Made by a program: the position numbers and the translations under genes
Notes under the pieces: model-generated
What the model saw: the letters and a program-made list of their open reading frames with translations, nothing else
Database searches by the model: none
What the model was told of the DNA's origin: nothing
Assembly: GCF_020164585.1 (NCBI RefSeq)
Contig: NZ_JAIQZF010000004.1
Span: 62,001-126,000 of the forward strand
DNA length: 64,000 bases
Direction: 5' to 3'
From: Psychroflexus curvus
GTDB taxonomy: Bacteria; Bacteroidota; Bacteroidia; Flavobacteriales; Flavobacteriaceae
Shown: positions 1 through 64,000 of the stretch, in pieces
Layout: each line of letters opens with the position of its first letter
Numbering within the stretch: position 1 is the first letter of the stretch

Positions 1-381
1 ACCATCTTTTACGCGTTCAAAACCGCCCTGATCAAAATCACCTAACTTTCCGAAAATAACTTTTTGATTTTGTAAACTTTGATTTTTGGATTGTATTTCT
101 TTAAACCTAGATGGAATTTGTAGATAAATCTCCTCTTTGTAATCAATTGATTTTGAATCTTTAAATTGAATAAAAATCACTTGGAAATCAACGTCTTCTT
201 CAAAAGAAATTTCTGAGATACCCTCAGAATCTTCGCTTATAAATAATTTTGTTTCTTTTAAAACCTGAACTTCACAATCCCCATCATTCGGACAGTCTTG
301 AAGAAGTGGTAAATCAGTTTGGGTGGTTTTGCAAGCCACAAGCAATAAAAGGAGCACTAGGCTTTGGAATTTCATCATCAT
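1..381 (-). CDS. Putative lipoprotein, 3' part beyond the window
   Basis: An open frame of 127 codons runs on the minus strand to the window edge with no stop, so the C-terminus is missing. Three consecutive ATG codons (381, 378, 375) can start it. The N-terminus is a lipoprotein signal: Met-Lys, a run of leucines, then a lipobox ending Val-Ala-Cys about 15 residues in. The mature part is acidic with no motif I recognise. The role is unknown; the signal predicts membrane anchoring after Lgt/LspA/Lnt processing. It is divergent from the photolyase cluster that starts at 537. Confidence 0.7.
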   Translation of the reverse strand, partial: MMMKFQSLVLLLLLVACKTTQTDLPLLQDCPNDGDCEVQVLKETKLFISEDSEGISEISFEEDVDFQVIFIQFKDSKSIDYKEEIYLQIPSRFKEIQSKNQSLQNQKVIFGKLGDFDQGGFERVKDG

Positions 382-536
382 CTACTTCATTTTTTTGCAA
401 ATTAAAGCATACTAAATACACGGAAATATCATGTAAAGAATTATTTATAACTTTATGGGGATGAATGTCTTCAATAATAACTTTTGTTTAACTTAAAACA
501 TAATTCATTAAACAATTAAATATCTATTTTTGAATT

Positions 537-1010
537 ATGATATACGAGATTAATACCCGACAAAAATTACCTATTTCTAAAAGAAAGGCCTGGGATTTTT
601 TGTCCGACCCAAAAAACCTTCAAGAAATCATGCCTGACGATATGGGTTTCGAAATCCTATCAGGTGCAGACAGAAAAATGTTTACTGGACAATTATTGCA
701 ATATAATGTCACTCCATTCCCTGGTTTTAATACCAAATGGGTAACAGAGATTACACATGTCGAAGAACCGAATTATTTTGTAGACATTCAACTCTACGGT
801 CCTTATGCCTTATGGCATCATAAACATTTTATCCACGAAATTAAAGGAGGTGTTGAGGTAGAAGATTTAGTTCATTACAAAATTCCGTTTGGAGGTTTAG
901 GAAGATTGATGCATCCACTTATAGTCAAACCAAAATTGAATAAAATTTTTAAAGCCAGAGAGGCTAAAATGATCGAAAAATTCGGTCAATTCGAAAATCA
1001 AAATAAATAA
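537..1010 (+). CDS. SRPBCC family protein (START-like ligand-binding fold)
   Basis: The 157-residue protein has the features of a single-domain SRPBCC/START-like protein: an N-terminal strand (YEINTRQKLP), an amphipathic helix with AWDFLSDP and LQEIMP, and a long C-terminal helix ending near KMIEKFGQF. Relatives are often labelled cell-division inhibitor or ligand-binding SRPBCC protein and often sit beside an SDR and a photolyase, as here. The ligand is unknown. It is 7 bp upstream of the SDR gene and likely heads the operon. A TAnnTTTG-like element (525-532) lies too close to the ATG to be a normal promoter for this start. Confidence 0.8.
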   Translation: MIYEINTRQKLPISKRKAWDFLSDPKNLQEIMPDDMGFEILSGADRKMFTGQLLQYNVTPFPGFNTKWVTEITHVEEPNYFVDIQLYGPYALWHHKHFIHEIKGGVEVEDLVHYKIPFGGLGRLMHPLIVKPKLNKIFKAREAKMIEKFGQFENQNK

Positions 1011-1017
1011 TAAAAAT

Positions 1018-1716
1018 ATGAAAAAGAATATTTTACTTATTGGAGGATCCAAAGGCATAGGTTTGGAAATTGTAAAAGAAATGAGTCCAAATCATAATCT
1101 AATTGTAGCATCACGGTCAGATGAGAATCTATCTGAATATGATGTGACGTATCACAAGTTTGATGCACTTACGGATGATATCTCAGAATTGGATTTGCCG
1201 GACACCCTAGACGGGTTGGTATATTGTCCCGGGAGCATCAACTTGAAGCCTTTTAAAATGATGAAACCAAAAGTTTTTGAAGAAGATTTCCAGCTTAATT
1301 TTATGAGTCTGGTAAAAACAACTCATGGTGTCCTTTCAAAACTCAAAAACTCCAAGCAGGCGAGCATAGTCTATTTCAGCACCGTTGCTGTACAAACAGG
1401 TATGCCATTTCATACCAGTGTTGCAGCAGCCAAAGGAGCCATTGAAGGATTTGCAAGATCACTTGCAGCTGAATATGCACCATCCTTTAGAGTAAATGTA
1501 ATTGCACCTTCACTGGTAAATTCTCAGCTTGCCGGTAAACTCTTAGGCAATGATAAGAAAAAAGAAAAAATGGATGAGAGACACCCTCTAAAACGAGTAG
1601 GTGAACCTTCTGATATTGGAAAAATAGCCAGCTTCTTATTATCTGACGATTCTACATGGATAACAGGTCAAGTTCTTGGAGTTGATGGTGGTATGGGAAG
1701 CCTCAATGTAAGTTAG
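1018..1716 (+). CDS. Short-chain dehydrogenase/reductase family protein lacking the catalytic Tyr
   Basis: A 232-residue Rossmann-fold protein with the SDR dinucleotide motif GGSKGIG at residues 9-15, an Asn in the helix-4 region (N94), the catalytic-type Ser (S121) and Lys (K139), and a C-terminal TGQVLGVDGGMG. In the YxxxK motif the tyrosine is replaced by valine (V135-A-A-A-K139), so normal SDR hydride chemistry is doubtful. It may bind NAD(P) in a regulatory or non-oxidoreductase role. It sits between the SRPBCC and photolyase genes, an association that suggests a shared light/flavin-related function (inference). Confidence 0.85.
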   Translation: MKKNILLIGGSKGIGLEIVKEMSPNHNLIVASRSDENLSEYDVTYHKFDALTDDISELDLPDTLDGLVYCPGSINLKPFKMMKPKVFEEDFQLNFMSLVKTTHGVLSKLKNSKQASIVYFSTVAVQTGMPFHTSVAAAKGAIEGFARSLAAEYAPSFRVNVIAPSLVNSQLAGKLLGNDKKKEKMDERHPLKRVGEPSDIGKIASFLLSDDSTWITGQVLGVDGGMGSLNVS

Positions 1717-1735
1717 ATTTTACCTGATTTTTTTT

Positions 1736-1775
1736 AAAATCTTCTTGCGAGACACTTATCTTGCAGGAAGATTTT
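1736..1775. promoter_or_regulatory. 13-bp inverted repeat between the SDR and photolyase genes
   Basis: The arms AAAATCTTCTTGC (1736-1748) and GCAGGAAGATTTT (1763-1775) pair over 13 bp with one G-T wobble around a 14-nt loop. No U-run follows on the plus strand and none on the minus strand, so it is not a normal terminator. It could be an mRNA-stabilising or processing hairpin, or an operator for the downstream photolyase genes. Confidence 0.6.
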
Positions 1776-1806
1776 AAGTATTGTAAAGATTAAAAAGTTA
1801 AGCATC

Positions 1807-3114
1807 ATGAGTGATAAAGTGAGAGTATTCTGGTTCAGAAGAGATATGCGTTTCGAAGATAATGTAGGTTTATACCATGCCTTATCCGGAGATTTCCCAG
1901 TTCTTCCTCTTTTTATATTCGATAAACATATTTTGGATGAACTTCCTAAAGATGATGCGCGAGTCACATTCATTCATGATGAATTACAAAAAATGCGGTC
2001 TTATCTTCAAGACAACTATAATTCTTCCATAGCTACCTATCACGACACTCCTGAAAACGCTTTCAAACAACTGATTGAAGATTTCGATATTGAAGCTGTT
2101 TATACCAACAGGGATTACGAGCCTTATGCTTATAAACGTGATGCCAGCATCAATGCGCAGTTAGCTAAAAACGGAATTGAATTCCACGATTTTAAAGACC
2201 AGGTCATTTTTGAAAAAACTGAAGTGGAGAAGAATGATGGAGGCATGTATCTGGTATTTACCCCTTACATGAAGCAATGGAAAAAAGAGTTTGAAGCTGT
2301 CGATTTCAAAACCTATCCTTCTGAAGACTTACTCGATAACACCTATAAAAATTTGAGACTGCCTAATGTTTCATTATCTGATATGGGCTTTGAAACATCT
2401 TCCATAAAGGTTCCAGAATATAACTTGGACAAAGATTTGCTTGAAAACTACGAAGACACTCGAAATATTCCTTCAAAAGAAGGAACTTCAAGACTAAGTC
2501 CATATTTGAGATTTGGAACTGTTGGCTATAGAAAAGTTGTAAAAAAAGCATTATCAGTGAAAAACGAAACCTTTCTGAATGAATTGATCTGGAGAGAATT
2601 TTACAAAGCAATTCTTCACAATTATCCAGAAACTCAGGACAGATCTTTCAAGCCTAAATATGACCGGATTCAATGGAGGAATAACGAAGATGAATTCGAA
2701 AAGTGGAAAAAAGGACAAACCGGATACCCTATCGTAGATGCAGGTATGCGCCAACTCAATGAAACTGGCTGGATGCATAACCGACTCAGAATGGTTGTTG
2801 GAAGTTTTTTGTGTAAGCATTTGTTGATTGACTGGCGCTGGGGCGAAGCCTACTTTGCAGAAAAACTTCTCGATTATGAAATGTCATCCAATGTAGGTGG
2901 CTGGCAATGGGTTGCAGGCTCTGGTGTGGACGCGGCGCCTTACTTCAGAGTATTTAACCCTTACTCGCAGACCGATAGATTTGATAAAGATAAAACATAC
3001 ATCAAAAAATGGGTTCCTGAATTGGATACCAGCAACTATCCAGAACCCATGGTAGAACATAAAGAAGCGAGAGAGCGCTGTTTAGAAACCTATAAAGAAG
3101 CTGTCAAAAATTAA
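1807..3114 (+). CDS. phrB: Cryptochrome/photolyase family protein, probably class I CPD photolyase
   Basis: 435 residues, the normal length of class I CPD photolyases, which split cyclobutane pyrimidine dimers using FADH- and light. The N-terminal antenna domain begins [18 protein letters not shown]-domain motifs are [11 protein letters not shown] (227-237), LIWREFY (260-266), WMHNRLRM (322-329), [10 protein letters not shown] (341-350) and [20 protein letters not shown] (362-381), including the Asn that contacts flavin N5 in this family. It is followed 16 bp later by the divergent photolyase-like gene. CPD specificity is inferred from overall similarity; a (6-4) or cryptochrome role is less likely. 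Confidence 0.9.
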
Positions 3115-3130
3115 CAGATCAATTAAATTG

Positions 3131-4591
3131 ATGATGGTGAATGTCGTATGGTTAAAAAGGGATTTGAGATTACACGACCACGCGCCATTATATGAAGCTT
3201 TACAAAAAAGACAGCCTGTTCTTTTGCTTTATCTGTTTGAGCCCATTCTTCTAGACGATGCTCATTACAGCAGGCGTCATTTTAGATTCATCAAGGAATC
3301 ATTGCAGGAATTACAGCAAGACTTAGCAGCATATCAAACACAGGTTTTAGTGATAAAGTCTTCTGCTGAAGAAGCTTTCAAAAAAATCCATTCCCAGTTT
3401 AAAATCAAAACTGTTTACTCTCATCAGGAAACGGGTATACATATTACCTTTCAGAGAGATAAGCAAATAAAGCGTCAATTTACTTCTGAAGGCATTCAGT
3501 GGAAAGAATTCATTACAAACGGAGTTATTCGGGGGTTAAAAAACAGAAAAACCTGGGTGAATTCCTGGGAGAATTTCATGAATCAAGACCCGGTTCCATT
3601 TTCAGCAAGCCAGGGGCAGTTTGTAGATTCTAAAACCATTCAAAGACTACAAGCTCATTTTGAAAACCTAAGCCTATCAGTAGAAAGAGATACGAATTTT
3701 CAAAAAGGAGGTCGCAAAACAGCCCTGCGTTATCTGAATAGCTTTTTGAAAGATCGCTATCCTGACTATCAAAATCATATTTCAAAACCGCTATTAGCCA
3801 GAAAATCCTGCAGCCGATTGTCACCATATATCGCTTGGGGAAATTTATCGATGAAAGAAGTGATTCATGCTTCTATGCAACTTGAAGACAAAACCAAACA
3901 CAAACAAGCCTTGAGTCAGTTTCAATCTAGATTAAGATGGCAGGCCCATTTTATTCAGAAATTTGAAATGGAGTATAAAGCTGAGTTCCAAAACTTCAAC
4001 TCTGCTTTTAATGTATTAAAACACGGGAAAAACAATGAATTAATCAAAGCCTGGAAAGAAGGTCAGACCGGTTTTCCGCTTGTGGATGCCAGCATGCGCT
4101 GCCTAACTCAAACCGGCTATCTCAACTTTAGAATGAGAGCGCTTTTAGTTTCTTTTTTCACACATTTACTATGGCAAAAATGGCAGGACGCTTCAGAGCA
4201 TCTGGCAAGTTTATTTTTAGATTTTGAACCTGGTATTCATTTTCCTCAGCTGCAAATGCAGGCAGGCACCACTGGTATTCACACCTTACGAATCTACAAC
4301 CCCGTCAAAAACTCTTATAAACACGATGCTGAAGGTGATTTTATTTTGAATTACATTCCTGAATTAAATTCAATTCCAAAAGAGTTTGTTCATGAGCCCT
4401 GGAAACTAACCAGCATGGAACAGGACATGTATGGCTTCCAGCTTGGAGATGATTATCCAAAACCCATTATCGACTTGGAAGCCTCTCGTCAATTTGCCTC
4501 AGATTCTATCTGGAAAATCATTCAATCTGAAAGGTCTAAAGTTGAAGGCAAAAAAATTTTAAAAAGGCATACCATTAGAGGAGGGCGCTAA
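3131..4591 (+). CDS. Divergent photolyase/cryptochrome-like FAD-binding protein
   Basis: About 486 residues. The N-terminus ([16 protein letters not shown]) is a clear photolyase domain and [16 protein letters not shown] matches the FAD phosphate-binding motif. Other hallmark sites are changed: the WREF region reads [12 protein letters not shown], and the GGWQWVAG stretch reads FPQLQMQAG, removing two tryptophans and the usual Asn context. The family is therefore a photolyase relative of unsettled activity. A TTG at 3128 is also possible, but ATG at 3131 or 3134 is more likely. It ends 5 bp from the convergent kdsB. Confidence 0.85.
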
Positions 4592-4596
4592 AACAA

Positions 4597-5337
4597 TTAA
4601 TTAAATTTCAGTCTTGCTTTTTCCAAATCTTCTGGAGTATCAATACCTATACTCACCTCTTCGGTTTCCACCATTTTGATGGTTTTCCCATTTTCCAAAT
4701 AACGAATACATTCAATTTTTTCTGAAGCTTCCAGAGGGCTCATCGGTAAATTGTAAAAGGCCATCAGGGCTTCTTTTCTAAATGCATAAATACCCACATG
4801 TTTAAAATAATCTACCTCCAGGTCTTTAGCTCTATGGAACGGAATCGGTGATCTTGAAAAGTAAAGGGCAAAATTATTTAAATCTGTGATTACCTTCACA
4901 TGGTTTGGATTTAAAATATCTTCTTCTGAAGTCAATTTCACTTTCAAAGAAGCCAGATCTATAAGTTTGTCTTTATCTTCTTCAAAAACCCTTAGTAGTT
5001 TACTCAATGCTTTTTCGTTGATGAATGGTTCATCACCCTGAACATTAATTACAATATCCACCTCCATGTCTTGCACAGCTTCAGCAATGCGATCACTGCC
5101 ACACTCATGTTCTTTTTGACTCATGATAGCTTTACCTCCCTCCTTTTCAATTTCAGAAAAAATAAGTTCAGAGTCTGTGACCACATAAACTTCATCAAAT
5201 AAGTTAGTCGATTTAGCCGATTCGTAAGTTCTGACAATCACTGGTTTTCCAGCCAAGTCCTGCATCAATTTCCCGGGGAATCTCGCTGCCTGGTAGCGCG
5301 CAGGGATCATAGCTATAACTTTAAAAGGTGTTGACAT
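4597..5337 (-). CDS. kdsB: 3-deoxy-manno-octulosonate cytidylyltransferase
   Basis: 246 residues. KdsB joins CTP and Kdo to give CMP-Kdo, the activated sugar for the lipopolysaccharide inner core, in the cytoplasm. The N-terminus has the nucleotidyltransferase signature [15 protein letters not shown], followed by the NVQGDEPFI motif with metal-binding Asp and a late [12 protein letters not shown]. The length matches the family. It lies 23 bp downstream of the RecD-like helicase gene on the same strand and may be co-transcribed with it; the pairing has no obvious functional meaning. Confidence 0.95.
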
Positions 5338-5360
5338 ATTTACTGTAATTAATCCTTGAT

Positions 5361-6794
5361 TTACAATTGTTTTTCGCTGAAAAAATCATCTTTAAAGCCA
5401 ATAAGATAGAGTTTTTCTTTAGCCCGGGTACAGGCCGTGTATAACCATCTTAGGTAATCTTTAGTAATTCCATCTGGCAAGTATGGCTGCTCTACAAAAA
5501 CCGTATCCCATTGCCCCCCTTGAGACTTATGACAGGTGATGGCATAACTAAATTTGACTTGCAACGCATTAAAAAATGGATTCTGTTTTACCTTTAAAAA
5601 CTTCTTGTATTTGGAAGTGATTTCCTCATAATCCTTCATCACTTCCTGGTAAAGTTGATTGGACTGTTCGTAAGGTAAAGAGGGAGAATTCAGACTTAAA
5701 GTATCCAGCATAATGACGGTTTCAAAAGGCTTCATTTTGGGATAATCTACCATCTGGACGTTCACTTCTGCAAACCTAAATCCGTAGAGTTCTTTTATTC
5801 CGAAAATCTCCAAAATCTCCACGATATCACCATTGGCAATAAAACCCGCATCACTTTTTGGCTTAACCCAAAAATAATTGTTTTTGACGACCATCAAGAA
5901 GTCACCTGGCGCAATTTCATCTTCTCTCAATAGTATCCTGCTTCGTATTTGTTGATTATAAAGATTGGCTCTTTTATTGGACCTCACTATGATAGCCGTT
6001 TCTTCGTGTCCCAGATTATCGTAGGCTTCGTTGATGGCATCCAAAATTTCATAGCCATCCACAAGCCTCACCATGTCCGCTTTTTCTGACAATTCAAATT
6101 TGAAATTTTCAAAATCTTCATCTTCGATGGTTTCACGGATCTTGGTGGCATTCAACAGAATACTGCTTTCCAGGCGTTGACGGACAACTTCATCCAGCTC
6201 AACAGGGATCACGTCCATTTGGTAATGGTTGGTCAGGGTTTTTTCGTCTAAAGCAGGACTTAAATTTGATTTTACCGGGGGTAGCTGAGCAGTATCCCCG
6301 ATGAAAATCAACTTACAATTTTCACCAGAATAAACGTATTCCATAAGATCATCCAAAACAGAGCCTTTATTAAAAAGCTGATCTCCACTAGGAAAATCTG
6401 GAATCATCGAAGCCTCATCTACAATGAATATGGTGTTTTTATGTTTATTGACCTGCGGGACAAATTCAATTCCTCCGCCGCTGGTACTTTTAGGCTGATA
6501 AATTTTACGGTGAATGGTTTGTGCGTATTGATGGCTATAATTTGATATGACTTTAGCCGCACGTCCAGTAGGCGCTGCCAGTATCACTTTCTTTTTAACC
6601 TTCCAGATATTTTTAACCAAAGTTCCAATAATGGTAGTTTTCCCGGTTCCCGCATAACCTTTAAGTAAAAAAATACGATCCACAGAAGTTTCCAGAACAA
6701 ATTTGGCTAAAAGTTGTAATGTGAGGTCTTGCTTAGGTGTAGGAGGGTGTCCAAAATCAGTTTTGAGTGCTTTATAAAACTCTTGATTGTCCAT
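5361..6794 (-). CDS. ATP-dependent RecD-like superfamily 1B DNA helicase
   Basis: 477 residues with P-loop GYAGTGKT (46-53), Walker B VDEAS, a GDTAQLPP motif, a UvrD_C_2-type C-terminal segment with [18 protein letters not shown] and a closing [15 protein letters not shown]. This is the arrangement of stand-alone RecD/Pif1-like helicases, 5'-3' DNA motors used in repair or replication-fork processing. There are no RecB or RecC partners nearby. A promoter-like region lies in the divergent gap to 6910. The exact substrate is unknown. Confidence 0.88.
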
Positions 6795-6851
6795 AAAAGA
6801 GGTTGCGATTCTTAAATTTCAAATATAAGCACGATTTTTTAGTGCTATACT

Positions 6852-6880
6852 TTTGTGATTAAAAAAAAGTTGTAGTTTTG
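6852..6880 (+). promoter_or_regulatory. Possible Bacteroidota sigma-A promoter for the DUF3822-rsmD operon
   Basis: TTTG at 6852-6855 and TAGTTTTG (TAnnTTTG form) at 6873-6880 are separated by 17 bp, slightly short of the usual ~19. It lies 30 bp before the ATG of the gene at 6910. Confidence 0.5.
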
Positions 6881-6909
6881 CTTTAATCAAAAACTCTTAA
6901 TTTTAAGTT

Positions 6910-7554
6910 ATGAAGATTGTAATACAGATTGTTTTATGGGTTGTTATCGGTGTATTGGGTTATTTAACCTACAATGCAGTTTATGGACCTGTTGAGTTTA
7001 ATAAAGTAAGAGACAGACGTTATGTAGATGTTGTTGAGAAAATGAAAGACATTCGTGATGTTCAAGTTGCTCACAGAGAAATTATCGGTAACTACGAAGA
7101 TAATTTTGAAGATTTAATAAAATTTGTTGATACCGCTCAATATACTATTACACAAAGAAGAGATACATCTTTTCTTGATGAAGAGTATAAAAAAACTTAC
7201 GGTGTAGATCAATACAAAGAAGCAGTTGTGATCGATACTCTCGGATTTGCTTCAGTAAAAGATTCTATTTTCGGAGATTCAGATAGATATAAGGATATGA
7301 TGTATATCCCTCACACAGACAACAAACGATTCAAAATCGAGGCGGGTTATATCGATGATGAAGGAACTAAAATTCCAGTTTTTGAAGTAAGAGCCCCTAA
7401 AGATTTAATTTTAGCAGATCAGGATCCGGATCTTTTAGTCCAGGAAAAACAAACCGTAGCTGTAGATGGTGTAGATGGCGAAGCCATAACAGTTGGTTCA
7501 ATGACTCAGGTAAAAACAAACGGTAACTGGCCAAAAAACTTTGGTGATAATTAA
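6910..7554 (+). CDS. Conserved hypothetical membrane-anchored protein
   Basis: 214 residues. One N-terminal transmembrane segment (about residues 3-24: IVIQIVLWVVIGVLGYLTY) is followed by a hydrophilic, presumably periplasmic domain with no family motif I recognise. The stop codon overlaps the ATG of the DUF3822 gene (TAATG), so translation of the two is probably coupled. Bacteroidota genomes often have a protein of this type before DUF3822-rsmD (from general knowledge, not checked). No function can be given. Confidence 0.75.
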   Translation: MKIVIQIVLWVVIGVLGYLTYNAVYGPVEFNKVRDRRYVDVVEKMKDIRDVQVAHREIIGNYEDNFEDLIKFVDTAQYTITQRRDTSFLDEEYKKTYGVDQYKEAVVIDTLGFASVKDSIFGDSDRYKDMMYIPHTDNKRFKIEAGYIDDEGTKIPVFEVRAPKDLILADQDPDLLVQEKQTVAVDGVDGEAITVGSMTQVKTNGNWPKNFGDN

Positions 7555-8351
7555 TGAGTGAGAACTCAATACATATTACAAACAGACTATCCATCTTCAT
7601 TTTACAAGATGGATTTTCTTTTTTATTAACAGATTCAGTTTCTGCACCGCTTATTTTTGAAGATTTCAAACTCGGTAGTTCTCAATCAACGACAGAACTC
7701 CTTAAGTTATTGAAAACACATATTACACCAGTTTTTTTTGAAACCCATAAAATTGAAAACTTAGAGGTTATTTATGGTAATCCCCAATTTAGCATTGTTC
7801 CGCAAGCTTATTTTAAAGAATCTCATCTGCCGCATTACATAAAATACAGTTCCAAACTCATTGAAGGCGACGATTTTTCTTTTGACCAGATGTTGTCGGT
7901 TCAAGCCAACACGGTTTACATACCCTATGTAAATATCAATAATTACCTATTTGAATTGTTTGGAAGCTTTAAGTTTACTCATCTTTTTTCAGGTTTAATC
8001 GAAAAAGCTTTTAAAAAGAGTTACTCTTCCAATGAATACGTAAAGATTCACGTAAGCAGACAGCTGATTTATTTCACAGCTTTCAGAAATCAAAAATTAA
8101 TTCTTACGAATGCCTTTTCCTTTGAAACACCCGAAGATTTCGCCTATTATATTCTATTTACAGTCGAAGAATTAAATCTAAACCGTGAAGAAGTAATCAT
8201 TGAATTTACAGGTAGTTTTTTAAATACTGATGAAAATTCAGCTTTAGCCATACTTTCTACCTATCTTAGGCACATTTTATTTTCTAATGGACATGTTTCG
8301 TCTGAATTTCATTACAAAGAGGGATTCCAAGAACATTTTAATTTATTATAA
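7554..8351 (+). CDS. DUF3822 family protein
   Basis: 265 residues matching the Bacteroidota-specific DUF3822 family in length, in position directly before rsmD, and in features such as the N-terminal HITNRLSIFILQDGFSFLL and the central VYIPYVNINNYLFELFGSF. The family has been suggested to have an actin/Hsp70-like fold, but its function is not established. It is cytoplasmic by sequence, with no signal peptide. It overlaps the upstream gene by one base and is 3 bp from rsmD. Confidence 0.85.
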   Translation: MSENSIHITNRLSIFILQDGFSFLLTDSVSAPLIFEDFKLGSSQSTTELLKLLKTHITPVFFETHKIENLEVIYGNPQFSIVPQAYFKESHLPHYIKYSSKLIEGDDFSFDQMLSVQANTVYIPYVNINNYLFELFGSFKFTHLFSGLIEKAFKKSYSSNEYVKIHVSRQLIYFTAFRNQKLILTNAFSFETPEDFAYYILFTVEELNLNREEVIIEFTGSFLNTDENSALAILSTYLRHILFSNGHVSSEFHYKEGFQEHFNLL

Positions 8352-8354
8352 GAC

Positions 8355-8897
8355 ATGAGAATTGTATCTGGCCGTCTAAAAGGACGAAGAATTATAGCAC
8401 CAAAAAAACTTCCCGTTAGACCCACAACGGACATGGCTAAGGAAGGATTATTTAATATTTTGAATAACAGACTTCACTTTAAAGATCTTGAAGTCATTGA
8501 TCTATTTGCTGGAATTGGAAGCATTTCTTTTGAATTTATCTCAAGAAGAACTGAACGTGTAACAGCAGTAGACGCTAATTTTGACTGCATTAAATTCCTT
8601 ACCAAAACGTCTGAAGAACTGGACATAGACTTAAATATCATCAAAAGTGATGTAATTGATTTTCTTGGAAAAACACATTTAAAAGCAGATCTTATTTTTG
8701 CAGATCCGCCTTACGACTTACCTGTTGAGGATTTTCAAAAAATTGAAAACCTTGTAAGAGAAAGAGCTCTTCTGAATGAAGATGGTATTTTGATTATTGA
8801 ACATTCTAAACACACGAGTTTAGAACATATAGACACATACACAGAACAAAGGCGCTATGGTAACTCTGTATTCAGCTTTTTTCAGATTAAATCATAA
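8355..8897 (+). CDS. rsmD: 16S rRNA (guanine(966)-N2)-methyltransferase
   Basis: 180 residues. RsmD methylates G966 of 16S rRNA with S-adenosylmethionine during 30S assembly. Visible motifs are the N-terminal MRIVSGRLKGRRI, RPTTDMAKEGLFNIL, the SAM-binding IDLFAGIGSISFE (48-60) and the catalytic DPPY (117-120). The length fits the family. It is the last gene of the three-gene operon. Confidence 0.95.
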   Translation: MRIVSGRLKGRRIIAPKKLPVRPTTDMAKEGLFNILNNRLHFKDLEVIDLFAGIGSISFEFISRRTERVTAVDANFDCIKFLTKTSEELDIDLNIIKSDVIDFLGKTHLKADLIFADPPYDLPVEDFQKIENLVRERALLNEDGILIIEHSKHTSLEHIDTYTEQRRYGNSVFSFFQIKS

Positions 8898-8978
8898 TCA
8901 AATAGCATCTTTTTAAAGTGAAATTACTTCTGAAAAGAATTTTAGAAACAGATTAATTACCTTTGTAAAAATTCAAAT

Positions 8979-9851
8979 ATGAAAAGCTTTTTGCCTTCAG
9001 AATTGGAAACTAAAAACCTATATGGCTTGCTTTCAGGTTCAATTGGACCACGTCCAATTGCTTTCGTAAGCACAATGGATAAAAATGGAAACCCAAATTT
9101 ATCACCATATAGTTTTTTCAATGTGTTTAGTGCCAATCCTCCTATTTTGATATTTTCGCCTGTAAGACGGGTAAGAGATAATTCTATAAAGCACACTTTA
9201 GAAAACGCCTTAGAAACAAAAGAAGTAGTAATAAATGTGGTGAATTGGGACATGGTGCAGCAAGTCTCATTGTCTAGCACTGAATATGACCAGGGCATCA
9301 ATGAATTTGAAAAATCGGGTTTAACTATGCTGGAGTCTGACTTAGTGAAACCCCCAAGAGTAAAGGAATCTCCCGTTCAATATGAATGCCGAGTTAACGA
9401 CACCATCGCTTTAGGCCAAGACGGAGGGGCTGGAAATCTGGTTATTGCTGAAGTGGTAAAACTTCACATCAGAGAAGATTTGCTAGATGATGGTTTGCAC
9501 ATCGATCAACATAAAATTGATTTGGTTTCAAGAATGGGTGGTAACTGGTATTCCAGAGCCAACCAGGGTATGTTTGAAGTCGAAAAACCCTTACAGAGAC
9601 AAGGAATCGGCGTGGATCAATTACCAAAATCAATTCGGCTGAGTTCAATTTTAACGGGGAACGACCTTGGAAAACTTGGAAATTTAGAAGAATTACCAAA
9701 AAATTCGTCAGTTCAAAATTTCATTTCTGAATATAATTTAGTAAATTTTATAGAAGAAAATTCTGATGAACAAATTCATATCATCGCTCAGGAATACATA
9801 GAAAAAAACGAGCTTGAAAAAGCTTTACATATTTTACTCGCAAAACAATAA
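8979..9851 (+). CDS. Flavin reductase-like FMN-binding family protein
   Basis: 290 residues. The first ~190 are a flavin reductase-like domain (split-barrel FMN binding) with the start LYGLLSGSIGPRPIAFVST and the segment SPYSFFNVFSANPPILIFSP. The C-terminal ~90 residues form a helical extension that is unusual for simple FMN reductases. It may act as an NAD(P)H:FMN oxidoreductase or an FMN-binding protein of unknown use. A TAnnTTTG element (TACCTTTG, 8958-8965) lies 14 bp before the ATG. The DUF3127 gene follows 2 bp after its stop. Confidence 0.88.
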   Translation: MKSFLPSELETKNLYGLLSGSIGPRPIAFVSTMDKNGNPNLSPYSFFNVFSANPPILIFSPVRRVRDNSIKHTLENALETKEVVINVVNWDMVQQVSLSSTEYDQGINEFEKSGLTMLESDLVKPPRVKESPVQYECRVNDTIALGQDGGAGNLVIAEVVKLHIREDLLDDGLHIDQHKIDLVSRMGGNWYSRANQGMFEVEKPLQRQGIGVDQLPKSIRLSSILTGNDLGKLGNLEELPKNSSVQNFISEYNLVNFIEENSDEQIHIIAQEYIEKNELEKALHILLAKQ

Positions 9852-9853
9852 TT

Positions 9854-10228
9854 ATGGAAGTACAAGGAAAAATTAAAGTCGTAGGAGAAACCAAGGAATT
9901 TGGTAGCAATGGTTTTAGAAAACGAGAAATGGTTGTGACTACCGAAGAACAATACCCACAGCACATTTTAATTGAATTTGTTCAAGACAAAACCAATTTG
10001 CTGGACAATTTCAATGTAGGTCAGAATGTAAAAGTAGGGATCAATTTGAGAGGTCGTGAATGGGTAAGCCCGCAAGGCGAAACTAAATATTTCAACTCTT
10101 TGAATGGCTGGAGAATCGAAAGCGTAGATCAAAATAGCTCTGCAGGTGCACCTCCCGTTCCACCATCTGATCAATTTGAACCGGTACAGGATTTAAACGA
10201 TGACGATGAAGATGATTTACCATTTTAA
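9854..10228 (+). CDS. DUF3127 domain protein
   Basis: 124 residues, with the DUF3127 body (MEVQGKIKVVGETKEFGSNG, then FRKREMVV and LRGREWVSPQGETKYFNSL) and an acidic tail ending DDDEDDLPF. Both the fold and the acidic DLPF-like tip resemble single-stranded DNA-binding proteins, so an OB-fold nucleic-acid-binding role is plausible (inference). It is tightly linked to the upstream flavin reductase gene and followed by an intrinsic terminator. Confidence 0.85.
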   Translation: MEVQGKIKVVGETKEFGSNGFRKREMVVTTEEQYPQHILIEFVQDKTNLLDNFNVGQNVKVGINLRGREWVSPQGETKYFNSLNGWRIESVDQNSSAGAPPVPPSDQFEPVQDLNDDDEDDLPF

Positions 10229-10253
10229 TCTGCATTAACGCATAAACAAGCCA

Positions 10254-10284
10254 AGCTCTAGACATATATCTAGGGCTTTTTTTA
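10254..10284 (+). terminator. Intrinsic terminator
   Basis: AGCTCTAGA (10254-10262) pairs with TCTAGGGCT (10269-10277) with one wobble, and a T-run follows. It closes the flavin reductase/DUF3127 operon. Confidence 0.85.
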
Positions 10285-10317
10285 TTTTTACAACTCTTAT
10301 TTTAAAAACTTGAAAAG

Positions 10318-11697
10318 TTGATTGCCAAACTAGAACACTTTTTTGCGAAATTCCTCCCCTCTCCTTTTACGCTTAGTATTCTACTTACTCTTGTCACTCT
10401 AAGCTTGGCTATTGTATTTGGCGAATTTTCCAGTGAAACTAATCAAGTTGTCTCCACCTTGCAAGCCTGGCAATCTGGATTATGGAATCAGGAGTTGCTG
10501 GTTTTCGGCTATCAAATGATGCTTATTTTGGTACTTGGCCATGTGCTGGTACTTAGTTCTCCTGTCAATACATTCTTAGAATTCATTACCAAAGGTGCTA
10601 CAGATACCAAAAGCACTATTGTCTTAGTGAGTGTGTTTACTATGCTGATGGGATTCTTCAACTGGGGCCTGGGGCTGATCTTTGGAGCCATACTGGCCAG
10701 GAAAATTGGTGAAAAATCGGCTAAAGAAAACCTGAACATCAACTATCCTCTCATAGGTGCTTTAGGCTATTCTGGTATGATGATCTGGCATGGGGGCATC
10801 TCTGGATCAGCTCCCTTAAAAGCTGCCGAAAATGGCCATTTACATTCCCTGTATACCGATTTTCCTTCAGGATTTCCTTCAGAAATTTCTACTTCTGAAA
10901 CTATTTTCAGTTCTGGTAATCTTATCATATTTGGCGTCATTCTTTTAGTGGTTCCGTTAATTTTTAGACGCATCAAGCGCAGAACAACCTCAAAGTTTGA
11001 TGTCTCAAATCTTTTAACTGATGTAGCATCAAAACCTGCCTGCGTGACACAGTCAGGCAGATCAGAAAAGAAACACGGACATGCTCTTGAAAAAAACAGA
11101 CTACTGACCGTAATTTTTGGCGGATTGATGACGGTTTGCTTTTTTGTGGTTTATTATAAAAATCTCTTTCAACTAAATATTACTCCTGACATGCTTAACT
11201 TTTTGATGCTGGGTCTGGGAATACTATTTCATAAATCTATATCTCATTATTTGATATCACTGGGAGAAGCCATCAAAGGAGCTTCAGGGATTCTGATTCA
11301 ATTTCCGCTGTATTTTGGAATCATTGGCGTGATGAAAGAAAGCGGACTGGCAGTAAGTTTTGCGCAGTTTTTCATCAGCATTTCAAATGAAACAACCTTA
11401 CCTCTTTTCACATTTATAAGTTCTGGGATCGTGAATATTTTTGTTCCCAGCGGAGGCGGTCAATGGGCTATACAAGGTCCAATCGCTCTGGAATCTGCCT
11501 CCAAATTAGGTGTTTCTTTGCCTAAAATTATCATGGCATTAAGCTATGGAGATCAGATTACCAATATGCTTCAACCCTTCTGGGCTTTACCACTTCTTGC
11601 CATAACCAAGTTAAAGGCAAGTGATATTTTCCCATTCACTTTTTTATTATTTATCATTGGCAGCTTAATTTTTATAGCTGGATTACTTATTTTTTGA
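10318..11697 (+). CDS. Short-chain fatty acid transporter, AtoE/TIGR00366-like
   Basis: 459 residues, strongly hydrophobic, with about a dozen membrane segments. It matches the AtoE family of short-chain fatty acid permeases, with motifs such as NWGLGLIFGAILARKIG, HGGISGSAPL and FVPSGGGQWAIQGP. The start is a TTG at 10318; no ATG fits and an in-frame stop lies at 10303. Residues near 240-250 (KPACVTQSGRSEKK), in a predicted cytoplasmic loop, are encoded by a palindromic DNA stretch that may be an inserted short repeat. aat follows 3 bp later. Confidence 0.85.
   Translation: MIAKLEHFFAKFLPSPFTLSILLTLVTLSLAIVFGEFSSETNQVVSTLQAWQSGLWNQELLVFGYQMMLILVLGHVLVLSSPVNTFLEFITKGATDTKSTIVLVSVFTMLMGFFNWGLGLIFGAILARKIGEKSAKENLNINYPLIGALGYSGMMIWHGGISGSAPLKAAENGHLHSLYTDFPSGFPSEISTSETIFSSGNLIIFGVILLVVPLIFRRIKRRTTSKFDVSNLLTDVASKPACVTQSGRSEKKHGHALEKNRLLTVIFGGLMTVCFFVVYYKNLFQLNITPDMLNFLMLGLGILFHKSISHYLISLGEAIKGASGILIQFPLYFGIIGVMKESGLAVSFAQFFISISNETTLPLFTFISSGIVNIFVPSGGGQWAIQGPIALESASKLGVSLPKIIMALSYGDQITNMLQPFWALPLLAITKLKASDIFPFTFLLFIIGSLIFIAGLLIF
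11036..11060. repeat. Short palindrome inside the AtoE-like coding sequence
   Basis: CTGCCTG (11036-11042) and CAGGCAG (11054-11060) are inverted repeats, and an inner TGAC-ACA-GTCA also pairs. The stretch keeps the reading frame and encodes part of a hydrophilic loop. It resembles the small C/G-rich palindromes seen elsewhere in this window, including near tRNA-Asp. Confidence 0.55.
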
Positions 11698-11700
11698 CCT

Positions 11701-12348
11701 ATGTATAAACTAACTAAAGACATTATATTTCCACACCCCAAATTTGCAGATGATAAAGGCTTATTGGCTTTTGGTGGTGACTTGAGTATGGAGCGCATAA
11801 AAGTCGCCTACGAAAACGGCATATTCCCCTGGTATGAGGAAGGACAACCTATACTTTGGTGGAGTCCGGATCCCAGAATGGTGTTATTTCCAGAAAACCT
11901 GAAAATATCAAAATCCATGAAAAAGCTTTTTAAAGAAAAAGCGTTTAAAGTGACCTATAATGAAGATTTTGAATTTGTGATTCGTAAGTGCGCCAACATC
12001 AACAGAGAGCGGCAAGACGGAACATGGATTACCGAAGACATGATTGAAAGTTACATCAAATTACATGAAGCAGGACTGGCAAAATCTATTGAAGTTTGGA
12101 AAAACGGCGAAATTGTTGGCGGGCTTTATGGAATTTTACTAAAAGAAAAAAAAGTATTTTGTGGTGAAAGTATGTTTACAGAAGTCGATAATGCCTCAAA
12201 ATATGGGTTCATCACTCTGGTTAAAAACATGGAGAAAAACGGCATCAGTCTCATCGATTGTCAAGTCTATACCAAGCATCTCGAGAGTCTTGGCGCTGAG
12301 GAAATCAGCAGGCATAATTTTTTAACTATTCTACATTCTAAAGTTTAG
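11701..12348 (+). CDS. aat: Leucyl/phenylalanyl-tRNA--protein transferase
   Basis: 215 residues. Aat adds Leu or Phe from charged tRNA to N-terminal Arg/Lys of proteins, marking them for ClpS/ClpAP degradation (N-end rule). Diagnostic stretches are FPHPKFADDKGLLAFGGDLS, NGIFPWYEEGQPILWWSPDPR and GGLYGILLKEKKVFCGESMF. The length fits. It follows the AtoE-like gene closely and overlaps the convergent csaA by 4 bp. Confidence 0.95.
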   Translation: MYKLTKDIIFPHPKFADDKGLLAFGGDLSMERIKVAYENGIFPWYEEGQPILWWSPDPRMVLFPENLKISKSMKKLFKEKAFKVTYNEDFEFVIRKCANINRERQDGTWITEDMIESYIKLHEAGLAKSIEVWKNGEIVGGLYGILLKEKKVFCGESMFTEVDNASKYGFITLVKNMEKNGISLIDCQVYTKHLESLGAEEISRHNFLTILHSKV

Positions 12349-12695
12349 GAAATACGAGTTCCGTTTTTAACCTTATGATCTGGTGATAAAAGTGAAGTCC
12401 CTACTTCACCATCTACTGCGGCAATAACCAAACATTCACTCATCATCGTGGCAATTTGTTTTGGCGGAAAATTGAGCACTGCAATCACTTGTTTACCTGT
12501 AAGTTCATCTGCCGAATAAAGCTCTGTAATCTGAGCAGAAGAGCGTTTGATGCCGAGTTCACCGAAGTCAATTTCAAGCTTAAAAGCAGGGTTTCTGGCC
12601 TCTTTAAATAGTTCAGCCTTTAAAATGGTTCCCACCCTCATGTCCACTTTTTGGAATTCAGACCAGGTCAAATCATGTTCAGATGTCTTTATCAT
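12345..12695 (-). CDS. csaA: tRNA-binding OB-fold protein, CsaA type
   Basis: 116 residues, essentially one tRNA_bind (EMAP/Arc1p-like) domain: WSEFQKVDMRVGTILKAE at the start, then KLEIDFGELGIKRSSAQI, KQVIAVLNFPPKQIA and the C-terminal LLSPDHKVKNGTRIS. CsaA proteins bind tRNA and have been described as secretion-associated chaperones in Bacillus. The role here is uncertain. The gene stands alone, convergent with aat. Confidence 0.9.
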   Translation of the reverse strand: MIKTSEHDLTWSEFQKVDMRVGTILKAELFKEARNPAFKLEIDFGELGIKRSSAQITELYSADELTGKQVIAVLNFPPKQIATMMSECLVIAAVDGEVGTSLLSPDHKVKNGTRIS

Positions 12696-12816
12696 AAATT
12701 GATGGCTTAAGTATAAGTTTTATCTATATCGAAATCAGAAAAAATTACTTTGTTTTATAATTGCCTTAACGAACAAAGAATTAATAAATATTAAGTTTAC
12801 AAAAAAAAGTTCAATT

Positions 12817-13917
12817 ATGAGCAAACAAGCCTTATTAAAGCCTATTCAAATAGGCGATATGGAATTGAAAAACAGAGTTATTATGGCACCTATGACCAGA
12901 AATAGGGCAGATAATAAACATAATGCACCTACAGACCTTCATGCGACATATTATAAGCAGCGGGCAAGTGCTGGTTTAATCATAAGTGAAGGTTCGCAGG
13001 TATCTTATGAAGCAAGAGGATATATAAACACAGCCGGAATCCACAAACCCGAGCAGGTTGAAGGCTGGAAAAAAGTAACCGATGCTGTTCATGAGGAAGG
13101 CGGAAAGATTTTCGTTCAGTTGTGGCATGTAGGAAGAATCTCACATCCAGATTTCCATGATGGAGAAAAACCTCTAGCGCCTAGTGCTCTAAATGCTAAT
13201 GCTCAATGTTTTACTGAAGATGGTTTCCAGGATACCGTTGAGCCAAAAGCGATGACTACTGAAGAAGTGAAACAAACTGTACAAGATTTCAAAAGAGCTG
13301 CTAAAAATGCAGTCGATGCTGGTTTTGACGGGATAGAAATTCACTCCTCCAACGGTTATTTATTGCATCAATTTTTCAATAAATCCTCCAATCATCGTAC
13401 AGACGAATATGGAGGCTCAAAAGAAGGCAGAACAAGAATTCTTTTTGAAATTTTGAATGCCGTTAGAGTGTTTTTTCCAGAAAACAGAATTGGTGTAAGG
13501 TTAAATCCTTCACTGGACGGTATTTTCGGTATGGAAGCCGACGAAGAAACTATCCCTACCTTTGAGTATATCGTAAAAAAACTTAATGAGTATGACTTGG
13601 CTTACTTACACTTATCGGAACCATTTAACGACGTAAGCGGTAAAGATTATCTCGTATCGAATATTGCTGAACATTTTAGACCTAGGTACAAAGGTAATTT
13701 GATGATTAATGCAGGTTTTGATCAGGAAAGCGGAAATAAAGTGATTGAGGATGGTAATGCAGATATGGTTGCTTTCGGAAAGTTGTTTATCTCCAATCCA
13801 GATCTACCTGTTCGATTTGAAAAAAATGCTGAATTGCAAGATTGGGATCAAGATACATTCTATGATACAGGCAAAAAAGGCTACACAGACTATCCAAAAC
13901 TGGAAGAACAAAAATAA
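12817..13917 (+). CDS. Alkene reductase, old yellow enzyme family
   Basis: 366 residues. A TIM-barrel FMN enzyme of the OYE/NemA type that reduces activated C=C bonds with NAD(P)H. Signatures are NRVIMAPMTRNRADN near the N-terminus, VQLWHVGRISHPDF, the active-site pair in IEIHSSNGYLLHQFFNKSSN (His and Asn), DEYGGSKEGR, and the FMN-phosphate region ending FGKLFISNPDLP. It precedes the flavin reductase and photolyase genes and may belong to the same oxidative/light-stress set. A terminator-like hairpin follows at 13969. Confidence 0.93.
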   Translation: MSKQALLKPIQIGDMELKNRVIMAPMTRNRADNKHNAPTDLHATYYKQRASAGLIISEGSQVSYEARGYINTAGIHKPEQVEGWKKVTDAVHEEGGKIFVQLWHVGRISHPDFHDGEKPLAPSALNANAQCFTEDGFQDTVEPKAMTTEEVKQTVQDFKRAAKNAVDAGFDGIEIHSSNGYLLHQFFNKSSNHRTDEYGGSKEGRTRILFEILNAVRVFFPENRIGVRLNPSLDGIFGMEADEETIPTFEYIVKKLNEYDLAYLHLSEPFNDVSGKDYLVSNIAEHFRPRYKGNLMINAGFDQESGNKVIEDGNADMVAFGKLFISNPDLPVRFEKNAELQDWDQDTFYDTGKKGYTDYPKLEEQK

Positions 13918-13968
13918 TTTAATTTTGTTTATTTTTTAACAGTAAAACATTAAACAATATTTAATTTT

Positions 13969-13995
13969 AGGTCGATTTAAAATTGGCCTTTTTTT
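13969..13995 (+). terminator. Terminator-like hairpin abutting the next start codon
   Basis: AGGTCGATT (13969-13977) pairs with AATTGGCCT (13981-13989) over 9 bp with two wobbles and runs into seven T residues. It should terminate the OYE gene. The T-run ends exactly at the ATG (13996) of the next gene, leaving no room for a separate leader. Confidence 0.7.
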
Positions 13996-14634
13996 ATGAC
14001 ACATTTTTCCAAACAAGACATCATCAATTTACCGAGTCTGGAACGCATGCACCTCGTTAATTCATGTGGTGGTTTGAAGTCCGGCAATCTTATAGGAAGC
14101 ATTTCCAAATCTGGAGTTACTAATCTGGGGGTATTTAATTCTGTAATTCACTTAGGAAGCAATCCACCAATGTTGAGTTTTATGCTCAGGCCGACGACAG
14201 TAGAAAGACACACTTATGACAACTTCAAAGAAAATAAGCACTTTACAGTGAATCATATTCACGAAAGCTTTGTGGATAAAGCTCATCAAACTTCAGCAAA
14301 GTATGATGAGGATGATTCAGAATTTAAAGAGGTGGGATTGACAGAAGAATTCATTAAAGATTTTGAAGCTCCATTTGTAAAAGAATCTAGAATCAAAATA
14401 GGTTGCAAGTACATCAACTCGTATTTTATTGAGGAAAATGGCTGTCGGTTGATTATCGGTGAGATTCAACATATATTGGTTGAAGATGGAATACTGGATA
14501 AAGATGGATTTTTAGATCTAACGAAAGCCAATTCAGCAGGAATTATAGGACTTGACGGCTATGTCAAAACGGAACTCATCGAGAGGTATACCTACGCAAG
14601 ACCAAATCAGGAACCGAAACCTCTTAAAGGATAA
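13996..14634 (+). CDS. Flavin reductase family protein
   Basis: 212 residues with a flavin reductase-like split barrel: [39 protein letters not shown] and the FTVNHI core. It probably binds FMN and reduces it with NAD(P)H, or acts as a flavin-dependent oxidoreductase; the partner is unknown. It overlaps the DUF2256 ORF by one base (TAATG) and so likely starts a translationally coupled DUF2256/cry-DASH operon. Supplying reduced flavin or maintaining flavin enzymes would fit this context (inference). Met18 is an alternative start. Confidence 0.88.
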
Positions 14635-14771
14635 TGGCACATAAGAAAGTTCATTTACCAGAAAAAATATGCGTCACCTGTGGTTTACCATTTGCCTGGA
14701 GAAAAAAATGGGAAAAAAATTGGGATAACGTCAAATATTGTAGCGAAAAATGCAGAAGAAACAAGACATAA
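14634..14771 (+). CDS. DUF2256 domain protein (short Cys-rich, zinc-ribbon-like)
   Basis: 45 residues: after [13 protein letters not shown] come CxxC (ICVTCGLPF), a basic tryptophan-rich stretch with [10 protein letters not shown], and a second pair (YCSEKC). This is the DUF2256 pattern, a small metal-binding module known to occur next to or fused with cryptochrome/photolyase genes. The start overlaps the flavin reductase stop and the end overlaps the cry-DASH start by 22 bp, in another frame. It is likely an accessory protein to the cryptochrome. Confidence 0.88.
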
Positions 14772-16060
14772 ACATCGTATGGTTTAGAAATGACCTGCGT
14801 ACAAGAGATCAAAACTCATTACACGAAGCCTGCCAGCAATCAGAACCTGTCCTTGGTGTCTATTGCTTTGATCCAAAACACTACGAAACCACAACATATG
14901 GTTTTAAAAAAACTGAAAAATACAGAGCTAAATTTTTGATAGAATCAGTCACTCAGCTTTCAAATAAGCTTAAAGAATTAAACATAAGCCTTTATGTAAA
15001 GCAGGATGAACCAGCGAGTATATTCCTGAAACTATCTGAAGAATACAACATCAAAAACGTATTTTATCAGACTGAATGGACCGATGAAGAAAAGCAGGCA
15101 GAGGATGCAGTCAAGTCAGTGTTAAAAGATACTCGCTTTGTAAACCATTACAACCAGTTTTTATTTCATCCAGATGATGTGCCTTATGATGACTTTAGCC
15201 AGGTTCCAGAAGTATACACCAACTTCAGGAAAAAGTGTGAAAAACAAAGTCAGGTAAGAGAAGAGATCCCAGTTCCAGAAGTGCTTTCTGATGAAAACTT
15301 ACAGAATATTGACACTAAAATTCCATGTCTAACCGATTTAGGTTTGGAGGAATTTGAGAGAGATGAGCGTTCTGCATTCCCTTTTCACGGCGGAGAAGAT
15401 GAAGCCTGGAAGCGCCTGCAACACTATTTCTGGGACACTAAAAAATTGCAGTATTACAAGAAAACCAGGAATGGATTGCTGGGGACAGACTACAGTTCTA
15501 AGTTTTCGCCATGGCTTGCCAATGGAAGCATCTCTGCAGTGTCCATTTATCATGAAGTCAAGAAATTTGAAAAAGAAATCAAGAAAAACCAGGATACCTA
15601 CTGGTTGATATTTGAGCTGATTTGGAGGGATTATTTCAAATACATTTCACTCAAACACGGCAATAAAATCTTTCAACTGGGTGGTGTTTTGAACAAAGAG
15701 TACGATTGGGGAAACAACGATAAAGCCTTCAACCAGTGGATCAATGGCAACACGCCAGAGTCATTTGTCAATGCGAATATGATCGAAATTCGAGAAACAG
15801 GTTTCATGAGCAATCGCGGCAGGCAGAACGTCAACAGCTACTGGGCCAAGGAGTGGAAACAAGACTGGAGGATAGGTGCAGCCTATTTTGAAGCTATGCT
15901 TGTTGACTATGACGTCCACAGCAACTGGGGCAACTGGATGTACAACTCTGGCGTTGGCAATGACCCTAGAGATCGAAAATTCAACATCAAAAGCCAGGCA
16001 GAGCGTTACGATACTAATGGTAAATATCAACGCACCTGGTTGCAGGAAAGCTTATTTTAG
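14750..16060 (+). CDS. cry: DASH-family cryptochrome
   Basis: 436 residues. The N-terminal antenna domain starts [19 protein letters not shown]-terminal motifs are typical of cry-[57 protein letters not shown] and [24 protein letters not shown] proteins bind FAD (often with a folate antenna) and repair CPDs in single-stranded DNA, or act as light sensors. It overlaps DUF2256 upstream and is followed 43 bp later by the Fe-S photolyase, so one light-related operon is likely. Confidence 0.95.
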
Positions 16061-16103
16061 AGGTTAGAAAATTTAGTTCACCAGTTATTTAAAAATTAAG
16101 GTC

Positions 16104-17642
16104 ATGAAAAAAACATTACGATTCATACTCGGCGATCAGCTTAACCACAAGCATTCCTGGTTTCAGGAAAAAAATGAGGATGTCATTTATGTCATGGCAG
16201 AAACTCAACAGGAAACCAGTTATGTCAAACACCATATTCAAAAAGTAGTTGCCTTTTTTCTATCCATGAGAAATTTTGCAGAAGAACTTCAAAAGGAAGG
16301 ACATCAGGTGATTTATTATCAAATTGACGATAAAAACAACGAACAAGACCTGCCCTCTAACCTCAACAAGATCATTCAGCAGGAACAAATAGAACATTTT
16401 GAATACCTATATCCAGATGAATACCGTCTGGACATTAAACTAAAAACTTTTTGTAATCAGTTAGACATTTCTAGTAAGGCTTACGACAGCGAACATTTTT
16501 ATACCAAAAGAGAAGACATCGAAAAGTTTTTTGAGGGAAAGAAAGAAATGACCATGGAATATTTTTACAGAGATATGAGAAAAAAACATGGCATCATGAT
16601 GCTCGATGACAAAAAACCAGAAGGTGGAAATTGGAATTATGATAAAAGCAATCGAAAAAAATGGACGGGGAAACCTGGGATTCCAGAAGCTAAAACATTT
16701 GATAAAAACATAGAACAGGTTTTAGAGCAATTGAAAACAATGGATGTAAAGACTATGGGGAGAATAGATAAAGACAATTTCCCATGGCCGACTTCCAGAG
16801 AGGAATGCCTTGAGGTCTTGGATTATTTCTGTAAAAATCTTCTGATTCATTTTGGAGATTACGAAGATGCCTTGCATACCGATCAGAAATTCTTATTCCA
16901 CTCCAGGCTTTCTTTTGCGATGAATAGCAAAATGCTGTCACCTAAAGAGGTCATCGAAACTACGTTAGACTATTATTATGAACATAAAGAGGACATCGAT
17001 ATTTCTCAAATAGAAGGCTTCGTAAGACAAATCCTAGGCTGGAGAGAATTTATGAGAGGGATTTACTGGAAAGAAATGCCTGGTTATAAGTCTAAAAACG
17101 AACTTGAAAACACCAATAAACTCCCCGATTTCTACTGGACGGGAGAAACCGATATGAATTGCTTAAAGCATGCCGTCAATCAAAGCCTGGACGATGCTTA
17201 TGCGCATCATATTCAACGACTCATGATTTTGGGAAATTTTGCATTGCTGACAATGACAGATCCCGACGAAGTGGATGCCTGGTATCTTGGTGTCTATATA
17301 GATGCCATAGAATGGGTAGAACTCACCAACACCAGAGGCATGAGTCAGTTTGCAGATGGGGGCATCGTAGCAACCAAACCTTACGTCTCCAGTGGTAGTT
17401 ACATCAATAAGATGGGGAACTATTGCAAATCTTGTAAGTATTCTGTCAGCAAAAAAGAGGGTGAGGATGCCTGTCCATTCAATAATTTATACTGGAATTT
17501 TTTATATGAAAAACAGGAGCATTTCAAAAACAATCAACGTATGAATATGATGATGAGTCTTCTCAAAAAAATGAACAAAGACACCTTAGATAATCATATC
17601 AATCGCTCAAAAGAAATTATAAAAAATCCAAGTAAATTTTAA
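16104..17642 (+). CDS. Iron-sulfur bacterial cryptochrome/(6-4) photolyase (PhrB/FeS-BCP type)
   Basis: 512 residues with the typical start LRFILGDQLNHKHSWFQ and the C-terminal region VDAYVG-like DAIEWVELTNTRGMSQFADG. Four cysteines, C353, C441, C444 and C457, have the same spacing as the [4Fe-4S] ligands of Agrobacterium PhrB. Proteins of this group repair (6-4) photoproducts using FAD and a lumazine-type antenna. It completes the set of four photolyase homologues in the window. The start at ATG 16104 matches the conserved N-terminus. Confidence 0.94.
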   Translation: MKKTLRFILGDQLNHKHSWFQEKNEDVIYVMAETQQETSYVKHHIQKVVAFFLSMRNFAEELQKEGHQVIYYQIDDKNNEQDLPSNLNKIIQQEQIEHFEYLYPDEYRLDIKLKTFCNQLDISSKAYDSEHFYTKREDIEKFFEGKKEMTMEYFYRDMRKKHGIMMLDDKKPEGGNWNYDKSNRKKWTGKPGIPEAKTFDKNIEQVLEQLKTMDVKTMGRIDKDNFPWPTSREECLEVLDYFCKNLLIHFGDYEDALHTDQKFLFHSRLSFAMNSKMLSPKEVIETTLDYYYEHKEDIDISQIEGFVRQILGWREFMRGIYWKEMPGYKSKNELENTNKLPDFYWTGETDMNCLKHAVNQSLDDAYAHHIQRLMILGNFALLTMTDPDEVDAWYLGVYIDAIEWVELTNTRGMSQFADGGIVATKPYVSSGSYINKMGNYCKSCKYSVSKKEGEDACPFNNLYWNFLYEKQEHFKNNQRMNMMMSLLKKMNKDTLDNHINRSKEIIKNPSKF

Positions 17643-17693
17643 AATAATTCAGAAATTTATATACTTTTGAGACTTAAACAAAATCAAAACAAA

Positions 17694-17921
17694 ATGAAAA
17701 AATCAATTTTATCAATCACTATGGCTGCTTTACTTGGATTAGGAGTAGTAAGCTGTAGAGAAGAAAAAAGCGAAGCCGAAAAAGCTGGTGAAGCTGTTGA
17801 AGAAAAAATGGAAGAAACTGGTGATGCAATGGAGGATGCTGCAGATGATACCGGTGATGCTATGGAAGATGTTGCTGAAGAAACTGAAGATGCAATGGAA
17901 GAGACTAAAGAAGAAATGTAG
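17694..17921 (+). CDS. Small acidic lipoprotein with repeated helix
   Basis: 75 residues from the ATG at 17694. A signal peptide (KKSILSITMAALLGLGVVSC) ends in a lipobox with Cys21. The rest is a highly acidic helix built from repeats of the kind TGDAMEDAAD/TEDAMEET. It is probably a membrane-anchored coiled or extended helix of unknown role. A TAnnTTTG element (TACTTTTG, 17662-17669) lies 24 bp upstream of the ATG, so it probably has its own promoter. A strong bidirectional terminator follows. Longer upstream starts would spoil the signal peptide. Confidence 0.8.
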   Translation: MKKSILSITMAALLGLGVVSCREEKSEAEKAGEAVEEKMEETGDAMEDAADDTGDAMEDVAEETEDAMEETKEEM

Positions 17922-17946
17922 TCTACTACTATATCTCACTTTTTAC

Positions 17947-17978
17947 AAAAAGCTTATACATTCATGTATAAGCTTTTT
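17947..17978. terminator. Bidirectional intrinsic terminator
   Basis: A perfect 14-bp stem, AAAAAGCTTATACA (17947-17960) with its complement (965-978), and a TTCA loop. It serves the small lipoprotein gene on the plus strand and pyrF on the minus strand, whose stop codon touches it. Confidence 0.9.
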
Positions 17979-18790
17979 TATTTGATGTATTTTGACATTT
18001 CACTTTGCAATTCAAAAGCCTTTAACCCTGCCTTTTCTGCAAAATCTTTCTGGGAAGAAGCATAAATAATACCTCTTGACGAATTGATGAGTAATCCATA
18101 ATCGGCGTTCAGACCAAATTTACATACCTCTTCCAAGGAGCCTCCTTGAGCACCCACACCAGGGATAAGCAAAAAACTGTTCGGCAATAGCGCTCTTACG
18201 GTTTTAAGGTAATCTGCCTTGGTCGCACCAATGACGTACATGAGCTGCTGACTGTTTTTCCAATTCTGTGAAGTTTTGAGTACTTTTTCAAATAAAAAAT
18301 CAGAATCAGATTTTAGAAATTGAAAATCTTCAGCACCTGAGTTTGAAGTCAACCCAAGAAGTATGGTATACTTATCTTCAAATTCTAAGAAGGGCTCAAC
18401 AGAATCTTTACCCATGTAGGGCGCAACAGTAACAGAGTCAAAGTTTAAGTCGTTAAAAAAAGCTTTAGCATACATCGTAGAGGTATTCCCTATATCGCCG
18501 CGTTTAGCGTCTGCAATGGTAAACTGCTCCGGGTAGTTTTCGTTGATGTAATCTATAGTGCGCTTTAAAGCTTTCCATCCTTTTACACCATAGGCTTCGT
18601 AAAAAGCTATATTGGGCTTATAAGCAATACAATAGACTTGTGTAGCATCAATAATCGCCTTATTGAATTCAAAAATGGGGTCTTCAAGTTTAAGAAGATG
18701 TTTTGGAATTTTATCCAAATCCACATCCAGTCCAACACAAAGCATGGATTTTTTCTTTTCAATCTGTTGGATGAGCTTTTGAATGTTCAT
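17978..18790 (-). CDS. pyrF: Orotidine 5'-phosphate decarboxylase (type 2)
   Basis: 270 residues. PyrF converts OMP to UMP, the last step of pyrimidine synthesis. Its long form, with [13 protein letters not shown], the catalytic [13 protein letters not shown] and GATKADYLK followed by [11 protein letters not shown], is the type 2 subfamily common in Bacteroidota. It is the last gene of a minus-strand run purM-DUF3078-prfA-pyrF, 6 bp after prfA. Confidence 0.95.
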
Positions 18791-18796
18791 TAGGTT

Positions 18797-19873
18797 CTAT
18801 AAATCGTCAGAAATATTCTTAAGCTTTTCGGTATTATCAACAAGTTTCAACTCATTAATAATTTTCTCGATATCACCACCGATGATGTTATCTAAATCGT
18901 AAAGTGTAAGATTAATTCTATGGTCGGTCACCCGGCTTTGGGCATAATTATAAGTCCGAATTTTAGCACTCCTATCTCCACTGGTGACCATAACGCCTCT
19001 CTTTTCTGCATCTTCCGCCTGCTTTTTGGCAAGCTCCATTTCGTAGAGTCTGGAACGCAACACTCTAAAAGCTTTTTCCTTATTTTTATGCTGAGACTTT
19101 TGATCCTGACACTGAGCTACAATTCCCGTAGGTTCGTGGGTAAGTCTTACTGCAGAATAGGTCGTATTTACCGACTGGCCTCCAGGACCGGACGAACAGA
19201 AATAATCGATACGAACATCTTTGGGATTGACCTCAATATCAAATTCTTCAGCTTCTGGAAATACCATAACCGTAGCAGCACTGGTATGTACTCGGCCCTG
19301 AGTTTCAGTTTGCGGAACACGTTGCACACGGTGAACTCCTGCTTCATATTTTAAAGTCCCATACACGTCTTCTCCAGAAACTTCAAACTGAATCTCTTTA
19401 TAGCCCCCATTGGTTCCTTCGCTATAATCTACAACATCTACTTTCCAGCCCTTACCTTCACAGTATTTGGACAACATTCTAAAGATATCACCTGCAAATA
19501 TACTTGCCTCGTCTCCCCCTGCTCCTGCTCTTACTTCTACAACTGCATTCTTAGCATCTTCAGGATCCTTAGGAATCAACATCATCCTTATTTTTTCCTC
19601 AAGCTTTGGAAGTTCATCTTTAGCTTCATCGTATTGAAGCTTTGCCATTTCTACCATTTCAGGATCTGATTCCTTGGAAATAATTTCTTCAGCTTCTTCA
19701 AGATTGTCCTTCAATTCAACATAAATCTCACGCTCATCCATGATGGCTTTAAGCTCTTTATATTCTTTAGAAAGTTCTACATAGCGTTTTTGATCCGACA
19801 TTATATCTGGTTGAATGATCAAATCACTAACCTCGTCGAATCGTTGTTTTATAAAGTTTAATTTATCTAGCAT
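18797..19873 (-). CDS. prfA: Peptide chain release factor 1
   Basis: 358 residues. RF1 reads UAA and UAG and triggers peptide release. The peptidyl-transferase motif GGQ is at 231-233 in [15 protein letters not shown]. The stop-codon-reading PxT motif is P187-Q-T189. The N-terminal coiled region and overall length are normal. It lies between DUF3078 and pyrF on the same strand. Confidence 0.97.
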
Positions 19874-19961
19874 ATTATTTTAATCTGGTACAAATTTAAG
19901 TGAATTTAAGTGAACTATTTAGTGGAAAGCAAGCTTATTACTTTGTGAAGTTAAGACACGT

Positions 19962-21020
19962 TTATAAGTCTAAAACTACCCCAATCCCCAATTGTTGCTT
20001 TAGCTGTATTGCAGTTCCACCATCTTCAGGTGTTCCGTCAGACGCTTCCTTTCTGATTTTTATATCGTCATCATACCTTATGTGCGCACCAAGACTGGCT
20101 CTCATAAAATGATTGATATCAAATTCAAAAATTAACTCCCAATCCACATCTACGTTCCCAAAATTATTGATGTAATCTGTATAAAGACTCAATCGGCTTA
20201 TAAGTGAAGTGCTATCAAAAATCTTTTGCTCCAACTCATTAGTGATTAAAATTCCCAATTCATTTCTGGAAGTTTTCCCTTCCTTGATCATGTTTCCTTG
20301 GCTATCTCGTACTGCACCACGAACACCAAAAGCACCCTGATTGGCCAGTCGTTGATTTAACACAAAAGTTGATTTTTGAGTTAGTGGTGACAAATAGAGT
20401 TCGAATTTTTCATTAAATTCAACATACTTTGCACCGACCCCAAGAAAAACATAGCCAGGAGCCATAAATTCTGATATCGACGCTTCTGTATCCGGATAAT
20501 TAAATCCTCTAGCGACTTGAGTTTTAAATCTGAATTTTCCAGTGTAAAACCATCTTGAATTTTTTGATACTTCATACCCAAATGATGAACTGAATTCTAA
20601 ATCGTCATCTGTTTTTCTTAATTCCTGACCTTCCTGCTGATTAATTCCATATCTAAAACGAAATTGGTTATCCCATCTAAAACCTACATTTCTATAAGTC
20701 CGTGCTATATTCATTCCATATAGACCAGATATAGAATTAGCTCCCCCTGCATTCCAATTGACAAAGGCTACTTCGCTCAGGTCGAGCGTAAATTTATTCA
20801 CCGATTCCCAGAAACTTGTTCGTCCCGTTGTAGGAACGAGTTCATTGAATTCAAATTGGTAGAAATCGACAATATCAAAACTTGTTCTTATAAATGGTAT
20901 GGGACCAATAGGATATAAATTATCTCCTATGGCTTCAACTTCCTGTATTTCACCAAAAGATTGAGAATATCCATGAAGGAAGAATCCAAAAAACAATATG
21001 CTGATTAAAAGTTTTTTCAT
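19962..21020 (-). CDS. DUF3078 family outer-membrane-associated protein
   Basis: 352 residues with an N-terminal signal peptide (KKLLISILFFGFFLHGYSQ). The body is rich in aromatic, alternating beta strands (such as VGFRWDNQFRFRYGINQQEG) and ends in a strand VVLDL, as in outer-membrane beta barrels. Features match the Bacteroidota DUF3078 family, whose function is unknown. It is 6 bp downstream of purM and probably in the same operon. Confidence 0.85.
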   Translation of the reverse strand: MKKLLISILFFGFFLHGYSQSFGEIQEVEAIGDNLYPIGPIPFIRTSFDIVDFYQFEFNELVPTTGRTSFWESVNKFTLDLSEVAFVNWNAGGANSISGLYGMNIARTYRNVGFRWDNQFRFRYGINQQEGQELRKTDDDLEFSSSFGYEVSKNSRWFYTGKFRFKTQVARGFNYPDTEASISEFMAPGYVFLGVGAKYVEFNEKFELYLSPLTQKSTFVLNQRLANQGAFGVRGAVRDSQGNMIKEGKTSRNELGILITNELEQKIFDSTSLISRLSLYTDYINNFGNVDVDWELIFEFDINHFMRASLGAHIRYDDDIKIRKEASDGTPEDGGTAIQLKQQLGIGVVLDL

Positions 21021-21026
21021 TAAAGT

Positions 21027-22202
21027 TTATTGATACTCAAAATGGCCAAAATCTGAAATAATGCTCAAGGATTTCTTTTCTGAGGCTTCTACTCGACCTA
21101 CGATTTGAGCATCGACATTGAAGCTTTTAGAAATGTCTATGATGTCTTGAGCAACAGATTCATCTACATAAAATTCCAATCTGTGTCCCATATTAAAGAC
21201 CTGATACATTTCTCTCCAATCGGTCTGACTTTCATTTTGTATCAGTTTGAATAAAGGAGGAACATCAAACAGATTATCTTTTATAATTTTCAAATCCTCT
21301 ACAAAATGAAGAATTTTGGTTTGTGCACCTCCACTACAATGAACCATTCCATCGATAGATTGTCTCCCTAGTTTTTCAAACACTTTTTTTACTATAGGTG
21401 CATAAGTTCGAGTTGGCGACAATATAAGTTTTCCAACATCCGGTAAATCTTCGGATATGATATCCGTAAGAGATTTGGAGCCTGAGTAAACCAAATTTTC
21501 AGGAACCGATGGGTCGAAAGATTCTGGATATTTTTTAGCTAAATCATGATTCAACACATCATGTCTTGCAGAGGTAAGGCCATTACTTCCCATTCCACCG
21601 TTATAATCTTTCTCATAAGTTGCTTTACCAAAAGAAGATAATCCTACAATGACGTTGCCTTCTTTTATATTAGCATTATCTATAACTTCGCTTCTTTTTA
21701 ACCTTGCAGTCACAGTAGAATCAACAATAATAGTTCTAACTAAATCTCCTACATCAGCTGTTTCTCCACCTGTTGTATAGATATTGACATCGTGTTTTTT
21801 CAAGTCGTTTACTAAACTCTCTGTTCCGTTGATAATTTCTGCAATAACTTCGCCGGGGATTAAATTTTTATTTCTTCCTATCGTTGAAGATATCAAGATA
21901 TGATCTGTTGCTCCTACGCATAATAAATCATCAATATTCATTATAAGGGCATCCTGAGCAATACCTTTCCATACGGATAAATCACCTGTTTCTTTCCAAT
22001 ATAAATAAGCTAAAGAAGACTTGGTGCCGGCCCCATCTGCATGCATCACTACACAATGCTCTTCGCTTCCGGTGAGATAATCAGGAATTATTTTACAAAA
22101 CGCTTTGGAAAAGAGTCCTTTATCAATATTTTTTATGGCTTTATGGACATCTTCCTTCTGTGAAGAAACTCCTCTTTTTGCGTATCTGTCTTGATTACTC
22201 AT
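21027..22202 (-). CDS. purM: Phosphoribosylformylglycinamidine cyclo-ligase (AIR synthase), Bacteroidota form
   Basis: 391 residues. PurM makes aminoimidazole ribotide from FGAM with ATP in purine synthesis. An AIRS domain with HADGAGTKSSLAYLYWKETG, an IYTTGGETADVGDLVRT metal/ATP segment and VHCSGGAQTKI in the C-terminal half support the call. The protein is longer and more divergent than the classical ~345-residue PurM, as is usual in this phylum. It heads the purM-DUF3078-prfA-pyrF run. Confidence 0.88.
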   Translation of the reverse strand: MSNQDRYAKRGVSSQKEDVHKAIKNIDKGLFSKAFCKIIPDYLTGSEEHCVVMHADGAGTKSSLAYLYWKETGDLSVWKGIAQDALIMNIDDLLCVGATDHILISSTIGRNKNLIPGEVIAEIINGTESLVNDLKKHDVNIYTTGGETADVGDLVRTIIVDSTVTARLKRSEVIDNANIKEGNVIVGLSSFGKATYEKDYNGGMGSNGLTSARHDVLNHDLAKKYPESFDPSVPENLVYSGSKSLTDIISEDLPDVGKLILSPTRTYAPIVKKVFEKLGRQSIDGMVHCSGGAQTKILHFVEDLKIIKDNLFDVPPLFKLIQNESQTDWREMYQVFNMGHRLEFYVDESVAQDIIDISKSFNVDAQIVGRVEASEKKSLSIISDFGHFEYQ

Positions 22203-22235
22203 CTTGAAAAAAATTTGTGTAAATTTATAAAAAAT

Positions 22236-22270
22236 AAACCCAGTCTTGGGTATAATCCAAAACTGGGTTT
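22236..22270 (-). terminator. Intrinsic terminator of glnN
   Basis: AAACCCAG...CTGGGTTT form a 14-bp stem with one mismatch and a 7-nt loop. On the minus strand it is followed by a T-rich run, just beyond the glnN stop. Confidence 0.85.
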
Positions 22271-22292
22271 ATAAGATAATTTATTATTAGAC

Positions 22293-24479
22293 TTATTTAG
22301 TGAATAAAAGCTCTCTGTATTTAGTCATTGGCCAAATTTCATTATCAACCAGCAATTCCAGTTTATCACAGTGGTAACGAATTTCATCAAAGTAAGGTTT
22401 TACCTTATCACAATAGGCAAATGCCATTTTGGTAGGATCTTCTATAGCGTTAGCTTTTTTACGCTCATCAATCATTAATTCTACTCCTTCATTTATCTTT
22501 TCGATATGTTCAGAAATAGCCTCAATGATATTCATCTGTTGCTTAGCCTGATTTTTAAAATTCGTACCGTAAATTTCTTTTAATCCCTTCACATTCTTAA
22601 TAAGTACGTTTTGATACTTGATAGCCGTTGGGATAATATGATTTCTTGCGATATCTCCTAAAACTCTTCCTTCGATCTGAATATGCTTTGAATAATCTTC
22701 TATTTCTATTTCATATCTGGCTTTCACCTCTCTTTCATTCATGATGTTCAGATCACCAAAAAGATCAATAGCTTTTTTAGAAATTTTCGCTTTCAAGGCT
22801 TCAGGGGTCGTTCTGAAATTACTTAAACCACGCCTTTTAGCCTCTTTTTCCCAGGCTTCACCGTAACCATCGCCTTCAAATCGTATTTGCTGTGAGGATT
22901 TAATGTACTCTCTTAATACATTAAAGATTGCATCATCCTTTTTCATTTTTTTGTCAGAGATAAGACCATCTACATCACTTTTAAATTCGATAAGTTGCTT
23001 GGCGACAATCGCATTAAGAACCGTCATTGGATCTGCACAGTTGGCAGTAGAACCCACAGCTCTCAATTCGAACTTATTACCTGTAAAGGCAAAAGGCGAC
23101 GTTCTGTTTCTATCTGTATTGTCCAGTAAAATTTCTGGAATTTTACCAACGACATTTAATTTTAATTCCGTTTTCTCTTGCGGAGATAATTTTCCATCGG
23201 TTACTTTCTCCAATTCATCTAAGACTTTAGTGAGCTGAGAACCGATAAACACAGACATCACTGCTGGTGGTGCTTCATTAGCGCCTAACCTGTGATCATT
23301 GGATGCTGAAGCTATTGTAGCTCTTATCAATTCTTCATTTTCATAAACTGCTTTAATGGTGTTTATAAAGAAGGTTAAGAACCTCATGTTTTTCATAGGG
23401 GTTTTCCCCGGACTCAATAGGTTAGAACCTGAGTCTGTAGCTAAAGACCAGTTGTTGTGCTTTCCACTACCATTGACCCCCTGGAAAGGTTTTTCATGAA
23501 ACAACACTTTAAAATGATGGCGCTCGGCAACTTTATCCATGACGTCCATCAATAGTGAATTATGATCTACGGCAAGATTTACTTCTTCAAAAATGGGAGC
23601 AAGCTCAAATTGATTTGGTGCTACCTCATTGTGCCTTGTTTTTACAGGGATTCCCAGCAGCATACATTCTCTTTCCAAGTCTCTCATGTAATTTAAAACT
23701 CGGCTTGGTATAGACCCAAAATAATGATCATCTAGTTGTTGGCCTTTTGCAGGAGAATGTCCAAGTAAAGTTCTTCCAGACATCATTAAATCCGGGCGTG
23801 TAGAAGCCAAAGCAGAATCCACCAAGAAGTATTCCTGCTCCCAGCCTAGGGTGGTTATGACTTTATTTACTTTTTTATCAAAATATCTTACAACGTCAGT
23901 GGCTGCTTTATCCAGAGCAGAAACAGAACGTAATAATGGCGTTTTATAATCTAATGCCTCTCCTGTATAGGATACAAATATGGTTGGAATACATAAAGTT
24001 GGCCCCCACACAAATGCTGGTGATGAAGGATCCCAGGCGGTATATCCTCGGGCTTCGAATGTGTTTCTTATTCCTCCGTGTGGCAAACTTGATGCATCGG
24101 GTTCTTGCTGCACGAGTTGAGAACCACTAAATTTCTCCATAGCTTCTCCATCTCCATAAGTCTCAAAAAAAGCATCGTGTTTTTCTGCCGTAGATCCGGT
24201 AAGCGGTTGAAACCAGTGTGTGTAGTTTGTAGCTCCTTTTGAAATAGCCCACTCTTTCATTCCTGTGGAAATATTATCGGCTAGTGAACGATCAATCTTA
24301 TGACCTTTCTCAATAACGTTGATCAGACTATCATAAGAGTCTTTGGTTAAGTACTGGCGCATGGCCTTTTTATTGAAAACGTTTCTACCAAAAAGATCGG
24401 ATCTACGTTCGTTTTCTTCTATTTTGACTGGAGTACGATGAAGTGTCTCTTTTAAAGCATTAAATCTTAAACTTGCCAT
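22293..24479 (-). CDS. glnN: Type III glutamine synthetase
   Basis: 728 residues, the size of GSIII, which joins ammonia and glutamate using ATP. Visible features are the GSIII N-terminus (FGRNVFNKKAMRQYL), GGIRNTFEARGYTAWDPSSP, WEQEYFLVD with the metal-binding Glu, RHNEVAPNQFELAP, KHNNWSLAT and NRTSPFAFTGNKFELRAVGS. GSIII is the main GS of many Bacteroidota. It stands alone with its own terminator and is probably controlled by nitrogen supply, though no operator is evident. Confidence 0.97.
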   Translation of the reverse strand: MASLRFNALKETLHRTPVKIEENERRSDLFGRNVFNKKAMRQYLTKDSYDSLINVIEKGHKIDRSLADNISTGMKEWAISKGATNYTHWFQPLTGSTAEKHDAFFETYGDGEAMEKFSGSQLVQQEPDASSLPHGGIRNTFEARGYTAWDPSSPAFVWGPTLCIPTIFVSYTGEALDYKTPLLRSVSALDKAATDVVRYFDKKVNKVITTLGWEQEYFLVDSALASTRPDLMMSGRTLLGHSPAKGQQLDDHYFGSIPSRVLNYMRDLERECMLLGIPVKTRHNEVAPNQFELAPIFEEVNLAVDHNSLLMDVMDKVAERHHFKVLFHEKPFQGVNGSGKHNNWSLATDSGSNLLSPGKTPMKNMRFLTFFINTIKAVYENEELIRATIASASNDHRLGANEAPPAVMSVFIGSQLTKVLDELEKVTDGKLSPQEKTELKLNVVGKIPEILLDNTDRNRTSPFAFTGNKFELRAVGSTANCADPMTVLNAIVAKQLIEFKSDVDGLISDKKMKKDDAIFNVLREYIKSSQQIRFEGDGYGEAWEKEAKRRGLSNFRTTPEALKAKISKKAIDLFGDLNIMNEREVKARYEIEIEDYSKHIQIEGRVLGDIARNHIIPTAIKYQNVLIKNVKGLKEIYGTNFKNQAKQQMNIIEAISEHIEKINEGVELMIDERKKANAIEDPTKMAFAYCDKVKPYFDEIRYHCDKLELLVDNEIWPMTKYRELLFTK

Positions 24480-24587
24480 ATTGATTAAATTTTAAATTCA
24501 ATCAAAAGTAAATAATTTTGAGATATGATTTAAAAATGAGGGGCTAAAAATTAAAAAATAAATAAATTTAGATTCACACCCCCATAT

Positions 24588-25535
24588 TTATTCGCTAAAA
24601 GTTAAAAACAAGAAGACTGCATAGGCTAAAAATAGAAAAAGACCTTTGTATCTGGAGATCGTATTTTTCTTTGGCAAGAAAACCAAAGGTAAGAGCACGA
24701 ATGAAAATCCTATCATCCATAACATATCATTGGTCAGAACTTCTTTGGATTGAAGAAAAATAGGCTGAATAAGAGCTGTTATACCTATCACAGAAGCAAT
24801 ATTAAAAATATTTGAGCCGATTAAATTTCCTAAAGAGATACCGTTTTCTTTCTTTAAGGCAGCAATGACTGAAGCCGCCAGTTCAGGAATACTCGTTCCT
24901 ATAGCAATCATGGTAACCGATATTACTCTTTCGCTCACTTCGAGAGATTCGGCGATACCTACAGCTCCTAAAACAAGAAATTCTGAACCAAAATAAAGTC
25001 CAACCCCACCTATAAGCAGCCATAAAATAATTTTGATTCCTGTAGTTTGAGTTAAGCTTTCGTCAACTTCATCAGCAACTTCTACTTCTCCTTTCATCGC
25101 TTTTCTTATTAAAACCAAAATGAAAATAGTGATTACAATAAGTAAAGCTATTCCTTCAATTCGGGTAATTTCTCCTCCCGTATAAAGAAATAAATACAGC
25201 AAACCAGATAAAATCATCATCACCGGCCAGTTGAATTTCAGAAAGTCTTTATCTATGTCCATAGATGAAATAATGGCTGTTAAACCCAGTACCAAACCAA
25301 TATTTGCAATATTGGAACCTATGACATTACCTAATGAAATATCAGAAAGATCAGACAAAGCAGCCTGGAGGCTCACCAACAGTTCCGGAGCTGAAGTTGC
25401 AAATGAGACCACTGTAAGACCAATGATCATTTTTGAAATATTGAATTTTAAGGAAAGGGCTACAGAAGACCTTACCAAAAACTCACCACCAACTACCAGC
25501 AGAATAAACCCTATGATTACTAAAAATATATCCAT
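24588..25535 (-). CDS. Calcium/sodium antiporter (CaCA family, YrbG-like)
   Basis: 315 residues with about ten membrane helices arranged as two related halves. Each half has an alpha-repeat motif: VVSFATSAPELLVSLQAAL with GNVIGSNIANIGLVLG in the first, and IAIGTSIPELAASVIAAL with GNLIGSNIFNIASVIG in the second. The acidic residues in these motifs bind the cation. Inner-membrane Na+/Ca2+ exchange is inferred from the family. There is no operon partner. Confidence 0.93.
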   Translation of the reverse strand: MDIFLVIIGFILLVVGGEFLVRSSVALSLKFNISKMIIGLTVVSFATSAPELLVSLQAALSDLSDISLGNVIGSNIANIGLVLGLTAIISSMDIDKDFLKFNWPVMMILSGLLYLFLYTGGEITRIEGIALLIVITIFILVLIRKAMKGEVEVADEVDESLTQTTGIKIILWLLIGGVGLYFGSEFLVLGAVGIAESLEVSERVISVTMIAIGTSIPELAASVIAALKKENGISLGNLIGSNIFNIASVIGITALIQPIFLQSKEVLTNDMLWMIGFSFVLLPLVFLPKKNTISRYKGLFLFLAYAVFLFLTFSE

Positions 25536-25584
25536 TAAAAATTTTTAGCGAAAATAGGACTTTGAGAGAAATCTCTGAGTCATC

Positions 25585-27075
25585 TTACAGATTAAATGAC
25601 AAGGTCAATATATAATTATTTATGAAGCTTTGAATCTCAGATTCCTGAGTTAAACCTGTAGAGTATAATATCCCCTGCCTGTTCTGCTCAATGTGCTGAT
25701 AGGAGAAATCTAAAGCTGTATTGCCAAAATTATAGCCTAGCCCAAATGAATAACCAGTGGTATCTCCCAGAAAACTTTCATTTTCATAAGGGCTTTCTTT
25801 TATAAAATATCCAGCCCTAAGACTTGTATTTTGAATTCTATACTCACCACCTATATTAAAAGTTGAGGCACTCGTCATCAGACTAGAGATATCTTGATTT
25901 TGCCCTTCGAATCCTCCTGAAGTGAATTCCATATTAGAAAAATCTCTGTAACTATAATCAAAGCTTATCAATCCTGAGCCTCCAAAAACATAAGCTGTAC
26001 TAAGAGACAAACGCCCTGGGCTTTTAAAATCATAATCTGGATAAATATTTAAAACCTTTGAATCCAAAATAGCAACATTGTTTCCAGACCTTACAGTTTC
26101 AAGACGTTGTAAAAGTTCATCAGAAATGGTCATCCAGGTAGGAGAATCGTAGGTGAAACCCAATCTCCATCCTTCTGTAATTTTAGCAATTCCCCCAAGT
26201 TGAAAAGAAAATCCACTGCCACGAGTTGCTAAGTCATTATCAAAAAATATGGTGTTCACTCCAGAGCCAGAATTGAACTCGTCAAATTGAGTGGTTCGCC
26301 TGTAATCTAAAAAGTGAAAATTCAAGTTTAGGCCCAAGTGTAATTTTTGACCTATCATTCCACCGGCATTAAAAGTGTATTTACCAGAATTACCCCTGGT
26401 TTCTTCTAAGTAGCTTTGACTGAAATCAGACCCTAAAACATTGCTTATATACTCCGTATTATTTAAATCTGAAGAGTCTAAAGCATCTATAATGTAAGTT
26501 TCATAACCAAGAAAAGCCTGCTGTGTTCCGAAACTCTGATTTTCACCTAAAAATCTATACAAATCTGCAGGACTTTCTCCAGCACGAGGGGTGAGTAAAT
26601 CTAAAGGAACTCCCTGTGCAAAATTTGAAAAATATTCTGAAATACTCGCGTCGTTATTTCCACTGACGAAATACTGATCATTGAAATTATTTGTTCTGTT
26701 ATAAGAAAAACCCAGCGTAAGTTTTTGAAACAATGCACTTTCATTATTAGATGTAAAAACAAATACCGCCCCTATTTGATTTAAATCAAAATCAGAACTG
26801 GATGAATTATTAAGATGACCTCCATAAAATGAATCATTAGAGATAGTGGTCAGATCCAGCGAGCTGGAAAACTTGTTGTTCAAAAATATTGCTGAACTTG
26901 CCGGATTTATTTGGATGGCTGAAACATCTCCTCCCAGCGCACCAAAGGCTCCGCCCATAGCTGTATATCTGGCGGTACCATTGATGCTATTGGTAGAAAA
27001 TCTTAAAGCATCTGTTATATCCTGAGCAAAAACACTTGAACTCATTAGTAAAAATAATGCGATTATCTTTTTCAT
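25585..27075 (-). CDS. OmpP1/FadL/TodX-family outer-membrane transporter
   Basis: 496 residues with a signal peptide (KKIIALFLLMSSSVFAQ) and the family's early motif NSINGTARYTAMGGAFGALGGDVSAIQINPA, followed by long beta-strand repeats and a C-terminal aromatic strand. These barrels move hydrophobic molecules such as fatty acids across the outer membrane. The next gene upstream (27097-28302) is on the same strand only 21 bp away, so co-transcription is likely. Confidence 0.92.
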   Translation of the reverse strand: MKKIIALFLLMSSSVFAQDITDALRFSTNSINGTARYTAMGGAFGALGGDVSAIQINPASSAIFLNNKFSSSLDLTTISNDSFYGGHLNNSSSSDFDLNQIGAVFVFTSNNESALFQKLTLGFSYNRTNNFNDQYFVSGNNDASISEYFSNFAQGVPLDLLTPRAGESPADLYRFLGENQSFGTQQAFLGYETYIIDALDSSDLNNTEYISNVLGSDFSQSYLEETRGNSGKYTFNAGGMIGQKLHLGLNLNFHFLDYRRTTQFDEFNSGSGVNTIFFDNDLATRGSGFSFQLGGIAKITEGWRLGFTYDSPTWMTISDELLQRLETVRSGNNVAILDSKVLNIYPDYDFKSPGRLSLSTAYVFGGSGLISFDYSYRDFSNMEFTSGGFEGQNQDISSLMTSASTFNIGGEYRIQNTSLRAGYFIKESPYENESFLGDTTGYSFGLGYNFGNTALDFSYQHIEQNRQGILYSTGLTQESEIQSFINNYILTLSFNL

Positions 27076-27096
27076 TCTAAAGTTGTTTTAATTGAA

Positions 27097-28302
27097 CTAT
27101 CCTCTACCTGAACTTCTTCCTCCAGAGGATCTGCCTCCTGAAGATCTACTTCCAGATGATCTGCTACTGCCACCACTGCTTCTGACACCAGAACTCCTTG
27201 AGCTACTTGAACTTCTTGCATTAGAATTTCTTGAGCTCCTACTAGAATTCCTTACACCAGAACTTCTGGAAGATCCGCTAGAAGATCTTACCCCACTGCT
27301 TCTATTAGTTCTAGATGAAGAATTACCATAAGTAGAGTTTGATCTGGACCTGGCATTAACGTTATTTGAATTTCTAATTCCAGCTTTGGAGTAATTGCCA
27401 GATGTTCTCACACCCACTCTGTTAGAATTTCTCACTCTGTTAGAGTATCTTGATGAATTGGATCTTGTTCTTCCTTCAAAATTTTTTCTGTTACTAGAAG
27501 CTCTAGACACATTTGATCTACTCCTAGAAGAGTTGGCCCGAGTTGCGTTAGATCTACCATTATCTGAGTATCTGCTGGCAACCTGAGATCTTGTATTACC
27601 TCTGTAAGCATTTCCGTATCCGGTATATCTGTTAGATCTATTGTAAGCTAAGCCATAATAGCCTCCATAGCCTGTGTAAAACGGGTAACCAAATCCAGCA
27701 CCGTAAAACCCTGGTCCATAGAAGCCACCGAAACCTCCATAAAAGCCACCAGCGAAAGGACCTCCAAATCCAAATCTAGGACCATAAAAGCCACCGTACC
27801 CGAATCCGCCCCAGCCCCATCCAGGACCGTAAAAACCTCCAAAATAAGGATTACCAAAACCAAATCCGCCCCAGCCCCATCCAGGACCAAAGCCAGTATT
27901 GATATAGTTGATGCTTACAGAAGTAGGATTGGTTCCCCATCCTGCATTGTTACCATTATATATTGGTTCTTCATAATATTTTTCTTCTTCAGTATAATTT
28001 CCATCATCTGAAGAATAGTCGTCTATATTTACAAAGACTTCGTTATTTGCATTCCTAGCTTCAGAAATCATCTGACCCTGGTCTTGAAAAAACTTTTCAT
28101 AGGTTTCAGATTCTTTATTCACATTTCCACGTGTGTCATCCACATTGGAAATAGATTTTCTAGTCTCCGAAGGGGCACTAGATCTATAAATTCCATCAGG
28201 TGTAGAATTTACATTTCTGTAAGACGAACACGAAGTCAAGAAAACCACAGATAACATTGCTAATGATGCTACCGAATTTAGAATTTTGTTTGATTGTATC
28301 AT
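27097..28302 (-). CDS. Low-complexity Gly/aromatic- and Arg/Ser-rich lipoprotein
   Basis: 401 residues. A signal peptide leads to a lipobox with Cys25 (FLTSC). Residues ~120-220 are a Gly-Trp-Phe-Tyr-rich block with repeats such as GPGWGWGGFGFG and GGFYGPG. The C-terminal ~170 residues are almost only Arg, Ser, Asn and Gly, with repeated SSRSSG/VRSSG. Proteins of this composition are often annotated vitellogenin-II-like in Bacteroidota, without known function. The tail resembles RGG/RS-type disordered sequence. It precedes the FadL-like gene. Confidence 0.85.
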   Translation of the reverse strand: MIQSNKILNSVASLAMLSVVFLTSCSSYRNVNSTPDGIYRSSAPSETRKSISNVDDTRGNVNKESETYEKFFQDQGQMISEARNANNEVFVNIDDYSSDDGNYTEEEKYYEEPIYNGNNAGWGTNPTSVSINYINTGFGPGWGWGGFGFGNPYFGGFYGPGWGWGGFGYGGFYGPRFGFGGPFAGGFYGGFGGFYGPGFYGAGFGYPFYTGYGGYYGLAYNRSNRYTGYGNAYRGNTRSQVASRYSDNGRSNATRANSSRSRSNVSRASSNRKNFEGRTRSNSSRYSNRVRNSNRVGVRTSGNYSKAGIRNSNNVNARSRSNSTYGNSSSRTNRSSGVRSSSGSSRSSGVRNSSRSSRNSNARSSSSSRSSGVRSSGGSSRSSGSRSSGGRSSGGRSSGRG

Positions 28303-28404
28303 AACTTGTGGTTTTTATATTATTACTATTATCAAATTTAGTTAGTTTTGTGCTAACAAAATAATCATTAACATAGGTACAACTTTTGTGCCAAACCAAA
28401 TATA

Positions 28405-29883
28405 ATGGGAAAGAGCCTTACAAGTAGAAAAGAAGATTATTCCAAGTGGTATAATGAATTGGTAGTTAAAGCAGATCTGGCAGAAAATTCAGCTGTAAGG
28501 GGCTGTATGACTATCAAACCCTATGGTTATGCTATATGGGAAAAAATGCAAGCCGAACTAGACAAGAGGTTTAAAGAAACAGGGCATGAGAATGCCTATT
28601 TTCCTTTATTTGTTCCGAAATCTCTGTTTGAAGTTGAAGAAAAAAACGCTGAAGGGTTCGCAAAAGAATGCGCTGTAGTAACACATTACAGACTGCAAAA
28701 CGACCCAGATCGACCTGGGAAATTAAGAGTGGATCCTGAAGCAAAATTAGATGAGGAACTGGTAGTAAGACCTACTTCTGAAGCTGTGATTTGGAATACT
28801 TTTAAAGGATGGATACAATCCTACAGAGACCTTCCGCTTAAAATTAACCAATGGGCCAATGTGGTAAGATGGGAAATGAGAACACGACTTTTCTTAAGAA
28901 CCACCGAATTTTTATGGCAGGAAGGGCATACTGCTCACGCTACCAAAAAAGAAGCTGTTGAAGAAGCTGAGCTCATCAATTCTCTCTATGCAGATTTTGC
29001 TGAAAACTTTTTAGCTATTCCAGTAATTGAGGGTTTAAAATCTGAAAGTGAAAAATTTGCTGGTGCAGTAGAAACGTATTGTATTGAGGCCATGATGCAG
29101 GACGGCAAAGCTCTACAAGCTGGAACGTCTCATTTTTTGGGCGAAAATTTCGCTAAAGCCTTTGATGTTAAATTCACTTCAGACCAGGGAAAACAGGAAT
29201 ACGTCTGGGCAACAAGCTGGGGAGTTTCAACAAGATTAATGGGCGCACTAGTAATGACACACTCAGATGATAACGGACTGGTGCTACCTCCAAATTTAGC
29301 CCCAATTCAAGTTGTCATTGTACCTATATTCAAAAATGAAGAACAACTCAGTCTTGTTTCTGAAAAAGCAAATGCTATTGCAGATGCTTTGAGAGCTAAA
29401 GGAATTCGAGTCAAATATGACAACAGAACAACACATAAACCCGGCTGGAAGTTTGCTGAATATGAGCTCAAAGGAATTCCTTTAAGAATTGCCATTGGTC
29501 CTAAAGACCTTGAAAAAGGTACAGTAGAACTTGCAAGAAGAGATTCTTTATCCAAAACTTTTGAAAACCAAGACGGGATAGAACATCTTATTGAAAATCT
29601 ATTAAAAGAAATTCAACTAGAACTATTCACTAAAGCAAAAGTTTTTAGAGATGAGCACATCACTGAAGTTGACACTTTTGAAGAATTCAAAGAAACTCTG
29701 GAATCTAAAGGTGGCTTTGTTTCAGCACATTGGGACGGAACTTCAGAAACCGAAGACAAAATTAAAGAACTCACAAAAGCTACAATTCGCTGCATCCCAT
29801 TTGAAGAAATTAAAGAAAGCGGAAAATGCATGTTTACAGGTAAATATTCAGCTCAACGCGTTTTATTTGCTAAAGCGTATTAA
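28405..29883 (+). CDS. proS: Proline--tRNA ligase (archaeal/eukaryotic-like type 3)
   Basis: 492 residues. ProS charges tRNA-Pro with proline. Class II motifs are visible: motif 2 in [20 protein letters not shown] and motif 3 in [19 protein letters not shown]. There is an HGTP anticodon-binding domain ([11 protein letters not shown]) and a C-terminal zinc-type extension with CIPFEE and GKCMFTGK. No editing insertion is present, as expected for this type. It is divergent from the Gly-rich lipoprotein gene and upstream of the tRNA-Glu pair. Confidence 0.97.
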
Positions 29884-29898
29884 TTTTCGAATAAAACA

Positions 29899-29929
29899 TT
29901 TGTGCAATTTAAATAATTGGTTATTTTTG
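29899..29929 (+). promoter_or_regulatory. Promoter of the tRNA-Glu/rpsT unit
   Basis: TTTG at 29899-29902 and TATTTTTG at 29922-29929 with a 19-bp spacer match the Bacteroidota -33/-7 consensus. Transcription should start about ten bases before the first tRNA. Confidence 0.75.
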
Positions 29930-29945
29930 CACTCGCAAATTTAAT

Positions 29946-30017
29946 GGTCCGTTCGTCTAGGGGTTAGGACGCCAGGTTTTCATCCTGGTAACAGGGGTTC
30001 GATTCCCCTACGGACTA
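29946..30017 (+). tRNA. tRNA-Glu(UUC), copy 1
   Basis: A 72-nt cloverleaf. The acceptor GGTCCGT pairs with ACGGACT (G-U first pair), the anticodon arm is CCAGG-TTTTCAT-CCTGG with anticodon TTC, and the T arm is AGGGG-TTCGATT-CCCCT. No CCA is encoded. Confidence 0.97.
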
Positions 30018-30052
30018 CAAGATTTTAAGTTCATTAATCAAATTATTAACAC

Positions 30053-30124
30053 GGTCCGTTCGTCTAGGGGTTAGGACGCCAGGTTTTCATCCTGGTAACA
30101 GGGGTTCGATTCCCCTACGGACTA
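30053..30124 (+). tRNA. tRNA-Glu(UUC), copy 2
   Basis: A second 72-nt copy, identical to the first and separated from it by 35 bp. Only 27 bp and no terminator separate it from the rpsT start, so the two tRNAs and rpsT probably share a transcript. Confidence 0.97.
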
Positions 30125-30151
30125 CTATTAAAATTTTTATATTTAAAAGTT

Positions 30152-30403
30152 ATGGCTAATCATAAATCAGCATTAAAAAGAATCAGAAGCAACGAAGCAA
30201 AGCGCTTAAGAAATCGCTATCAGCACAAGACAACTCGTAATGCTATCAGAAAATTAAAGTCTACTGAAGACAAAGAAGAGGCATTGAAAAGTCTTCCAGA
30301 AGTCATTTCAATGGTTGATAAGTTGGCAAAGAAAAATATCATTCATGATAATAAAGCTGCAAACCTAAAGTCTCAATTAACAAAACATGTTGCTGCTTTA
30401 TAA
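30152..30403 (+). CDS. rpsT: 30S ribosomal protein S20
   Basis: 83 residues, very basic: [20 protein letters not shown], then [15 protein letters not shown] and a C-terminal [18 protein letters not shown]20 is a primary 16S rRNA-binding protein of the small subunit. The length is normal. It follows the tandem tRNA-Glu genes and ends before an intrinsic terminator. Confidence 0.97.
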
Positions 30404-30422
30404 GCCGTAACTCAGAACTTTT

Positions 30423-30452
30423 AATGGTCTCCTCAAAGAGACCATTTTTTTT
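30423..30452 (+). terminator. Intrinsic terminator after rpsT
   Basis: AATGGTCTC (30423-30431) and GAGACCATT (30438-30446) form a perfect 9-bp stem followed by eight T. Confidence 0.92.
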
Positions 30453-30477
30453 GCGAAAAAAAATTATTAATAATCAG

Positions 30478-30493
30478 TCTAAATAAATTTAGA
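30478..30493. promoter_or_regulatory. Candidate metal-regulator operator before the iron ABC operon
   Basis: TCTAAAT-AA-ATTTAGA is a perfect 7-bp inverted repeat 24 bp before the first ATG of the iron transporter operon. A TAnnTTTG-type -7 element (TAAATTTG, 30498-30505) lies just downstream, so a bound repressor would overlap the promoter. A DtxR/IdeR- or Fur-type iron repressor is the likely reader; the assignment is inference. Confidence 0.5.
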
Positions 30494-30517
30494 TGTTTAA
30501 ATTTGTCAAAAAAACAA

Positions 30518-31549
30518 ATGATGCAAAAAATAATCTACCTTTTACTTATTTCGATTTTTGTAGTTGGATGTAAGTCTGATAACAAAAAAGAAGATTCAAA
30601 CGAACTTACGGTCTATACTCATAGGCATTATGAATCTGACCAGGAGCTATTCAAACGTTTTGAAGAAGAAAGCGGTATTAAGCTCAACATCGTTAATGCA
30701 AGTGCTGACGAGTTAATTCAAAAAATGAGCTTAGAAGGAGAACAGTCTCCTGCAGATGTCCTTATTACTGTGGATGCTGGTCGACTTTACAGAGCCAAAT
30801 CTCAGAATTTACTTCAGTCTTTTTCATCCAGTCTTATAGATTCTATTGTTCCAAAACATCTTAAAGACGAAGACGGACAATGGGTAGGATTAACTAAAAG
30901 AGCTAGAGTTATTGCTTATTCTAAAGAAAGAATTGATTCTACTCAATTATCAACTTATGAAAATCTAACTTCACAGGAATGGGAAGATAAAATTTTGGTA
31001 AGAAGTTCTTCAAACATCTACAATCAGTCACTTTTAGCTTTAATTATTGCCAATAAAGGGCAGCAATCTGCTGAAGATTGGGCTAGTGGTGTTGTTGAGA
31101 ATATGGCACGTGCCCCTAAAGGTAACGACAGAGACCAGGTGAAAGCTGTAGCCAATAACGAAGGGGATCTTGCTATTGTAAATACTTACTATATCGGAAA
31201 GCTTTTAAATTCTGAAGATAAAAATGAAGTTGAAGCAGGAAAGAGCGTCGACATCTTTTTTCCGAATCAGGAAACAACAGGGACACATATCAATGTTAGC
31301 GGCATAGGCGTTGCAAAATATTCGCCTAACAAAGAAAATGCTGTTCAATTTATTGAATTTTTGCTTCAGGAGAAAGCTCAAAGCATCTTTGCCGGTTCGA
31401 ATTTTGAATATCCTGTAAACCCCAACGTGGAACCTGCAGACATTCTAAAATCCTGGGGAGATTTTAAAGAAGACAATTTATCCTTGAATAAACTGGGAGA
31501 ATATAACAAAGAAGCCGTCATTATTTTTGATAAAGTAGGCTGGAAATAG
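30518..31549 (+). CDS. Iron(III) ABC transporter substrate-binding lipoprotein (FbpA/FutA-like)
   Basis: About 343 residues from ATG 30518 (30521 is also possible; TTG at 30503 is less likely because it lies in the -7 element). The lipobox FVVGC is near residue 18. The body matches ferric-ion-binding proteins: LTVYTHRHYESDQELFKRFEEESGIKL, ADVLITVDAGRLYRAK, and NTYYIGKLL with paired tyrosines that usually bind Fe3+. It is the first gene of an operon with permease and ATPase genes. Confidence 0.92.
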   Translation: MMQKIIYLLLISIFVVGCKSDNKKEDSNELTVYTHRHYESDQELFKRFEEESGIKLNIVNASADELIQKMSLEGEQSPADVLITVDAGRLYRAKSQNLLQSFSSSLIDSIVPKHLKDEDGQWVGLTKRARVIAYSKERIDSTQLSTYENLTSQEWEDKILVRSSSNIYNQSLLALIIANKGQQSAEDWASGVVENMARAPKGNDRDQVKAVANNEGDLAIVNTYYIGKLLNSEDKNEVEAGKSVDIFFPNQETTGTHINVSGIGVAKYSPNKENAVQFIEFLLQEKAQSIFAGSNFEYPVNPNVEPADILKSWGDFKEDNLSLNKLGEYNKEAVIIFDKVGWK

Positions 31550-31556
31550 TTCTAAA

Positions 31557-33194
31557 TTGAATCTAAAACATAGATTTTTCAAACTCAAAAGAGACCTCAA
31601 CCGATGGTCTCTTTTGTTGTTGTTAATTCTGGCAGTAGTTTCTGTTCCGATTCTCACTATAGGTCTTAAATTATTTGATGGGCCTGGAGAAAGCTGGAAC
31701 CACATATTAGAATATGTCTTATTTGATTATTTAAAAAATTCCTTTCTTTTAGCCCTATTCTGTTCAATTATTGTCATTCTCTTTGGAGTGACGACAGCCT
31801 GGCTGGTCTCCAGGTTCGAGTTTCCTTTCAGGAAGCAGCTGGAATGGCTTCTCATCTTACCTCTATCTGTACCTGCTTACATTATGGCTTATGCCTACGC
31901 AGGGGTTTTTGGGTATTCCGGACTATTTTCAAAACTAATGGGGGCTTTTGGTATTGGTGATTTCAGAATCGAGGTCATGAATATTTATGGGCTGTCTTTA
32001 GTATTAAGCATTTCACTGTTTCCTTATGTTTATGTGAGCAGTAGAACTTTCTTTCTTGCTCAGGCTACCAACTTACTTGAAGCGTCAAGAATGCTTGGAA
32101 TTAGTGAATTCAAATCTTTTTTCAAACTGATTTTTCCTTTAGCCAGACCTGCTATTATTGCCGGGTTGGTTTTAGTTCTGATGGAAGTTTTAAACGATTA
32201 CGGTGCGGCAAGCTACTATGGAGTAAGCACCTTTACAACAGGGATTTTCAGGTCCTGGTTTTCACTCGGCGAGCCAGAAACTGCCATCTATCTTTCCGCC
32301 ATATTATTATTGATCGTGTTTGGGCTTATTCTTTTTGAAAAATGGCAGAGAAGACATCTTAATTTTACTTCAGCTAAAATGTCCAAGCAGAATTATAATT
32401 CAAGACTTAAGCCTAAAAAAGCTAACCAACTATGGTTTACTGTCATTTGCTTTATTCCCGTTTTTTTAGGTTTTGTTCTGCCTGTTATTCAACTTATTAT
32501 CTGGGTAGAGCAAACGTTTTCAAAAGTATGGACTGTTGAATTTATTTCAATCACTCTTGAGAGCTTTGGTATTGCATTTTTAACAGCATCTGTTACTGTT
32601 TTGGTTGCTTTGCTCCTTCTCTTTTTTACCAGATGGAATAAAATTGAATTGCTTAAAACCAGCTCTAAGCTTGGTGTTTTGGGATATGCAATTCCCGGAA
32701 TAATTATAGCAATAGGAGTTTTAATTCCCAGTTTGTACATAGACAAATGGTTAATTGAAAAAAATATAACTTCAAAACTGATTCTAAATGCAACGCTCAT
32801 TGCTTTGGTATATGCCTATGTTGTAAGATTTTTAGCAGTGGCTTATCAACCTTTGGAATCTTCCAGCCTGAAAATCGACCGAAGTTTATCTGACTCCTCC
32901 AAGGTTTTGGGGAAAGGTAACTTCAAAACATTTTTCAAAATTGAATTTCCACTAATAAGAGCTGGACTTCTGAGTGCCTTTATTTTAGTGTTTATCGATA
33001 TCTTAAAGGAATTGCCTCTTACTTTAATCATGAAACCTTACGATGTCAATACTCTGGCAGTAAAGTCGTTTGAATACGCAAGCGACGAGATGGTAAGCTC
33101 TGCAGCTCTCCCATCTCTTCTCATAATATTAACGGCATTAATCCCTGCCATTTTTTTAAATAAGTTACTTTTGAAGAATGCAAGCAACTCTTAA
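31557..33194 (+). CDS. Iron(III) ABC transporter permease (FbpB-like, double length)
   Basis: 545 residues with about twelve membrane helices in two fused permease halves, as in FbpB/AfuB. The first EAA-type coupling loop is EASRMLGISEFKSFFKLIFPLARPAI. The second, SKVLGKGNFKTFFKIEFPLIRAGLL, lies in the C-terminal half. A TTG at 31557 is the only sensible start. It begins 7 bp after the binding-protein gene and overlaps the ATPase gene by 17 bp. Confidence 0.93.
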   Translation: MNLKHRFFKLKRDLNRWSLLLLLILAVVSVPILTIGLKLFDGPGESWNHILEYVLFDYLKNSFLLALFCSIIVILFGVTTAWLVSRFEFPFRKQLEWLLILPLSVPAYIMAYAYAGVFGYSGLFSKLMGAFGIGDFRIEVMNIYGLSLVLSISLFPYVYVSSRTFFLAQATNLLEASRMLGISEFKSFFKLIFPLARPAIIAGLVLVLMEVLNDYGAASYYGVSTFTTGIFRSWFSLGEPETAIYLSAILLLIVFGLILFEKWQRRHLNFTSAKMSKQNYNSRLKPKKANQLWFTVICFIPVFLGFVLPVIQLIIWVEQTFSKVWTVEFISITLESFGIAFLTASVTVLVALLLLFFTRWNKIELLKTSSKLGVLGYAIPGIIIAIGVLIPSLYIDKWLIEKNITSKLILNATLIALVYAYVVRFLAVAYQPLESSSLKIDRSLSDSSKVLGKGNFKTFFKIEFPLIRAGLLSAFILVFIDILKELPLTLIMKPYDVNTLAVKSFEYASDEMVSSAALPSLLIILTALIPAIFLNKLLLKNASNS

Positions 33195-34173
33195 CATTTC
33201 CAATCTATCCAAATCTTTCGATCAGGGAAAGGTAAAAGCTCTTGATGGGATCACTTTTAATGTGAACCAGGGAGATATTTGTGCAGTTGTAGGTGAAAGC
33301 GGCAGTGGCAAAACTACGCTTATCCGCCTTATAGCAGGTCTTGAGGAGTTAGATTCTGGAGAAATACATATCGAAAACCACCTTGTGGCTTCTATCAAAA
33401 AAAATGTCGCTCCAGAAAAAAGAGATGTTGGCATGGTGTTTCAGGAATATGCGCTTTTCCCTCATCTTTCTGTATTGGAAAATGTAGTTTATGGCATTAA
33501 AAACTCCAGATCCAAAAAAGATACTGCCCTAGAAACCCTCGACCTTGTTGGATTAAAAGGTTTCGAAAAAAGATACCCGCATGAGTTGTCTGGAGGACAA
33601 CAGCAAAGAGTAGCATTGGCTAGAGCCCTGGCTCCAAAACCTTCAGTGTTAATTCTAGATGAGCCCTTCAGCAATCTGGATGCCATGATGAGATACAGAC
33701 TGAGAAATGAAGTTTTCAACATCATTAAAAAAACGGGTGTTACCGCTATTTTTGTAACGCATGACACCCAGGATGCCCTTGCTGTAGCCGATGAAATTTT
33801 AATACTTCAAAATGGAAAATTGGTTCAAAAAGATGAAGCTTCGGCCTTATATAAAAAACCTCAATCCATTTATGTGGCTTCTTTATTCGGAAACACAGTT
33901 CAACTTAATAAAGGTTTGCAAACTGCATTCAAATGCCCTCTAAAAGAGGATTGTTGTCATGCTATCAGAAATGAAAGCCTTACTGTAAATCAAGATTGTG
34001 ATTATGTTTCTGAAGCTGAAATATTAAAAAGGACTTTTTTAGGCACCCACTCTCAATTGCTTTTAAAATTGGATAATGGGGAGCATCTCACCGTAGTTAC
34101 CAACGAACCCGTATTGGGCGAAACAATTAAAATCGGTTTTAATTCGAAAGATGTTTTAGCTTTCGATGAATAA
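33178..34173 (+). CDS. Iron(III) ABC transporter ATP-binding protein (FbpC-like)
   Basis: 331 residues. Walker A GESGSGKTT (~38-46), Q-loop VFQEYALFPHLSV, signature LSGGQQQRVALARAL, Walker B VLILDEPFSNLD and the H-loop FVTHD are all intact. The C-terminal ~100 residues are a TOBE-like regulatory region with a short Cys-rich stretch (KCPLKEDCCH). It powers the FbpA/FbpB importer encoded upstream. The stop is adjacent to the convergent glycosyltransferase gene. Confidence 0.94.
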   Translation: MQATLNISNLSKSFDQGKVKALDGITFNVNQGDICAVVGESGSGKTTLIRLIAGLEELDSGEIHIENHLVASIKKNVAPEKRDVGMVFQEYALFPHLSVLENVVYGIKNSRSKKDTALETLDLVGLKGFEKRYPHELSGGQQQRVALARALAPKPSVLILDEPFSNLDAMMRYRLRNEVFNIIKKTGVTAIFVTHDTQDALAVADEILILQNGKLVQKDEASALYKKPQSIYVASLFGNTVQLNKGLQTAFKCPLKEDCCHAIRNESLTVNQDCDYVSEAEILKRTFLGTHSQLLLKLDNGEHLTVVTNEPVLGETIKIGFNSKDVLAFDE

Positions 34174-35550
34174 TTACTGTCCCCTTAAAAAGATGATAGT
34201 ACTTACAGTTTTAAGCAGAATTCTCAAATCCAGAAACACACTTCGCTGCTTGATGTAATACAGGTCGTATTGCAATTTTTCCAACATATCCTCCTCAGAG
34301 TTTGCGTACCTTGTATTCACCTGAGCCCATCCGGTAAGCCCGGGTTTAATGATTTGCCTAACCTCATAAAATGGTATTTTATCTGATAAACTTTTAACGA
34401 ATTCGGGGCGTTCTGGTCTTGGTCCTATAAGACTCATCTCGCCTTTGAGCACATTAAAGAATTGAGGTAGTTCATCAAGTCGTGTATGCCTTAAAAATTT
34501 ACCGAATTTTGTAATTCGCACATCTCCTTTATAAGCTAACTGAGCACCATGAGGTTCAGCATCCTTAACCATTGTCCTAAATTTGATGATTTTGAATTCC
34601 TTGCCAGATTTCCCTAATCTAATTTGTTTATAAAATAGACTTCCTCTATTTCCGATTAGGTTTCCAAGAGCAATAAAGGGCAAAAAGAATAAAACACAGG
34701 CCAATCCTAAAATACTCAAAACAATATCCACAGTTATTTGATATAATAAGTAAAGCCTGTTTTGATTACTTCTACTGAAAGGAAAATAAAAATAAAATTC
34801 ATTGTTTATATACTGCAAAGGCACCTTACTTGTAATATCCTCATAAACATGCGCATAAGCTTTGATGGGAAAACCTATCTTTAAAAGAGGCACTAAAGCC
34901 TGATATACCTCAGAACTTAGACCTTCCATTGAATTGGTCACCACTATTTCTCCAATGTTATAATCTTTAACAACTGCTTGAATTTCACTTAATTTGTAAG
35001 CCTCAAAGCTTTTTGATTCTCGCCCTTTTGAACTTATATAGCCTTTGATCTCGTAATTTGGATCATTCTTGAGCAATTCGTTAGCGATAATGTCTATATC
35101 AACGTCATCACCAACGATTAATACTCTTTTAAAGAAACGAGGAGAGGTAATCAACCCTATGTAAAGAAACCTCCAGATTAATAGAGACAGGAGCAGGATG
35201 GTAAAAAAATAAAGAATTTGAAACCTATTTTCAGGAAGAGTTGGTGTGAATTTAGGAGTTAGCAAAAAAAACAAGGTCACCAGAAGTGAGGTTAATACCA
35301 CATTTTTCACCGTGGCTTTTCTAGACTCTGCTTTTTGTAAGTCATAGATTTCGAAAACAGCCCCGAATACAAGAACATAGAACCCTAATACTATAAGCCA
35401 AACCCATGTGTTGGAATTAAAAGGAAAATAAGTAAAGTCAAGAATCTGGGTTGTTAAATAAAGAGCTAACCACACAAAAGCTACATCAAATATTCTCAGT
35501 AATACTTTCCTTTCAGAAATTTCAAAATGGCTGACTTTATTAAATTTCAT
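34174..35550 (-). CDS. Exopolysaccharide polyprenyl glycosylphosphotransferase (WcaJ/WbaP-like)
   Basis: 458 residues. Four N-terminal membrane helices precede a Rossmann-like central part (RVLIVGDDVDIDII), a further helix, and a bacterial sugar transferase domain with KIIKFRTMVKDAEPHG, LRHTRLDELPQFFNVLKGEMSLIGPRPERPEF and GLTGWAQVN. Such enzymes transfer a sugar-1-phosphate to undecaprenyl phosphate to start polysaccharide synthesis. No other glycan genes are adjacent, so the product is unknown. Convergent with the iron operon. Confidence 0.93.
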   Translation of the reverse strand: MKFNKVSHFEISERKVLLRIFDVAFVWLALYLTTQILDFTYFPFNSNTWVWLIVLGFYVLVFGAVFEIYDLQKAESRKATVKNVVLTSLLVTLFFLLTPKFTPTLPENRFQILYFFTILLLSLLIWRFLYIGLITSPRFFKRVLIVGDDVDIDIIANELLKNDPNYEIKGYISSKGRESKSFEAYKLSEIQAVVKDYNIGEIVVTNSMEGLSSEVYQALVPLLKIGFPIKAYAHVYEDITSKVPLQYINNEFYFYFPFSRSNQNRLYLLYQITVDIVLSILGLACVLFFLPFIALGNLIGNRGSLFYKQIRLGKSGKEFKIIKFRTMVKDAEPHGAQLAYKGDVRITKFGKFLRHTRLDELPQFFNVLKGEMSLIGPRPERPEFVKSLSDKIPFYEVRQIIKPGLTGWAQVNTRYANSEEDMLEKLQYDLYYIKQRSVFLDLRILLKTVSTIIFLRGQ

Positions 35551-35668
35551 GACTTAGGATATCATGACCAATTTATAAAAATATACAAAGTAAATCCTTA
35601 AAAAAAATTGTTTTATACTATTTTTTTCTAAACCCTCCTTTTTAAAGTAAATTTGAAAAAAAATAAGA

Positions 35669-37246
35669 TTGAAAAATATACTTTTAGCTCTATCCTCGGG
35701 TCTTTTACTGGCCTTAAGCTGGCCGACAAATGGCTTCAGCCTCTTGAGTTTCATTGGATTTGTACCTCTTCTTTTTGCTGAATTTAATCTTAGGAAAAGT
35801 GAATTAAAAAGAAATAATTTGAAACTATTCGGTCTTGCCTATCTCAGCTTTCTTGTTTGGAACCTTATAACCACCTACTGGCTTTACTTCTCGACGCCTT
35901 TTGGTGGGGTTTTTGCCATTCTTGCTAATTCTTTACTTATGAGTTTGGTTTTTCTTATTTACCATATCATTGCCAAGCGTGTTGCGTTTACAGCCGCCTC
36001 TTCCTTTTTTATTGCCCTATGGCTAAGTTTTGAAAAATTACATCTGAGCTGGGAATTCTCGTGGCCATGGCTCAATCTCGGAAATGTATTTGCCGAAGAT
36101 GTTTATCTGATTCAATGGTATGAGTATACAGGAACTTTCGGTGGAAGCCTTTGGGTTTTAATCAGCAATTTCATTCTTTTTAAGGGGATATTGCTTTATA
36201 TACAACACAAGGATTCCAAAATTCTAATGCGAACTGGACTTAGATTTTTTCTAATTTTAGGTATACCTATTGTCGTTAGCCTTTTGATTAAGCCAGAAAT
36301 GAATTCAGAAAACACGATTGAAACGCTAAGTCTGCAACCCAATATCGATCCTTACACAGAGAAATACAACACAAATGATGAAGGTATTTCCAGAAGTTTA
36401 ATCGATTTGGCAGAACCCTTACTTACAAATCAACCTCAACTGCTTATCGCTCCGGAAACTGTTTTTGCTGAGGGCATTGACATCAAAAATTACAGATATT
36501 CACACGCCAAACTATTTACTGAACAACTGTTGAGTAAAAATAAGCAACTTAATATTTTGTTTGGGATCTCGATGTATCAAATAATTCGTGATGAAAGTCA
36601 AATTTCTCCACAAAGCAATGTTTTTAGAAAAGGAGTCTGGTTCAATGATTACAATAGTGCGGTTTTTAAAAGAAAAAATGCAGAACATGAATTTTACCAT
36701 AAATCCAAATTGGTAGTAGGTGTAGAAAATTTTCCTTATCAGTCTGCTTTAAAGCCACTCATGGGTGACATCATGATAGATCTTGGCGGAACGGTAGCCA
36801 AGAAAACAACTCAGGAAGAGCGCAGTGTATTTGAATTGAATAATGGCTATAGCGTTGCTCCTATCATCTGTTATGAATCCGTTTACGGTGAGTTTGTAAC
36901 TGGCTATGTGTCGAATGGTGCTAATGCACTAGCCATCATCACCAACGATGCCTGGTGGGGAGAAACTCAAGGTCACAAACAACACTGGAGCTATGCCAGA
37001 TTGCGAGCTATCGAAACAAGACGCGCAATAGCGAGGAGTGCCAACACTGGAATATCGGGCTTCATAGATAAGGATGGGACGGTTCTAGAAAAATCAAATT
37101 ATAACGAAAAAGTTGCTTTAAGTTATGATCTGCCACTTTATGAAGAGGAAACGTTTTATGTAAAATTTGGAGATTTTATACCTAGAATTTCCAACTTCTT
37201 AGCCTTATTCATTTTATTATTTGCAGTCACCAGAAGAAGAAAATAA
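35669..37246 (+). CDS. lnt: Apolipoprotein N-acyltransferase
   Basis: 525 residues. Lnt adds the third acyl chain to lipoproteins in the inner membrane. About six membrane helices are followed by a nitrilase domain whose triad is visible: Glu in LLIAPETVFAEG, Lys in EFYHKSKLVVGVENFPY, and Cys in VAPIICYESVYGEF. TTG at 35669 is the probable start (KNILLALSSGLLLALSWP follows). The number of lipoproteins in this window fits a need for Lnt. A terminator follows. Confidence 0.95.
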   Translation: MKNILLALSSGLLLALSWPTNGFSLLSFIGFVPLLFAEFNLRKSELKRNNLKLFGLAYLSFLVWNLITTYWLYFSTPFGGVFAILANSLLMSLVFLIYHIIAKRVAFTAASSFFIALWLSFEKLHLSWEFSWPWLNLGNVFAEDVYLIQWYEYTGTFGGSLWVLISNFILFKGILLYIQHKDSKILMRTGLRFFLILGIPIVVSLLIKPEMNSENTIETLSLQPNIDPYTEKYNTNDEGISRSLIDLAEPLLTNQPQLLIAPETVFAEGIDIKNYRYSHAKLFTEQLLSKNKQLNILFGISMYQIIRDESQISPQSNVFRKGVWFNDYNSAVFKRKNAEHEFYHKSKLVVGVENFPYQSALKPLMGDIMIDLGGTVAKKTTQEERSVFELNNGYSVAPIICYESVYGEFVTGYVSNGANALAIITNDAWWGETQGHKQHWSYARLRAIETRRAIARSANTGISGFIDKDGTVLEKSNYNEKVALSYDLPLYEEETFYVKFGDFIPRISNFLALFILLFAVTRRRK

Positions 37247-37252
37247 ACGGTT

Positions 37253-37292
37253 ACCCCGAGGCAAGGTTATCGGGGTTATTATCATTTTTTTT
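37253..37292 (+). terminator. Intrinsic terminator after lnt
   Basis: ACCCCGA (37253-37259) pairs with TCGGGGT (37270-37276), followed by a T-rich tract. Confidence 0.7.
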
Positions 37293-37324
37293 ACTACTTA
37301 CACCATTCCATAAATGTTCATAAA

Positions 37325-38068
37325 TTATTTGTTCTGCTGGCTCTGAAGCCCAGAGGTAACTATGGATAGTAAAAGATAAACAAAGATGATAATAGGAATG
37401 GCTACAAATTGAAGCCAGATTATGGTGATAATCGAAAACACGACAATAAAATACCTAAACCAGTTTTCTTTCACATTCAAATTTTTAAATTTCAACGCAA
37501 ACAACTTTATTTCTGCGTTGAGCAATAAAACACTTAGGATTGAAACAAAAATCAGGACGTAAGTGTTTTCAATCCAGGGCGTAGTAAAAGATTCGGGGTG
37601 GTATTCTAAAATAAGGCCAAGGCTCAAAATCAAAAGCGCGTTGGCTGGTGTCGGCAAACCAATAAAGCTATCGGTTTGACGTTCATCAATATTAAATTTC
37701 GCCAGTCTATAGGCAGACCCCAAAGTGATAATGAGTCCAATAAAAACCATCCAATTCGTGTCTGGGGAAAGAAAAACTAAAGCTGAGGAAGAATTTAATG
37801 ATCTAGACAATAACTGACACATGACTATACCTGGAACCAAACCACTGGTGACCATATCTGCAAGGGAGTCGAGTTGTAAACCCATCTCGCTTTTTACATC
37901 CAAAGCTCTGGCTGCCAAACCATCAAAAAAATCGAAGAAAATTCCTATGGCTACAAATAAAGTAGCCGTGCTTAAATCGCCTTGAACAGCAAAAACACTT
38001 GCTATACTACCTGCCAGTAAATTAAGTAAGGTTATAAAATTTGGAATTTGTCTTTTTATCAATCTCAT
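37325..38068 (-). CDS. pssA: CDP-alcohol phosphatidyltransferase, probably phosphatidylserine synthase
   Basis: About 247 residues from the ATG at 38068 (a start at 38089 would add 7 residues). The CDP-alcohol motif is FDGLAARALDVKSEMGLQLDSLAD, matching DGxxARxxxxxxxxGxxxDxxxD. Eight or so membrane segments surround it. It makes phosphatidylserine, the precursor of phosphatidylethanolamine, from CDP-diacylglycerol and serine. Bacteroidota PssA has this length. It is divergent from the PorV-like gene. Confidence 0.92.
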   Translation of the reverse strand: MRLIKRQIPNFITLLNLLAGSIASVFAVQGDLSTATLFVAIGIFFDFFDGLAARALDVKSEMGLQLDSLADMVTSGLVPGIVMCQLLSRSLNSSSALVFLSPDTNWMVFIGLIITLGSAYRLAKFNIDERQTDSFIGLPTPANALLILSLGLILEYHPESFTTPWIENTYVLIFVSILSVLLLNAEIKLFALKFKNLNVKENWFRYFIVVFSIITIIWLQFVAIPIIIFVYLLLSIVTSGLQSQQNK

Positions 38069-38155
38069 AAAGTGGAATCTTAGATGCAATAAGAAAAAGC
38101 AAAATAAGTTTTAATATTATTAATTGTGGCATATTTGCCCAAAATAATTAGTGAA

Positions 38156-39223
38156 TTGAAGAGGTTTAGCTTCATATTGATTTTTATATCTACGTTATCG
38201 ACTTTTTCGCAAACTGCAAAATATTCCAATGAATTTTTAAGTATTGGCGTAGATGCCGCTGCTTTTGGGATGGCCAATGCGGTGACGGCAACCACTAGAG
38301 ACGTCAATTCAGGTTACTGGAACCCGGCCGGCCTAGTTCATTTGGAAGACAACCAAATCTCGGCGATGCACGCCAATTATTTTGCAAATATTGCCACCTA
38401 CAATTATGTGGCAGGGGCAATGCCTATTGACAATAAAAGTGCCGTTGGGTTTAGCGTGATACGATTTGGCGTGGATGATATCTTAAACACTACTCAACTT
38501 ATAGATGAGCAAGGAAATATCAACTATAACCGCATTAGTTTATTCTCTACTGCTGATTATGCCTTTACCTTGTCTTATGCAAGAAGTTTACTCTTAGATG
38601 GGTTTTCTTATGGTGTCAACGCCAAAGTGATAAGAAGAGTGATTGGAGATTTTGCCAATGCCTGGGGTTTCGGATTTGATGCAGGTATTCAGTTTCAAAA
38701 AAACTCCTGGTATTTTGGAGCTATGGCCAGAGACATTACTACGACTTATAACACCTGGACTTTTGATGATGCTGAATTGGCGACCATACAAAATGCCGTT
38801 GATGGCCAAAATCAGGTAGCTCCTGAAGCTTCTGAAATGACCTTACCAAAACTTCAAATTGGTGTGGCTAAAACCACAACCATCAGAAGGGATTTTGACC
38901 TTACCACCTCTTTGAATCTAGATATGAGATTTGCACAAACCAATGATATTATTTCCTCGGGTGCAATGAGTATGACTCCTGCCTTTGGTTTTGAGGTGGG
39001 TTACATCGATTTGGTTTACCTACGCGGAGGGGTGGGCAATTTTCAAAATATCGAGCAACTCGGCGGTGATGGAACTGAAGTAGGTTTCCAGCCTAACTTT
39101 GGTGTAGGTTTTAAATACAAAGGCATACAAATTGATTATGCGCTAACCGATATTGGCGACCAAAGCCTTGCCCTCTACTCCAATGTGTTCTCTCTGAAGC
39201 TGGACTGGTCTGTTTTTAGATGA
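38156..39223 (+). CDS. PorV/PorQ-family outer-membrane protein
   Basis: 355 residues from TTG 38156, which puts a proper signal peptide (KRFSFILIFISTLSTFSQ) at the N-terminus; a GTG at 38126 would add ten extra residues. The mature part begins with SIGVDAAAFGMANAVTATTRDVNSGYWNPAG, the PorV/FadL-like start, and is a predicted beta barrel. PorV works with the type IX secretion system; this looks like the second PorV-type homologue (often called PorV2). No other T9SS genes are near. Confidence 0.85.
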   Translation: MKRFSFILIFISTLSTFSQTAKYSNEFLSIGVDAAAFGMANAVTATTRDVNSGYWNPAGLVHLEDNQISAMHANYFANIATYNYVAGAMPIDNKSAVGFSVIRFGVDDILNTTQLIDEQGNINYNRISLFSTADYAFTLSYARSLLLDGFSYGVNAKVIRRVIGDFANAWGFGFDAGIQFQKNSWYFGAMARDITTTYNTWTFDDAELATIQNAVDGQNQVAPEASEMTLPKLQIGVAKTTTIRRDFDLTTSLNLDMRFAQTNDIISSGAMSMTPAFGFEVGYIDLVYLRGGVGNFQNIEQLGGDGTEVGFQPNFGVGFKYKGIQIDYALTDIGDQSLALYSNVFSLKLDWSVFR

Positions 39224-39279
39224 TCTAAAACCTCAGCATTGACTTCGCTTTTTTTTGATTTTAATCCTAACTTTGACCC

Positions 39280-41358
39280 ATGCTAAAAACCCTATTTTTT
39301 TTGCTTTTCTCAGCTGGTCTTTGTTTTGGCCAACAAACGGAGAAAGTTGACTTTTTGGAAATGAATGCTGCAGTTGAAATTGATACCGTCAATTTTGAAG
39401 TAAATGGAACTGTTCAAATTAAATTTAAGGTGCTTCAAAACACCGACTCTGTTTATCTGGATGCCGTAAACATGAAGATAAAAGCCTCAGAAGGGAGTCC
39501 TTTTAAGATTGTTAAGAAGAATGATAAAATCTGGATCACCAGTAACTTCAAAAAAGATACGGACTACACTGCTGAGTTTTCTTATAAAGCCGAACCCCAG
39601 CAGGCCCTTTATTTTGTGGGGTTCAATTCTGATTTGAAAGACTACCCTTCACAAGTCTGGACGCAGGGCCAGGGAAAGTACACCTCGCACTGGCTGCCAA
39701 GTCTGGATGATATGAATGACAAGCTTATTTTCAATCTTACTTATCTGGCTCCAAAAAATTATGAAGTTATCGCCAATGGAGCCCTTACCAAAACGAGAAA
39801 CCGATTGAATCATAAATCCTGGTCTTATGAAATGGAGCAACCCATGAGCAGCTACCTCGTGGCTTTTGCCATGGGAGACTTCAGGCGAACGACAGCTAAA
39901 AGTGAAAATGGCACTCCACTTCAGTTATATCTTGAAACCAGACATACAGATAAGGTGAGTTCCACCTACGAGCAGCGTAACGAAATTTTTAATTTTCTGG
40001 AAAATAAAATCAATATCAACTACCCCTGGCAGAATTTTAAACAGGTGCCGGTGAGGGATTTTTTGTATGCGGGAATGGAAAATACCACGCTCAACATTTT
40101 TTCTGAAGAATTTGTAGTCGATGAAACTGGTGCCAACGACAGGAGTTTTGTGAACGTGCAGGCGCATGAGCTGGCGCACCAGTGGTTTGGAAATCTGGTG
40201 ACCAAAACGTCTTCCAAACACCACTGGCTGCATGAAGGCTTTGCTACCTTTTATGCCCTGGAGGCGGAACGGGAAATTTATGGTGAGGATTATTATTACT
40301 TTAAAATCTACAAAACGGCTGAAGAACTCAAGGCTTTAAGCGATACGGGCAAGGGTCAGGTTTTGGTGAATACCGGCGGCTCCTCACTCACCTACTACCA
40401 GAAAGGAGCCTGGGCACTCATTATTTTGAGAGATATAGTGGGAGATAATGTATTTGACAAAGCCGTTGAAAACTACCTAAACCATAATGCTTTTAAAAAT
40501 GTAAGGACTGAAGATTTCATGAGCGAAGTGGAATTAGCCTACGGGCAACCCCTTAGCAATTTTAAAGAGAGATGGCTTTACCAAAAGGCATTTCAATCCC
40601 GGGAAACCCTGGAGTTTTTAAAGAAAAATGAATTTGTTAAAGACTATATGAAACTGGCGGCGTTTCGTGAAACTCGATTGACGCTCAAAGAAGACATAGT
40701 CGATGAAGCTTTGGATTTTCCTGTGAATGAATACCTGGGTCAGGAAGCGGTTTACCAATTGAATGGAGAGGATTTGAGGCTAGCCCTCCCCCTTTATAAA
40801 AAAGCGCTCAACACCAATAATTTGTACGTGAGACAGGCGGTTGCCAATTCACTGACTTCGGTTCCCGTAGAACTTAAAACGGAATATGAAAGCCTTTTGG
40901 AAGACGATTCTTACCTTACTATAGAACAAGCCTTACTGCATCTGTGGATGTCTTTTCCTGAAAAAAGATTGGACTACCTGGACCAAACCAAAACTATTGT
41001 TGGTTTTCAAGATAAAAACGTAAAATTGCTTTGGTTAACCCTCAACCTCGCGACTCCAGACTATCAGCCTGAACAGAAATCTAAGGTGTTTAAAGAGCTA
41101 AGTAACTATACAAGACCAGGTTTTCCTTATCAGATTAGACAACACGCCTTTGGGTATCTGTATCAAATCGATACGTTTTCAGAATCTAATTACAAAGATT
41201 TGATGCAAGGCGCTTTCCATCCTGTTTGGCAATTCAAAAAATTCTGCAGAGAACTATTGGATACACTCATGACGTCTGAACGTCATAAAAAGGCAATTCT
41301 GAATTTAATCGATGAGTTTTCGATAAAAGAGAAAACCTTTTTCAACAACCGCTATTAA
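39280..41358 (+). CDS. M1 family metallopeptidase (aminopeptidase N-like)
   Basis: 692 residues with a signal peptide (KTLFFLLFSAGLCFGQ). The zinc site is HELAHQWFGN followed 18 residues later by Glu in LHEGFATFYALE. The substrate motif is a GMENTTL form of GAMEN. A C-terminal helical domain (~450-690) is present. It is exported and probably trims peptides in the periplasm or at the surface. It follows the PorV-like gene by 56 bp and could share its transcript. Confidence 0.94.
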   Translation: MLKTLFFLLFSAGLCFGQQTEKVDFLEMNAAVEIDTVNFEVNGTVQIKFKVLQNTDSVYLDAVNMKIKASEGSPFKIVKKNDKIWITSNFKKDTDYTAEFSYKAEPQQALYFVGFNSDLKDYPSQVWTQGQGKYTSHWLPSLDDMNDKLIFNLTYLAPKNYEVIANGALTKTRNRLNHKSWSYEMEQPMSSYLVAFAMGDFRRTTAKSENGTPLQLYLETRHTDKVSSTYEQRNEIFNFLENKININYPWQNFKQVPVRDFLYAGMENTTLNIFSEEFVVDETGANDRSFVNVQAHELAHQWFGNLVTKTSSKHHWLHEGFATFYALEAEREIYGEDYYYFKIYKTAEELKALSDTGKGQVLVNTGGSSLTYYQKGAWALIILRDIVGDNVFDKAVENYLNHNAFKNVRTEDFMSEVELAYGQPLSNFKERWLYQKAFQSRETLEFLKKNEFVKDYMKLAAFRETRLTLKEDIVDEALDFPVNEYLGQEAVYQLNGEDLRLALPLYKKALNTNNLYVRQAVANSLTSVPVELKTEYESLLEDDSYLTIEQALLHLWMSFPEKRLDYLDQTKTIVGFQDKNVKLLWLTLNLATPDYQPEQKSKVFKELSNYTRPGFPYQIRQHAFGYLYQIDTFSESNYKDLMQGAFHPVWQFKKFCRELLDTLMTSERHKKAILNLIDEFSIKEKTFFNNRY

Positions 41359-41879
41359 AACAGTTTTTTGATTTCGTTTTTCAGAAAAGCAATTCCCGTA
41401 TCACTAGGGGTAGATTTCTCAATTAAATCGGTTAATATAACTTCTCTCAATTTTTGTGCATCGGTGATTTTATCGCTTATGGTGGTATTGCGAATTAAGG
41501 AAATCGTTGAGTTTTTGGAAGCTTTTACAGCATCCCAGCACCTCTGACTTACATAAACCTGCTGCACAAGATTATGTTCAAACTCCTGTTCTATAGAAGC
41601 AATAAGCAGATTCTGATAGTCGTATTTATCCTCCCCAACAGGTTTAACACGAGCTAAAAGTTGCCCTGGAGAAATTCTCTCCAGCAGAAGAATTAATCGT
41701 TCAAAAGCCTGGAGTCTCAAGGGCAGAACCTCACTCCTGTTTTCTTTTCTCAACTCTAAATATTGCATCTCCTTTTGATGTTCGACGTAGGTGTTAAAAA
41801 AGTAATAGCCAATACCGCCAGCGATAAGTGCAGGAAGTAAGTAGGCCAGGTAGTTTAAAATTTCTGTCATTGAAGTCAT
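41355..41879 (-). CDS. Conserved hypothetical membrane-anchored protein
   Basis: About 174 residues from ATG 41879 (alternatives 41870 and 41915). One N-terminal membrane helix (LAYLLPALIAGGIGYYFF) leads into a charged helical domain with EHQKEMQYLELRKENRSEVLPLRLQAFERLILLLERI. The family is common in Bacteroidota but I know of no function. It overlaps the convergent M1 peptidase gene by 4 bp. Confidence 0.75.
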   Translation of the reverse strand: MTSMTEILNYLAYLLPALIAGGIGYYFFNTYVEHQKEMQYLELRKENRSEVLPLRLQAFERLILLLERISPGQLLARVKPVGEDKYDYQNLLIASIEQEFEHNLVQQVYVSQRCWDAVKASKNSTISLIRNTTISDKITDAQKLREVILTDLIEKSTPSDTGIAFLKNEIKKLF

Positions 41880-42016
41880 TCCAAGTTTTAATTCAAATAT
41901 AATTATATTAGTCAACTAAAAGATTTTCTGAATTAATTTTACTGCTGATCGAATAAAATATGCCTTCAAATTCACTAATTTTGAAGTGAAAGTGATAATC
42001 TTAAAAAACTCAATTC

Positions 42017-44335
42017 TTGCAGAATTATATTGAACAATTGAACGAAGCTCAGCGCGAGGCTGTTTTGCAAAAAGACGGTCCTATGATCGTGATTGCTGGC
42101 GCCGGATCTGGAAAAACGAGAGTACTGACCTACAGAATTGCTTACTTGATGAGCGAAGGTGTAGATTCCTTTAATATTCTGGCGCTTACCTTTACCAACA
42201 AGGCTGCAAGAGAAATGAAACACAGAATTACCGAAATCGTTGGCCCCGAAGCTAAAAACTTGTGGATGGGAACTTTTCATTCTGTTTTTGCTAAAATTCT
42301 AAGATTTGAAGGCGATAAACTAGGTTTTCCTTCCAATTTTACCATTTATGACAGCAATGATTCTCAGCAGTTGATAAGAACCATCATCAAGGAAAAGAAC
42401 CTCGATAAAGACATTTATAAATACAAGCAAATTCAATCGAGAATTTCATCTTTCAAAAACAGCTTAATCACTGTAAAGGCTTACCATCAAAATCCAGAAC
42501 TGCAAGAAGCAGATGCAATGGCAAAGCGTCCGCGTATGGGAGATATTTATCAGGAATATGTGGAGAGGTGCTTCAAATCTGGCGCCATGGATTTTGATGA
42601 TTTATTATTGAGAACCAATGAATTATTGACTCGTTTTCCGGATGTGCTGGCCAAATATCAGCAGAAGTTCAAATACATTTTGGTAGATGAGTACCAGGAT
42701 ACCAACCACTCTCAGTATTTGATTGTAAGAGCATTGAGCGATCGTTTTCAGAACATTTGTGTGGTAGGCGATGATGCGCAGAGTATTTATGCCTTCCGGG
42801 GAGCAAATATCAATAATATTTTGAATTTCCAGAAGGACTATGATGATGTCAAATCTTATCGACTAGAACAGAATTACCGTTCCACCAAAAATATAGTAGA
42901 AGCAGCCAATTCTATCATCGAAAAAAACAAAACCAAACTGGACAAAGTGGTCTGGACTCAAAATCTGGACGGCTCCAAAATTCATGTCAACCGACTTATC
43001 AACGATGCTGAGGAAGGCCGGTTTGTGGCGAGTTCGGTGACCGAAAAACGAATGCAGGAAGGCGCCAAAAATGGTGATTTCGCCGTTTTATATAGAACCA
43101 ATGCCCAAAGTAGAGCCATTGAAGATGCTCTGCGCCGCAAGGATATTCCTTACCGTATTTATGGAGGATTGTCCTTTTATCAGCGTAAAGAAATAAAAGA
43201 TGTTCTGGCTTATTTACGCCTGATCATAAATCCAAAAGATGAAGAGTCTTTGAAACGGGTCATCAATTATCCTTCTCGAGGAATTGGACAAACCACCCTG
43301 GATAAATTGACGCTGGCAGCCAATCACTACAAAAGGACGATTTTTGAAATTATTGAAAACATCGCAAAGCTGGATCTCAAAATCAATAGAGGGACTCAAA
43401 CCAAGCTTGTCAATTTTGTAAATATGATCAAGAGCTTTCAGATTCAGAATGAGAAGCTGAATGCTCTTGAGATCACGGAAATCGTAGCCAAAAAAACAGG
43501 ATTACTACAGGAATTCAAAAAAGACGGCACTCCCGAGGGTATCGCCAGAATTGAAAACATAGAGGAACTCTTAAATGGTATCAGTGATTTTGTGGAAGGA
43601 CAGAAAGAACTGGTGGATGCCACAGGGTCTCTTTCGGAATTTATGGAAGATGTGGCTTTAGCCACCGACCTTGACAAAGAAACTGCAGACGAAGACCGAG
43701 TGGCTTTGATGACGATTCACCTGGCCAAAGGGCTGGAGTTTCCGTACGTGTACATCGTCGGGCTTGAGGAGGACCTTTTCCCTTCTGCCATGAGTATGAA
43801 CACCCGGTCTGAACTGGAAGAGGAGCGACGTTTGTTTTATGTGGCTCTAACCCGTGCCGAAAAGGAAGCCTATTTGACCTATGTGCTTTCCCGTTACCGC
43901 TGGGGAAAGTTGATAGATGCTGAGCCTAGCCGATTTATTGAAGAAATAGACGACAAGTATCTGGATTATATGATACCCAAAGATGATTATCGCTATAAAT
44001 CCTTGATCGATAAAGATATTTTTGATGAGGTGGACAAAAGCAAACTGAGGCAGACCAAGCCTTCTAAAGGAACTCCACCACCAAGTCATAAACCTTCGGA
44101 ACAGCAGTTAAAGCGACTTCGAAAAATAAAACCTGAAGGAGAAAATCCAAACCCTCAACGCGCTAAACCCATTCAGCTCGATGCCGGACAGATTGTTGAG
44201 CATACCCGATTTGGTCAAGGAGAAGTTATAAATGTAGAAGGTGCTGGTATGGATAAAAAAGCCTCCATAAAATTTGAAAATGGAGGGGTGAAGAACCTCA
44301 TCTTAAAGTTTGCTAAGCTTAAAATTATCTCTTAA
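42017..44335 (+). CDS. pcrA: UvrD/PcrA-type superfamily 1A DNA helicase
   Basis: 772 residues. All helicase motifs are seen: Q motif LNEAQREAV, Walker A AGAGSGKT, LTFTNKAAREMK, Walker B VDEYQDTN, GDDAQSIYAFRGA, YRSTKNI, VALMTIHLAKGLEFPYVYIVGLEE and YVALTRAEKEAYL. The C-terminus has a Tudor-like segment VEHTRFGQGEVINVEG, which in PcrA contacts RNA polymerase. It functions in nucleotide excision and mismatch repair. The start is TTG 42017. It overlaps the K+ channel gene by one base. Confidence 0.95.
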   Translation: MQNYIEQLNEAQREAVLQKDGPMIVIAGAGSGKTRVLTYRIAYLMSEGVDSFNILALTFTNKAAREMKHRITEIVGPEAKNLWMGTFHSVFAKILRFEGDKLGFPSNFTIYDSNDSQQLIRTIIKEKNLDKDIYKYKQIQSRISSFKNSLITVKAYHQNPELQEADAMAKRPRMGDIYQEYVERCFKSGAMDFDDLLLRTNELLTRFPDVLAKYQQKFKYILVDEYQDTNHSQYLIVRALSDRFQNICVVGDDAQSIYAFRGANINNILNFQKDYDDVKSYRLEQNYRSTKNIVEAANSIIEKNKTKLDKVVWTQNLDGSKIHVNRLINDAEEGRFVASSVTEKRMQEGAKNGDFAVLYRTNAQSRAIEDALRRKDIPYRIYGGLSFYQRKEIKDVLAYLRLIINPKDEESLKRVINYPSRGIGQTTLDKLTLAANHYKRTIFEIIENIAKLDLKINRGTQTKLVNFVNMIKSFQIQNEKLNALEITEIVAKKTGLLQEFKKDGTPEGIARIENIEELLNGISDFVEGQKELVDATGSLSEFMEDVALATDLDKETADEDRVALMTIHLAKGLEFPYVYIVGLEEDLFPSAMSMNTRSELEEERRLFYVALTRAEKEAYLTYVLSRYRWGKLIDAEPSRFIEEIDDKYLDYMIPKDDYRYKSLIDKDIFDEVDKSKLRQTKPSKGTPPPSHKPSEQQLKRLRKIKPEGENPNPQRAKPIQLDAGQIVEHTRFGQGEVINVEGAGMDKKASIKFENGGVKNLILKFAKLKIIS

Positions 44336-44970
44336 TGTTATCAGTCACTAAGCTTATTGTTGCCTTACTCTCTATTTTCAGTATTATACTGTTGAGTTTT
44401 ACTTTTTTTATAGATCAGGATTCAGAATTAAATCAACTCATCCAATATTATGATTTTGGATTGTGTATGGTTTTTTTATATGATTTTTTTGTTCAGTTGT
44501 ATAAACGGAAAAAGCGATGGCGATATTTTTTTACCTATGGCTGGCTGGATTTACTTTCCTCCATCCCTGTCATTTCTGAATTTAGATACATCAGAGTCTT
44601 AAGAATTTTCAGGATTTTGAGAATTATAAGATCCTTAAATATGCTTTACAGATTCATAATCACCAACAAAAAAGCAAGTCTTTATGGTTTAATTGTTTTT
44701 GTTTCGACTATTATTTTAATCTTAAGTTCTACTCTAGTTCTTTACCTCGAACAAGATGTAGGTAACATCAAAACTGCTGAAGATGCTTTGTGGTGGAGTT
44801 ATATCACTATTACCACCGTAGGCTATGGCGATTATTACCCTGTGACCAATCCCGGAAAACTTGCGGCCAGCATATTGATCCTTAACGGTATTGCGATTTT
44901 TGGTGCCATCGTATCTTACATTACTGATAAAGTAAATACAGTCAAAAAAAGATCATCCATAAATCAATAA
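44335..44970 (+). CDS. Voltage-gated-like potassium channel
   Basis: 211 residues with six membrane helices. An arginine-rich S4-like helix (RYIRVLRIFRILRIIRSLNML) is followed by S5, a pore helix and the K+ selectivity filter TTVGYGDYYP, then S6. It lacks a C-terminal RCK domain, so it is a short Kv-type channel. Its start overlaps the stop of the UvrD gene (TAATG), suggesting translational coupling. Physiological role unknown. Confidence 0.92.
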   Translation: MLSVTKLIVALLSIFSIILLSFTFFIDQDSELNQLIQYYDFGLCMVFLYDFFVQLYKRKKRWRYFFTYGWLDLLSSIPVISEFRYIRVLRIFRILRIIRSLNMLYRFIITNKKASLYGLIVFVSTIILILSSTLVLYLEQDVGNIKTAEDALWWSYITITTVGYGDYYPVTNPGKLAASILILNGIAIFGAIVSYITDKVNTVKKRSSINQ

Positions 44971-45004
44971 TTTTGTAAATTAGAGTTCTATAATACTTGA
45001 AACT

Positions 45005-45622
45005 ATGGCAGAACTTATCAGACTTTACGAAGAAAATCCTTCAGAAAAAGAAATTAAACGCATCGTTAAAGTTTTAAAAGATGGAGGCTTGGTTATTTAT
45101 CCAACCGATACCGTTTACGGACTTGGCTGTGACATCAACAATACCAAAGCCTTAGAAAAAATTGCACGTTTAAAGGGCGTAAAACTCGAGAAAGCGAATT
45201 TCTCGTTTGTATGTGAAGACCTGAGTAATCTTTCTGAATATGTCGCCCAACTGGATTCGGCAACATTTAGAATCCTTAAACGCAATTTACCAGGTCCTTA
45301 CACCTTTATTCTCCCAGGAAATAATAATCTACCTACCGTTTTCAAAAAGAAAAAAACAGTAGGCATACGAGTTCCTGATAATAAAATTGCCCAACTGCTG
45401 GTGCATCATTTAGGTAATCCTATCATTTCAACATCTATAAAAGATGATGACGATGTCGTGGAATATACCACCGACCCTGAACTCATTGTGGAGAAATGGG
45501 ACAAGCTTGTAGATGTGGTTATAGACGCTGGTTATGGCGACAATATGGCTTCTACCGTGATTGACTTAACACAACCTCAACCAGAGCTTATTAGGCAGGG
45601 AAAAGGATCAGCAGATATTTAG
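45005..45622 (+). CDS. L-threonylcarbamoyladenylate synthase (Sua5/YciO/YrdC family)
   Basis: 205 residues. The KxR..S.N-like core of the YrdC fold is visible: KDGGLVIYPTDTVYGLGCD, then ARLKGVKLEKANFSFVCEDLSNLS, LPGPYTFILPGNN and VGIRVPDNKIAQLLV. The KR.K/NFS details fit the YciO subgroup, so the enzyme may make threonylcarbamoyl-AMP for t6A in tRNA, or be a YciO paralogue. Cytoplasmic. A strong terminator follows at 45723. Confidence 0.9.
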   Translation: MAELIRLYEENPSEKEIKRIVKVLKDGGLVIYPTDTVYGLGCDINNTKALEKIARLKGVKLEKANFSFVCEDLSNLSEYVAQLDSATFRILKRNLPGPYTFILPGNNNLPTVFKKKKTVGIRVPDNKIAQLLVHHLGNPIISTSIKDDDDVVEYTTDPELIVEKWDKLVDVVIDAGYGDNMASTVIDLTQPQPELIRQGKGSADI

Positions 45623-45722
45623 TCCTAGGTAACTCAATCTAAAAGAGTAGACAAGGATTAATGGAGTCTAATCAATTGAAGTAAATCAATTTCCACAGGC
45701 CTGTTCTGCCGCAATACTCAAT

Positions 45723-45758
45723 AAAAAACGGCAACTTGTTACAGTTGCCGTTTTTTTT
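45723..45758. terminator. Bidirectional intrinsic terminator
   Basis: A 14-bp stem AAAAAACGGCAACT (45723-45736) with its complement (45743-45756) and loop TGTTAC, flanked by A- and T-runs. It separates the Sua5-like gene from the convergent M28 gene. Confidence 0.92.
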
Positions 45759-45778
45759 ATCGTCATTTTTTAATTGAG

Positions 45779-46789
45779 TTATAGAGTAGGCTTATCCACA
45801 AAAGGCCTTTCCTCGCGGTTGGCAATCTCCCAGGCGGTAAAAAATACCAACTTAGCTCGCTTCTCTAGAACATCGTATTCGATTTTTTCAGCAGTATCTG
45901 TAGGTTTATGATAGTCTTCATGAACCCCATTAAAATAGAAAATAATTGGAATATCAAATTTGGCGAAGTTGTAATGATCACTCCTGTAGTAAAATCGGTT
46001 AGGATCATTTTCGTCATTATAAGTGTAATCAAGATCCAGATTGGTGTAGCTAGAGTTAGCTTCCTCAGAAATATTATGGAGTTCTGTACTCAGCTTATCG
46101 CTGCCAATCAGATAAATATAATCAGAATCCTCTTGGTGAGCTTCATCCACTCTACCTATCATATCCATATTCAGGTTAGCAACCGTATTGTCTAACGGAT
46201 AAATAGGATTTTCGGTATAATATTTAGATCCCAAAAGTCCTTTTTCTTCGCCGGTCAAATGTAAAAACACGACAGAACGTTTAGGTCTGTAGCCTTCTGA
46301 AACTGCTTTTTGGAAAGCTTCAGCTATTTCCATCATGGCCATAGAACCGGAACTTCCATCATCTGCGCCATTATAAATTTTACCATTTTTAATGCCTTCA
46401 TGGTCGTAATGCGATGTAATTACTAAGTATTCTTCAGGTAATTCGCTGCCTTCAATAATGGCAATTACGTTTTCACTAGAATTAAACCTACCCTTGAAGA
46501 AAGAAGAATCTATGGTTTGAAAATAAGGCTCATCTTCAGAAGACCCCCCTTGAATATTCAGACTGTTGTAATAATTCTTAAGGTATTGAGCCGCTTTTTT
46601 CTGTCCTTCCTGACCTGTTTCTCTCCCTTCAAATTCATCTGAACTGAAGGTATACAGGTAATCGCTCAATTCTGAAGAGGTAATCGATTGGGAAAATCGT
46701 ATAGGATCCACTTCGGTGACATCTTTCTTTTGGGATTTGCAGCCTACGAGGCTTAACGCTAAAACTAAAGGTAATATTATTTTTTTCAT
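45779..46789 (-). CDS. M28 family zinc peptidase, lipoprotein
   Basis: 336 residues. The signal peptide ends in lipobox LVGC (Cys17). The two-zinc site of M28 is complete: SHYDHEG (His, Asp), NGADDGSSGSMAMMEIAEA (bridging Asp), LTGEEKGLLGS (catalytic Glu pair), NMDMIGR (Asp) and YRSDHYNFAK (His). It is probably an exported aminopeptidase that degrades peptides outside the cytoplasm. It stands alone. Confidence 0.93.
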   Translation of the reverse strand: MKKIILPLVLALSLVGCKSQKKDVTEVDPIRFSQSITSSELSDYLYTFSSDEFEGRETGQEGQKKAAQYLKNYYNSLNIQGGSSEDEPYFQTIDSSFFKGRFNSSENVIAIIEGSELPEEYLVITSHYDHEGIKNGKIYNGADDGSSGSMAMMEIAEAFQKAVSEGYRPKRSVVFLHLTGEEKGLLGSKYYTENPIYPLDNTVANLNMDMIGRVDEAHQEDSDYIYLIGSDKLSTELHNISEEANSSYTNLDLDYTYNDENDPNRFYYRSDHYNFAKFDIPIIFYFNGVHEDYHKPTDTAEKIEYDVLEKRAKLVFFTAWEIANREERPFVDKPTL

Positions 46790-47063
46790 GTATGATTTGT
46801 TTACTGCTAAAATACTAGGAAAACCGCTGACTTTGAAGTATTATCATCAAAAATCTTTATTTTGAATTTGTACATAATTATTTTTATGCCCGGCGATACA
46901 TTTCTTTAAGCTATCAGGTCATTTAAACCTCCAGTCTTGAGGCATGATTTAATCATGATTTCAAATTAATCTATAAGTTTAGCTTTAAAATTTAAAACGC
47001 TATACACCCAGAATTGCTTAAAACAAGGGTCAAAATAATTTTATAAAAACAAGGACGAATAAT
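46790..47063. other. Intergenic region without a recognisable gene
   Basis: AT-rich DNA between the M28 gene and the tRNA-Ser promoter. I see no ORF with a plausible family and no repeat. Confidence 0.5.
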
Positions 47064-47093
47064 TTTGAGAAACCAAAAAGCTTAGTATATTTG
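47064..47093 (+). promoter_or_regulatory. Promoter of the tRNA-Ser locus
   Basis: TTTG (47064-47067) and TATATTTG (47086-47093) with an 18-bp spacer match the Bacteroidota -33/-7 consensus. It should transcribe the tRNA-Ser relic, the tRNA-Ser gene and perhaps the GIY-YIG array when the terminators are read through. Confidence 0.75.
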
Positions 47094-47126
47094 CAACCGC
47101 TAAAGAAATCCATGTAAATGGATTCC

Positions 47127-47170
47127 GGAGAAATGGCAGCCCCGATAGTAATCGGGAGGTCAAACATCCG
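47127..47170 (+). pseudogene. Possible tRNA-Ser relic interrupted by a palindrome
   Basis: GGAGAAATGGCAG (47127-47139) is identical to the first 13 nt of tRNA-Ser. Then comes CCCGAT-AGTA-ATCGGG (47141-47156), a perfect 6-bp hairpin. Then GGTCAAACATCCG (47158-47170) matches 11 of 13 nt of the tRNA-Ser variable arm (47228-47240). The order is that of the tRNA, with the middle replaced by the hairpin. It lies in the tRNA leader, upstream of the intact gene. Confidence 0.55.
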
Positions 47171-47179
47171 AAAAGGACT

Positions 47180-47264
47180 GGAGAAATGGCAGAGTGGTCG
47201 AATGCGGCAGTCTTGAAAACTGTTGAGGGTCACACCTCCGGGGGTTCGAATCCCTCTTTCTCCG
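47180..47264 (+). tRNA. tRNA-Ser(UGA)
   Basis: 85 nt with a long variable arm. The acceptor GGAGAAA pairs with TTTCTCC, the discriminator is G, and the anticodon loop CTTGAAA gives anticodon TGA. No CCA is encoded. Its last 11 nt and following terminator are the seed of the repeat array that follows. Confidence 0.96.
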
Positions 47265-47271
47265 CAAAAGG

Positions 47272-47302
47272 AAAACCCACAACGAAAGTTGTGGGTTTTT
47301 TA
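47272..47302 (+). terminator. tRNA-Ser terminator (first core copy)
   Basis: A perfect 12-bp stem with a GAAA tetraloop followed by a T-run, 7 nt after the tRNA. It is repeated in cores at 47431, 47608, 47981 and 48159. In core 6 the T-run is broken (TTTATTGG). Confidence 0.88.
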
Positions 47303-47683
47303 ATGTCTAATCACGTCAAAAGCAAGGCTTTTGTAAGGGGTTGGACATTTAAAAAACAAAGTAAGCGTTAGCTTGCTTAGGTTTTACATGCTTGTTCAGG
47401 ATACCCTTTCGGGGATCAACGCAGTTAATCCTCTTTCTCCGCAAAAGGAAAACCTACAACGAAAGTTGTGGTTTTTTTAATGTCTAATCACGTCAAAAGC
47501 AAGGCTTTTGTAAGGGGTTGGACATTTAAAAAACAAAGTAAGCGTTAGCTTGCTTAGGTTTTACATGCTTGTTCAGGATACCCTTTCGGGGATCAACGCA
47601 GTTAATACTCTTTCTCCGCAAAAGGAAAACCCGCAACGAAAGTTGTGGGTTTTTTAATACCCTAAATTTCCTATTTTTAGTTT

Positions 47684-47947
47684 ATGAATTGCTTTGTTTA
47701 CATTTTATATTCAAAATCGGTTGATTTATTTTATGTAGGTGCAACCCATGATGTTAATAAAAGACTCCAGAGGCATAATACTGGGTTAGAAAATTTTACT
47801 AAAAAATATATGCCCTGGGAATTGGTATGGTTTACAAAAAAGCCAAACAAAGCTGAAGCTTTCAAGCTTGAAAAAAAATTGAAAAACTTATCCAAAAGTC
47901 GTAAACGGGAGTTTATAAAAAAATATTCGAATGATGACGAAGCCTAG
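47684..47947 (+). CDS. GIY-YIG family nuclease, stand-alone domain
   Basis: 87 residues, just the GIY-YIG fold: FVYILYSKSVDLFYVGATHD (the VYI and YVG forms of GIY and YIG), the Arg-containing helix VNKRLQRHN, and the Glu of AFKLEKKLKNL as expected metal ligand. Such single-domain proteins (UPF0213/YhbQ-like) are presumed DNA endonucleases, but their targets are unknown. The gene replaces a spacer within the tRNA-Ser repeat array and runs in the tRNA direction. It is followed by a hairpin, ACACTGAC-CGAAGC-GTCAGTGT, directly abutting a copy of the tRNA 3' end. Confidence 0.9.
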   Translation: MNCFVYILYSKSVDLFYVGATHDVNKRLQRHNTGLENFTKKYMPWELVWFTKKPNKAEAFKLEKKLKNLSKSRKREFIKKYSNDDEA

Positions 47948-48480
47948 CTTGTCATCACACTGACCGAAGCGTCAGTGTCCCTCTTTCTCCGCAAAAGGAA
48001 AACCCACAACGAAAGTTGTGGGTTTTTTAATGTCTAATCACGTCAAAAGCAAAGCTTTTGTAAGGGGTTGGACATTTAAAAAACAAAGTAAGCGTTAGCT
48101 TGCTTAGGTTTTACATGCTTGTTCAGGATACCCTTTCGGGGGATCAACGCAGTTAATCCTCTTTCTCCGCAAAAGGAAAACCCACAACGAAAGTTGTGGG
48201 TTTTTTAATGTCTAATCACGTCAAAAGCAAGGCTTTTGTAAGGGGTTGGACATTTAAAAAACAAAGTAAGCGTTAGCTTGCTTGGGTTTTATATGCTTGT
48301 ACAGGATAACACTTTTGGGATCAACGCAGTTAATCCTCTTTCTCCGCAAAAGGAAAACCCACAACGAAAGTTGTGGGTTTATTGGTTTCTAAGTTCCTCA
48401 GAAGTAATCTGTTTTAAGGTCATAATGAAGATGCACAGCTTTGAATATAGCTAAATGTTAGTGTTCACATCCTTCATTTC

Positions 48481-50451
48481 TTATTCATTCCACAGATCTG
48501 GTATAAGCTCATAACCAGTAGCACCTAAAGGTTTTTGATTGTAAGGCTGCAATTTCCCGGTATGTACCTCATACACTCGTTTTGCTGTTTTTTTGATGGC
48601 CTCCACCATATGCGGATACGGCCGATCGGTGACATCTACGATGCCACAGTTATAATTTTCGCCATCATAACGTCTTCCGGTTAAGTCCTGATCGGCCCAT
48701 TGAAAATAAGCGACGCCAATTAAGCCAGGATGATTGAACGCCTGCTCTGTATAATATCTATAGGCGACACCCCGCTCTTCTTGATTTTTAACCTGCACCA
48801 AAGCCTGAGCCATCCCTCTATTGACTGTTCCAGAATGATATTCTCCTATAAGCATGGGTAAACCTGTCACTTCACTTATTCTGTCCATGGTTTCTCTGGG
48901 AGGAACCACTTCATAAGCGTTGAAACTAAATACATCGAAAACACCTTTACATATATTTAGGATTTCGTCCTCTGGAACCTCTCCAAAACGTATTCCTAAA
49001 GTGAGGTGATTGGGGTCATATTTTCTTACTGAAGCTTCCACGGTTTGGAGAAATGTTTTAAACGTATCAAAAATAAATGCCTTACGCCTTTCAGGCGTAT
49101 CTCCTTCTGCCAGATAATTCACTAAAGCCTGTTTTATAGGCTTATCCTCATCTTCTGCAAGGATCAAATCACATAATCTGGATTCCTGACCTAACCATGA
49201 GGGTTCATTGCTGGTAAAATAACCTATCAGCCATTTGTTATCCTTGTAAGGGAAAACCGTCTTCTTCACAGCTTCTTCAGTTTTCCTTTGAAAATCAGGA
49301 GCATATACATCGACAAGTCCCATAACTCCTTCATTTATACCAAGTCCGGAAAGTTGCAGCATAAATGGTTTTTGATTCATATCTATAACCTTTTTACTAC
49401 TCCAGTTGGCTATGGTATTAATCCCCCAGTTAGACATTCTGTCTATTATCATTTCTCTGGATTTAGCAGGATAATCCTCTCCAAAGCGGCGATGCAAATT
49501 CCATGTCCCAAAGGATACTGAATTAGGATTTTCCGGATCGTATCCTACACCTTCAGGAGGTAATTTCTTTATGAAATTTGAAGTTTCACGCTGATCCAGT
49601 CTATTCACTTGCCCCCCATTACCTGGCGCTATACAATCTACGCCAAGAGACAAAAATTGATAGCCCTCTGGATCCACAAACCACCATTTGCCGTTTACTT
49701 TTTGTGTTCTAAAAAAACCTGTAGCTTCTACTTTTGCATTCAGGTAGCCACCATATGTTGAATAATTAAAATCTTCCTTTTTACTTAAGTTTGTTTCTTC
49801 AGTTTCCCAGGCTGTTTTTAACTGATCCAAGGATTTAATTTTCTCATCAAAGTCCAAGAGGTTAGATTGACCAAATTCATCGACGACAGGTGTTTCTCCA
49901 AGGTATTCATCACCGGGATCCTCTTTGTGTAAACTTATGGAACGCAACTCAAAGTAGGGGTTTCCAATGGGAGCATGCATTCTGATGCCGATAGAATCCA
50001 CCCCTTTTAGGGGGCCACGCTCACCTCCCAGATTAAACCAGCCGGTATACCGAGGCTGATTCATAGTTGCTGCGATATCATTTGCCGCGTCGGGGAGCTG
50101 CCTGTAAAACCTAAGAGGAATCGCTAGTTTTATCCATCCCCCGGGAGCATAGCTCATGACCCGAAGATCATTATAACCTGAATCTGTCGTGAATCCAATT
50201 TGAAATCGCTGTGGAGTACTCATCATCATTTCAAGCAACACATAATTATAATCACTCCAGTCTGACTCAAGTTCAGGGTTTATATCCCGAAGTGCAAATT
50301 TTTCACCTGATACTGTTTTAGTACTATCGAAATCAACTTTAAAGGTTTTGCTTTCAGATTCATCACATCCTAGAAATGATATGCAAGCCATGGTAAGGAT
50401 AGCCATAGAAGATAAGAGTTTTTTTCTAAAATTGCTTTGAGCTTTATTCAT
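48481..50451 (-). CDS. Putative glycoside hydrolase (GH50-agarase-like TIM barrel), lipoprotein
   Basis: 656 residues. The lipobox is ISFLGC (Cys29). An N-terminal beta-rich carbohydrate-binding-like region (~40-170) precedes a TIM barrel introduced by FFRTQKVNGKWWFVDPEGYQFLSLGVDC, a phrase typical of beta-agarase-like enzymes. Clan GH-A residues are visible: YFTSNEPSW (acid/base Glu after Asn) and MLIGEYHSG (nucleophile Glu). It probably cleaves a marine polysaccharide, but the substrate is not certain. No SusCD pair or other CAZymes are adjacent. Confidence 0.8.
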   Translation of the reverse strand: MNKAQSNFRKKLLSSMAILTMACISFLGCDESESKTFKVDFDSTKTVSGEKFALRDINPELESDWSDYNYVLLEMMMSTPQRFQIGFTTDSGYNDLRVMSYAPGGWIKLAIPLRFYRQLPDAANDIAATMNQPRYTGWFNLGGERGPLKGVDSIGIRMHAPIGNPYFELRSISLHKEDPGDEYLGETPVVDEFGQSNLLDFDEKIKSLDQLKTAWETEETNLSKKEDFNYSTYGGYLNAKVEATGFFRTQKVNGKWWFVDPEGYQFLSLGVDCIAPGNGGQVNRLDQRETSNFIKKLPPEGVGYDPENPNSVSFGTWNLHRRFGEDYPAKSREMIIDRMSNWGINTIANWSSKKVIDMNQKPFMLQLSGLGINEGVMGLVDVYAPDFQRKTEEAVKKTVFPYKDNKWLIGYFTSNEPSWLGQESRLCDLILAEDEDKPIKQALVNYLAEGDTPERRKAFIFDTFKTFLQTVEASVRKYDPNHLTLGIRFGEVPEDEILNICKGVFDVFSFNAYEVVPPRETMDRISEVTGLPMLIGEYHSGTVNRGMAQALVQVKNQEERGVAYRYYTEQAFNHPGLIGVAYFQWADQDLTGRRYDGENYNCGIVDVTDRPYPHMVEAIKKTAKRVYEVHTGKLQPYNQKPLGATGYELIPDLWNE

Positions 50452-50668
50452 AAGTTTATTTTTAATTCTTGATAATTAAGTGTACGCGTTTAAATCACTT
50501 ACAATCAATTCAACAGCTTATTTTAAATTTTCTTTTGCTTTCAATTTTTTATTTAATCCTCGATAATATCTAAAATACTCCCACCTATATTTAAGATTAA
50601 CCAAATCCATTTTTATTGTATTTTAGACGAATAATATGACTTGTAATTTCATACCTTAAATAACTCCT

Positions 50669-50944
50669 ATGCATTATATTCTTTTTTATAAATCTGTTGA
50701 CAATTATATTGAAAAAAGAGCTCCTTTTCGACAAGAACATCTAGAATTATTAAAAACCGCAAATGAGCAAGGTACTTTAGTCATGGCTGGTGCCTTTTCA
50801 GAACCAGCTGATGGTGGGGTTTTTATTTTTAAAACAAATGATCCCAGTGTCGCCGAAAACTTTGCCAAAAACGATCCTTATGTCAAAAACGGATTGATTA
50901 CCGAGTGGAAGATTCGCCCCTGGACTGTGGTGATAGGCGGGTAA
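50669..50944 (+). CDS. YciI family protein
   Basis: 91 residues matching the YciI/ferredoxin-like fold: YILFYKSVDNYIEKRAPFRQEHLELL, then GTLVMAGAFSEPADGGVFIFK and a C-terminal NDPYVKNGLITEWKIRPW. The family includes small putative enzymes with a conserved His-Asp pair; the function is mostly unknown. It stands alone between the GH gene and the convergent serine hydrolase gene. Confidence 0.9.
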   Translation: MHYILFYKSVDNYIEKRAPFRQEHLELLKTANEQGTLVMAGAFSEPADGGVFIFKTNDPSVAENFAKNDPYVKNGLITEWKIRPWTVVIGG

Positions 50945-50956
50945 ATAGTTGATTAA

Positions 50957-52093
50957 TTACTCGACGGCTTTTTGCAACAACCGCATCACATCGTCGATTT
51001 TTGAATTGTCGATCCAGCGGGTGACCACAAGCAAATCGTTTTCTTCATCGATTATGATATAGTTCCCTCCAAATCCTGCAGCAAAGTACACTTCCTCAGA
51101 AACTCCTTCCCAGGCTTCCTGGCTATTGTTCCACCACAAATAGCCATAGTCTGATTTGGCCTGAGAAGATTCCTGGACACTTTTCACCCAGTTTTCTGAG
51201 ATCAGTTGCTTATCCTTCCATTTTCCATTTCTCAGGAATAATAACCCAAATCTAGCATGATCTAAAGAATTGATAAATATGCCACCTCCAAAATGTCCGC
51301 CGCCACTCACAGACTGCATTTGTAAACCGTCTACATTCACGTAAGAATTATGGTATCCCAGCCATCTCCAGGTTGTAGAAGCCCCAATAGGGTCCATGAT
51401 TTCCTCTTTTAAGACTTGTGGTAGTGGTTTTCTCCACACCTGAAGCAGGGCATAAGCCAGGACATTGACCCTTACATCATTGTATTTGTAATGAGTTCCA
51501 GGTTCATACAATTGTCTTGCTCTCCAGTCGTCGATAGTGCCCTCTCTTGGCGGGCGGTCTGCCCAATCGTCAAGTCCAAACTGTTGTCCAGACCAGTCTG
51601 AAGACTGAGTTAATAAATGATCCCAGGTTATCTTTTGATTATGTTCCCCATCAAACGTCCCATCCCAGACATATTTGTGAGTTTTATCGTTTATACTATG
51701 AATTAACTTACGATCTAAAGCCAATCCAGCCACAGTAGATAGATAGCTTTTAGCTACACTGAAGGTCATATCTACTCTGTCGACCTCTCCCCATTCCGCC
51801 ACGATATAACCGTCTTTAATCACCAAGCCAGCTGGGCCGCCTCTTTGTTTGGTTTCTCCGAGAATTTCAAAATTTGGCTCTCTGGAAAAAGCTTCTAGTA
51901 TAGCGATTCTTAAATCTCTATTGACTGAATTTTCATTACCAGAAGCGATAGTCACAGCACTATCTAATAAGACGGGATTCATTTTTAAAGCGGTAGCCGA
52001 TTTTCTTTCCCAGTCTTGACTTGGATAATATTGTCCAAACACGATGTTTGACCAAAAAAACAAAACACAGGTGAGCGTGAATAAAATTTTCAT
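50957..52093 (-). CDS. Serine hydrolase, beta-lactamase class C/CubicO-like
   Basis: 378 residues from ATG 52093, which places a signal peptide (KILFTLTCVLFFWSNIVFGQ) at the start; a start at 52156 would add 21 residues. The catalytic SxxK is in MTFSVAKSYLSTVAG. HYKYNDVRVNVLAYAL lies at the usual YxN position, and GGHFGGGIFINSLDHARFGLL is typical of the family. It is an exported esterase, D-aminopeptidase or beta-lactamase-like enzyme; the substrate cannot be read. Confidence 0.88.
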   Translation of the reverse strand: MKILFTLTCVLFFWSNIVFGQYYPSQDWERKSATALKMNPVLLDSAVTIASGNENSVNRDLRIAILEAFSREPNFEILGETKQRGGPAGLVIKDGYIVAEWGEVDRVDMTFSVAKSYLSTVAGLALDRKLIHSINDKTHKYVWDGTFDGEHNQKITWDHLLTQSSDWSGQQFGLDDWADRPPREGTIDDWRARQLYEPGTHYKYNDVRVNVLAYALLQVWRKPLPQVLKEEIMDPIGASTTWRWLGYHNSYVNVDGLQMQSVSGGGHFGGGIFINSLDHARFGLLFLRNGKWKDKQLISENWVKSVQESSQAKSDYGYLWWNNSQEAWEGVSEEVYFAAGFGGNYIIIDEENDLLVVTRWIDNSKIDDVMRLLQKAVE

Positions 52094-52296
52094 GTTGGAT
52101 ATTTTATGATTTGATAAGTTGTAAATATCCATAAAATCCGAACTACCGCAGAGCAAGTTTAATAATTTTTATATTTCGCTAATAAATGTATTGTAGATTA
52201 GAATCAGGCTAAGTTTAAATGGGTTTTATTTGAGGTAATGGATCCGATAAAAATTATATATTGAAATTTGAAATCTCTTACATTAAAACTGCGTTG

Positions 52297-53445
52297 ATGA
52301 AAAATCAAAACCATCTTTTTAGCCTTCCCGAAAACTTACATTATCTCAACGGTGCTTATATGTCTCCTAATCTAAAAGCAGTTGAGCAGGCTGGAATTGA
52401 GGGCGTCTTAAGAAAATCTGACCCTACCTCTATAAAAGAATCCGATTTCTTTGAGCCGGCTCTGGAGATAAAGTCACTGTTTGGAAAATTAATTAACAGC
52501 CCTGCTTCCCAAAATGCGCTAATTCCCTCTGCCTCTTACGGATTGATTAATGCCCTGCGCAATGTCCCCTTCAGAAGCGGGCAGTATGCCATCATGGTCA
52601 GTGAAGAATTTCCTAGTGATCACCTTGCTTTGAGAAAAATCTGTCAGGACCAAAAGGCTGATCTTAAGGTGTTACCTCCTCCGGAATTTATAAAAGGAAG
52701 GACTTTAAAATGGACCGAAGATATAATCGAAAGCATCACTGAAGAAACTGCCGTTGTGGCGATGTCTTCTATTCATTGGATGCAGGGCCTGAAATTCGAT
52801 TTGAAGGCCATAGGTGAAAAATGCCGGTCAACCCACACGTATTTTATCGTGGATGGCACTCAATCTGTTGGCGCTTTGCCCATGGATGTTCAGGAATTCA
52901 ACATAGATGCATTGATATGCGCTTCTTATAAATGGCTCCTCGGACCCTACTCTTCGGGCTTAGCCTATTATAGCGAAAAATTTAACCAGGGCGAACCCAT
53001 TGAACATTCATGGATGACTCGAAAAGACAGCCATGATTTCGACAAACTCACCAGTTATCCTGAGGACTACGGAAGCGGAGCCATGCGCTATAATGTGGGA
53101 GAGTTTAGCAATTTTATCGCCCTCCCTATGCTGAAAGCTGCCCTGGAACAAATTCTGAAATGGAAGGTGGAAAACATTCAAACCTATTGCTTTGAATTGC
53201 TTGAGCCCTTAAGAGCATTTCAAAAAAGAAAAGGCCTGGAGATGGAAGATGAGATCAACATGAGTTCACATCTGTACGGATTGTTTCTACCTGAAAGCCT
53301 GCTTACCCCAAAACTGAAAAACGACTTTAAAACCAATAACATTCACGTGTCTACCAGGGGTAATTTCATCCGGGTTTCGCCTCATGTTTATAATACCGTC
53401 CCTGATATAGAAGCATTTATAAAGGTTTTGGATACACATTTATGA
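52297..53445 (+). CDS. Class V aminotransferase-fold PLP enzyme
   Basis: 382 residues from ATG 52297 (TTG 52261 would extend by 12). It starts with HYLNGAYMSPNLKAVEQAGI, and the PLP-binding region is VDGTQSVGALPMD followed by ALICASYKWLLGPYSSGL, with the Schiff-base Lys. The family includes cysteine desulfurases, kynureninases and isopenicillin epimerases. The lack of a conserved Cys loop argues against a desulfurase. Reaction and partner are unknown. It is monocistronic. Confidence 0.87.
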   Translation: MKNQNHLFSLPENLHYLNGAYMSPNLKAVEQAGIEGVLRKSDPTSIKESDFFEPALEIKSLFGKLINSPASQNALIPSASYGLINALRNVPFRSGQYAIMVSEEFPSDHLALRKICQDQKADLKVLPPPEFIKGRTLKWTEDIIESITEETAVVAMSSIHWMQGLKFDLKAIGEKCRSTHTYFIVDGTQSVGALPMDVQEFNIDALICASYKWLLGPYSSGLAYYSEKFNQGEPIEHSWMTRKDSHDFDKLTSYPEDYGSGAMRYNVGEFSNFIALPMLKAALEQILKWKVENIQTYCFELLEPLRAFQKRKGLEMEDEINMSSHLYGLFLPESLLTPKLKNDFKTNNIHVSTRGNFIRVSPHVYNTVPDIEAFIKVLDTHL

Positions 53446-53824
53446 ATAAAATTATTGATTGTATTTATGATTACTGAAGAGCAACCTCTTTATATAAATT
53501 ACTAAAAGCCTAAATTTTAGCTCACTCCCAACTCTTCATCACACACTAAAATAAGTTTTCAAAATTTTCAGTAAATCATCAATACAAACTGGATGTTCAG
53601 GTCTACATAAAGTCTTAAGAAATGTATCGCAGAGCATCAAACCAGTTAAAGGCAAAATCAGAATAAAACATAAGAGTAAGAAGATATTAAGTCAATACCG
53701 TTAAGTAGTAAAAAGCAGAGATTAATATCCTCATAAAGTAAGATTAAAAACTGTAGCTTTAACTGAGTTTTCTATAGAACTATTTGATATTCAGAGCTTA
53801 GTTTAAGATATTAAATCCGGACAG
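53446..53824. other. Intergenic region without a recognisable gene
   Basis: 379 bp of AT-rich DNA. I see no convincing ORF, tRNA, hairpin terminator or repeat. It could hold a promoter or an untranslated RNA, but nothing supports it. Confidence 0.5.
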
Positions 53825-54277
53825 ATGCAATTCAAAAAATTGACCAGTGAAAAGCCTTTTGATGTGGCCGATTATGTGCACGACTATTATGCGCTTTATC
53901 CCTATGAAAAGCTCAACCTATACTTGGGTTGCGATAGTCAAAACCGCTTACGGACGACTTATGCCACCACCCTGGTCTTTAATGTTTCAAAAACAGGCTG
54001 TCATGTGATTTATCGCAAGGAAGTGATGCCCTTGATTGCCGATATGTGGACCAGACTCTGGGGAGAGACAGAACGTTCGGTAGAAACTGCGCTTTATCTG
54101 CGCGAGAAGGGTATTGAGATCGACACCATTGATCTGGATTACAATGTGAATCCCAAATTCAAATCCAATACGCTGGTTACAGCTGCGGTGGGTTATGTTG
54201 AATCCTTAGGCTTCAAAGCAAGAATAAAACCCGATCTTCTTCCTGCCGTCTATGCCGCTGATCATATTGTGGGATAA
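53825..54277 (+). CDS. YkuK-like RNase H-fold protein (DUF458)
   Basis: 150 residues. The first strand NLYLGCDSQNRLRTTYATTLVF with an acidic residue after the first beta strand, and the later IDTIDLDYNVNPKFKSNTLVTAAVGYV with Asp residues, match the YkuK (DUF458) family, an RNase H-like fold with unproved nuclease activity. Cytoplasmic. A hairpin (54400-54432) lies in the convergent gap to the response regulator gene. Confidence 0.85.
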   Translation: MQFKKLTSEKPFDVADYVHDYYALYPYEKLNLYLGCDSQNRLRTTYATTLVFNVSKTGCHVIYRKEVMPLIADMWTRLWGETERSVETALYLREKGIEIDTIDLDYNVNPKFKSNTLVTAAVGYVESLGFKARIKPDLLPAVYAADHIVG

Positions 54278-54399
54278 AGAAGAGCTTTACACCAAAAAAA
54301 ATACGGTCTCTTATTTCACTATTTTAAAGAACACTCTTTGATACTAAGACAAACCCCTGAAAAGGGCTTAAAACGACTTGTGTTCTAAATTTTTGGTGA

Positions 54400-54432
54400 C
54401 TTGCCCGCCTGTTCCATTCGGACGGGGGCAAG
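54400..54432. repeat. Long imperfect C/G-rich hairpin in an intergenic gap
   Basis: CTTGCCC (54400-54406) pairs with GGGCAAG (54426-54432), and the stem continues through CC/GG and GTTC/GGAC to a CATTC loop with two bulges. No T-run follows on either strand, so it is not a normal terminator. It resembles a dispersed palindromic repeat. Confidence 0.5.
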
Positions 54433-54475
54433 GCTTACCATTGTTGGTAAATGTTGTTTAAGTTGGTCGATAGAA

Positions 54476-54877
54476 TTAATTAGTGACAAGCTTTGGCAAA
54501 ATACCGTTTAATTGACTTAGATCTATTGGTTTGACTAAATAGTTATTTTTCAATCCATATTTTTCAGCTCTTTGAATATCATCTTCATGATTTGAACTTG
54601 TTAAAATATAAATAGCACCACCCTGTTCTATAGGTATTTGAGTGAATTCATCCAGAAACTTCCACCCATCCCAAACAGGCATATTTAAATCCAAAAATAT
54701 AATTTGGGGCAATTTTTCATTATTCAGAAACATTGCTTTTAGTGAAGTATATGCTTCTTTTCCATTCTTATAAGCCAATGTTTTTTCAACAAATCCGGAA
54801 AGTTCTATATACTTCCTCGTTATAAACAATTGCACTGGATCATCTTCCACAATACACGCTAAATCTATTTTTTTCAT
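54476..54877 (-). CDS. Response regulator, single receiver domain
   Basis: 133 residues, a CheY-like receiver only. The acidic pocket is EDD (11-13), the phospho-acceptor is D63 in FLDLNMPVWDGW, the switch is LTSS, and the Lys is in LVKPID. There is no output domain, so it probably signals by protein contact, like the small regulators paired with PAS kinases. Its start overlaps the kinase stop by 4 bp (ATGA), so the pair is translationally coupled. Confidence 0.94.
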   Translation of the reverse strand: MKKIDLACIVEDDPVQLFITRKYIELSGFVEKTLAYKNGKEAYTSLKAMFLNNEKLPQIIFLDLNMPVWDGWKFLDEFTQIPIEQGGAIYILTSSNHEDDIQRAEKYGLKNNYLVKPIDLSQLNGILPKLVTN

Positions 54878-57159
54878 TTTGGTAAGGTTATTTTAAAAAC
54901 TGTACCCACGTTTACTTCACTTACCACTGCTATTTTGCCACCCATGCTTTCTATTTGGTTTTTAGTTATGAACAATCCTACGCCTCTGGATTCATCGTGA
55001 TCATGAAAGGTTTTGTACAAGCCAAAGAGTTTGTCACCATGTTTTTTTAAGTCTATGCCCTGACCATTATCTTCAAAAGATACACTTACCATGGATTTTT
55101 CCATATTTGCTTGAATCTTCAAATAACTCGCTCTTTCTTCGCTTCTATATTTAATGGCATTTGTAATCATATTCAGGAAAATACTATCAAGATAAGCAGG
55201 AATAGCTTTGACTGACAGATCCTTTTCAACAGTGTTGATGATTTCAATATCGGTCTGTTGTATTTGCATGCTCAGGCTGTCTATATTTTTTTGTAACACC
55301 TCATAAATACCAATTTGGGCAGTGTCGCTTTGCGACAAATTAACTTTTACAATCTCATTTAAATCATTTACCGTTTGCGTCAGGTTCTCGACTCCATTTC
55401 TAAGATGACTGATTAATTCATGCTTCGATACTTCCGGAAATTCCATTTGAAAAAGCTGAATAATTCCGGAAATTCCAGAGCTATGAGACCGCAGGTTGTG
55501 CGAAACAATATGAGCAAAATTGCGAAGTCTTTCATTTTGTTCATTTGTAATGTCGAGCAGCGATTTGATCTCTTTCTCAACTTTTTTCAAATCACTAATA
55601 TCAGTACCTACACCCAAGTATCCTACAATTTCATCATGGTCTTTTATGGTATTGACAGAAAGCAAAACAGGAAAGCTAGTTCCATCTTTACGGATATAAG
55701 TCCATTCTTTTGTATTTGATACACCAATTTTGGTTTCATATACGAAGGTTTCAAACCCCTTTATTTCTTTGTTGTACTTTTTAGATAGTTCTTCACTCTC
55801 TCTTTCCACCTCTTCAGTCAGATGAATAAGTTCCGGATGAGGTTTACCTATAACTTCCTGTGTTTTGTACCCGAGTTGCTTTTCAGCACCAGAGTTGAAC
55901 AAGGTAACTGTACCCTCTTTATCCGTGGCAATAATGGAAACCTGTTTGCTTGCGTCCAGGATAGCTTGCAAGCTGGAGATTGCTTCTTGCAGTTTTCTTT
56001 GTGACTCTTTTTCATTGCTAATGTCTATTATTTGCGAAATAAAATAGAGCACGTTACCCTGCTTATTCTTTACCACAGATACTGCCAATAGGATATGAAC
56101 TATATGTCCGTCTTTATGGAAGTAGCGTTTTTCCATTTGATAATGATCCCTTTTGCCTACCACAAGTTCTTTCAAAAGTCCCAAGTCTGTATCTAAATCA
56201 TCAGGATGTGTCATATCTTGAAAGGTAAGTTCGAATAACTCCTCTTGCGTATACCCAACCATTTCACAGACCTTGGCATTTGCTTTTAGCCATTTTCCAT
56301 TTTCATCCATTAAAGCCATTCCAATGGCAGCGTTTTCAAAATTTCCTCTGAAAGCCTCTTCACTGATACGGAGCTTCTCTTCTCTTAGCTTTCTTTCGGT
56401 AATATCTTTATGAGTACCATACATCATCAAAGGCTTTCCGTCATGTGTCCATTCAAAAACTTTACCACTGTCATAAACCCATACCCAATGACCGTCTTTA
56501 TGCTTCATGCGGGTTTCAAACTTATAGTATTCTGTCTCTTTCTCAAAACAAGCATTGAGTCTGCGCTCGGATTCTTTAAGATCTTCAGGGTGTGCCAATT
56601 TCATCCAGGTCTCAATACTGACAGGAGCGAGTTCTTCCAGGGTATAGCCCACGATTTCTGCCCACCGTTCATTAAAGACGGTTTCACCTGTTTGTACATT
56701 CCATTCCCAGGTGCCCACATTGGTACCTTCGATTACAGATTTAAATCTAATTTCACTCTTCTTTATATTGGTGATATCCTGAAAACTGCCAATGAGTTTA
56801 TCACCGACTTTTTTGCCGGTGGCTCTCACCCATATTAGCCTTTCTTTGGCGGTGATCAATTGACATACTAGGTCGTAAGATTTGCCATCTACACTGCATT
56901 TTGTTATAGCCTCCAAAACTATAGGTCTGTAATCAGGGTGATAAAATTCTATTGCTTTTGCTTTGTTAGGATTAAAATCCTTAGGTACTTCATGGATTTT
57001 ATATACCATATCAGTCCAGGTAATTTTGTCAGACGCAATATCCAATTCCCATATGCCCAATTCATTCGCTTCTTGTATATACTCAAACAACTCATTCTTC
57101 TTATCTAGTTCTTGGTTTAGATGGTTTAATTCATTTTTTGGCATTTCAGAACTTTTCAT
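54874..57159 (-). CDS. Multi-PAS sensor histidine kinase
   Basis: 761 residues, apparently cytoplasmic with no membrane helix. Four PAS/PAC units are visible at about 30-130, 137-258, 264-383 and 390-520, with repeated ends like MKHKDGHWVWVYDSGKV and YIRKDGTSFPVLLSV. The phospho-His is probably H554 in AHIVSHNLRSH, in the HNLRS variant. The HATPase domain has an N box (MITNAIKYRS), SFEDNGQGIDL and a GVGLFITK box. It likely phosphorylates the adjoining receiver. The signal is unknown; PAS domains could bind flavin, haem or small ligands. Confidence 0.93.
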   Translation of the reverse strand: MKSSEMPKNELNHLNQELDKKNELFEYIQEANELGIWELDIASDKITWTDMVYKIHEVPKDFNPNKAKAIEFYHPDYRPIVLEAITKCSVDGKSYDLVCQLITAKERLIWVRATGKKVGDKLIGSFQDITNIKKSEIRFKSVIEGTNVGTWEWNVQTGETVFNERWAEIVGYTLEELAPVSIETWMKLAHPEDLKESERRLNACFEKETEYYKFETRMKHKDGHWVWVYDSGKVFEWTHDGKPLMMYGTHKDITERKLREEKLRISEEAFRGNFENAAIGMALMDENGKWLKANAKVCEMVGYTQEELFELTFQDMTHPDDLDTDLGLLKELVVGKRDHYQMEKRYFHKDGHIVHILLAVSVVKNKQGNVLYFISQIIDISNEKESQRKLQEAISSLQAILDASKQVSIIATDKEGTVTLFNSGAEKQLGYKTQEVIGKPHPELIHLTEEVERESEELSKKYNKEIKGFETFVYETKIGVSNTKEWTYIRKDGTSFPVLLSVNTIKDHDEIVGYLGVGTDISDLKKVEKEIKSLLDITNEQNERLRNFAHIVSHNLRSHSSGISGIIQLFQMEFPEVSKHELISHLRNGVENLTQTVNDLNEIVKVNLSQSDTAQIGIYEVLQKNIDSLSMQIQQTDIEIINTVEKDLSVKAIPAYLDSIFLNMITNAIKYRSEERASYLKIQANMEKSMVSVSFEDNGQGIDLKKHGDKLFGLYKTFHDHDESRGVGLFITKNQIESMGGKIAVVSEVNVGTVFKITLPK

Positions 57160-57455
57160 AAGGTGATTATGTTTTCAAAATGTTGTCCAACGGGCTTATA
57201 TAAGTATTTGTAGAGGGTAAACAGACGCAAGTTTTTTAGATTAACAATTAATACCATCACTAGCATCACTTATCACAATCTTTAATTCTTGAACCAAAGT
57301 TGAAATGATAATAGAAGCTAAAAGTAGAAAGAATTTTTCAGATTAATTAAGTTTAAGTTAGTATTTGTTGAACTCAGTAAATCTTAACTGTAAATATTGT
57401 TCATAAAATAACCTATTACAATAGTATATATTAAATAAATATGATTCGAGGAAAC

Positions 57456-57626
57456 ATGAAACAGCAAGAAGACTCAGAGAAGAAACCGAGACCAACCTAC
57501 GAACAACAGAGGGAAATAAGGACTTATCCACCTTACTGGCAGGGTACACTGAACGAAGCCGTTCAGCCAGGGGAGTCAGTAAAAGAAGTGTACGAGAGAC
57601 TAAAAGACTTCGAGGACATGATATAG
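57456..57626 (+). CDS. Possible small hypothetical protein
   Basis: 56 residues from ATG 57456 (57441 adds 5). A GAGGA stretch lies 4 bp before this ATG, unusual in Bacteroidota. The sequence (QQEDSEKKPRPTYEQQREIR, then TYPPYWQGTLNE and SVKEVYERLKDFEDMI) is charged, with a plausible C-terminal helix and no membrane segment. I recognise no family. It stands alone between the kinase and the tRNA-Asp repeat locus. Confidence 0.45.
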   Translation: MKQQEDSEKKPRPTYEQQREIRTYPPYWQGTLNEAVQPGESVKEVYERLKDFEDMI

Positions 57627-57771
57627 ATATTCCTTTGAACAGAGACTGTTATTTGCTCCTAACATTTTTATATAAAATAATTTAATAATTAAAAAAAGTC
57701 TCCCTTTTTTATTGCAAAAATCATATCTCAATTTAAAGATAGTGCTTGTGGATTTCGAATTTCTTGGAAAT

Positions 57772-57798
57772 AAAAAAGCCCTTCCTGTTGGGAAAGAC
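57772..57798 (-). terminator. Intrinsic terminator in unit 1
   Basis: On the minus strand GTCTTTCC-CAACA-GGAAGGGC forms an 8-bp stem with two wobbles followed by six T. Identical copies lie at 58224-58250 and 58740-58766. Confidence 0.8.
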
Positions 57799-57895
57799 TT
57801 CTAGCGGTTTACTTTTCTAAACCTAAGAATGCTGTTACACATTCACAACACAATCCCCAATGCTTTGGGGATGACAGGCAGGTTTCCAATAAAAA

Positions 57896-58174
57896 TTATT
57901 CATTAGTTTTAAATTTATCAATTTCATTCAATGGTGTTTGGATTAAACTTTGAATCTGAACTTTGCTATATTTCTTCAACTTTCGTTCACGTATTAAAGC
58001 TTGTTTTTTCTCTTGAAATGATTGGAGAAAAACCAAAACCCACGGCCCTTTGTTCCCTGTGAATCGACCTAAATTTTCATTGTGCTCTTTAAGTCTTTCT
58101 AAGGGTCGAGTAGAAAAACCCTTATAGTAAATATCATTTTCAAATGAATAAATGATGTAAACAAAGTAAAACAT
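57896..58174 (-). CDS. GIY-YIG family nuclease, copy 2 of a tandem pair
   Basis: 92 residues: FVYIIYSFENDIYYKGFSTRP (VYI and YKG forms of the GIY and YIG motifs), LERLKEHN with the motif Arg, and RERKLKKYSK with the expected metal-binding Glu. The protein is identical to that at 58412-58690 and only distantly similar to the one at 47684. It runs in the direction of the tRNA-Asp gene. YKG instead of YxG with aromatic neighbours is still compatible with the fold. The target is unknown. Confidence 0.9.
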   Translation of the reverse strand: MFYFVYIIYSFENDIYYKGFSTRPLERLKEHNENLGRFTGNKGPWVLVFLQSFQEKKQALIRERKLKKYSKVQIQSLIQTPLNEIDKFKTNE

Positions 58175-58223
58175 GTCTTTTTAAAATATCTAAATTTAAA
58201 AAGATTTCGAATTTCTTGGAAAT

Positions 58224-58250
58224 AAAAAAGCCCTTCCTGTTGGGAAAGAC
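58224..58250 (-). terminator. Intrinsic terminator in unit 2
   Basis: Same 8-bp stem and T-run as in unit 1, following the first GIY-YIG gene in transcription order. Confidence 0.8.
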
Positions 58251-58306
58251 TTCTAGCGGTTTATTTTTCTAAACCTAAGAATGCTTTTACACATTCACAA
58301 CACAAT

Positions 58307-58399
58307 CCCCAATGCTTTGGGGACGGTCTGGAACCCCAAAGGATTGGGGTCAAGCCTGACTCGAACTCGTCCCCAATGCTTTGGGGATGACAGGCAGGT
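58307..58399 (-). pseudogene. tRNA-Asp relic with arms separated by palindromes
   Basis: In order along the plus strand: palindrome CCCCAATGCTTTGGGG (58307-58322), CGGTCTGGA (324-332, tRNA acceptor 3' side), palindrome ACCCCAA-AGGA-TTGGGGT (333-350), GACTCGAACTCG (358-369, T arm), palindrome CCCCAATGCTTTGGGG (371-386) and TGACAGGCAGGT (388-399, anticodon region). The three tRNA pieces match the intact gene exactly and keep its order and strand. Confidence 0.75.
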
Positions 58400-58411
58400 T
58401 TCCAATAAAAA

Positions 58412-58690
58412 CTATTCATTAGTTTTAAATTTATCAATTTCATTCAATGGTGTTTGGATTAAACTTTGAATCTGAACTTTGCTATATTTCTTCAACTTTC
58501 GTTCACGTATTAAAGCTTGTTTTTTCTCTTGAAATGATTGGAGAAAAACCAAAACCCACGGCCCTTTGTTCCCTGTGAATCGACCTAAATTTTCATTGTG
58601 CTCTTTAAGTCTTTCTAAGGGTCGAGTAGAAAAACCCTTATAGTAAATATCATTTTCAAATGAATAAATGATGTAAACAAAGTAAAACAT
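58412..58690 (-). CDS. GIY-YIG family nuclease, copy 1 of a tandem pair
   Basis: 92 residues, identical in protein sequence to the downstream copy at 57896-58174. It has the VYI...YKG motif pair, the Arg in LERLKEH and the Glu in RERKL. It is the copy closest to tRNA-Asp, with a repeat unit and terminator between. Conservation of both proteins while the flanks carry substitutions suggests recent duplication or selection. Transcription from the tRNA promoter with read-through is plausible (inference). Confidence 0.9.
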   Translation of the reverse strand: MFYFVYIIYSFENDIYYKGFSTRPLERLKEHNENLGRFTGNKGPWVLVFLQSFQEKKQALIRERKLKKYSKVQIQSLIQTPLNEIDKFKTNE

Positions 58691-58718
58691 GTCTTTTTAA
58701 AATATCTAAATTTAAAAA

Positions 58719-58820
58719 GATTTCGAATTTCTTGGAAATAAAAAAGCCCTTCCTGTTGGGAAAGACTTCTAGCGGTTTACTTTTCTAAACCTAAGAATGC
58801 TGTTACACATTCACAACACA
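58719..58820 (-). repeat. tRNA-Asp locus, partial unit 3 next to the intact tRNA
   Basis: 102 bp matching the first part of units 1 and 2, including the terminator at 58740-58766 and the stretch ending in ACACATTCACAACACAA. It is the natural downstream flank of the tRNA gene and probably the template of the other two copies. Confidence 0.85.
58740..58766 (-). terminator. Terminator downstream of tRNA-Asp
   Basis: 8-bp stem GTCTTTCC/GGAAGGGC with loop CAACA and six T on the minus strand. A further perfect hairpin, AATTTCCA-ATCTCG-TGGAAATT (58833-58854), lies between it and the tRNA. Confidence 0.8.
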
Positions 58821-58858
58821 ACCTCTTAATAAAATTTCCAATCTCGTGGAAATTAAAG

Positions 58859-58932
58859 CGGTCTGGACGAGACTCGAACTCGCGACCCCCTGCGTGACAG
58901 GCAGGTATTCTAACCAACTGAACTACCAGACC
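58859..58932 (-). tRNA. tRNA-Asp(GUC)
   Basis: 74 nt on the minus strand. The acceptor GGTCTGG pairs with CCAGACC, the discriminator is G, the anticodon arm CCTGC-CTGTCAC-GCAGG gives anticodon GTC, and the T arm is GCGAG-TTCGAGT-CTCGT. No CCA is encoded. It is the source of the fragments at 58307-58399 and 57872-57883. Confidence 0.97.
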
Positions 58933-58950
58933 GTTGCTTAATTGCGAGTG

Positions 58951-58981
58951 CAAATATAAGCCCAATTTTTAATTACACAAA
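58951..58981 (-). promoter_or_regulatory. Promoter of the tRNA-Asp locus
   Basis: On the minus strand TTTG (58981-58978) and TATATTTG (58958-58951) are separated by 19 bp, an exact fit to the Bacteroidota consensus. Transcription would start about 10 bases before the tRNA. Confidence 0.8.
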
Positions 58982-59016
58982 CATGTTTGATGAAAATAAT
59001 TCAACAAAAAAAGACT

Positions 59017-59946
59017 TTAAGACTTTAGGTTCTGTTTTTCAACTAAGTAAGTCGATAATATTTTTTCAAAATTAGTTCGAATATCTGCTTCGACGTATCT
59101 TATCCTGTATTTAGCACAGGTCAGCTTTACTTCCCGGATGAATTCTGCCATCTTTTCAACGTATTCTTTCTGAATCTGATGCGTATGTAAGTCGATTTTG
59201 GCTCCAGTCTCTAGATCAAAAAATCGCTTTGGTGTTTCGTCGAATTTGAAATGCACCTCTGTTTGATGATCTAAGGTGTGAAATAAGACCACCTGATGCT
59301 TATTGTACTTGAGATGTCTCAGAGCTTCAAACAAGTCGGCCCGTGGCAAATCAGGCTGCAGTAAATCGGTAAAAAGAAAAATAAGAGAACGGCGTTTCAG
59401 CTTTTCAGCGATTTCATGTAAAAACTGATACGTATTGGTTTTTGAACTCTGCTGCGGCGTATTGATGCACTTTTCAAGTTCACTGTAAATCATATTATAA
59501 TGCAAGCCACTCCCCTTTTCTGTAGCCTGAAACCTTAACTCTTCATCATAGACAGATAATCCCACAGCATCTCGCTGTTTGTTGAGCAGCTGCATAATAG
59601 CCGCTATGGAAAGGGCTGAGAAACTCAATTTGTCCAAATTGGCTAACGATGGTGACTTAACTTCAGGATAATACATAGAAGCCGATTGGTCTAAGATAAA
59701 ATGACACCTCAAGTTGGTCTCCTCCTCAAATTTTTTGGTGTAAAGTTTGTCCGTTTTAGCATAGAGCTTCCAGTCAATATGCCTGGTGCTTTCTCCTGTA
59801 TTGTATAGCTTATGCTCGGCAAATTCAGCAGAATAGCCATGAAATGGGCTTTTATGTATTCCAGATATAAACCCTTCTACTACCTGTGAAGCTAGTAAAG
59901 GGAGATTGGTCAATTTAGAATCTCGAAGTACAGTTTTAATGTCCAT
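59017..59946 (-). CDS. DUF58 domain protein (vWA-like)
   Basis: 309 residues from ATG 59946 (59955 adds 3). The DUF58 core is visible: GYSAEFAEHKLYNTGESTRHIDWKLYAKTDKLYTKKFEEE, followed by a MIDAS-like HFILDQSASM. Such proteins usually accompany MoxR-type AAA ATPases and Bat proteins in a metal-dependent chaperone-like complex, but no moxR gene is in this window. It is soluble with no membrane helix. Function is uncertain. Confidence 0.9.
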   Translation of the reverse strand: MDIKTVLRDSKLTNLPLLASQVVEGFISGIHKSPFHGYSAEFAEHKLYNTGESTRHIDWKLYAKTDKLYTKKFEEETNLRCHFILDQSASMYYPEVKSPSLANLDKLSFSALSIAAIMQLLNKQRDAVGLSVYDEELRFQATEKGSGLHYNMIYSELEKCINTPQQSSKTNTYQFLHEIAEKLKRRSLIFLFTDLLQPDLPRADLFEALRHLKYNKHQVVLFHTLDHQTEVHFKFDETPKRFFDLETGAKIDLHTHQIQKEYVEKMAEFIREVKLTCAKYRIRYVEADIRTNFEKILSTYLVEKQNLKS

Positions 59947-59959
59947 GGTAAACACTCAT

Positions 59960-59986
59960 AAAAAAGGCCTGGTACAAACCAGGCCT
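59960..59986 (-). terminator. Intrinsic terminator of trxA
   Basis: A perfect 8-bp stem AGGCCTGG/CCAGGCCT with loop TACAAA, followed on the minus strand by five T. Confidence 0.9.
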
Positions 59987-60012
59987 CGAAGTTTAAAAAT
60001 CTTTATTGTAAG

Positions 60013-60330
60013 TTACAATACATTATCAATTGCTTCTTTATAAGTTTCTTTTTGTGCGACACCAACTTGACGGTTGACCATTTCCCCGTCTTTAAATAAA
60101 AGAACGGTTGGTATGTTTCTTACACCATATTTGGCTGCAAATTCTTGATTTTGATCAACATCCATCTTAGCTACAACGGCTTTGCCTTCATACTCTGTGC
60201 TTAATTCCTCAATGATTGGCCCTACCATTCTGCAAGGTCCACACCATGCTGCCCAAAAGTCAACAAGTACGGGTTTATCGCTTTCTAGAACTTTTTCTTG
60301 AAAATCTTTATCTGTTATTTCTAATGCCAT
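60013..60330 (-). CDS. trxA: Thioredoxin
   Basis: 105 residues. The active site is WCGPC (C30, C33) in VDFWAAWCGPCRMVGP, and the cis-Pro is in RNIPTVLLFKDGE. It reduces protein disulfides in the cytoplasm using thioredoxin reductase, which is not in this window. Length and fold are normal. Its own terminator follows. Confidence 0.97.
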   Translation of the reverse strand: MALEITDKDFQEKVLESDKPVLVDFWAAWCGPCRMVGPIIEELSTEYEGKAVVAKMDVDQNQEFAAKYGVRNIPTVLLFKDGEMVNRQVGVAQKETYKEAIDNVL

Positions 60331-60424
60331 AATTATATGTTTTATGCAAAATTAGGTTATGTATGGGAATAAAGAACTTAATAATATATTAATTAATCTT
60401 ATTTAAGAATTAGGTAGGTTTATT

Positions 60425-60985
60425 TTAATAGGTACGCCATTTAATATTACAGCCCATACTTGGCTTTTGAACTTTAGGTACTGCTCTATTATTTAAGAGA
60501 GCATCCAAAGCTTCTCTCATACTTCTCCCCGATGTCGGTATGCCATTTTTGGGTCTTGAATCATCTAGTTGACCTCTGTAAACTAAGCTTAAAGCTTCAT
60601 CAAACACAAAGAAATCTGGAGTACATGTCGCCTGAAAGGCTCTGGCTACTTCCTGGGTTTCATCATATAAATACGGAAACGGATAATTGAGCTGTCTTGC
60701 GGTTTTAAACATTTCCTCAGGATGGTCCAGCGGATAAGCTTTTACATCATTACTGGAAATAGCTATAAAGCTAAATCCCAGTATTCTATAATCATTGGCA
60801 AACCTCACAATCTCCTCGTTCACATGTTTTACATAAGGACAGTGATTGGAGATAAACATAATCACAGTTCCTTTATCCCCTTTGAGCTGCTGAAGTGTAT
60901 AAATGGATCGCGATATAGAATCTGGAAGTTCAAAATTTGGAGCTTTGGTTCCGAGATCCAACATACTGGATGAGGTTAATGACAT
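60425..60985 (-). CDS. Redoxin/AhpC-TSA-like thioredoxin-fold protein
   Basis: 186 residues from ATG 60985; an upstream start at 61018 would run into the yajC terminator. It begins GTKAPNFELPDSISRSIYTL, with the redox stretch FISNHCPYVKHVNEE carrying a single Cys, then ATCTPDFFVFD and a C-terminal PSMGCNIKW. It resembles the thioredoxin-family proteins with a peroxiredoxin-like site and no resolving CxxC. A periplasmic signal is absent, so it is probably cytoplasmic. Peroxidase activity is inferred only. Confidence 0.85.
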   Translation of the reverse strand: MSLTSSSMLDLGTKAPNFELPDSISRSIYTLQQLKGDKGTVIMFISNHCPYVKHVNEEIVRFANDYRILGFSFIAISSNDVKAYPLDHPEEMFKTARQLNYPFPYLYDETQEVARAFQATCTPDFFVFDEALSLVYRGQLDDSRPKNGIPTSGRSMREALDALLNNRAVPKVQKPSMGCNIKWRTY

Positions 60986-61018
60986 TTTGCTAGTATTTAT
61001 TGAGTCAAATTTAAACAA

Positions 61019-61046
61019 AAAAAGCTACCGTTTCCGATAGCTTTTT
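61019..61046 (-). terminator. Intrinsic terminator of the nusB-DUF1573-yajC operon
   Basis: On the minus strand AAAAAGCTATCG-GAAA-CGGTAGCTTTTT forms a 12-bp stem with one wobble and a GNRA loop, ending in a T-run. Confidence 0.9.
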
Positions 61047-61066
61047 AATCAAGTTGCCTTAAAAAA

Positions 61067-61372
61067 TTATTTTTTCTCAGGTTTTGTTTCCTTTGCAGGC
61101 GCATTTACTTTTTCGGTAAGCTCGTAGGATAAAGATGACTTGTCGAACGTCATTTTACCAGCACCTGTCTCCAGGATTACCGCATCAAGTTTTTCACTCA
61201 AATCTGCAACTTTCCCGTGTAAACCACTTTTGGTAACTACTTTATCTCCACGTTTTATAGATTCAATAAAGCTTTTTTCTTTTTTCTGTTTTTTCATTTG
61301 AGGCCTTATCATAAAAAAATAAAGCACTACAAATATTAAAACTAACGGTAATAAACTTCCTATTTGATCCAT
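61067..61372 (-). CDS. yajC: Preprotein translocase subunit YajC
   Basis: 101 residues. One N-terminal membrane helix (LPLVLIFVVLYFFMIRPQMKKQ) carries the family FMIRPQ motif, followed by a small beta domain with GDKVVTKSGLHGKVADL. YajC associates with SecDF and the Sec translocon in the inner membrane. It is 3 bp downstream of the DUF1573 gene in the same operon and precedes the terminator. Confidence 0.96.
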   Translation of the reverse strand: MDQIGSLLPLVLIFVVLYFFMIRPQMKKQKKEKSFIESIKRGDKVVTKSGLHGKVADLSEKLDAVILETGAGKMTFDKSSLSYELTEKVNAPAKETKPEKK

Positions 61373-61375
61373 ATA

Positions 61376-61852
61376 TTATTGTCTTACTGGAGATCCAGCA
61401 TTGTTATTTTTTGGGTTCACAAAAGCTTTAATTCTGATAGTTTCTCTACCAGACTCTGTGTTAGTTACAATCCTAACTGCTTTCATTTGTTGATTGGGTT
61501 TACCTCTGGTGTTGAACTTAACTAACATCTCCCCACTTTCACCTGGTGCAATTGCGCCTTCAGTCCAAGTAGGAACTGTGCAGCCACAACTAGCATTAGC
61601 ATCAGAAATAATAAGCGGAGCATTACCAGTATTGGTAAAGGCAAATGTATGTTCTACAATTTCTCCTTCTTCTACAGTGCCGAAATCATGAACTTCTTCT
61701 TCAAATTTCATCACTGGAAAATCCTGTTCCTGAGCATCTCGTTGCTCTGCTATTTCTTTTTTGGATTCGTCGACTTTGTCTGCAGCCTTGTTTTTACAAG
61801 CTGATAATGACAATGTTGTTATAACAACTAAAGCTAACATTAACTTTCTCAT
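61376..61852 (-). CDS. DUF1573 family lipoprotein
   Basis: 158 residues. The lipobox is LSLSAC (Cys19). The C-terminal half has the DUF1573 pattern: EEEVHDFGTVEEGEIVEHTF, then NTGNAPLIISDANASCGCTVPTW with two Cys, and APGESGEMLVKFNTRGKPN. It is an Ig-like domain exported to the periplasm or surface, function unknown. The gene order nusB-DUF1573-yajC is common in flavobacteria. Confidence 0.94.
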   Translation of the reverse strand: MRKLMLALVVITTLSLSACKNKAADKVDESKKEIAEQRDAQEQDFPVMKFEEEVHDFGTVEEGEIVEHTFAFTNTGNAPLIISDANASCGCTVPTWTEGAIAPGESGEMLVKFNTRGKPNQQMKAVRIVTNTESGRETIRIKAFVNPKNNNAGSPVRQ

Positions 61853-61899
61853 GAGTAACTAATTTTAATTTAAAACCAAAAATATGACAATTTCGCCAA

Positions 61900-62841
61900 T
61901 TACATTAAGCCTCTGCCTACTTTATTAATTTTTCCATTGGATTGGTATTCTTTGGAGACCGTATCCAAAACACCATTTATAAACGTACTGCTTTTGGGAG
62001 TACTATATTCCTTGGCAAGTTCTAAGTATTCATTAATAGTAACTCTCACAGGAATAGAAGGGAATTTTATAAATTCACACAAAGCCATTTTAATAAGAAT
62101 ACTATCAATTTCTGCAATTCTATCTTGATCCCAGTTAGGAGTTTTGTTTCTAGTGATTTCAGAAAACTCCTCATCAGCAAGTAGAGTTTTGGTAAATAAC
62201 TCTCTGGCAAAGTTTTCATCCTCTACATTTTTATAGAGACGGGGTATGTTTAGAACTTCATCACTTTCTTTTTGTTTCTGCAAAAACTTTAACAAAGTGG
62301 TGTTTACAATAGGAAAATCATCTATCCAGGTCAGGTTATGATCTTCATAATAATCATATAAATCATCATTGGGGGCGATAATCTTTTTGAAAATATCCAC
62401 AACAAACTCTTTGTCTTCCTTAAAACTTGACGTCTCCGTAAAAATATAGTCTGAATAAATATCTGACTCCAAAATTTTGTTCCAAATCAAAATTGGATAT
62501 TCATCATCCCTGGACCAATGGTTAAGTTTTTTGCTTTCCACAAGTTCACTCAAGGCATTGGAGTTTGCGATTCTGTGAAGCAGTTGATTATTGATAAACT
62601 TCTTATTAGGATTTTTCTCTTCTTCTGTAGCCAGGAATTTCTTCTTCACAATCTTGTAATAGTCTTCGGCCTGACTCCTAATGTTAACCAAGAGTTCCAA
62701 ATTGAGTAAAAAAAGATTGTACATATCTTCTGTGCTCTTTTTTAAAAATTTCTCTTCGGCTTGCATGGAGTCTTTACTGCCCTGATGGAAAGCATACAAA
62801 GATTGCATCACTTTTGCACGAATATGTCTTCTTGTTAGCAT
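61900..62841 (-). CDS. nusB: Transcription antitermination factor NusB (long Bacteroidota form)
   Basis: 313 residues, about twice the length of E. coli NusB. The N-terminus (LTRRHIRAKVMQSLYAFHQG) and the C-terminal part (DRIAEIDSILIKMALCEFIKFPSIPVRVTINEYLELAKEYSTPKSSTFINGVLD) carry the NusB fold, split by a long helical insertion as is usual in this phylum. NusB with S10 binds boxA RNA and promotes antitermination in rRNA operons. It heads the nusB-DUF1573-yajC operon and is divergent from the ABC exporter. Confidence 0.95.
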   Translation of the reverse strand: MLTRRHIRAKVMQSLYAFHQGSKDSMQAEEKFLKKSTEDMYNLFLLNLELLVNIRSQAEDYYKIVKKKFLATEEEKNPNKKFINNQLLHRIANSNALSELVESKKLNHWSRDDEYPILIWNKILESDIYSDYIFTETSSFKEDKEFVVDIFKKIIAPNDDLYDYYEDHNLTWIDDFPIVNTTLLKFLQKQKESDEVLNIPRLYKNVEDENFARELFTKTLLADEEFSEITRNKTPNWDQDRIAEIDSILIKMALCEFIKFPSIPVRVTINEYLELAKEYSTPKSSTFINGVLDTVSKEYQSNGKINKVGRGLM

Positions 62842-62996
62842 GTGTAGGTTCTAAAATTGTAGCGCAAAAATAATATTAAAAAGAAGAGTTAGAAGCCTAT
62901 TTCGATTTTTTTAAAAACAAAATGAGATTAGCCGAAGTCCTTGTTATGAATATATTTAAACTTTTGTTATATCAAAAGGCAATTCAGTCTTTTGAT

Positions 62997-63004
62997 TACA
63001 TTTG
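62997..63004 (+). promoter_or_regulatory. -7 element before the ABC exporter
   Basis: TACATTTG fits TAnnTTTG 15 bp before the first ATG. A TTTG at 62963-62966 is 30 bp upstream, further than usual, so only the -7 match is convincing. Confidence 0.45.
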
Positions 63005-63019
63005 CAACTTCAAAGTGAA

Positions 63020-64000
63020 ATGTGGATGAAGGCTCTACTAAGTCTAAATAAATACTTATATAAGTACCGAGGCAGGTTACTTCTTGGTTTTATAATTACC
63101 ATTGGTGCACGTGTCTTTGCAGTTTTTACACCTCAACTTATCAGAAATTCTACAAACGCCATAGAGGATTATGTAAATGGTAATGCAACAGATATAGCAG
63201 AGGTTAAAGAAGAATTACTTATCAATATCGGTCTTATTATTGGTGCAGCTTTAGCTTCCGCAATTCTCACATTCCTGATGCGTCAAACCTTTATAGTCGT
63301 TTCCAGATATATAGAATATGACTTAAAAAATGAAATCTATACGCAATATCAAAACCTATCTATTGATTTTTATAAGAGAAACAGAACTGGAGATTTGATG
63401 AACAGAATTTCTGAAGATGTCTCAAAAGTTAGAATGTATGTAGGACCAGCCCTGATGTATGGCGTTCAAACGCTTACGCTTTTTGTTGTCGTGATCTATT
63501 TTATGATAGAAGCCGCACCAATGCTCACCTTATACACTTTAGTTCCTTTCCCTATACTTTCTTTTGCTATTTACAAACTTAGTGTCGCCATCAACAAAAG
63601 AAGCGCGGAAATTCAGCAGTTTCTTTCCCATCTCAACACCTATACTCAGGAAAGTTTTAGCGGTATCGCCGTGATTAAATCCTACGGAATTTTAGGCCGT
63701 TTCAATTCTGATTTTGAGAAATTATCTAACGAGAGCAAAGAGAAAAATATCAGCCTGGTAAAAGTTGAAGCCTTTTTCTTCCCCCTTATGATTTTATTGA
63801 TAGGTTTTAGTAACTTGTTTGTCATCTATTTTGGTGGTATGCAGTATATCGATGGCAAAATAGAAAGCGTTGGAGTTATTGTAGAGTTCCTGCTTTACGT
63901 CAATATGTTGACCTGGCCTGTGGCTTCTGTAGGCTGGATTACCTCCATGGTGCAACGGGCTGAGGCCTCACAGGAACGCATCAATGAATTCTTGAGTGAA
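63020..64000 (+). CDS. ABC exporter, membrane domain (MsbA-like), 5' part
   Basis: 327 codons from ATG 63020 (63026 is also possible) to the window edge without a stop. The sequence is an ABC_membrane domain: helices with LLLGFIITIGARVFAVFTPQLI and LIIGAALASAILTFLMRQTF, the coupling stretch DFYKRNRTGDLMNRISEDVSKVR, and the typical ending VQRAEASQERINEFL. The ATPase half lies beyond the window. It is probably a homodimeric lipid, peptide or drug exporter. Confidence 0.9.
   Translation, partial: MWMKALLSLNKYLYKYRGRLLLGFIITIGARVFAVFTPQLIRNSTNAIEDYVNGNATDIAEVKEELLINIGLIIGAALASAILTFLMRQTFIVVSRYIEYDLKNEIYTQYQNLSIDFYKRNRTGDLMNRISEDVSKVRMYVGPALMYGVQTLTLFVVVIYFMIEAAPMLTLYTLVPFPILSFAIYKLSVAINKRSAEIQQFLSHLNTYTQESFSGIAVIKSYGILGRFNSDFEKLSNESKEKNISLVKVEAFFFPLMILLIGFSNLFVIYFGGMQYIDGKIESVGVIVEFLLYVNMLTWPVASVGWITSMVQRAEASQERINEFLSE

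Follow-up and report, generated by a model that had tools for sequence, protein, structure and literature searches.

Small GIY-YIG nuclease genes flanked by duplicated tRNA ends in Psychroflexus curvus and other bacteria: candidate mobile cassettes of tRNA genes

Two tRNA loci with nuclease genes and tRNA relics

The 64,000-nt stretch of Psychroflexus curvus DNA analysed here (contig NZ_JAIQZF010000004.1, positions 62,001–126,000; hereafter the window) contains two tRNA genes accompanied by tRNA fragments and small GIY-YIG nuclease genes, which raises the question of whether such genes are mobile occupants of tRNA genes or host nucleases lying beside them. The initial annotation had described both loci as an intact tRNA gene with a promoter, repeated tRNA pieces, one terminator per unit, a small GIY-YIG gene on the tRNA strand and tRNA relics interrupted by palindromes, and each of these features was recovered.

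The intact tRNA-Ser(tga) gene spans 47180–47265 on the forward strand, as do all elements of this locus. The promoter-like TATATTTG box identified by sequence at 47086–47093, which we take to be the Bacteroidetes -7 box, lies 86 nt upstream of it and 33 nt upstream of a probable tRNA-Ser 5' relic (ggagaaatggcag ... ggtc; 47127–47161), which comes first, contains a hairpin at 47141–47156 and would have lost its nuclease gene. A terminator-like hairpin follows the tRNA at 47272–47299 and recurs at 47626–47653, 47999–48026, 48177–48204 and 48354–48380, with a shorter copy at 47454–47471; a generic terminator scan listed two of the six unit hairpins, and the remaining ones were seen as inverted repeats. 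Relics of the tRNA-Ser 3' end were found by sequence at 47430–47442 and in further copies at 47607–47619, 48158–48170 and 48335–48347. The locus is built from a 252-nt direct repeat in four overlapping copies (start-to-start distances of 177, 550 and 178), in all of which the tRNA 3' end is accompanied by a terminator-like hairpin. Its single GIY-YIG ORF (47684–47947, 87 aa; PF01541, 4.2e-17) is on the same strand as the tRNA, and 3' of it a hairpin (47957–47978) is followed directly by another 3'-end relic (47979–47992), making up the interrupted element at 47957–47992.

On the reverse strand, the intact tRNA-Asp(gtc) gene spans 58858–58932 with the TATATTTG box, again identified by sequence, 18 nt upstream (complement of 58951–58958). 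Three identical terminator-like sites (58742–58770, 58226–58254 and 57774–57802) and two GIY-YIG ORFs, each within a 516-nt unit, were found on this strand. The two ORFs (58412–58690 and 57896–58174) encode identical proteins of 92 aa (PF01541, 1.2e-14 for each), and the matches of the three window proteins score 54.8–62.6 bits against a cut-off of 22.6. A tRNA-Asp relic running from the anticodon loop onward (58306–58398) is interrupted by hairpins at 58370–58387, 58333–58350 and 58306–58323, and a collapsed relic at 57854–57882 consists of CCTGCCTGTCA and one hairpin. Nine palindromes were counted across the window, the Asp relics accounting for four, and ten shuffles gave 0–5. Rfam reported tRNAs only, and no intron RNA, for positions 46500–59500 of the window and 16 locus sequences of this genome, and known RNA families were discarded as an explanation.

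Distribution beside tRNA genes and evidence of mobility

The proximity of stand-alone GIY-YIG genes to tRNA genes was counted in 21 genomes using a Pfam-based set free of any lean towards tRNA sites. From 136 PF01541 matches, 37 in frames of at least 400 aa were removed, and the 99 kept (77 files) formed 79 loci. An intact tRNA lay within 500 bp in 32 of the 79, on the same strand in all 32, which bears out the enrichment that had been proposed as a check. About 0.5 loci would be expected by chance (~0.6% per locus, a guide only because the relatives are not independent), and chance proximity was discarded. Twenty-six of these 32 loci belong to one protein clade and six are unplaced fragments; of the 47 loci with no intact tRNA within 500 bp, 11 belong to the clade and 31 to other clades, and five are unplaced. 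Thus, none of the 31 loci of other clades had a tRNA within 500 bp. The clade labels were assigned manually according to the tree, where the tRNA group has support of 91/89 and 11 short or odd loci, six of them with a tRNA, stay unplaced.

The pattern extends far past the window, through the 21-genome set to a phylum sample and other phyla. In the phylum sample, a clade-level match (best profile match E ≤ 1e-20) was present in 114 of 296 genomes. This count was preferred to the 199 of 296 with matches at E ≤ 0.001 because the profile also gives class-B proteins scores of up to 63 bits; none of the 35 class-B proteins scored reached the E ≤ 1e-20 level, and sufficiently complete clade proteins mostly gave at least 75 bits. 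Among 29 top-scoring loci of other genomes, 25 had a same-strand tRNA within 500 bp and 27 had a tRNA in the locus. In named genomes, the best 80 of 127 relatives had a tRNA within 1 kb in 78 cases, on the same strand throughout. In other phyla, where 20 of 30 matches were taken, 13 loci adjoin a tRNA, for one the closest tRNA lies on the other strand, and six lack a tRNA. The phylum-sample, named-genome and other-phyla counts lean towards tRNA sites because tRNA-adjacent proteins supplied most of the profile and, of the six search peptides, one extends into the tRNA.

Mobility was supported within the genus, where occupied and empty sites coexist: the tRNA-Asp site is occupied in two of 12 cases and the tRNA-Ser site in one of 10, one Ser locus offering just 90 nt to judge by, and the tRNA genes at empty sites are normal. 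Furthermore, the cassettes at two tRNA-Val paralogs of one genome are identical over 438 of 447 nt (98%). These observations support the mobile part of the earlier proposal of a homing-like cassette, for which homing itself would be the probable route. The nuclease lineages tend to track tRNA identity. On the nuclease tree, tRNA labels changed 48 times against 110 in shuffles, and none of 200 shuffles was as low, a test in which near copies and vertical descent favour a low count, the tree has few columns and unsettled bootstrap values, and rows L056, L141, L134, L149, L140, L200, L292 and L255, a change of SeC to Val and the protein-gene rows were labelled by hand. The tie of lineage to tRNA could also reflect prolonged vertical inheritance at a single site.

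Layouts, hairpins and competing explanations

In complete sites, one tRNA is kept intact and a part of another persists as a relic, so that the end of the tRNA gene is duplicated around the nuclease gene. Two layouts were found. In the 3' layout the nuclease gene lies 3' of the intact tRNA and is accompanied by a 3' relic, and in the 5' layout a 5' relic precedes it and the intact tRNA follows. The earlier description of the cassettes as associated with tRNA 3' ends therefore holds for the former and is too narrow for the latter. The 86 matches collected for the 5' layout include three that belong to the 3' layout, because the tRNAs that ARAGORN called 'SeC' (L111, L116) and 'Ser' (L282) are relics. 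The units are mostly 0.3–0.55 kb (range 0.2–0.55 kb) and form tandem arrays. An orphan array was considered as a lost initiator tRNA, which was discarded because an intact tRNA-Met of the same sequence exists at C31:69483. The acceptor strands of relic and intact tRNA are identical in 76 of 103 cases; the differences are consistent with simple relic decay, and some weaker relic matches may be due to chance. The idea that a foreign tRNA half is brought in was unsupported.

These observations together suggested that the loci are probably mobile, homing-like selfish cassettes, which use tRNA genes as sites and rebuild the tRNA they occupy. Such a cassette would consist of a one-domain GIY-YIG nuclease gene, a copied tRNA part and often a GC-rich hairpin. 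The nuclease would nick or cut a copy of that tRNA gene lacking the cassette, perhaps folded as a hairpin or cruciform, repair would copy the cassette into the cut gene, and the tRNA part that it carries would restore the tRNA. Arrays may then arise by recombination between the tRNA copies. In the 5' layout, transcription of the tRNA seems to pass through the nuclease gene, and certain deletions would then mean losing the tRNA as well, which would favour persistence of the cassette. Several points count against this reading. The intact tRNA retains the presumed recognition sequence of the nuclease, and the protein lacks an additional DNA-binding domain and resembles I-TevI less than it does UPF0213 and SLX1. 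Further points are the 47 of 79 loci without a nearby intact tRNA, the loci of other phyla with an opposite-strand tRNA or none, the possible role of vertical descent, the relic differences consistent with decay, and the roughly half of relic inserts that lie outside the D- and T-loops.

The hairpins allow a different reading, in which it is the hairpin that moves, processed by the GIY-YIG protein in a REP/RAYT-like manner, the nuclease gene being carried along as hairpins enter D- and T-loops. The relic hairpin often sits in the D-loop in the 5' layout (30 of 57 inserts, 27 elsewhere) or in the T-loop in the 3' layout (15 of 32, 17 elsewhere), as this reading would have it. Across 80 loci, the CCCGCCCG...CGGGCGGG-type hairpin, a pattern picked after inspection, was counted 70 times at distances of up to 400 bp from a nuclease gene (0.86/kb) and twice elsewhere (0.006/kb). 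Hairpins of 31–34 nt are found in both orientations almost equally (13 and 12), and one hairpin sequence shared by three loci recurs as its exact reverse complement in three others, among them the tRNA-Val loci of two Planctomycetes (L275 and L276). The concentration near nuclease genes and the free orientation speak for mobile hairpins, but the near absence of the hairpin away from cassettes in the same loci means that free movement is unseen there. Two pairs of relatives, in epimerase and 23S-IVP genes, have terminal inverted repeats in place of this hairpin, which also counts against the hairpin reading. Relatives that occupy a single position of an epimerase gene in two genomes, where the start of that gene is duplicated, favour the homing-like cassette. 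GIY-YIG enzymes are hydrolytic, a chemistry that also counts against such a role, and we regard the hairpin as the mobile unit as rather unlikely.

The nuclease could instead be a host or defence enzyme parked at tRNA genes, useful in repair, against phages or in tRNA quality control, and moved by ordinary recombination. The protein is a single GIY-YIG domain of mostly 82–103 aa (gene of ~250–310 bp), in which Y6, G19, R27 and H31 are invariant and Y17 and E63 occur in at least 90% of an alignment of 24 rows; by comparison with I-TevI, these are presumably the catalytic residues. The median dN/dS of 0.146 (268 overlapping pairs) indicates purifying selection, and the closest solved proteins by sequence comparison are UPF0213 (1zg2, 3e-15) and SLX1 (4e-06), the latter a structure-specific DNA nuclease; Foldseek gave fold kinship to UPF0213/SLX1 nucleases at 5.8e-05 and 2.3e-03. 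Selection, which also agrees with the homing-like reading, and kinship would suit a useful host nuclease, yet most of the congeners examined have no cassette at the same tRNA site, several copies are truncated or contain stops, the lineages tend to keep to one tRNA, and the relics and hairpins are left unexplained, which makes a resident host function improbable. Phage origin was likewise discarded, as the Ser-locus protein had no match among 50,697 phage records and an Arg-type protein had none in viral contigs. Of four cassette proteins, the Ser-locus one alone matched PHROG (phrog_16880 'endonuclease', 8.1e-05), and two proteins matched NCBIfam intron-endonuclease models at 17.5 and 16.5 bits, far below the cut-off of 56.

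Action on RNA, by processing or cutting the tRNA transcript, would agree with the shared strand of nuclease and tRNA and with the overlap of a tRNA by 39 of the best 80 named-genome matches; however, hairpins in either orientation suit DNA better than RNA, tRNA genes are normal at empty sites and some relatives lie within protein genes, so that we consider it very improbable. Remnants of integrase-driven islands, the least credible source, share the duplicated tRNA 3' ends of the 3' layout, and two relatives may have an ordinary island at tRNA-Ser, but a scan of ten proteins neighbouring the window loci found no integrase family or island gene, the units are tandem and of 0.2–0.55 kb, and duplicated tRNA 5' ends with a D-loop hairpin are unlike the usual attachment sites.

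Relation to known systems and significance

The cassettes resemble free-standing homing endonucleases in two features, presence or absence at one site in close relatives and the tie of lineage to target site. The expectation in the initial annotation that a minimal cassette of this kind would be new is limited by phage SegB, a GIY-YIG homing endonuclease that is reported to adjoin tRNA genes and to act in the tRNA region (PMC13096335, PMC2988022); tandem tRNA-Tyr repeats with a shortened segB that arise in T6 are attributed to it (PMC13096335). The free-standing SegB of T4/T6 resembles the cassettes in adjoining same-strand tRNA genes, and T4 segB lies between tRNA-Ile and tRNA-Arg, ending 5 nt upstream of the latter. 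SegB is, however, phage-borne and 221 aa long, whereas the cassettes are chromosomal; hhalign aligned it with the cassette profile over its first 22 residues only (22 columns; probability 17.9, E 0.0013) and not over its length, PHROG homing families match SegB, and two comparisons in T4 found no tRNA fragment of at least 7 nt beside segB. SegB is thus a partial precedent.

Mobile endonuclease ORFs that supply a new end to their target gene are described for Allomyces atp6 and Glomus atp6, atp9, cox2 and nad3 (PMC3630166). As in the cassettes, the endonuclease gene there lies between the rebuilt gene and a displaced or duplicated end (PMC3630166), an arrangement found here at tRNA loci and in the epimerase case; in that account the targets are mitochondrial protein genes, the enzyme is LAGLIDADG (Glomus atp6) and the new end has diverged, unlike the largely identical acceptor strands of the cassettes. 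REP sequences are reported as GC-rich palindromes of short length that are associated with a small enzyme gene, and yeast mitochondrial GC clusters as mobile palindromes (PMC4478555, PMC2817692). The gene found in the cassette units encodes a GIY-YIG enzyme and not the Y1 transposase of REP/RAYT, and the cassette palindromes lie in tRNA relics. Group I introns with homing endonucleases are reported in bacterial tRNA genes (PMC3984707). A group I intron can place a selfish endonuclease gene within a tRNA gene, a feature that the cassettes would share; they differ in keeping an uninterrupted tRNA.

The cassettes may tentatively be seen as a separate class of bacterial mobile element, in which a one-domain SLX1-like nuclease acts on DNA hairpins or cruciforms, the hairpin in either orientation marks the tRNA loop of action and the tRNA gene is taken over by being rebuilt. 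If so, tRNA genes would be a main habitat of sub-kilobase selfish DNA, with clade-level matches in at least 114 of the 296 phylum genomes and members in other phyla.

For the homing-like reading that we prefer, the phage SegB studies provide ready assays. The cassettes may account for many orphan annotations of small GIY-YIG proteins, and their enzymes are candidate site-directed nucleases of very small size, whose range of natural tRNA targets lends itself to tests of specificity. Transfer RNA genes are landing sites of large islands, and here a gene of ~250–310 bp appears to occupy them alone while keeping a tRNA intact, a testable route for the duplication and recombination of tRNA genes and for the gain of partial copies.

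GIY-YIG cassettes of the window and its genome

Small GIY-YIG genes accompanied by tRNA relics (partial, broken tRNA copies) were found as tandem units behind both the intact tRNA-Ser(tga) (47180–47265, + strand) and the intact tRNA-Asp(gtc) (58858–58932, − strand), in each case on the strand of the tRNA. The Ser locus contains four overlapping copies of a 252-nt repeat, spaced by 177, 550 and 178, each of which includes the 3′ end of the tRNA together with a terminator-like hairpin, and its single GIY-YIG ORF (47684–47947, tRNA strand, +) lies in the 550 spacing. The Asp locus consists of two 516-nt units, each with the same 92-aa GIY-YIG ORF and a tRNA relic. All three nuclease proteins were assigned to PF01541 by Pfam, and palindromes are present in the tRNA relics of the window. 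A probable 5′ relic of tRNA-Ser, with its own hairpin and without a gene, is located upstream of this tRNA. No integrase was present among the ten neighbouring window proteins scanned, of which nine belong to ordinary families and one to no family. In a separate region (29946–30125), two tRNA-Glu(ttc) genes lie 34 bp apart and had no GIY-YIG match nearby in the whole-genome search.

The whole genome gave 25 GIY-YIG matches and 34 tRNA matches. One cassette is found at tRNA-Met on contig C35, and three units, one of them broken, are placed ahead of tRNA-Arg(acg) on C23. An array on C34 (L056; 6928–9823) contains about eight tandem GIY-YIG units with a period of 364 behind a tRNA-Met 3′ half, the 5′ half being absent from the array; an intact copy of this tRNA-Met occurs at C31:69483, where the same whole-genome search gave no GIY-YIG match nearby.

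A single tRNA-adjacent clade and its spread

The initial annotation had proposed that stand-alone GIY-YIG genes are associated with tRNA genes, and a count against chance bore this out. Removal of 37 matches in frames of at least 400 aa from the 136 returned by the Pfam PF01541 search in 21 genomes left 99, which formed 79 loci. An intact tRNA was found within 500 bp at 32 of these, on the same strand in all 32, when about 0.5 was expected (about 0.6% per locus by tRNA density); the formal probability serves as a guide only, because relatives are not independent. In an 84-protein tree, the tRNA-adjacent proteins formed one group (support 91/89), whose sub-groups include Asp, Asn, Phe, Leu, Arg and Met. 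An intact tRNA lies within 500 bp at 26 of the 37 loci of this group; among the other 11, five are in or beside protein genes (L113, L106, L114, L122, L100), two are tRNA-relic arrays (L056, L140) and four are at contig ends with tRNA pieces in their flanks. The other GIY-YIG groups have an intact tRNA within this distance at 0 of 31 loci, the closest being 550 bp away on the opposite strand, and the short or unplaced loci at 6 of 11. The tRNA association belongs to one clade and not to GIY-YIG genes in general.

A second stand-alone group in the window's genome (L057, L060–L062; C1:3584, C12:93798, C23:426937 and C31:267342/271966/273876) has no tRNA within 500 bp at any of its loci, and several of its genes lie in intergenic stretches rich in repeated, partly palindromic sequence. 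Between two GIY-YIG copies of L057 (C31, ~271300–273800), an IS3-like transposase remnant and a MazEF-like gene pair were named by eye.

A clade profile (A1) built from 24 members matched 199 of 296 genomes of the phylum sample at E ≤ 0.001. Because the class-B proteins, which are stand-alone GIY-YIG proteins outside the clade, reach scores of up to 63 bits against this profile, the count of best matches at E ≤ 1e-20 (114/296) was used instead. In a set of the 29 top-scoring loci, drawn singly from 29 other genomes, a tRNA was present in 27, for 25 of these on the same strand within 500 bp, and the two loci without one contain tRNA pieces. When named genomes were searched with the Arg-type protein, the best 80 of 127 relatives were mostly from Flavobacteriia; a same-strand tRNA lay within 1 kb of 78 and within 300 bp of 76 of these 80, the match overlapped the tRNA in 39, and the two without a near tRNA carry cut tRNA genes. 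Outside Bacteroidota, matches were obtained in Scalindua, a RIFCSP Planctomycete, Peregrinibacteria, Gottesmanbacteria and Neomarinimicrobiota. Among the 20 loci examined from 30 matches in these five genomes, a same-strand tRNA lies within 500 bp in 13, the nearest tRNA is on the opposite strand in one, and six lack a tRNA. These profile- and protein-based sets are biased to tRNA sites, a bias from which the 79-locus count is free. The 1.1-Mb Peregrinibacteria genome carries a heavy load of twelve clade-profile matches.

Architecture, hairpin and enzyme

A same-strand tRNA within 500 bp was present for 143 matches; the nuclease was scored 5′ of this tRNA in 86, three of which really belong to the 3′ layout, and 3′ of it in 57. 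The 5′ layout runs from the promoter side through a tRNA 5′ copy, a hairpin, in many cases placed at the edge of the D-loop, some further tRNA bases and the nuclease ORF to the intact tRNA; in the window's genome the last ORF of this layout terminates inside tRNA-Arg. At L058, a nuclease frame (locus positions 7105–7359) runs into tRNA-Arg at 7340 and has its stop codon within that gene, and therefore the tail of the protein is encoded by tRNA sequence. The 3′ layout comprises the intact tRNA, a terminator, the nuclease, a 3′ relic of the tRNA whose hairpin frequently occupies the T-loop, and another terminator. Relic inserts (n = 89) contain a perfect stem of at least 6 in 69% of cases, compared with 10% of control pieces, and are positioned in the D-loop in 30 of 57 (5′ layout) and in the T-loop in 15 of 32 (3′ layout).

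The 5′-layout hairpin CCCGCCCG...CGGGCGGG and its variants occur 73 times in 61 loci, with Arg, Ala, Val, Ile and other tRNAs in several phyla. The density of this pattern, which was chosen after it had been seen, is 0.86 per kb within 400 bp of the nuclease versus 0.006 elsewhere. Hairpins of 31–34 nt are found in both orientations (13 and 12). A fixed orientation would be expected of an RNA element, and we infer from this that the 5′-layout hairpin would act as DNA. One pair of hairpin sequences is exactly reverse-complementary: those of two Planctomycete cassettes upstream of tRNA-Val (L275, L276) are reverse complements, as if flipped.

The cassette nuclease has one domain (mean pLDDT of the Ser-locus model 84.7). 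Its nearest solved proteins are UPF0213 (3e-15) and then SLX1 (4e-06), with I-TevI weaker, and Foldseek was concordant. The branched-DNA action of SLX1 would fit hairpin or cruciform substrates for the cassette nuclease.

The element also occurs in protein genes. It sits at one shared point of an epimerase gene (PF01370; GAGF/IGSN) in two genomes (G004, G012), where the gene start is duplicated downstream of it, and inside a 23S-IVP-type gene (PF05635) in two others (G001, G003). The epimerase case is the same rebuilding logic outside tRNA. Members of the protein-gene sub-clade (L113:2481–2690, reversed; L106:2534–2743; L114; L100:2946–3155) have terminal inverted repeats such as ACCTGTGAAATA...TATTTCACAGGT.

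Among the top literature matches, in a coverage that mostly excludes subscription papers and preprints, no report of such cassettes in bacterial chromosomes was found. The nearest known system is SegB. In phages, SegB homologues are reported to lie together with tRNAs, and SegB is credited with the tandem amplification of tRNA-Tyr and segB seen in T6, where the 5′ end of the tRNA and the 3′ end of segB share microhomology (PMC13096335); the segB insertion site is listed as tRNA-Arg/tRNA-Ile (PMC2988022). In T4, segB ends 5 nt ahead of tRNA-Arg, and no tRNA fragment of at least 7 nt was found beside the gene in two comparisons; the SegB and cassette proteins are hardly alike. The closest match in logic is offered by fungal mitochondrial endonuclease ORFs, which are described as supplying a fresh end for their gene, with the former end displaced or duplicated (PMC3630166).

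Evidence for mobility of the cassettes and selection on the nuclease

Of 12 congeners, 2 have an occupied tRNA-Asp site, decayed in one of them, and 10 have an empty one; the DNA flanking the site is common to five other congeners at 77–86% identity, the decayed site being among the five. At the tRNA-Ser site, a nuclease is present in 1 of 10 congeners, and two more have one non-coding unit; for one of the ten, the sequence downstream is only 90 nt long. Two loci downstream of tRNA-Ser (L179, L186) have a repeat gttaccctat..., and L186 also has an apparent integrase gene start, seen by eye; this sequence may represent an ordinary island located at this tRNA.

In a genome from another family (G014), cassettes at two tRNA-Val genes are identical at 438 of 447 positions, and the upstream flanks of these tRNAs match at 183 of 300 nt, compared with 164–176 in shuffles. 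The tRNA identity was clustered on a 150-protein tree (48 changes versus 110 in shuffles). The acceptor strand of the relic equals that of the intact tRNA in 76 of 103 cases; in 26 of the 27 differing cases, pairing is better for the strand of the intact tRNA.

The median dN/dS of the nuclease was 0.146 (268 overlapping pairs, dS below 1 in 62), which shows a protein maintained by selection, and a number of nuclease copies are broken. A cycle of gain, decay and loss is known for homing genes, and the selected protein together with the broken copies resembles such a cycle. The description of the cassettes is secure, and homing is their likely mechanism.
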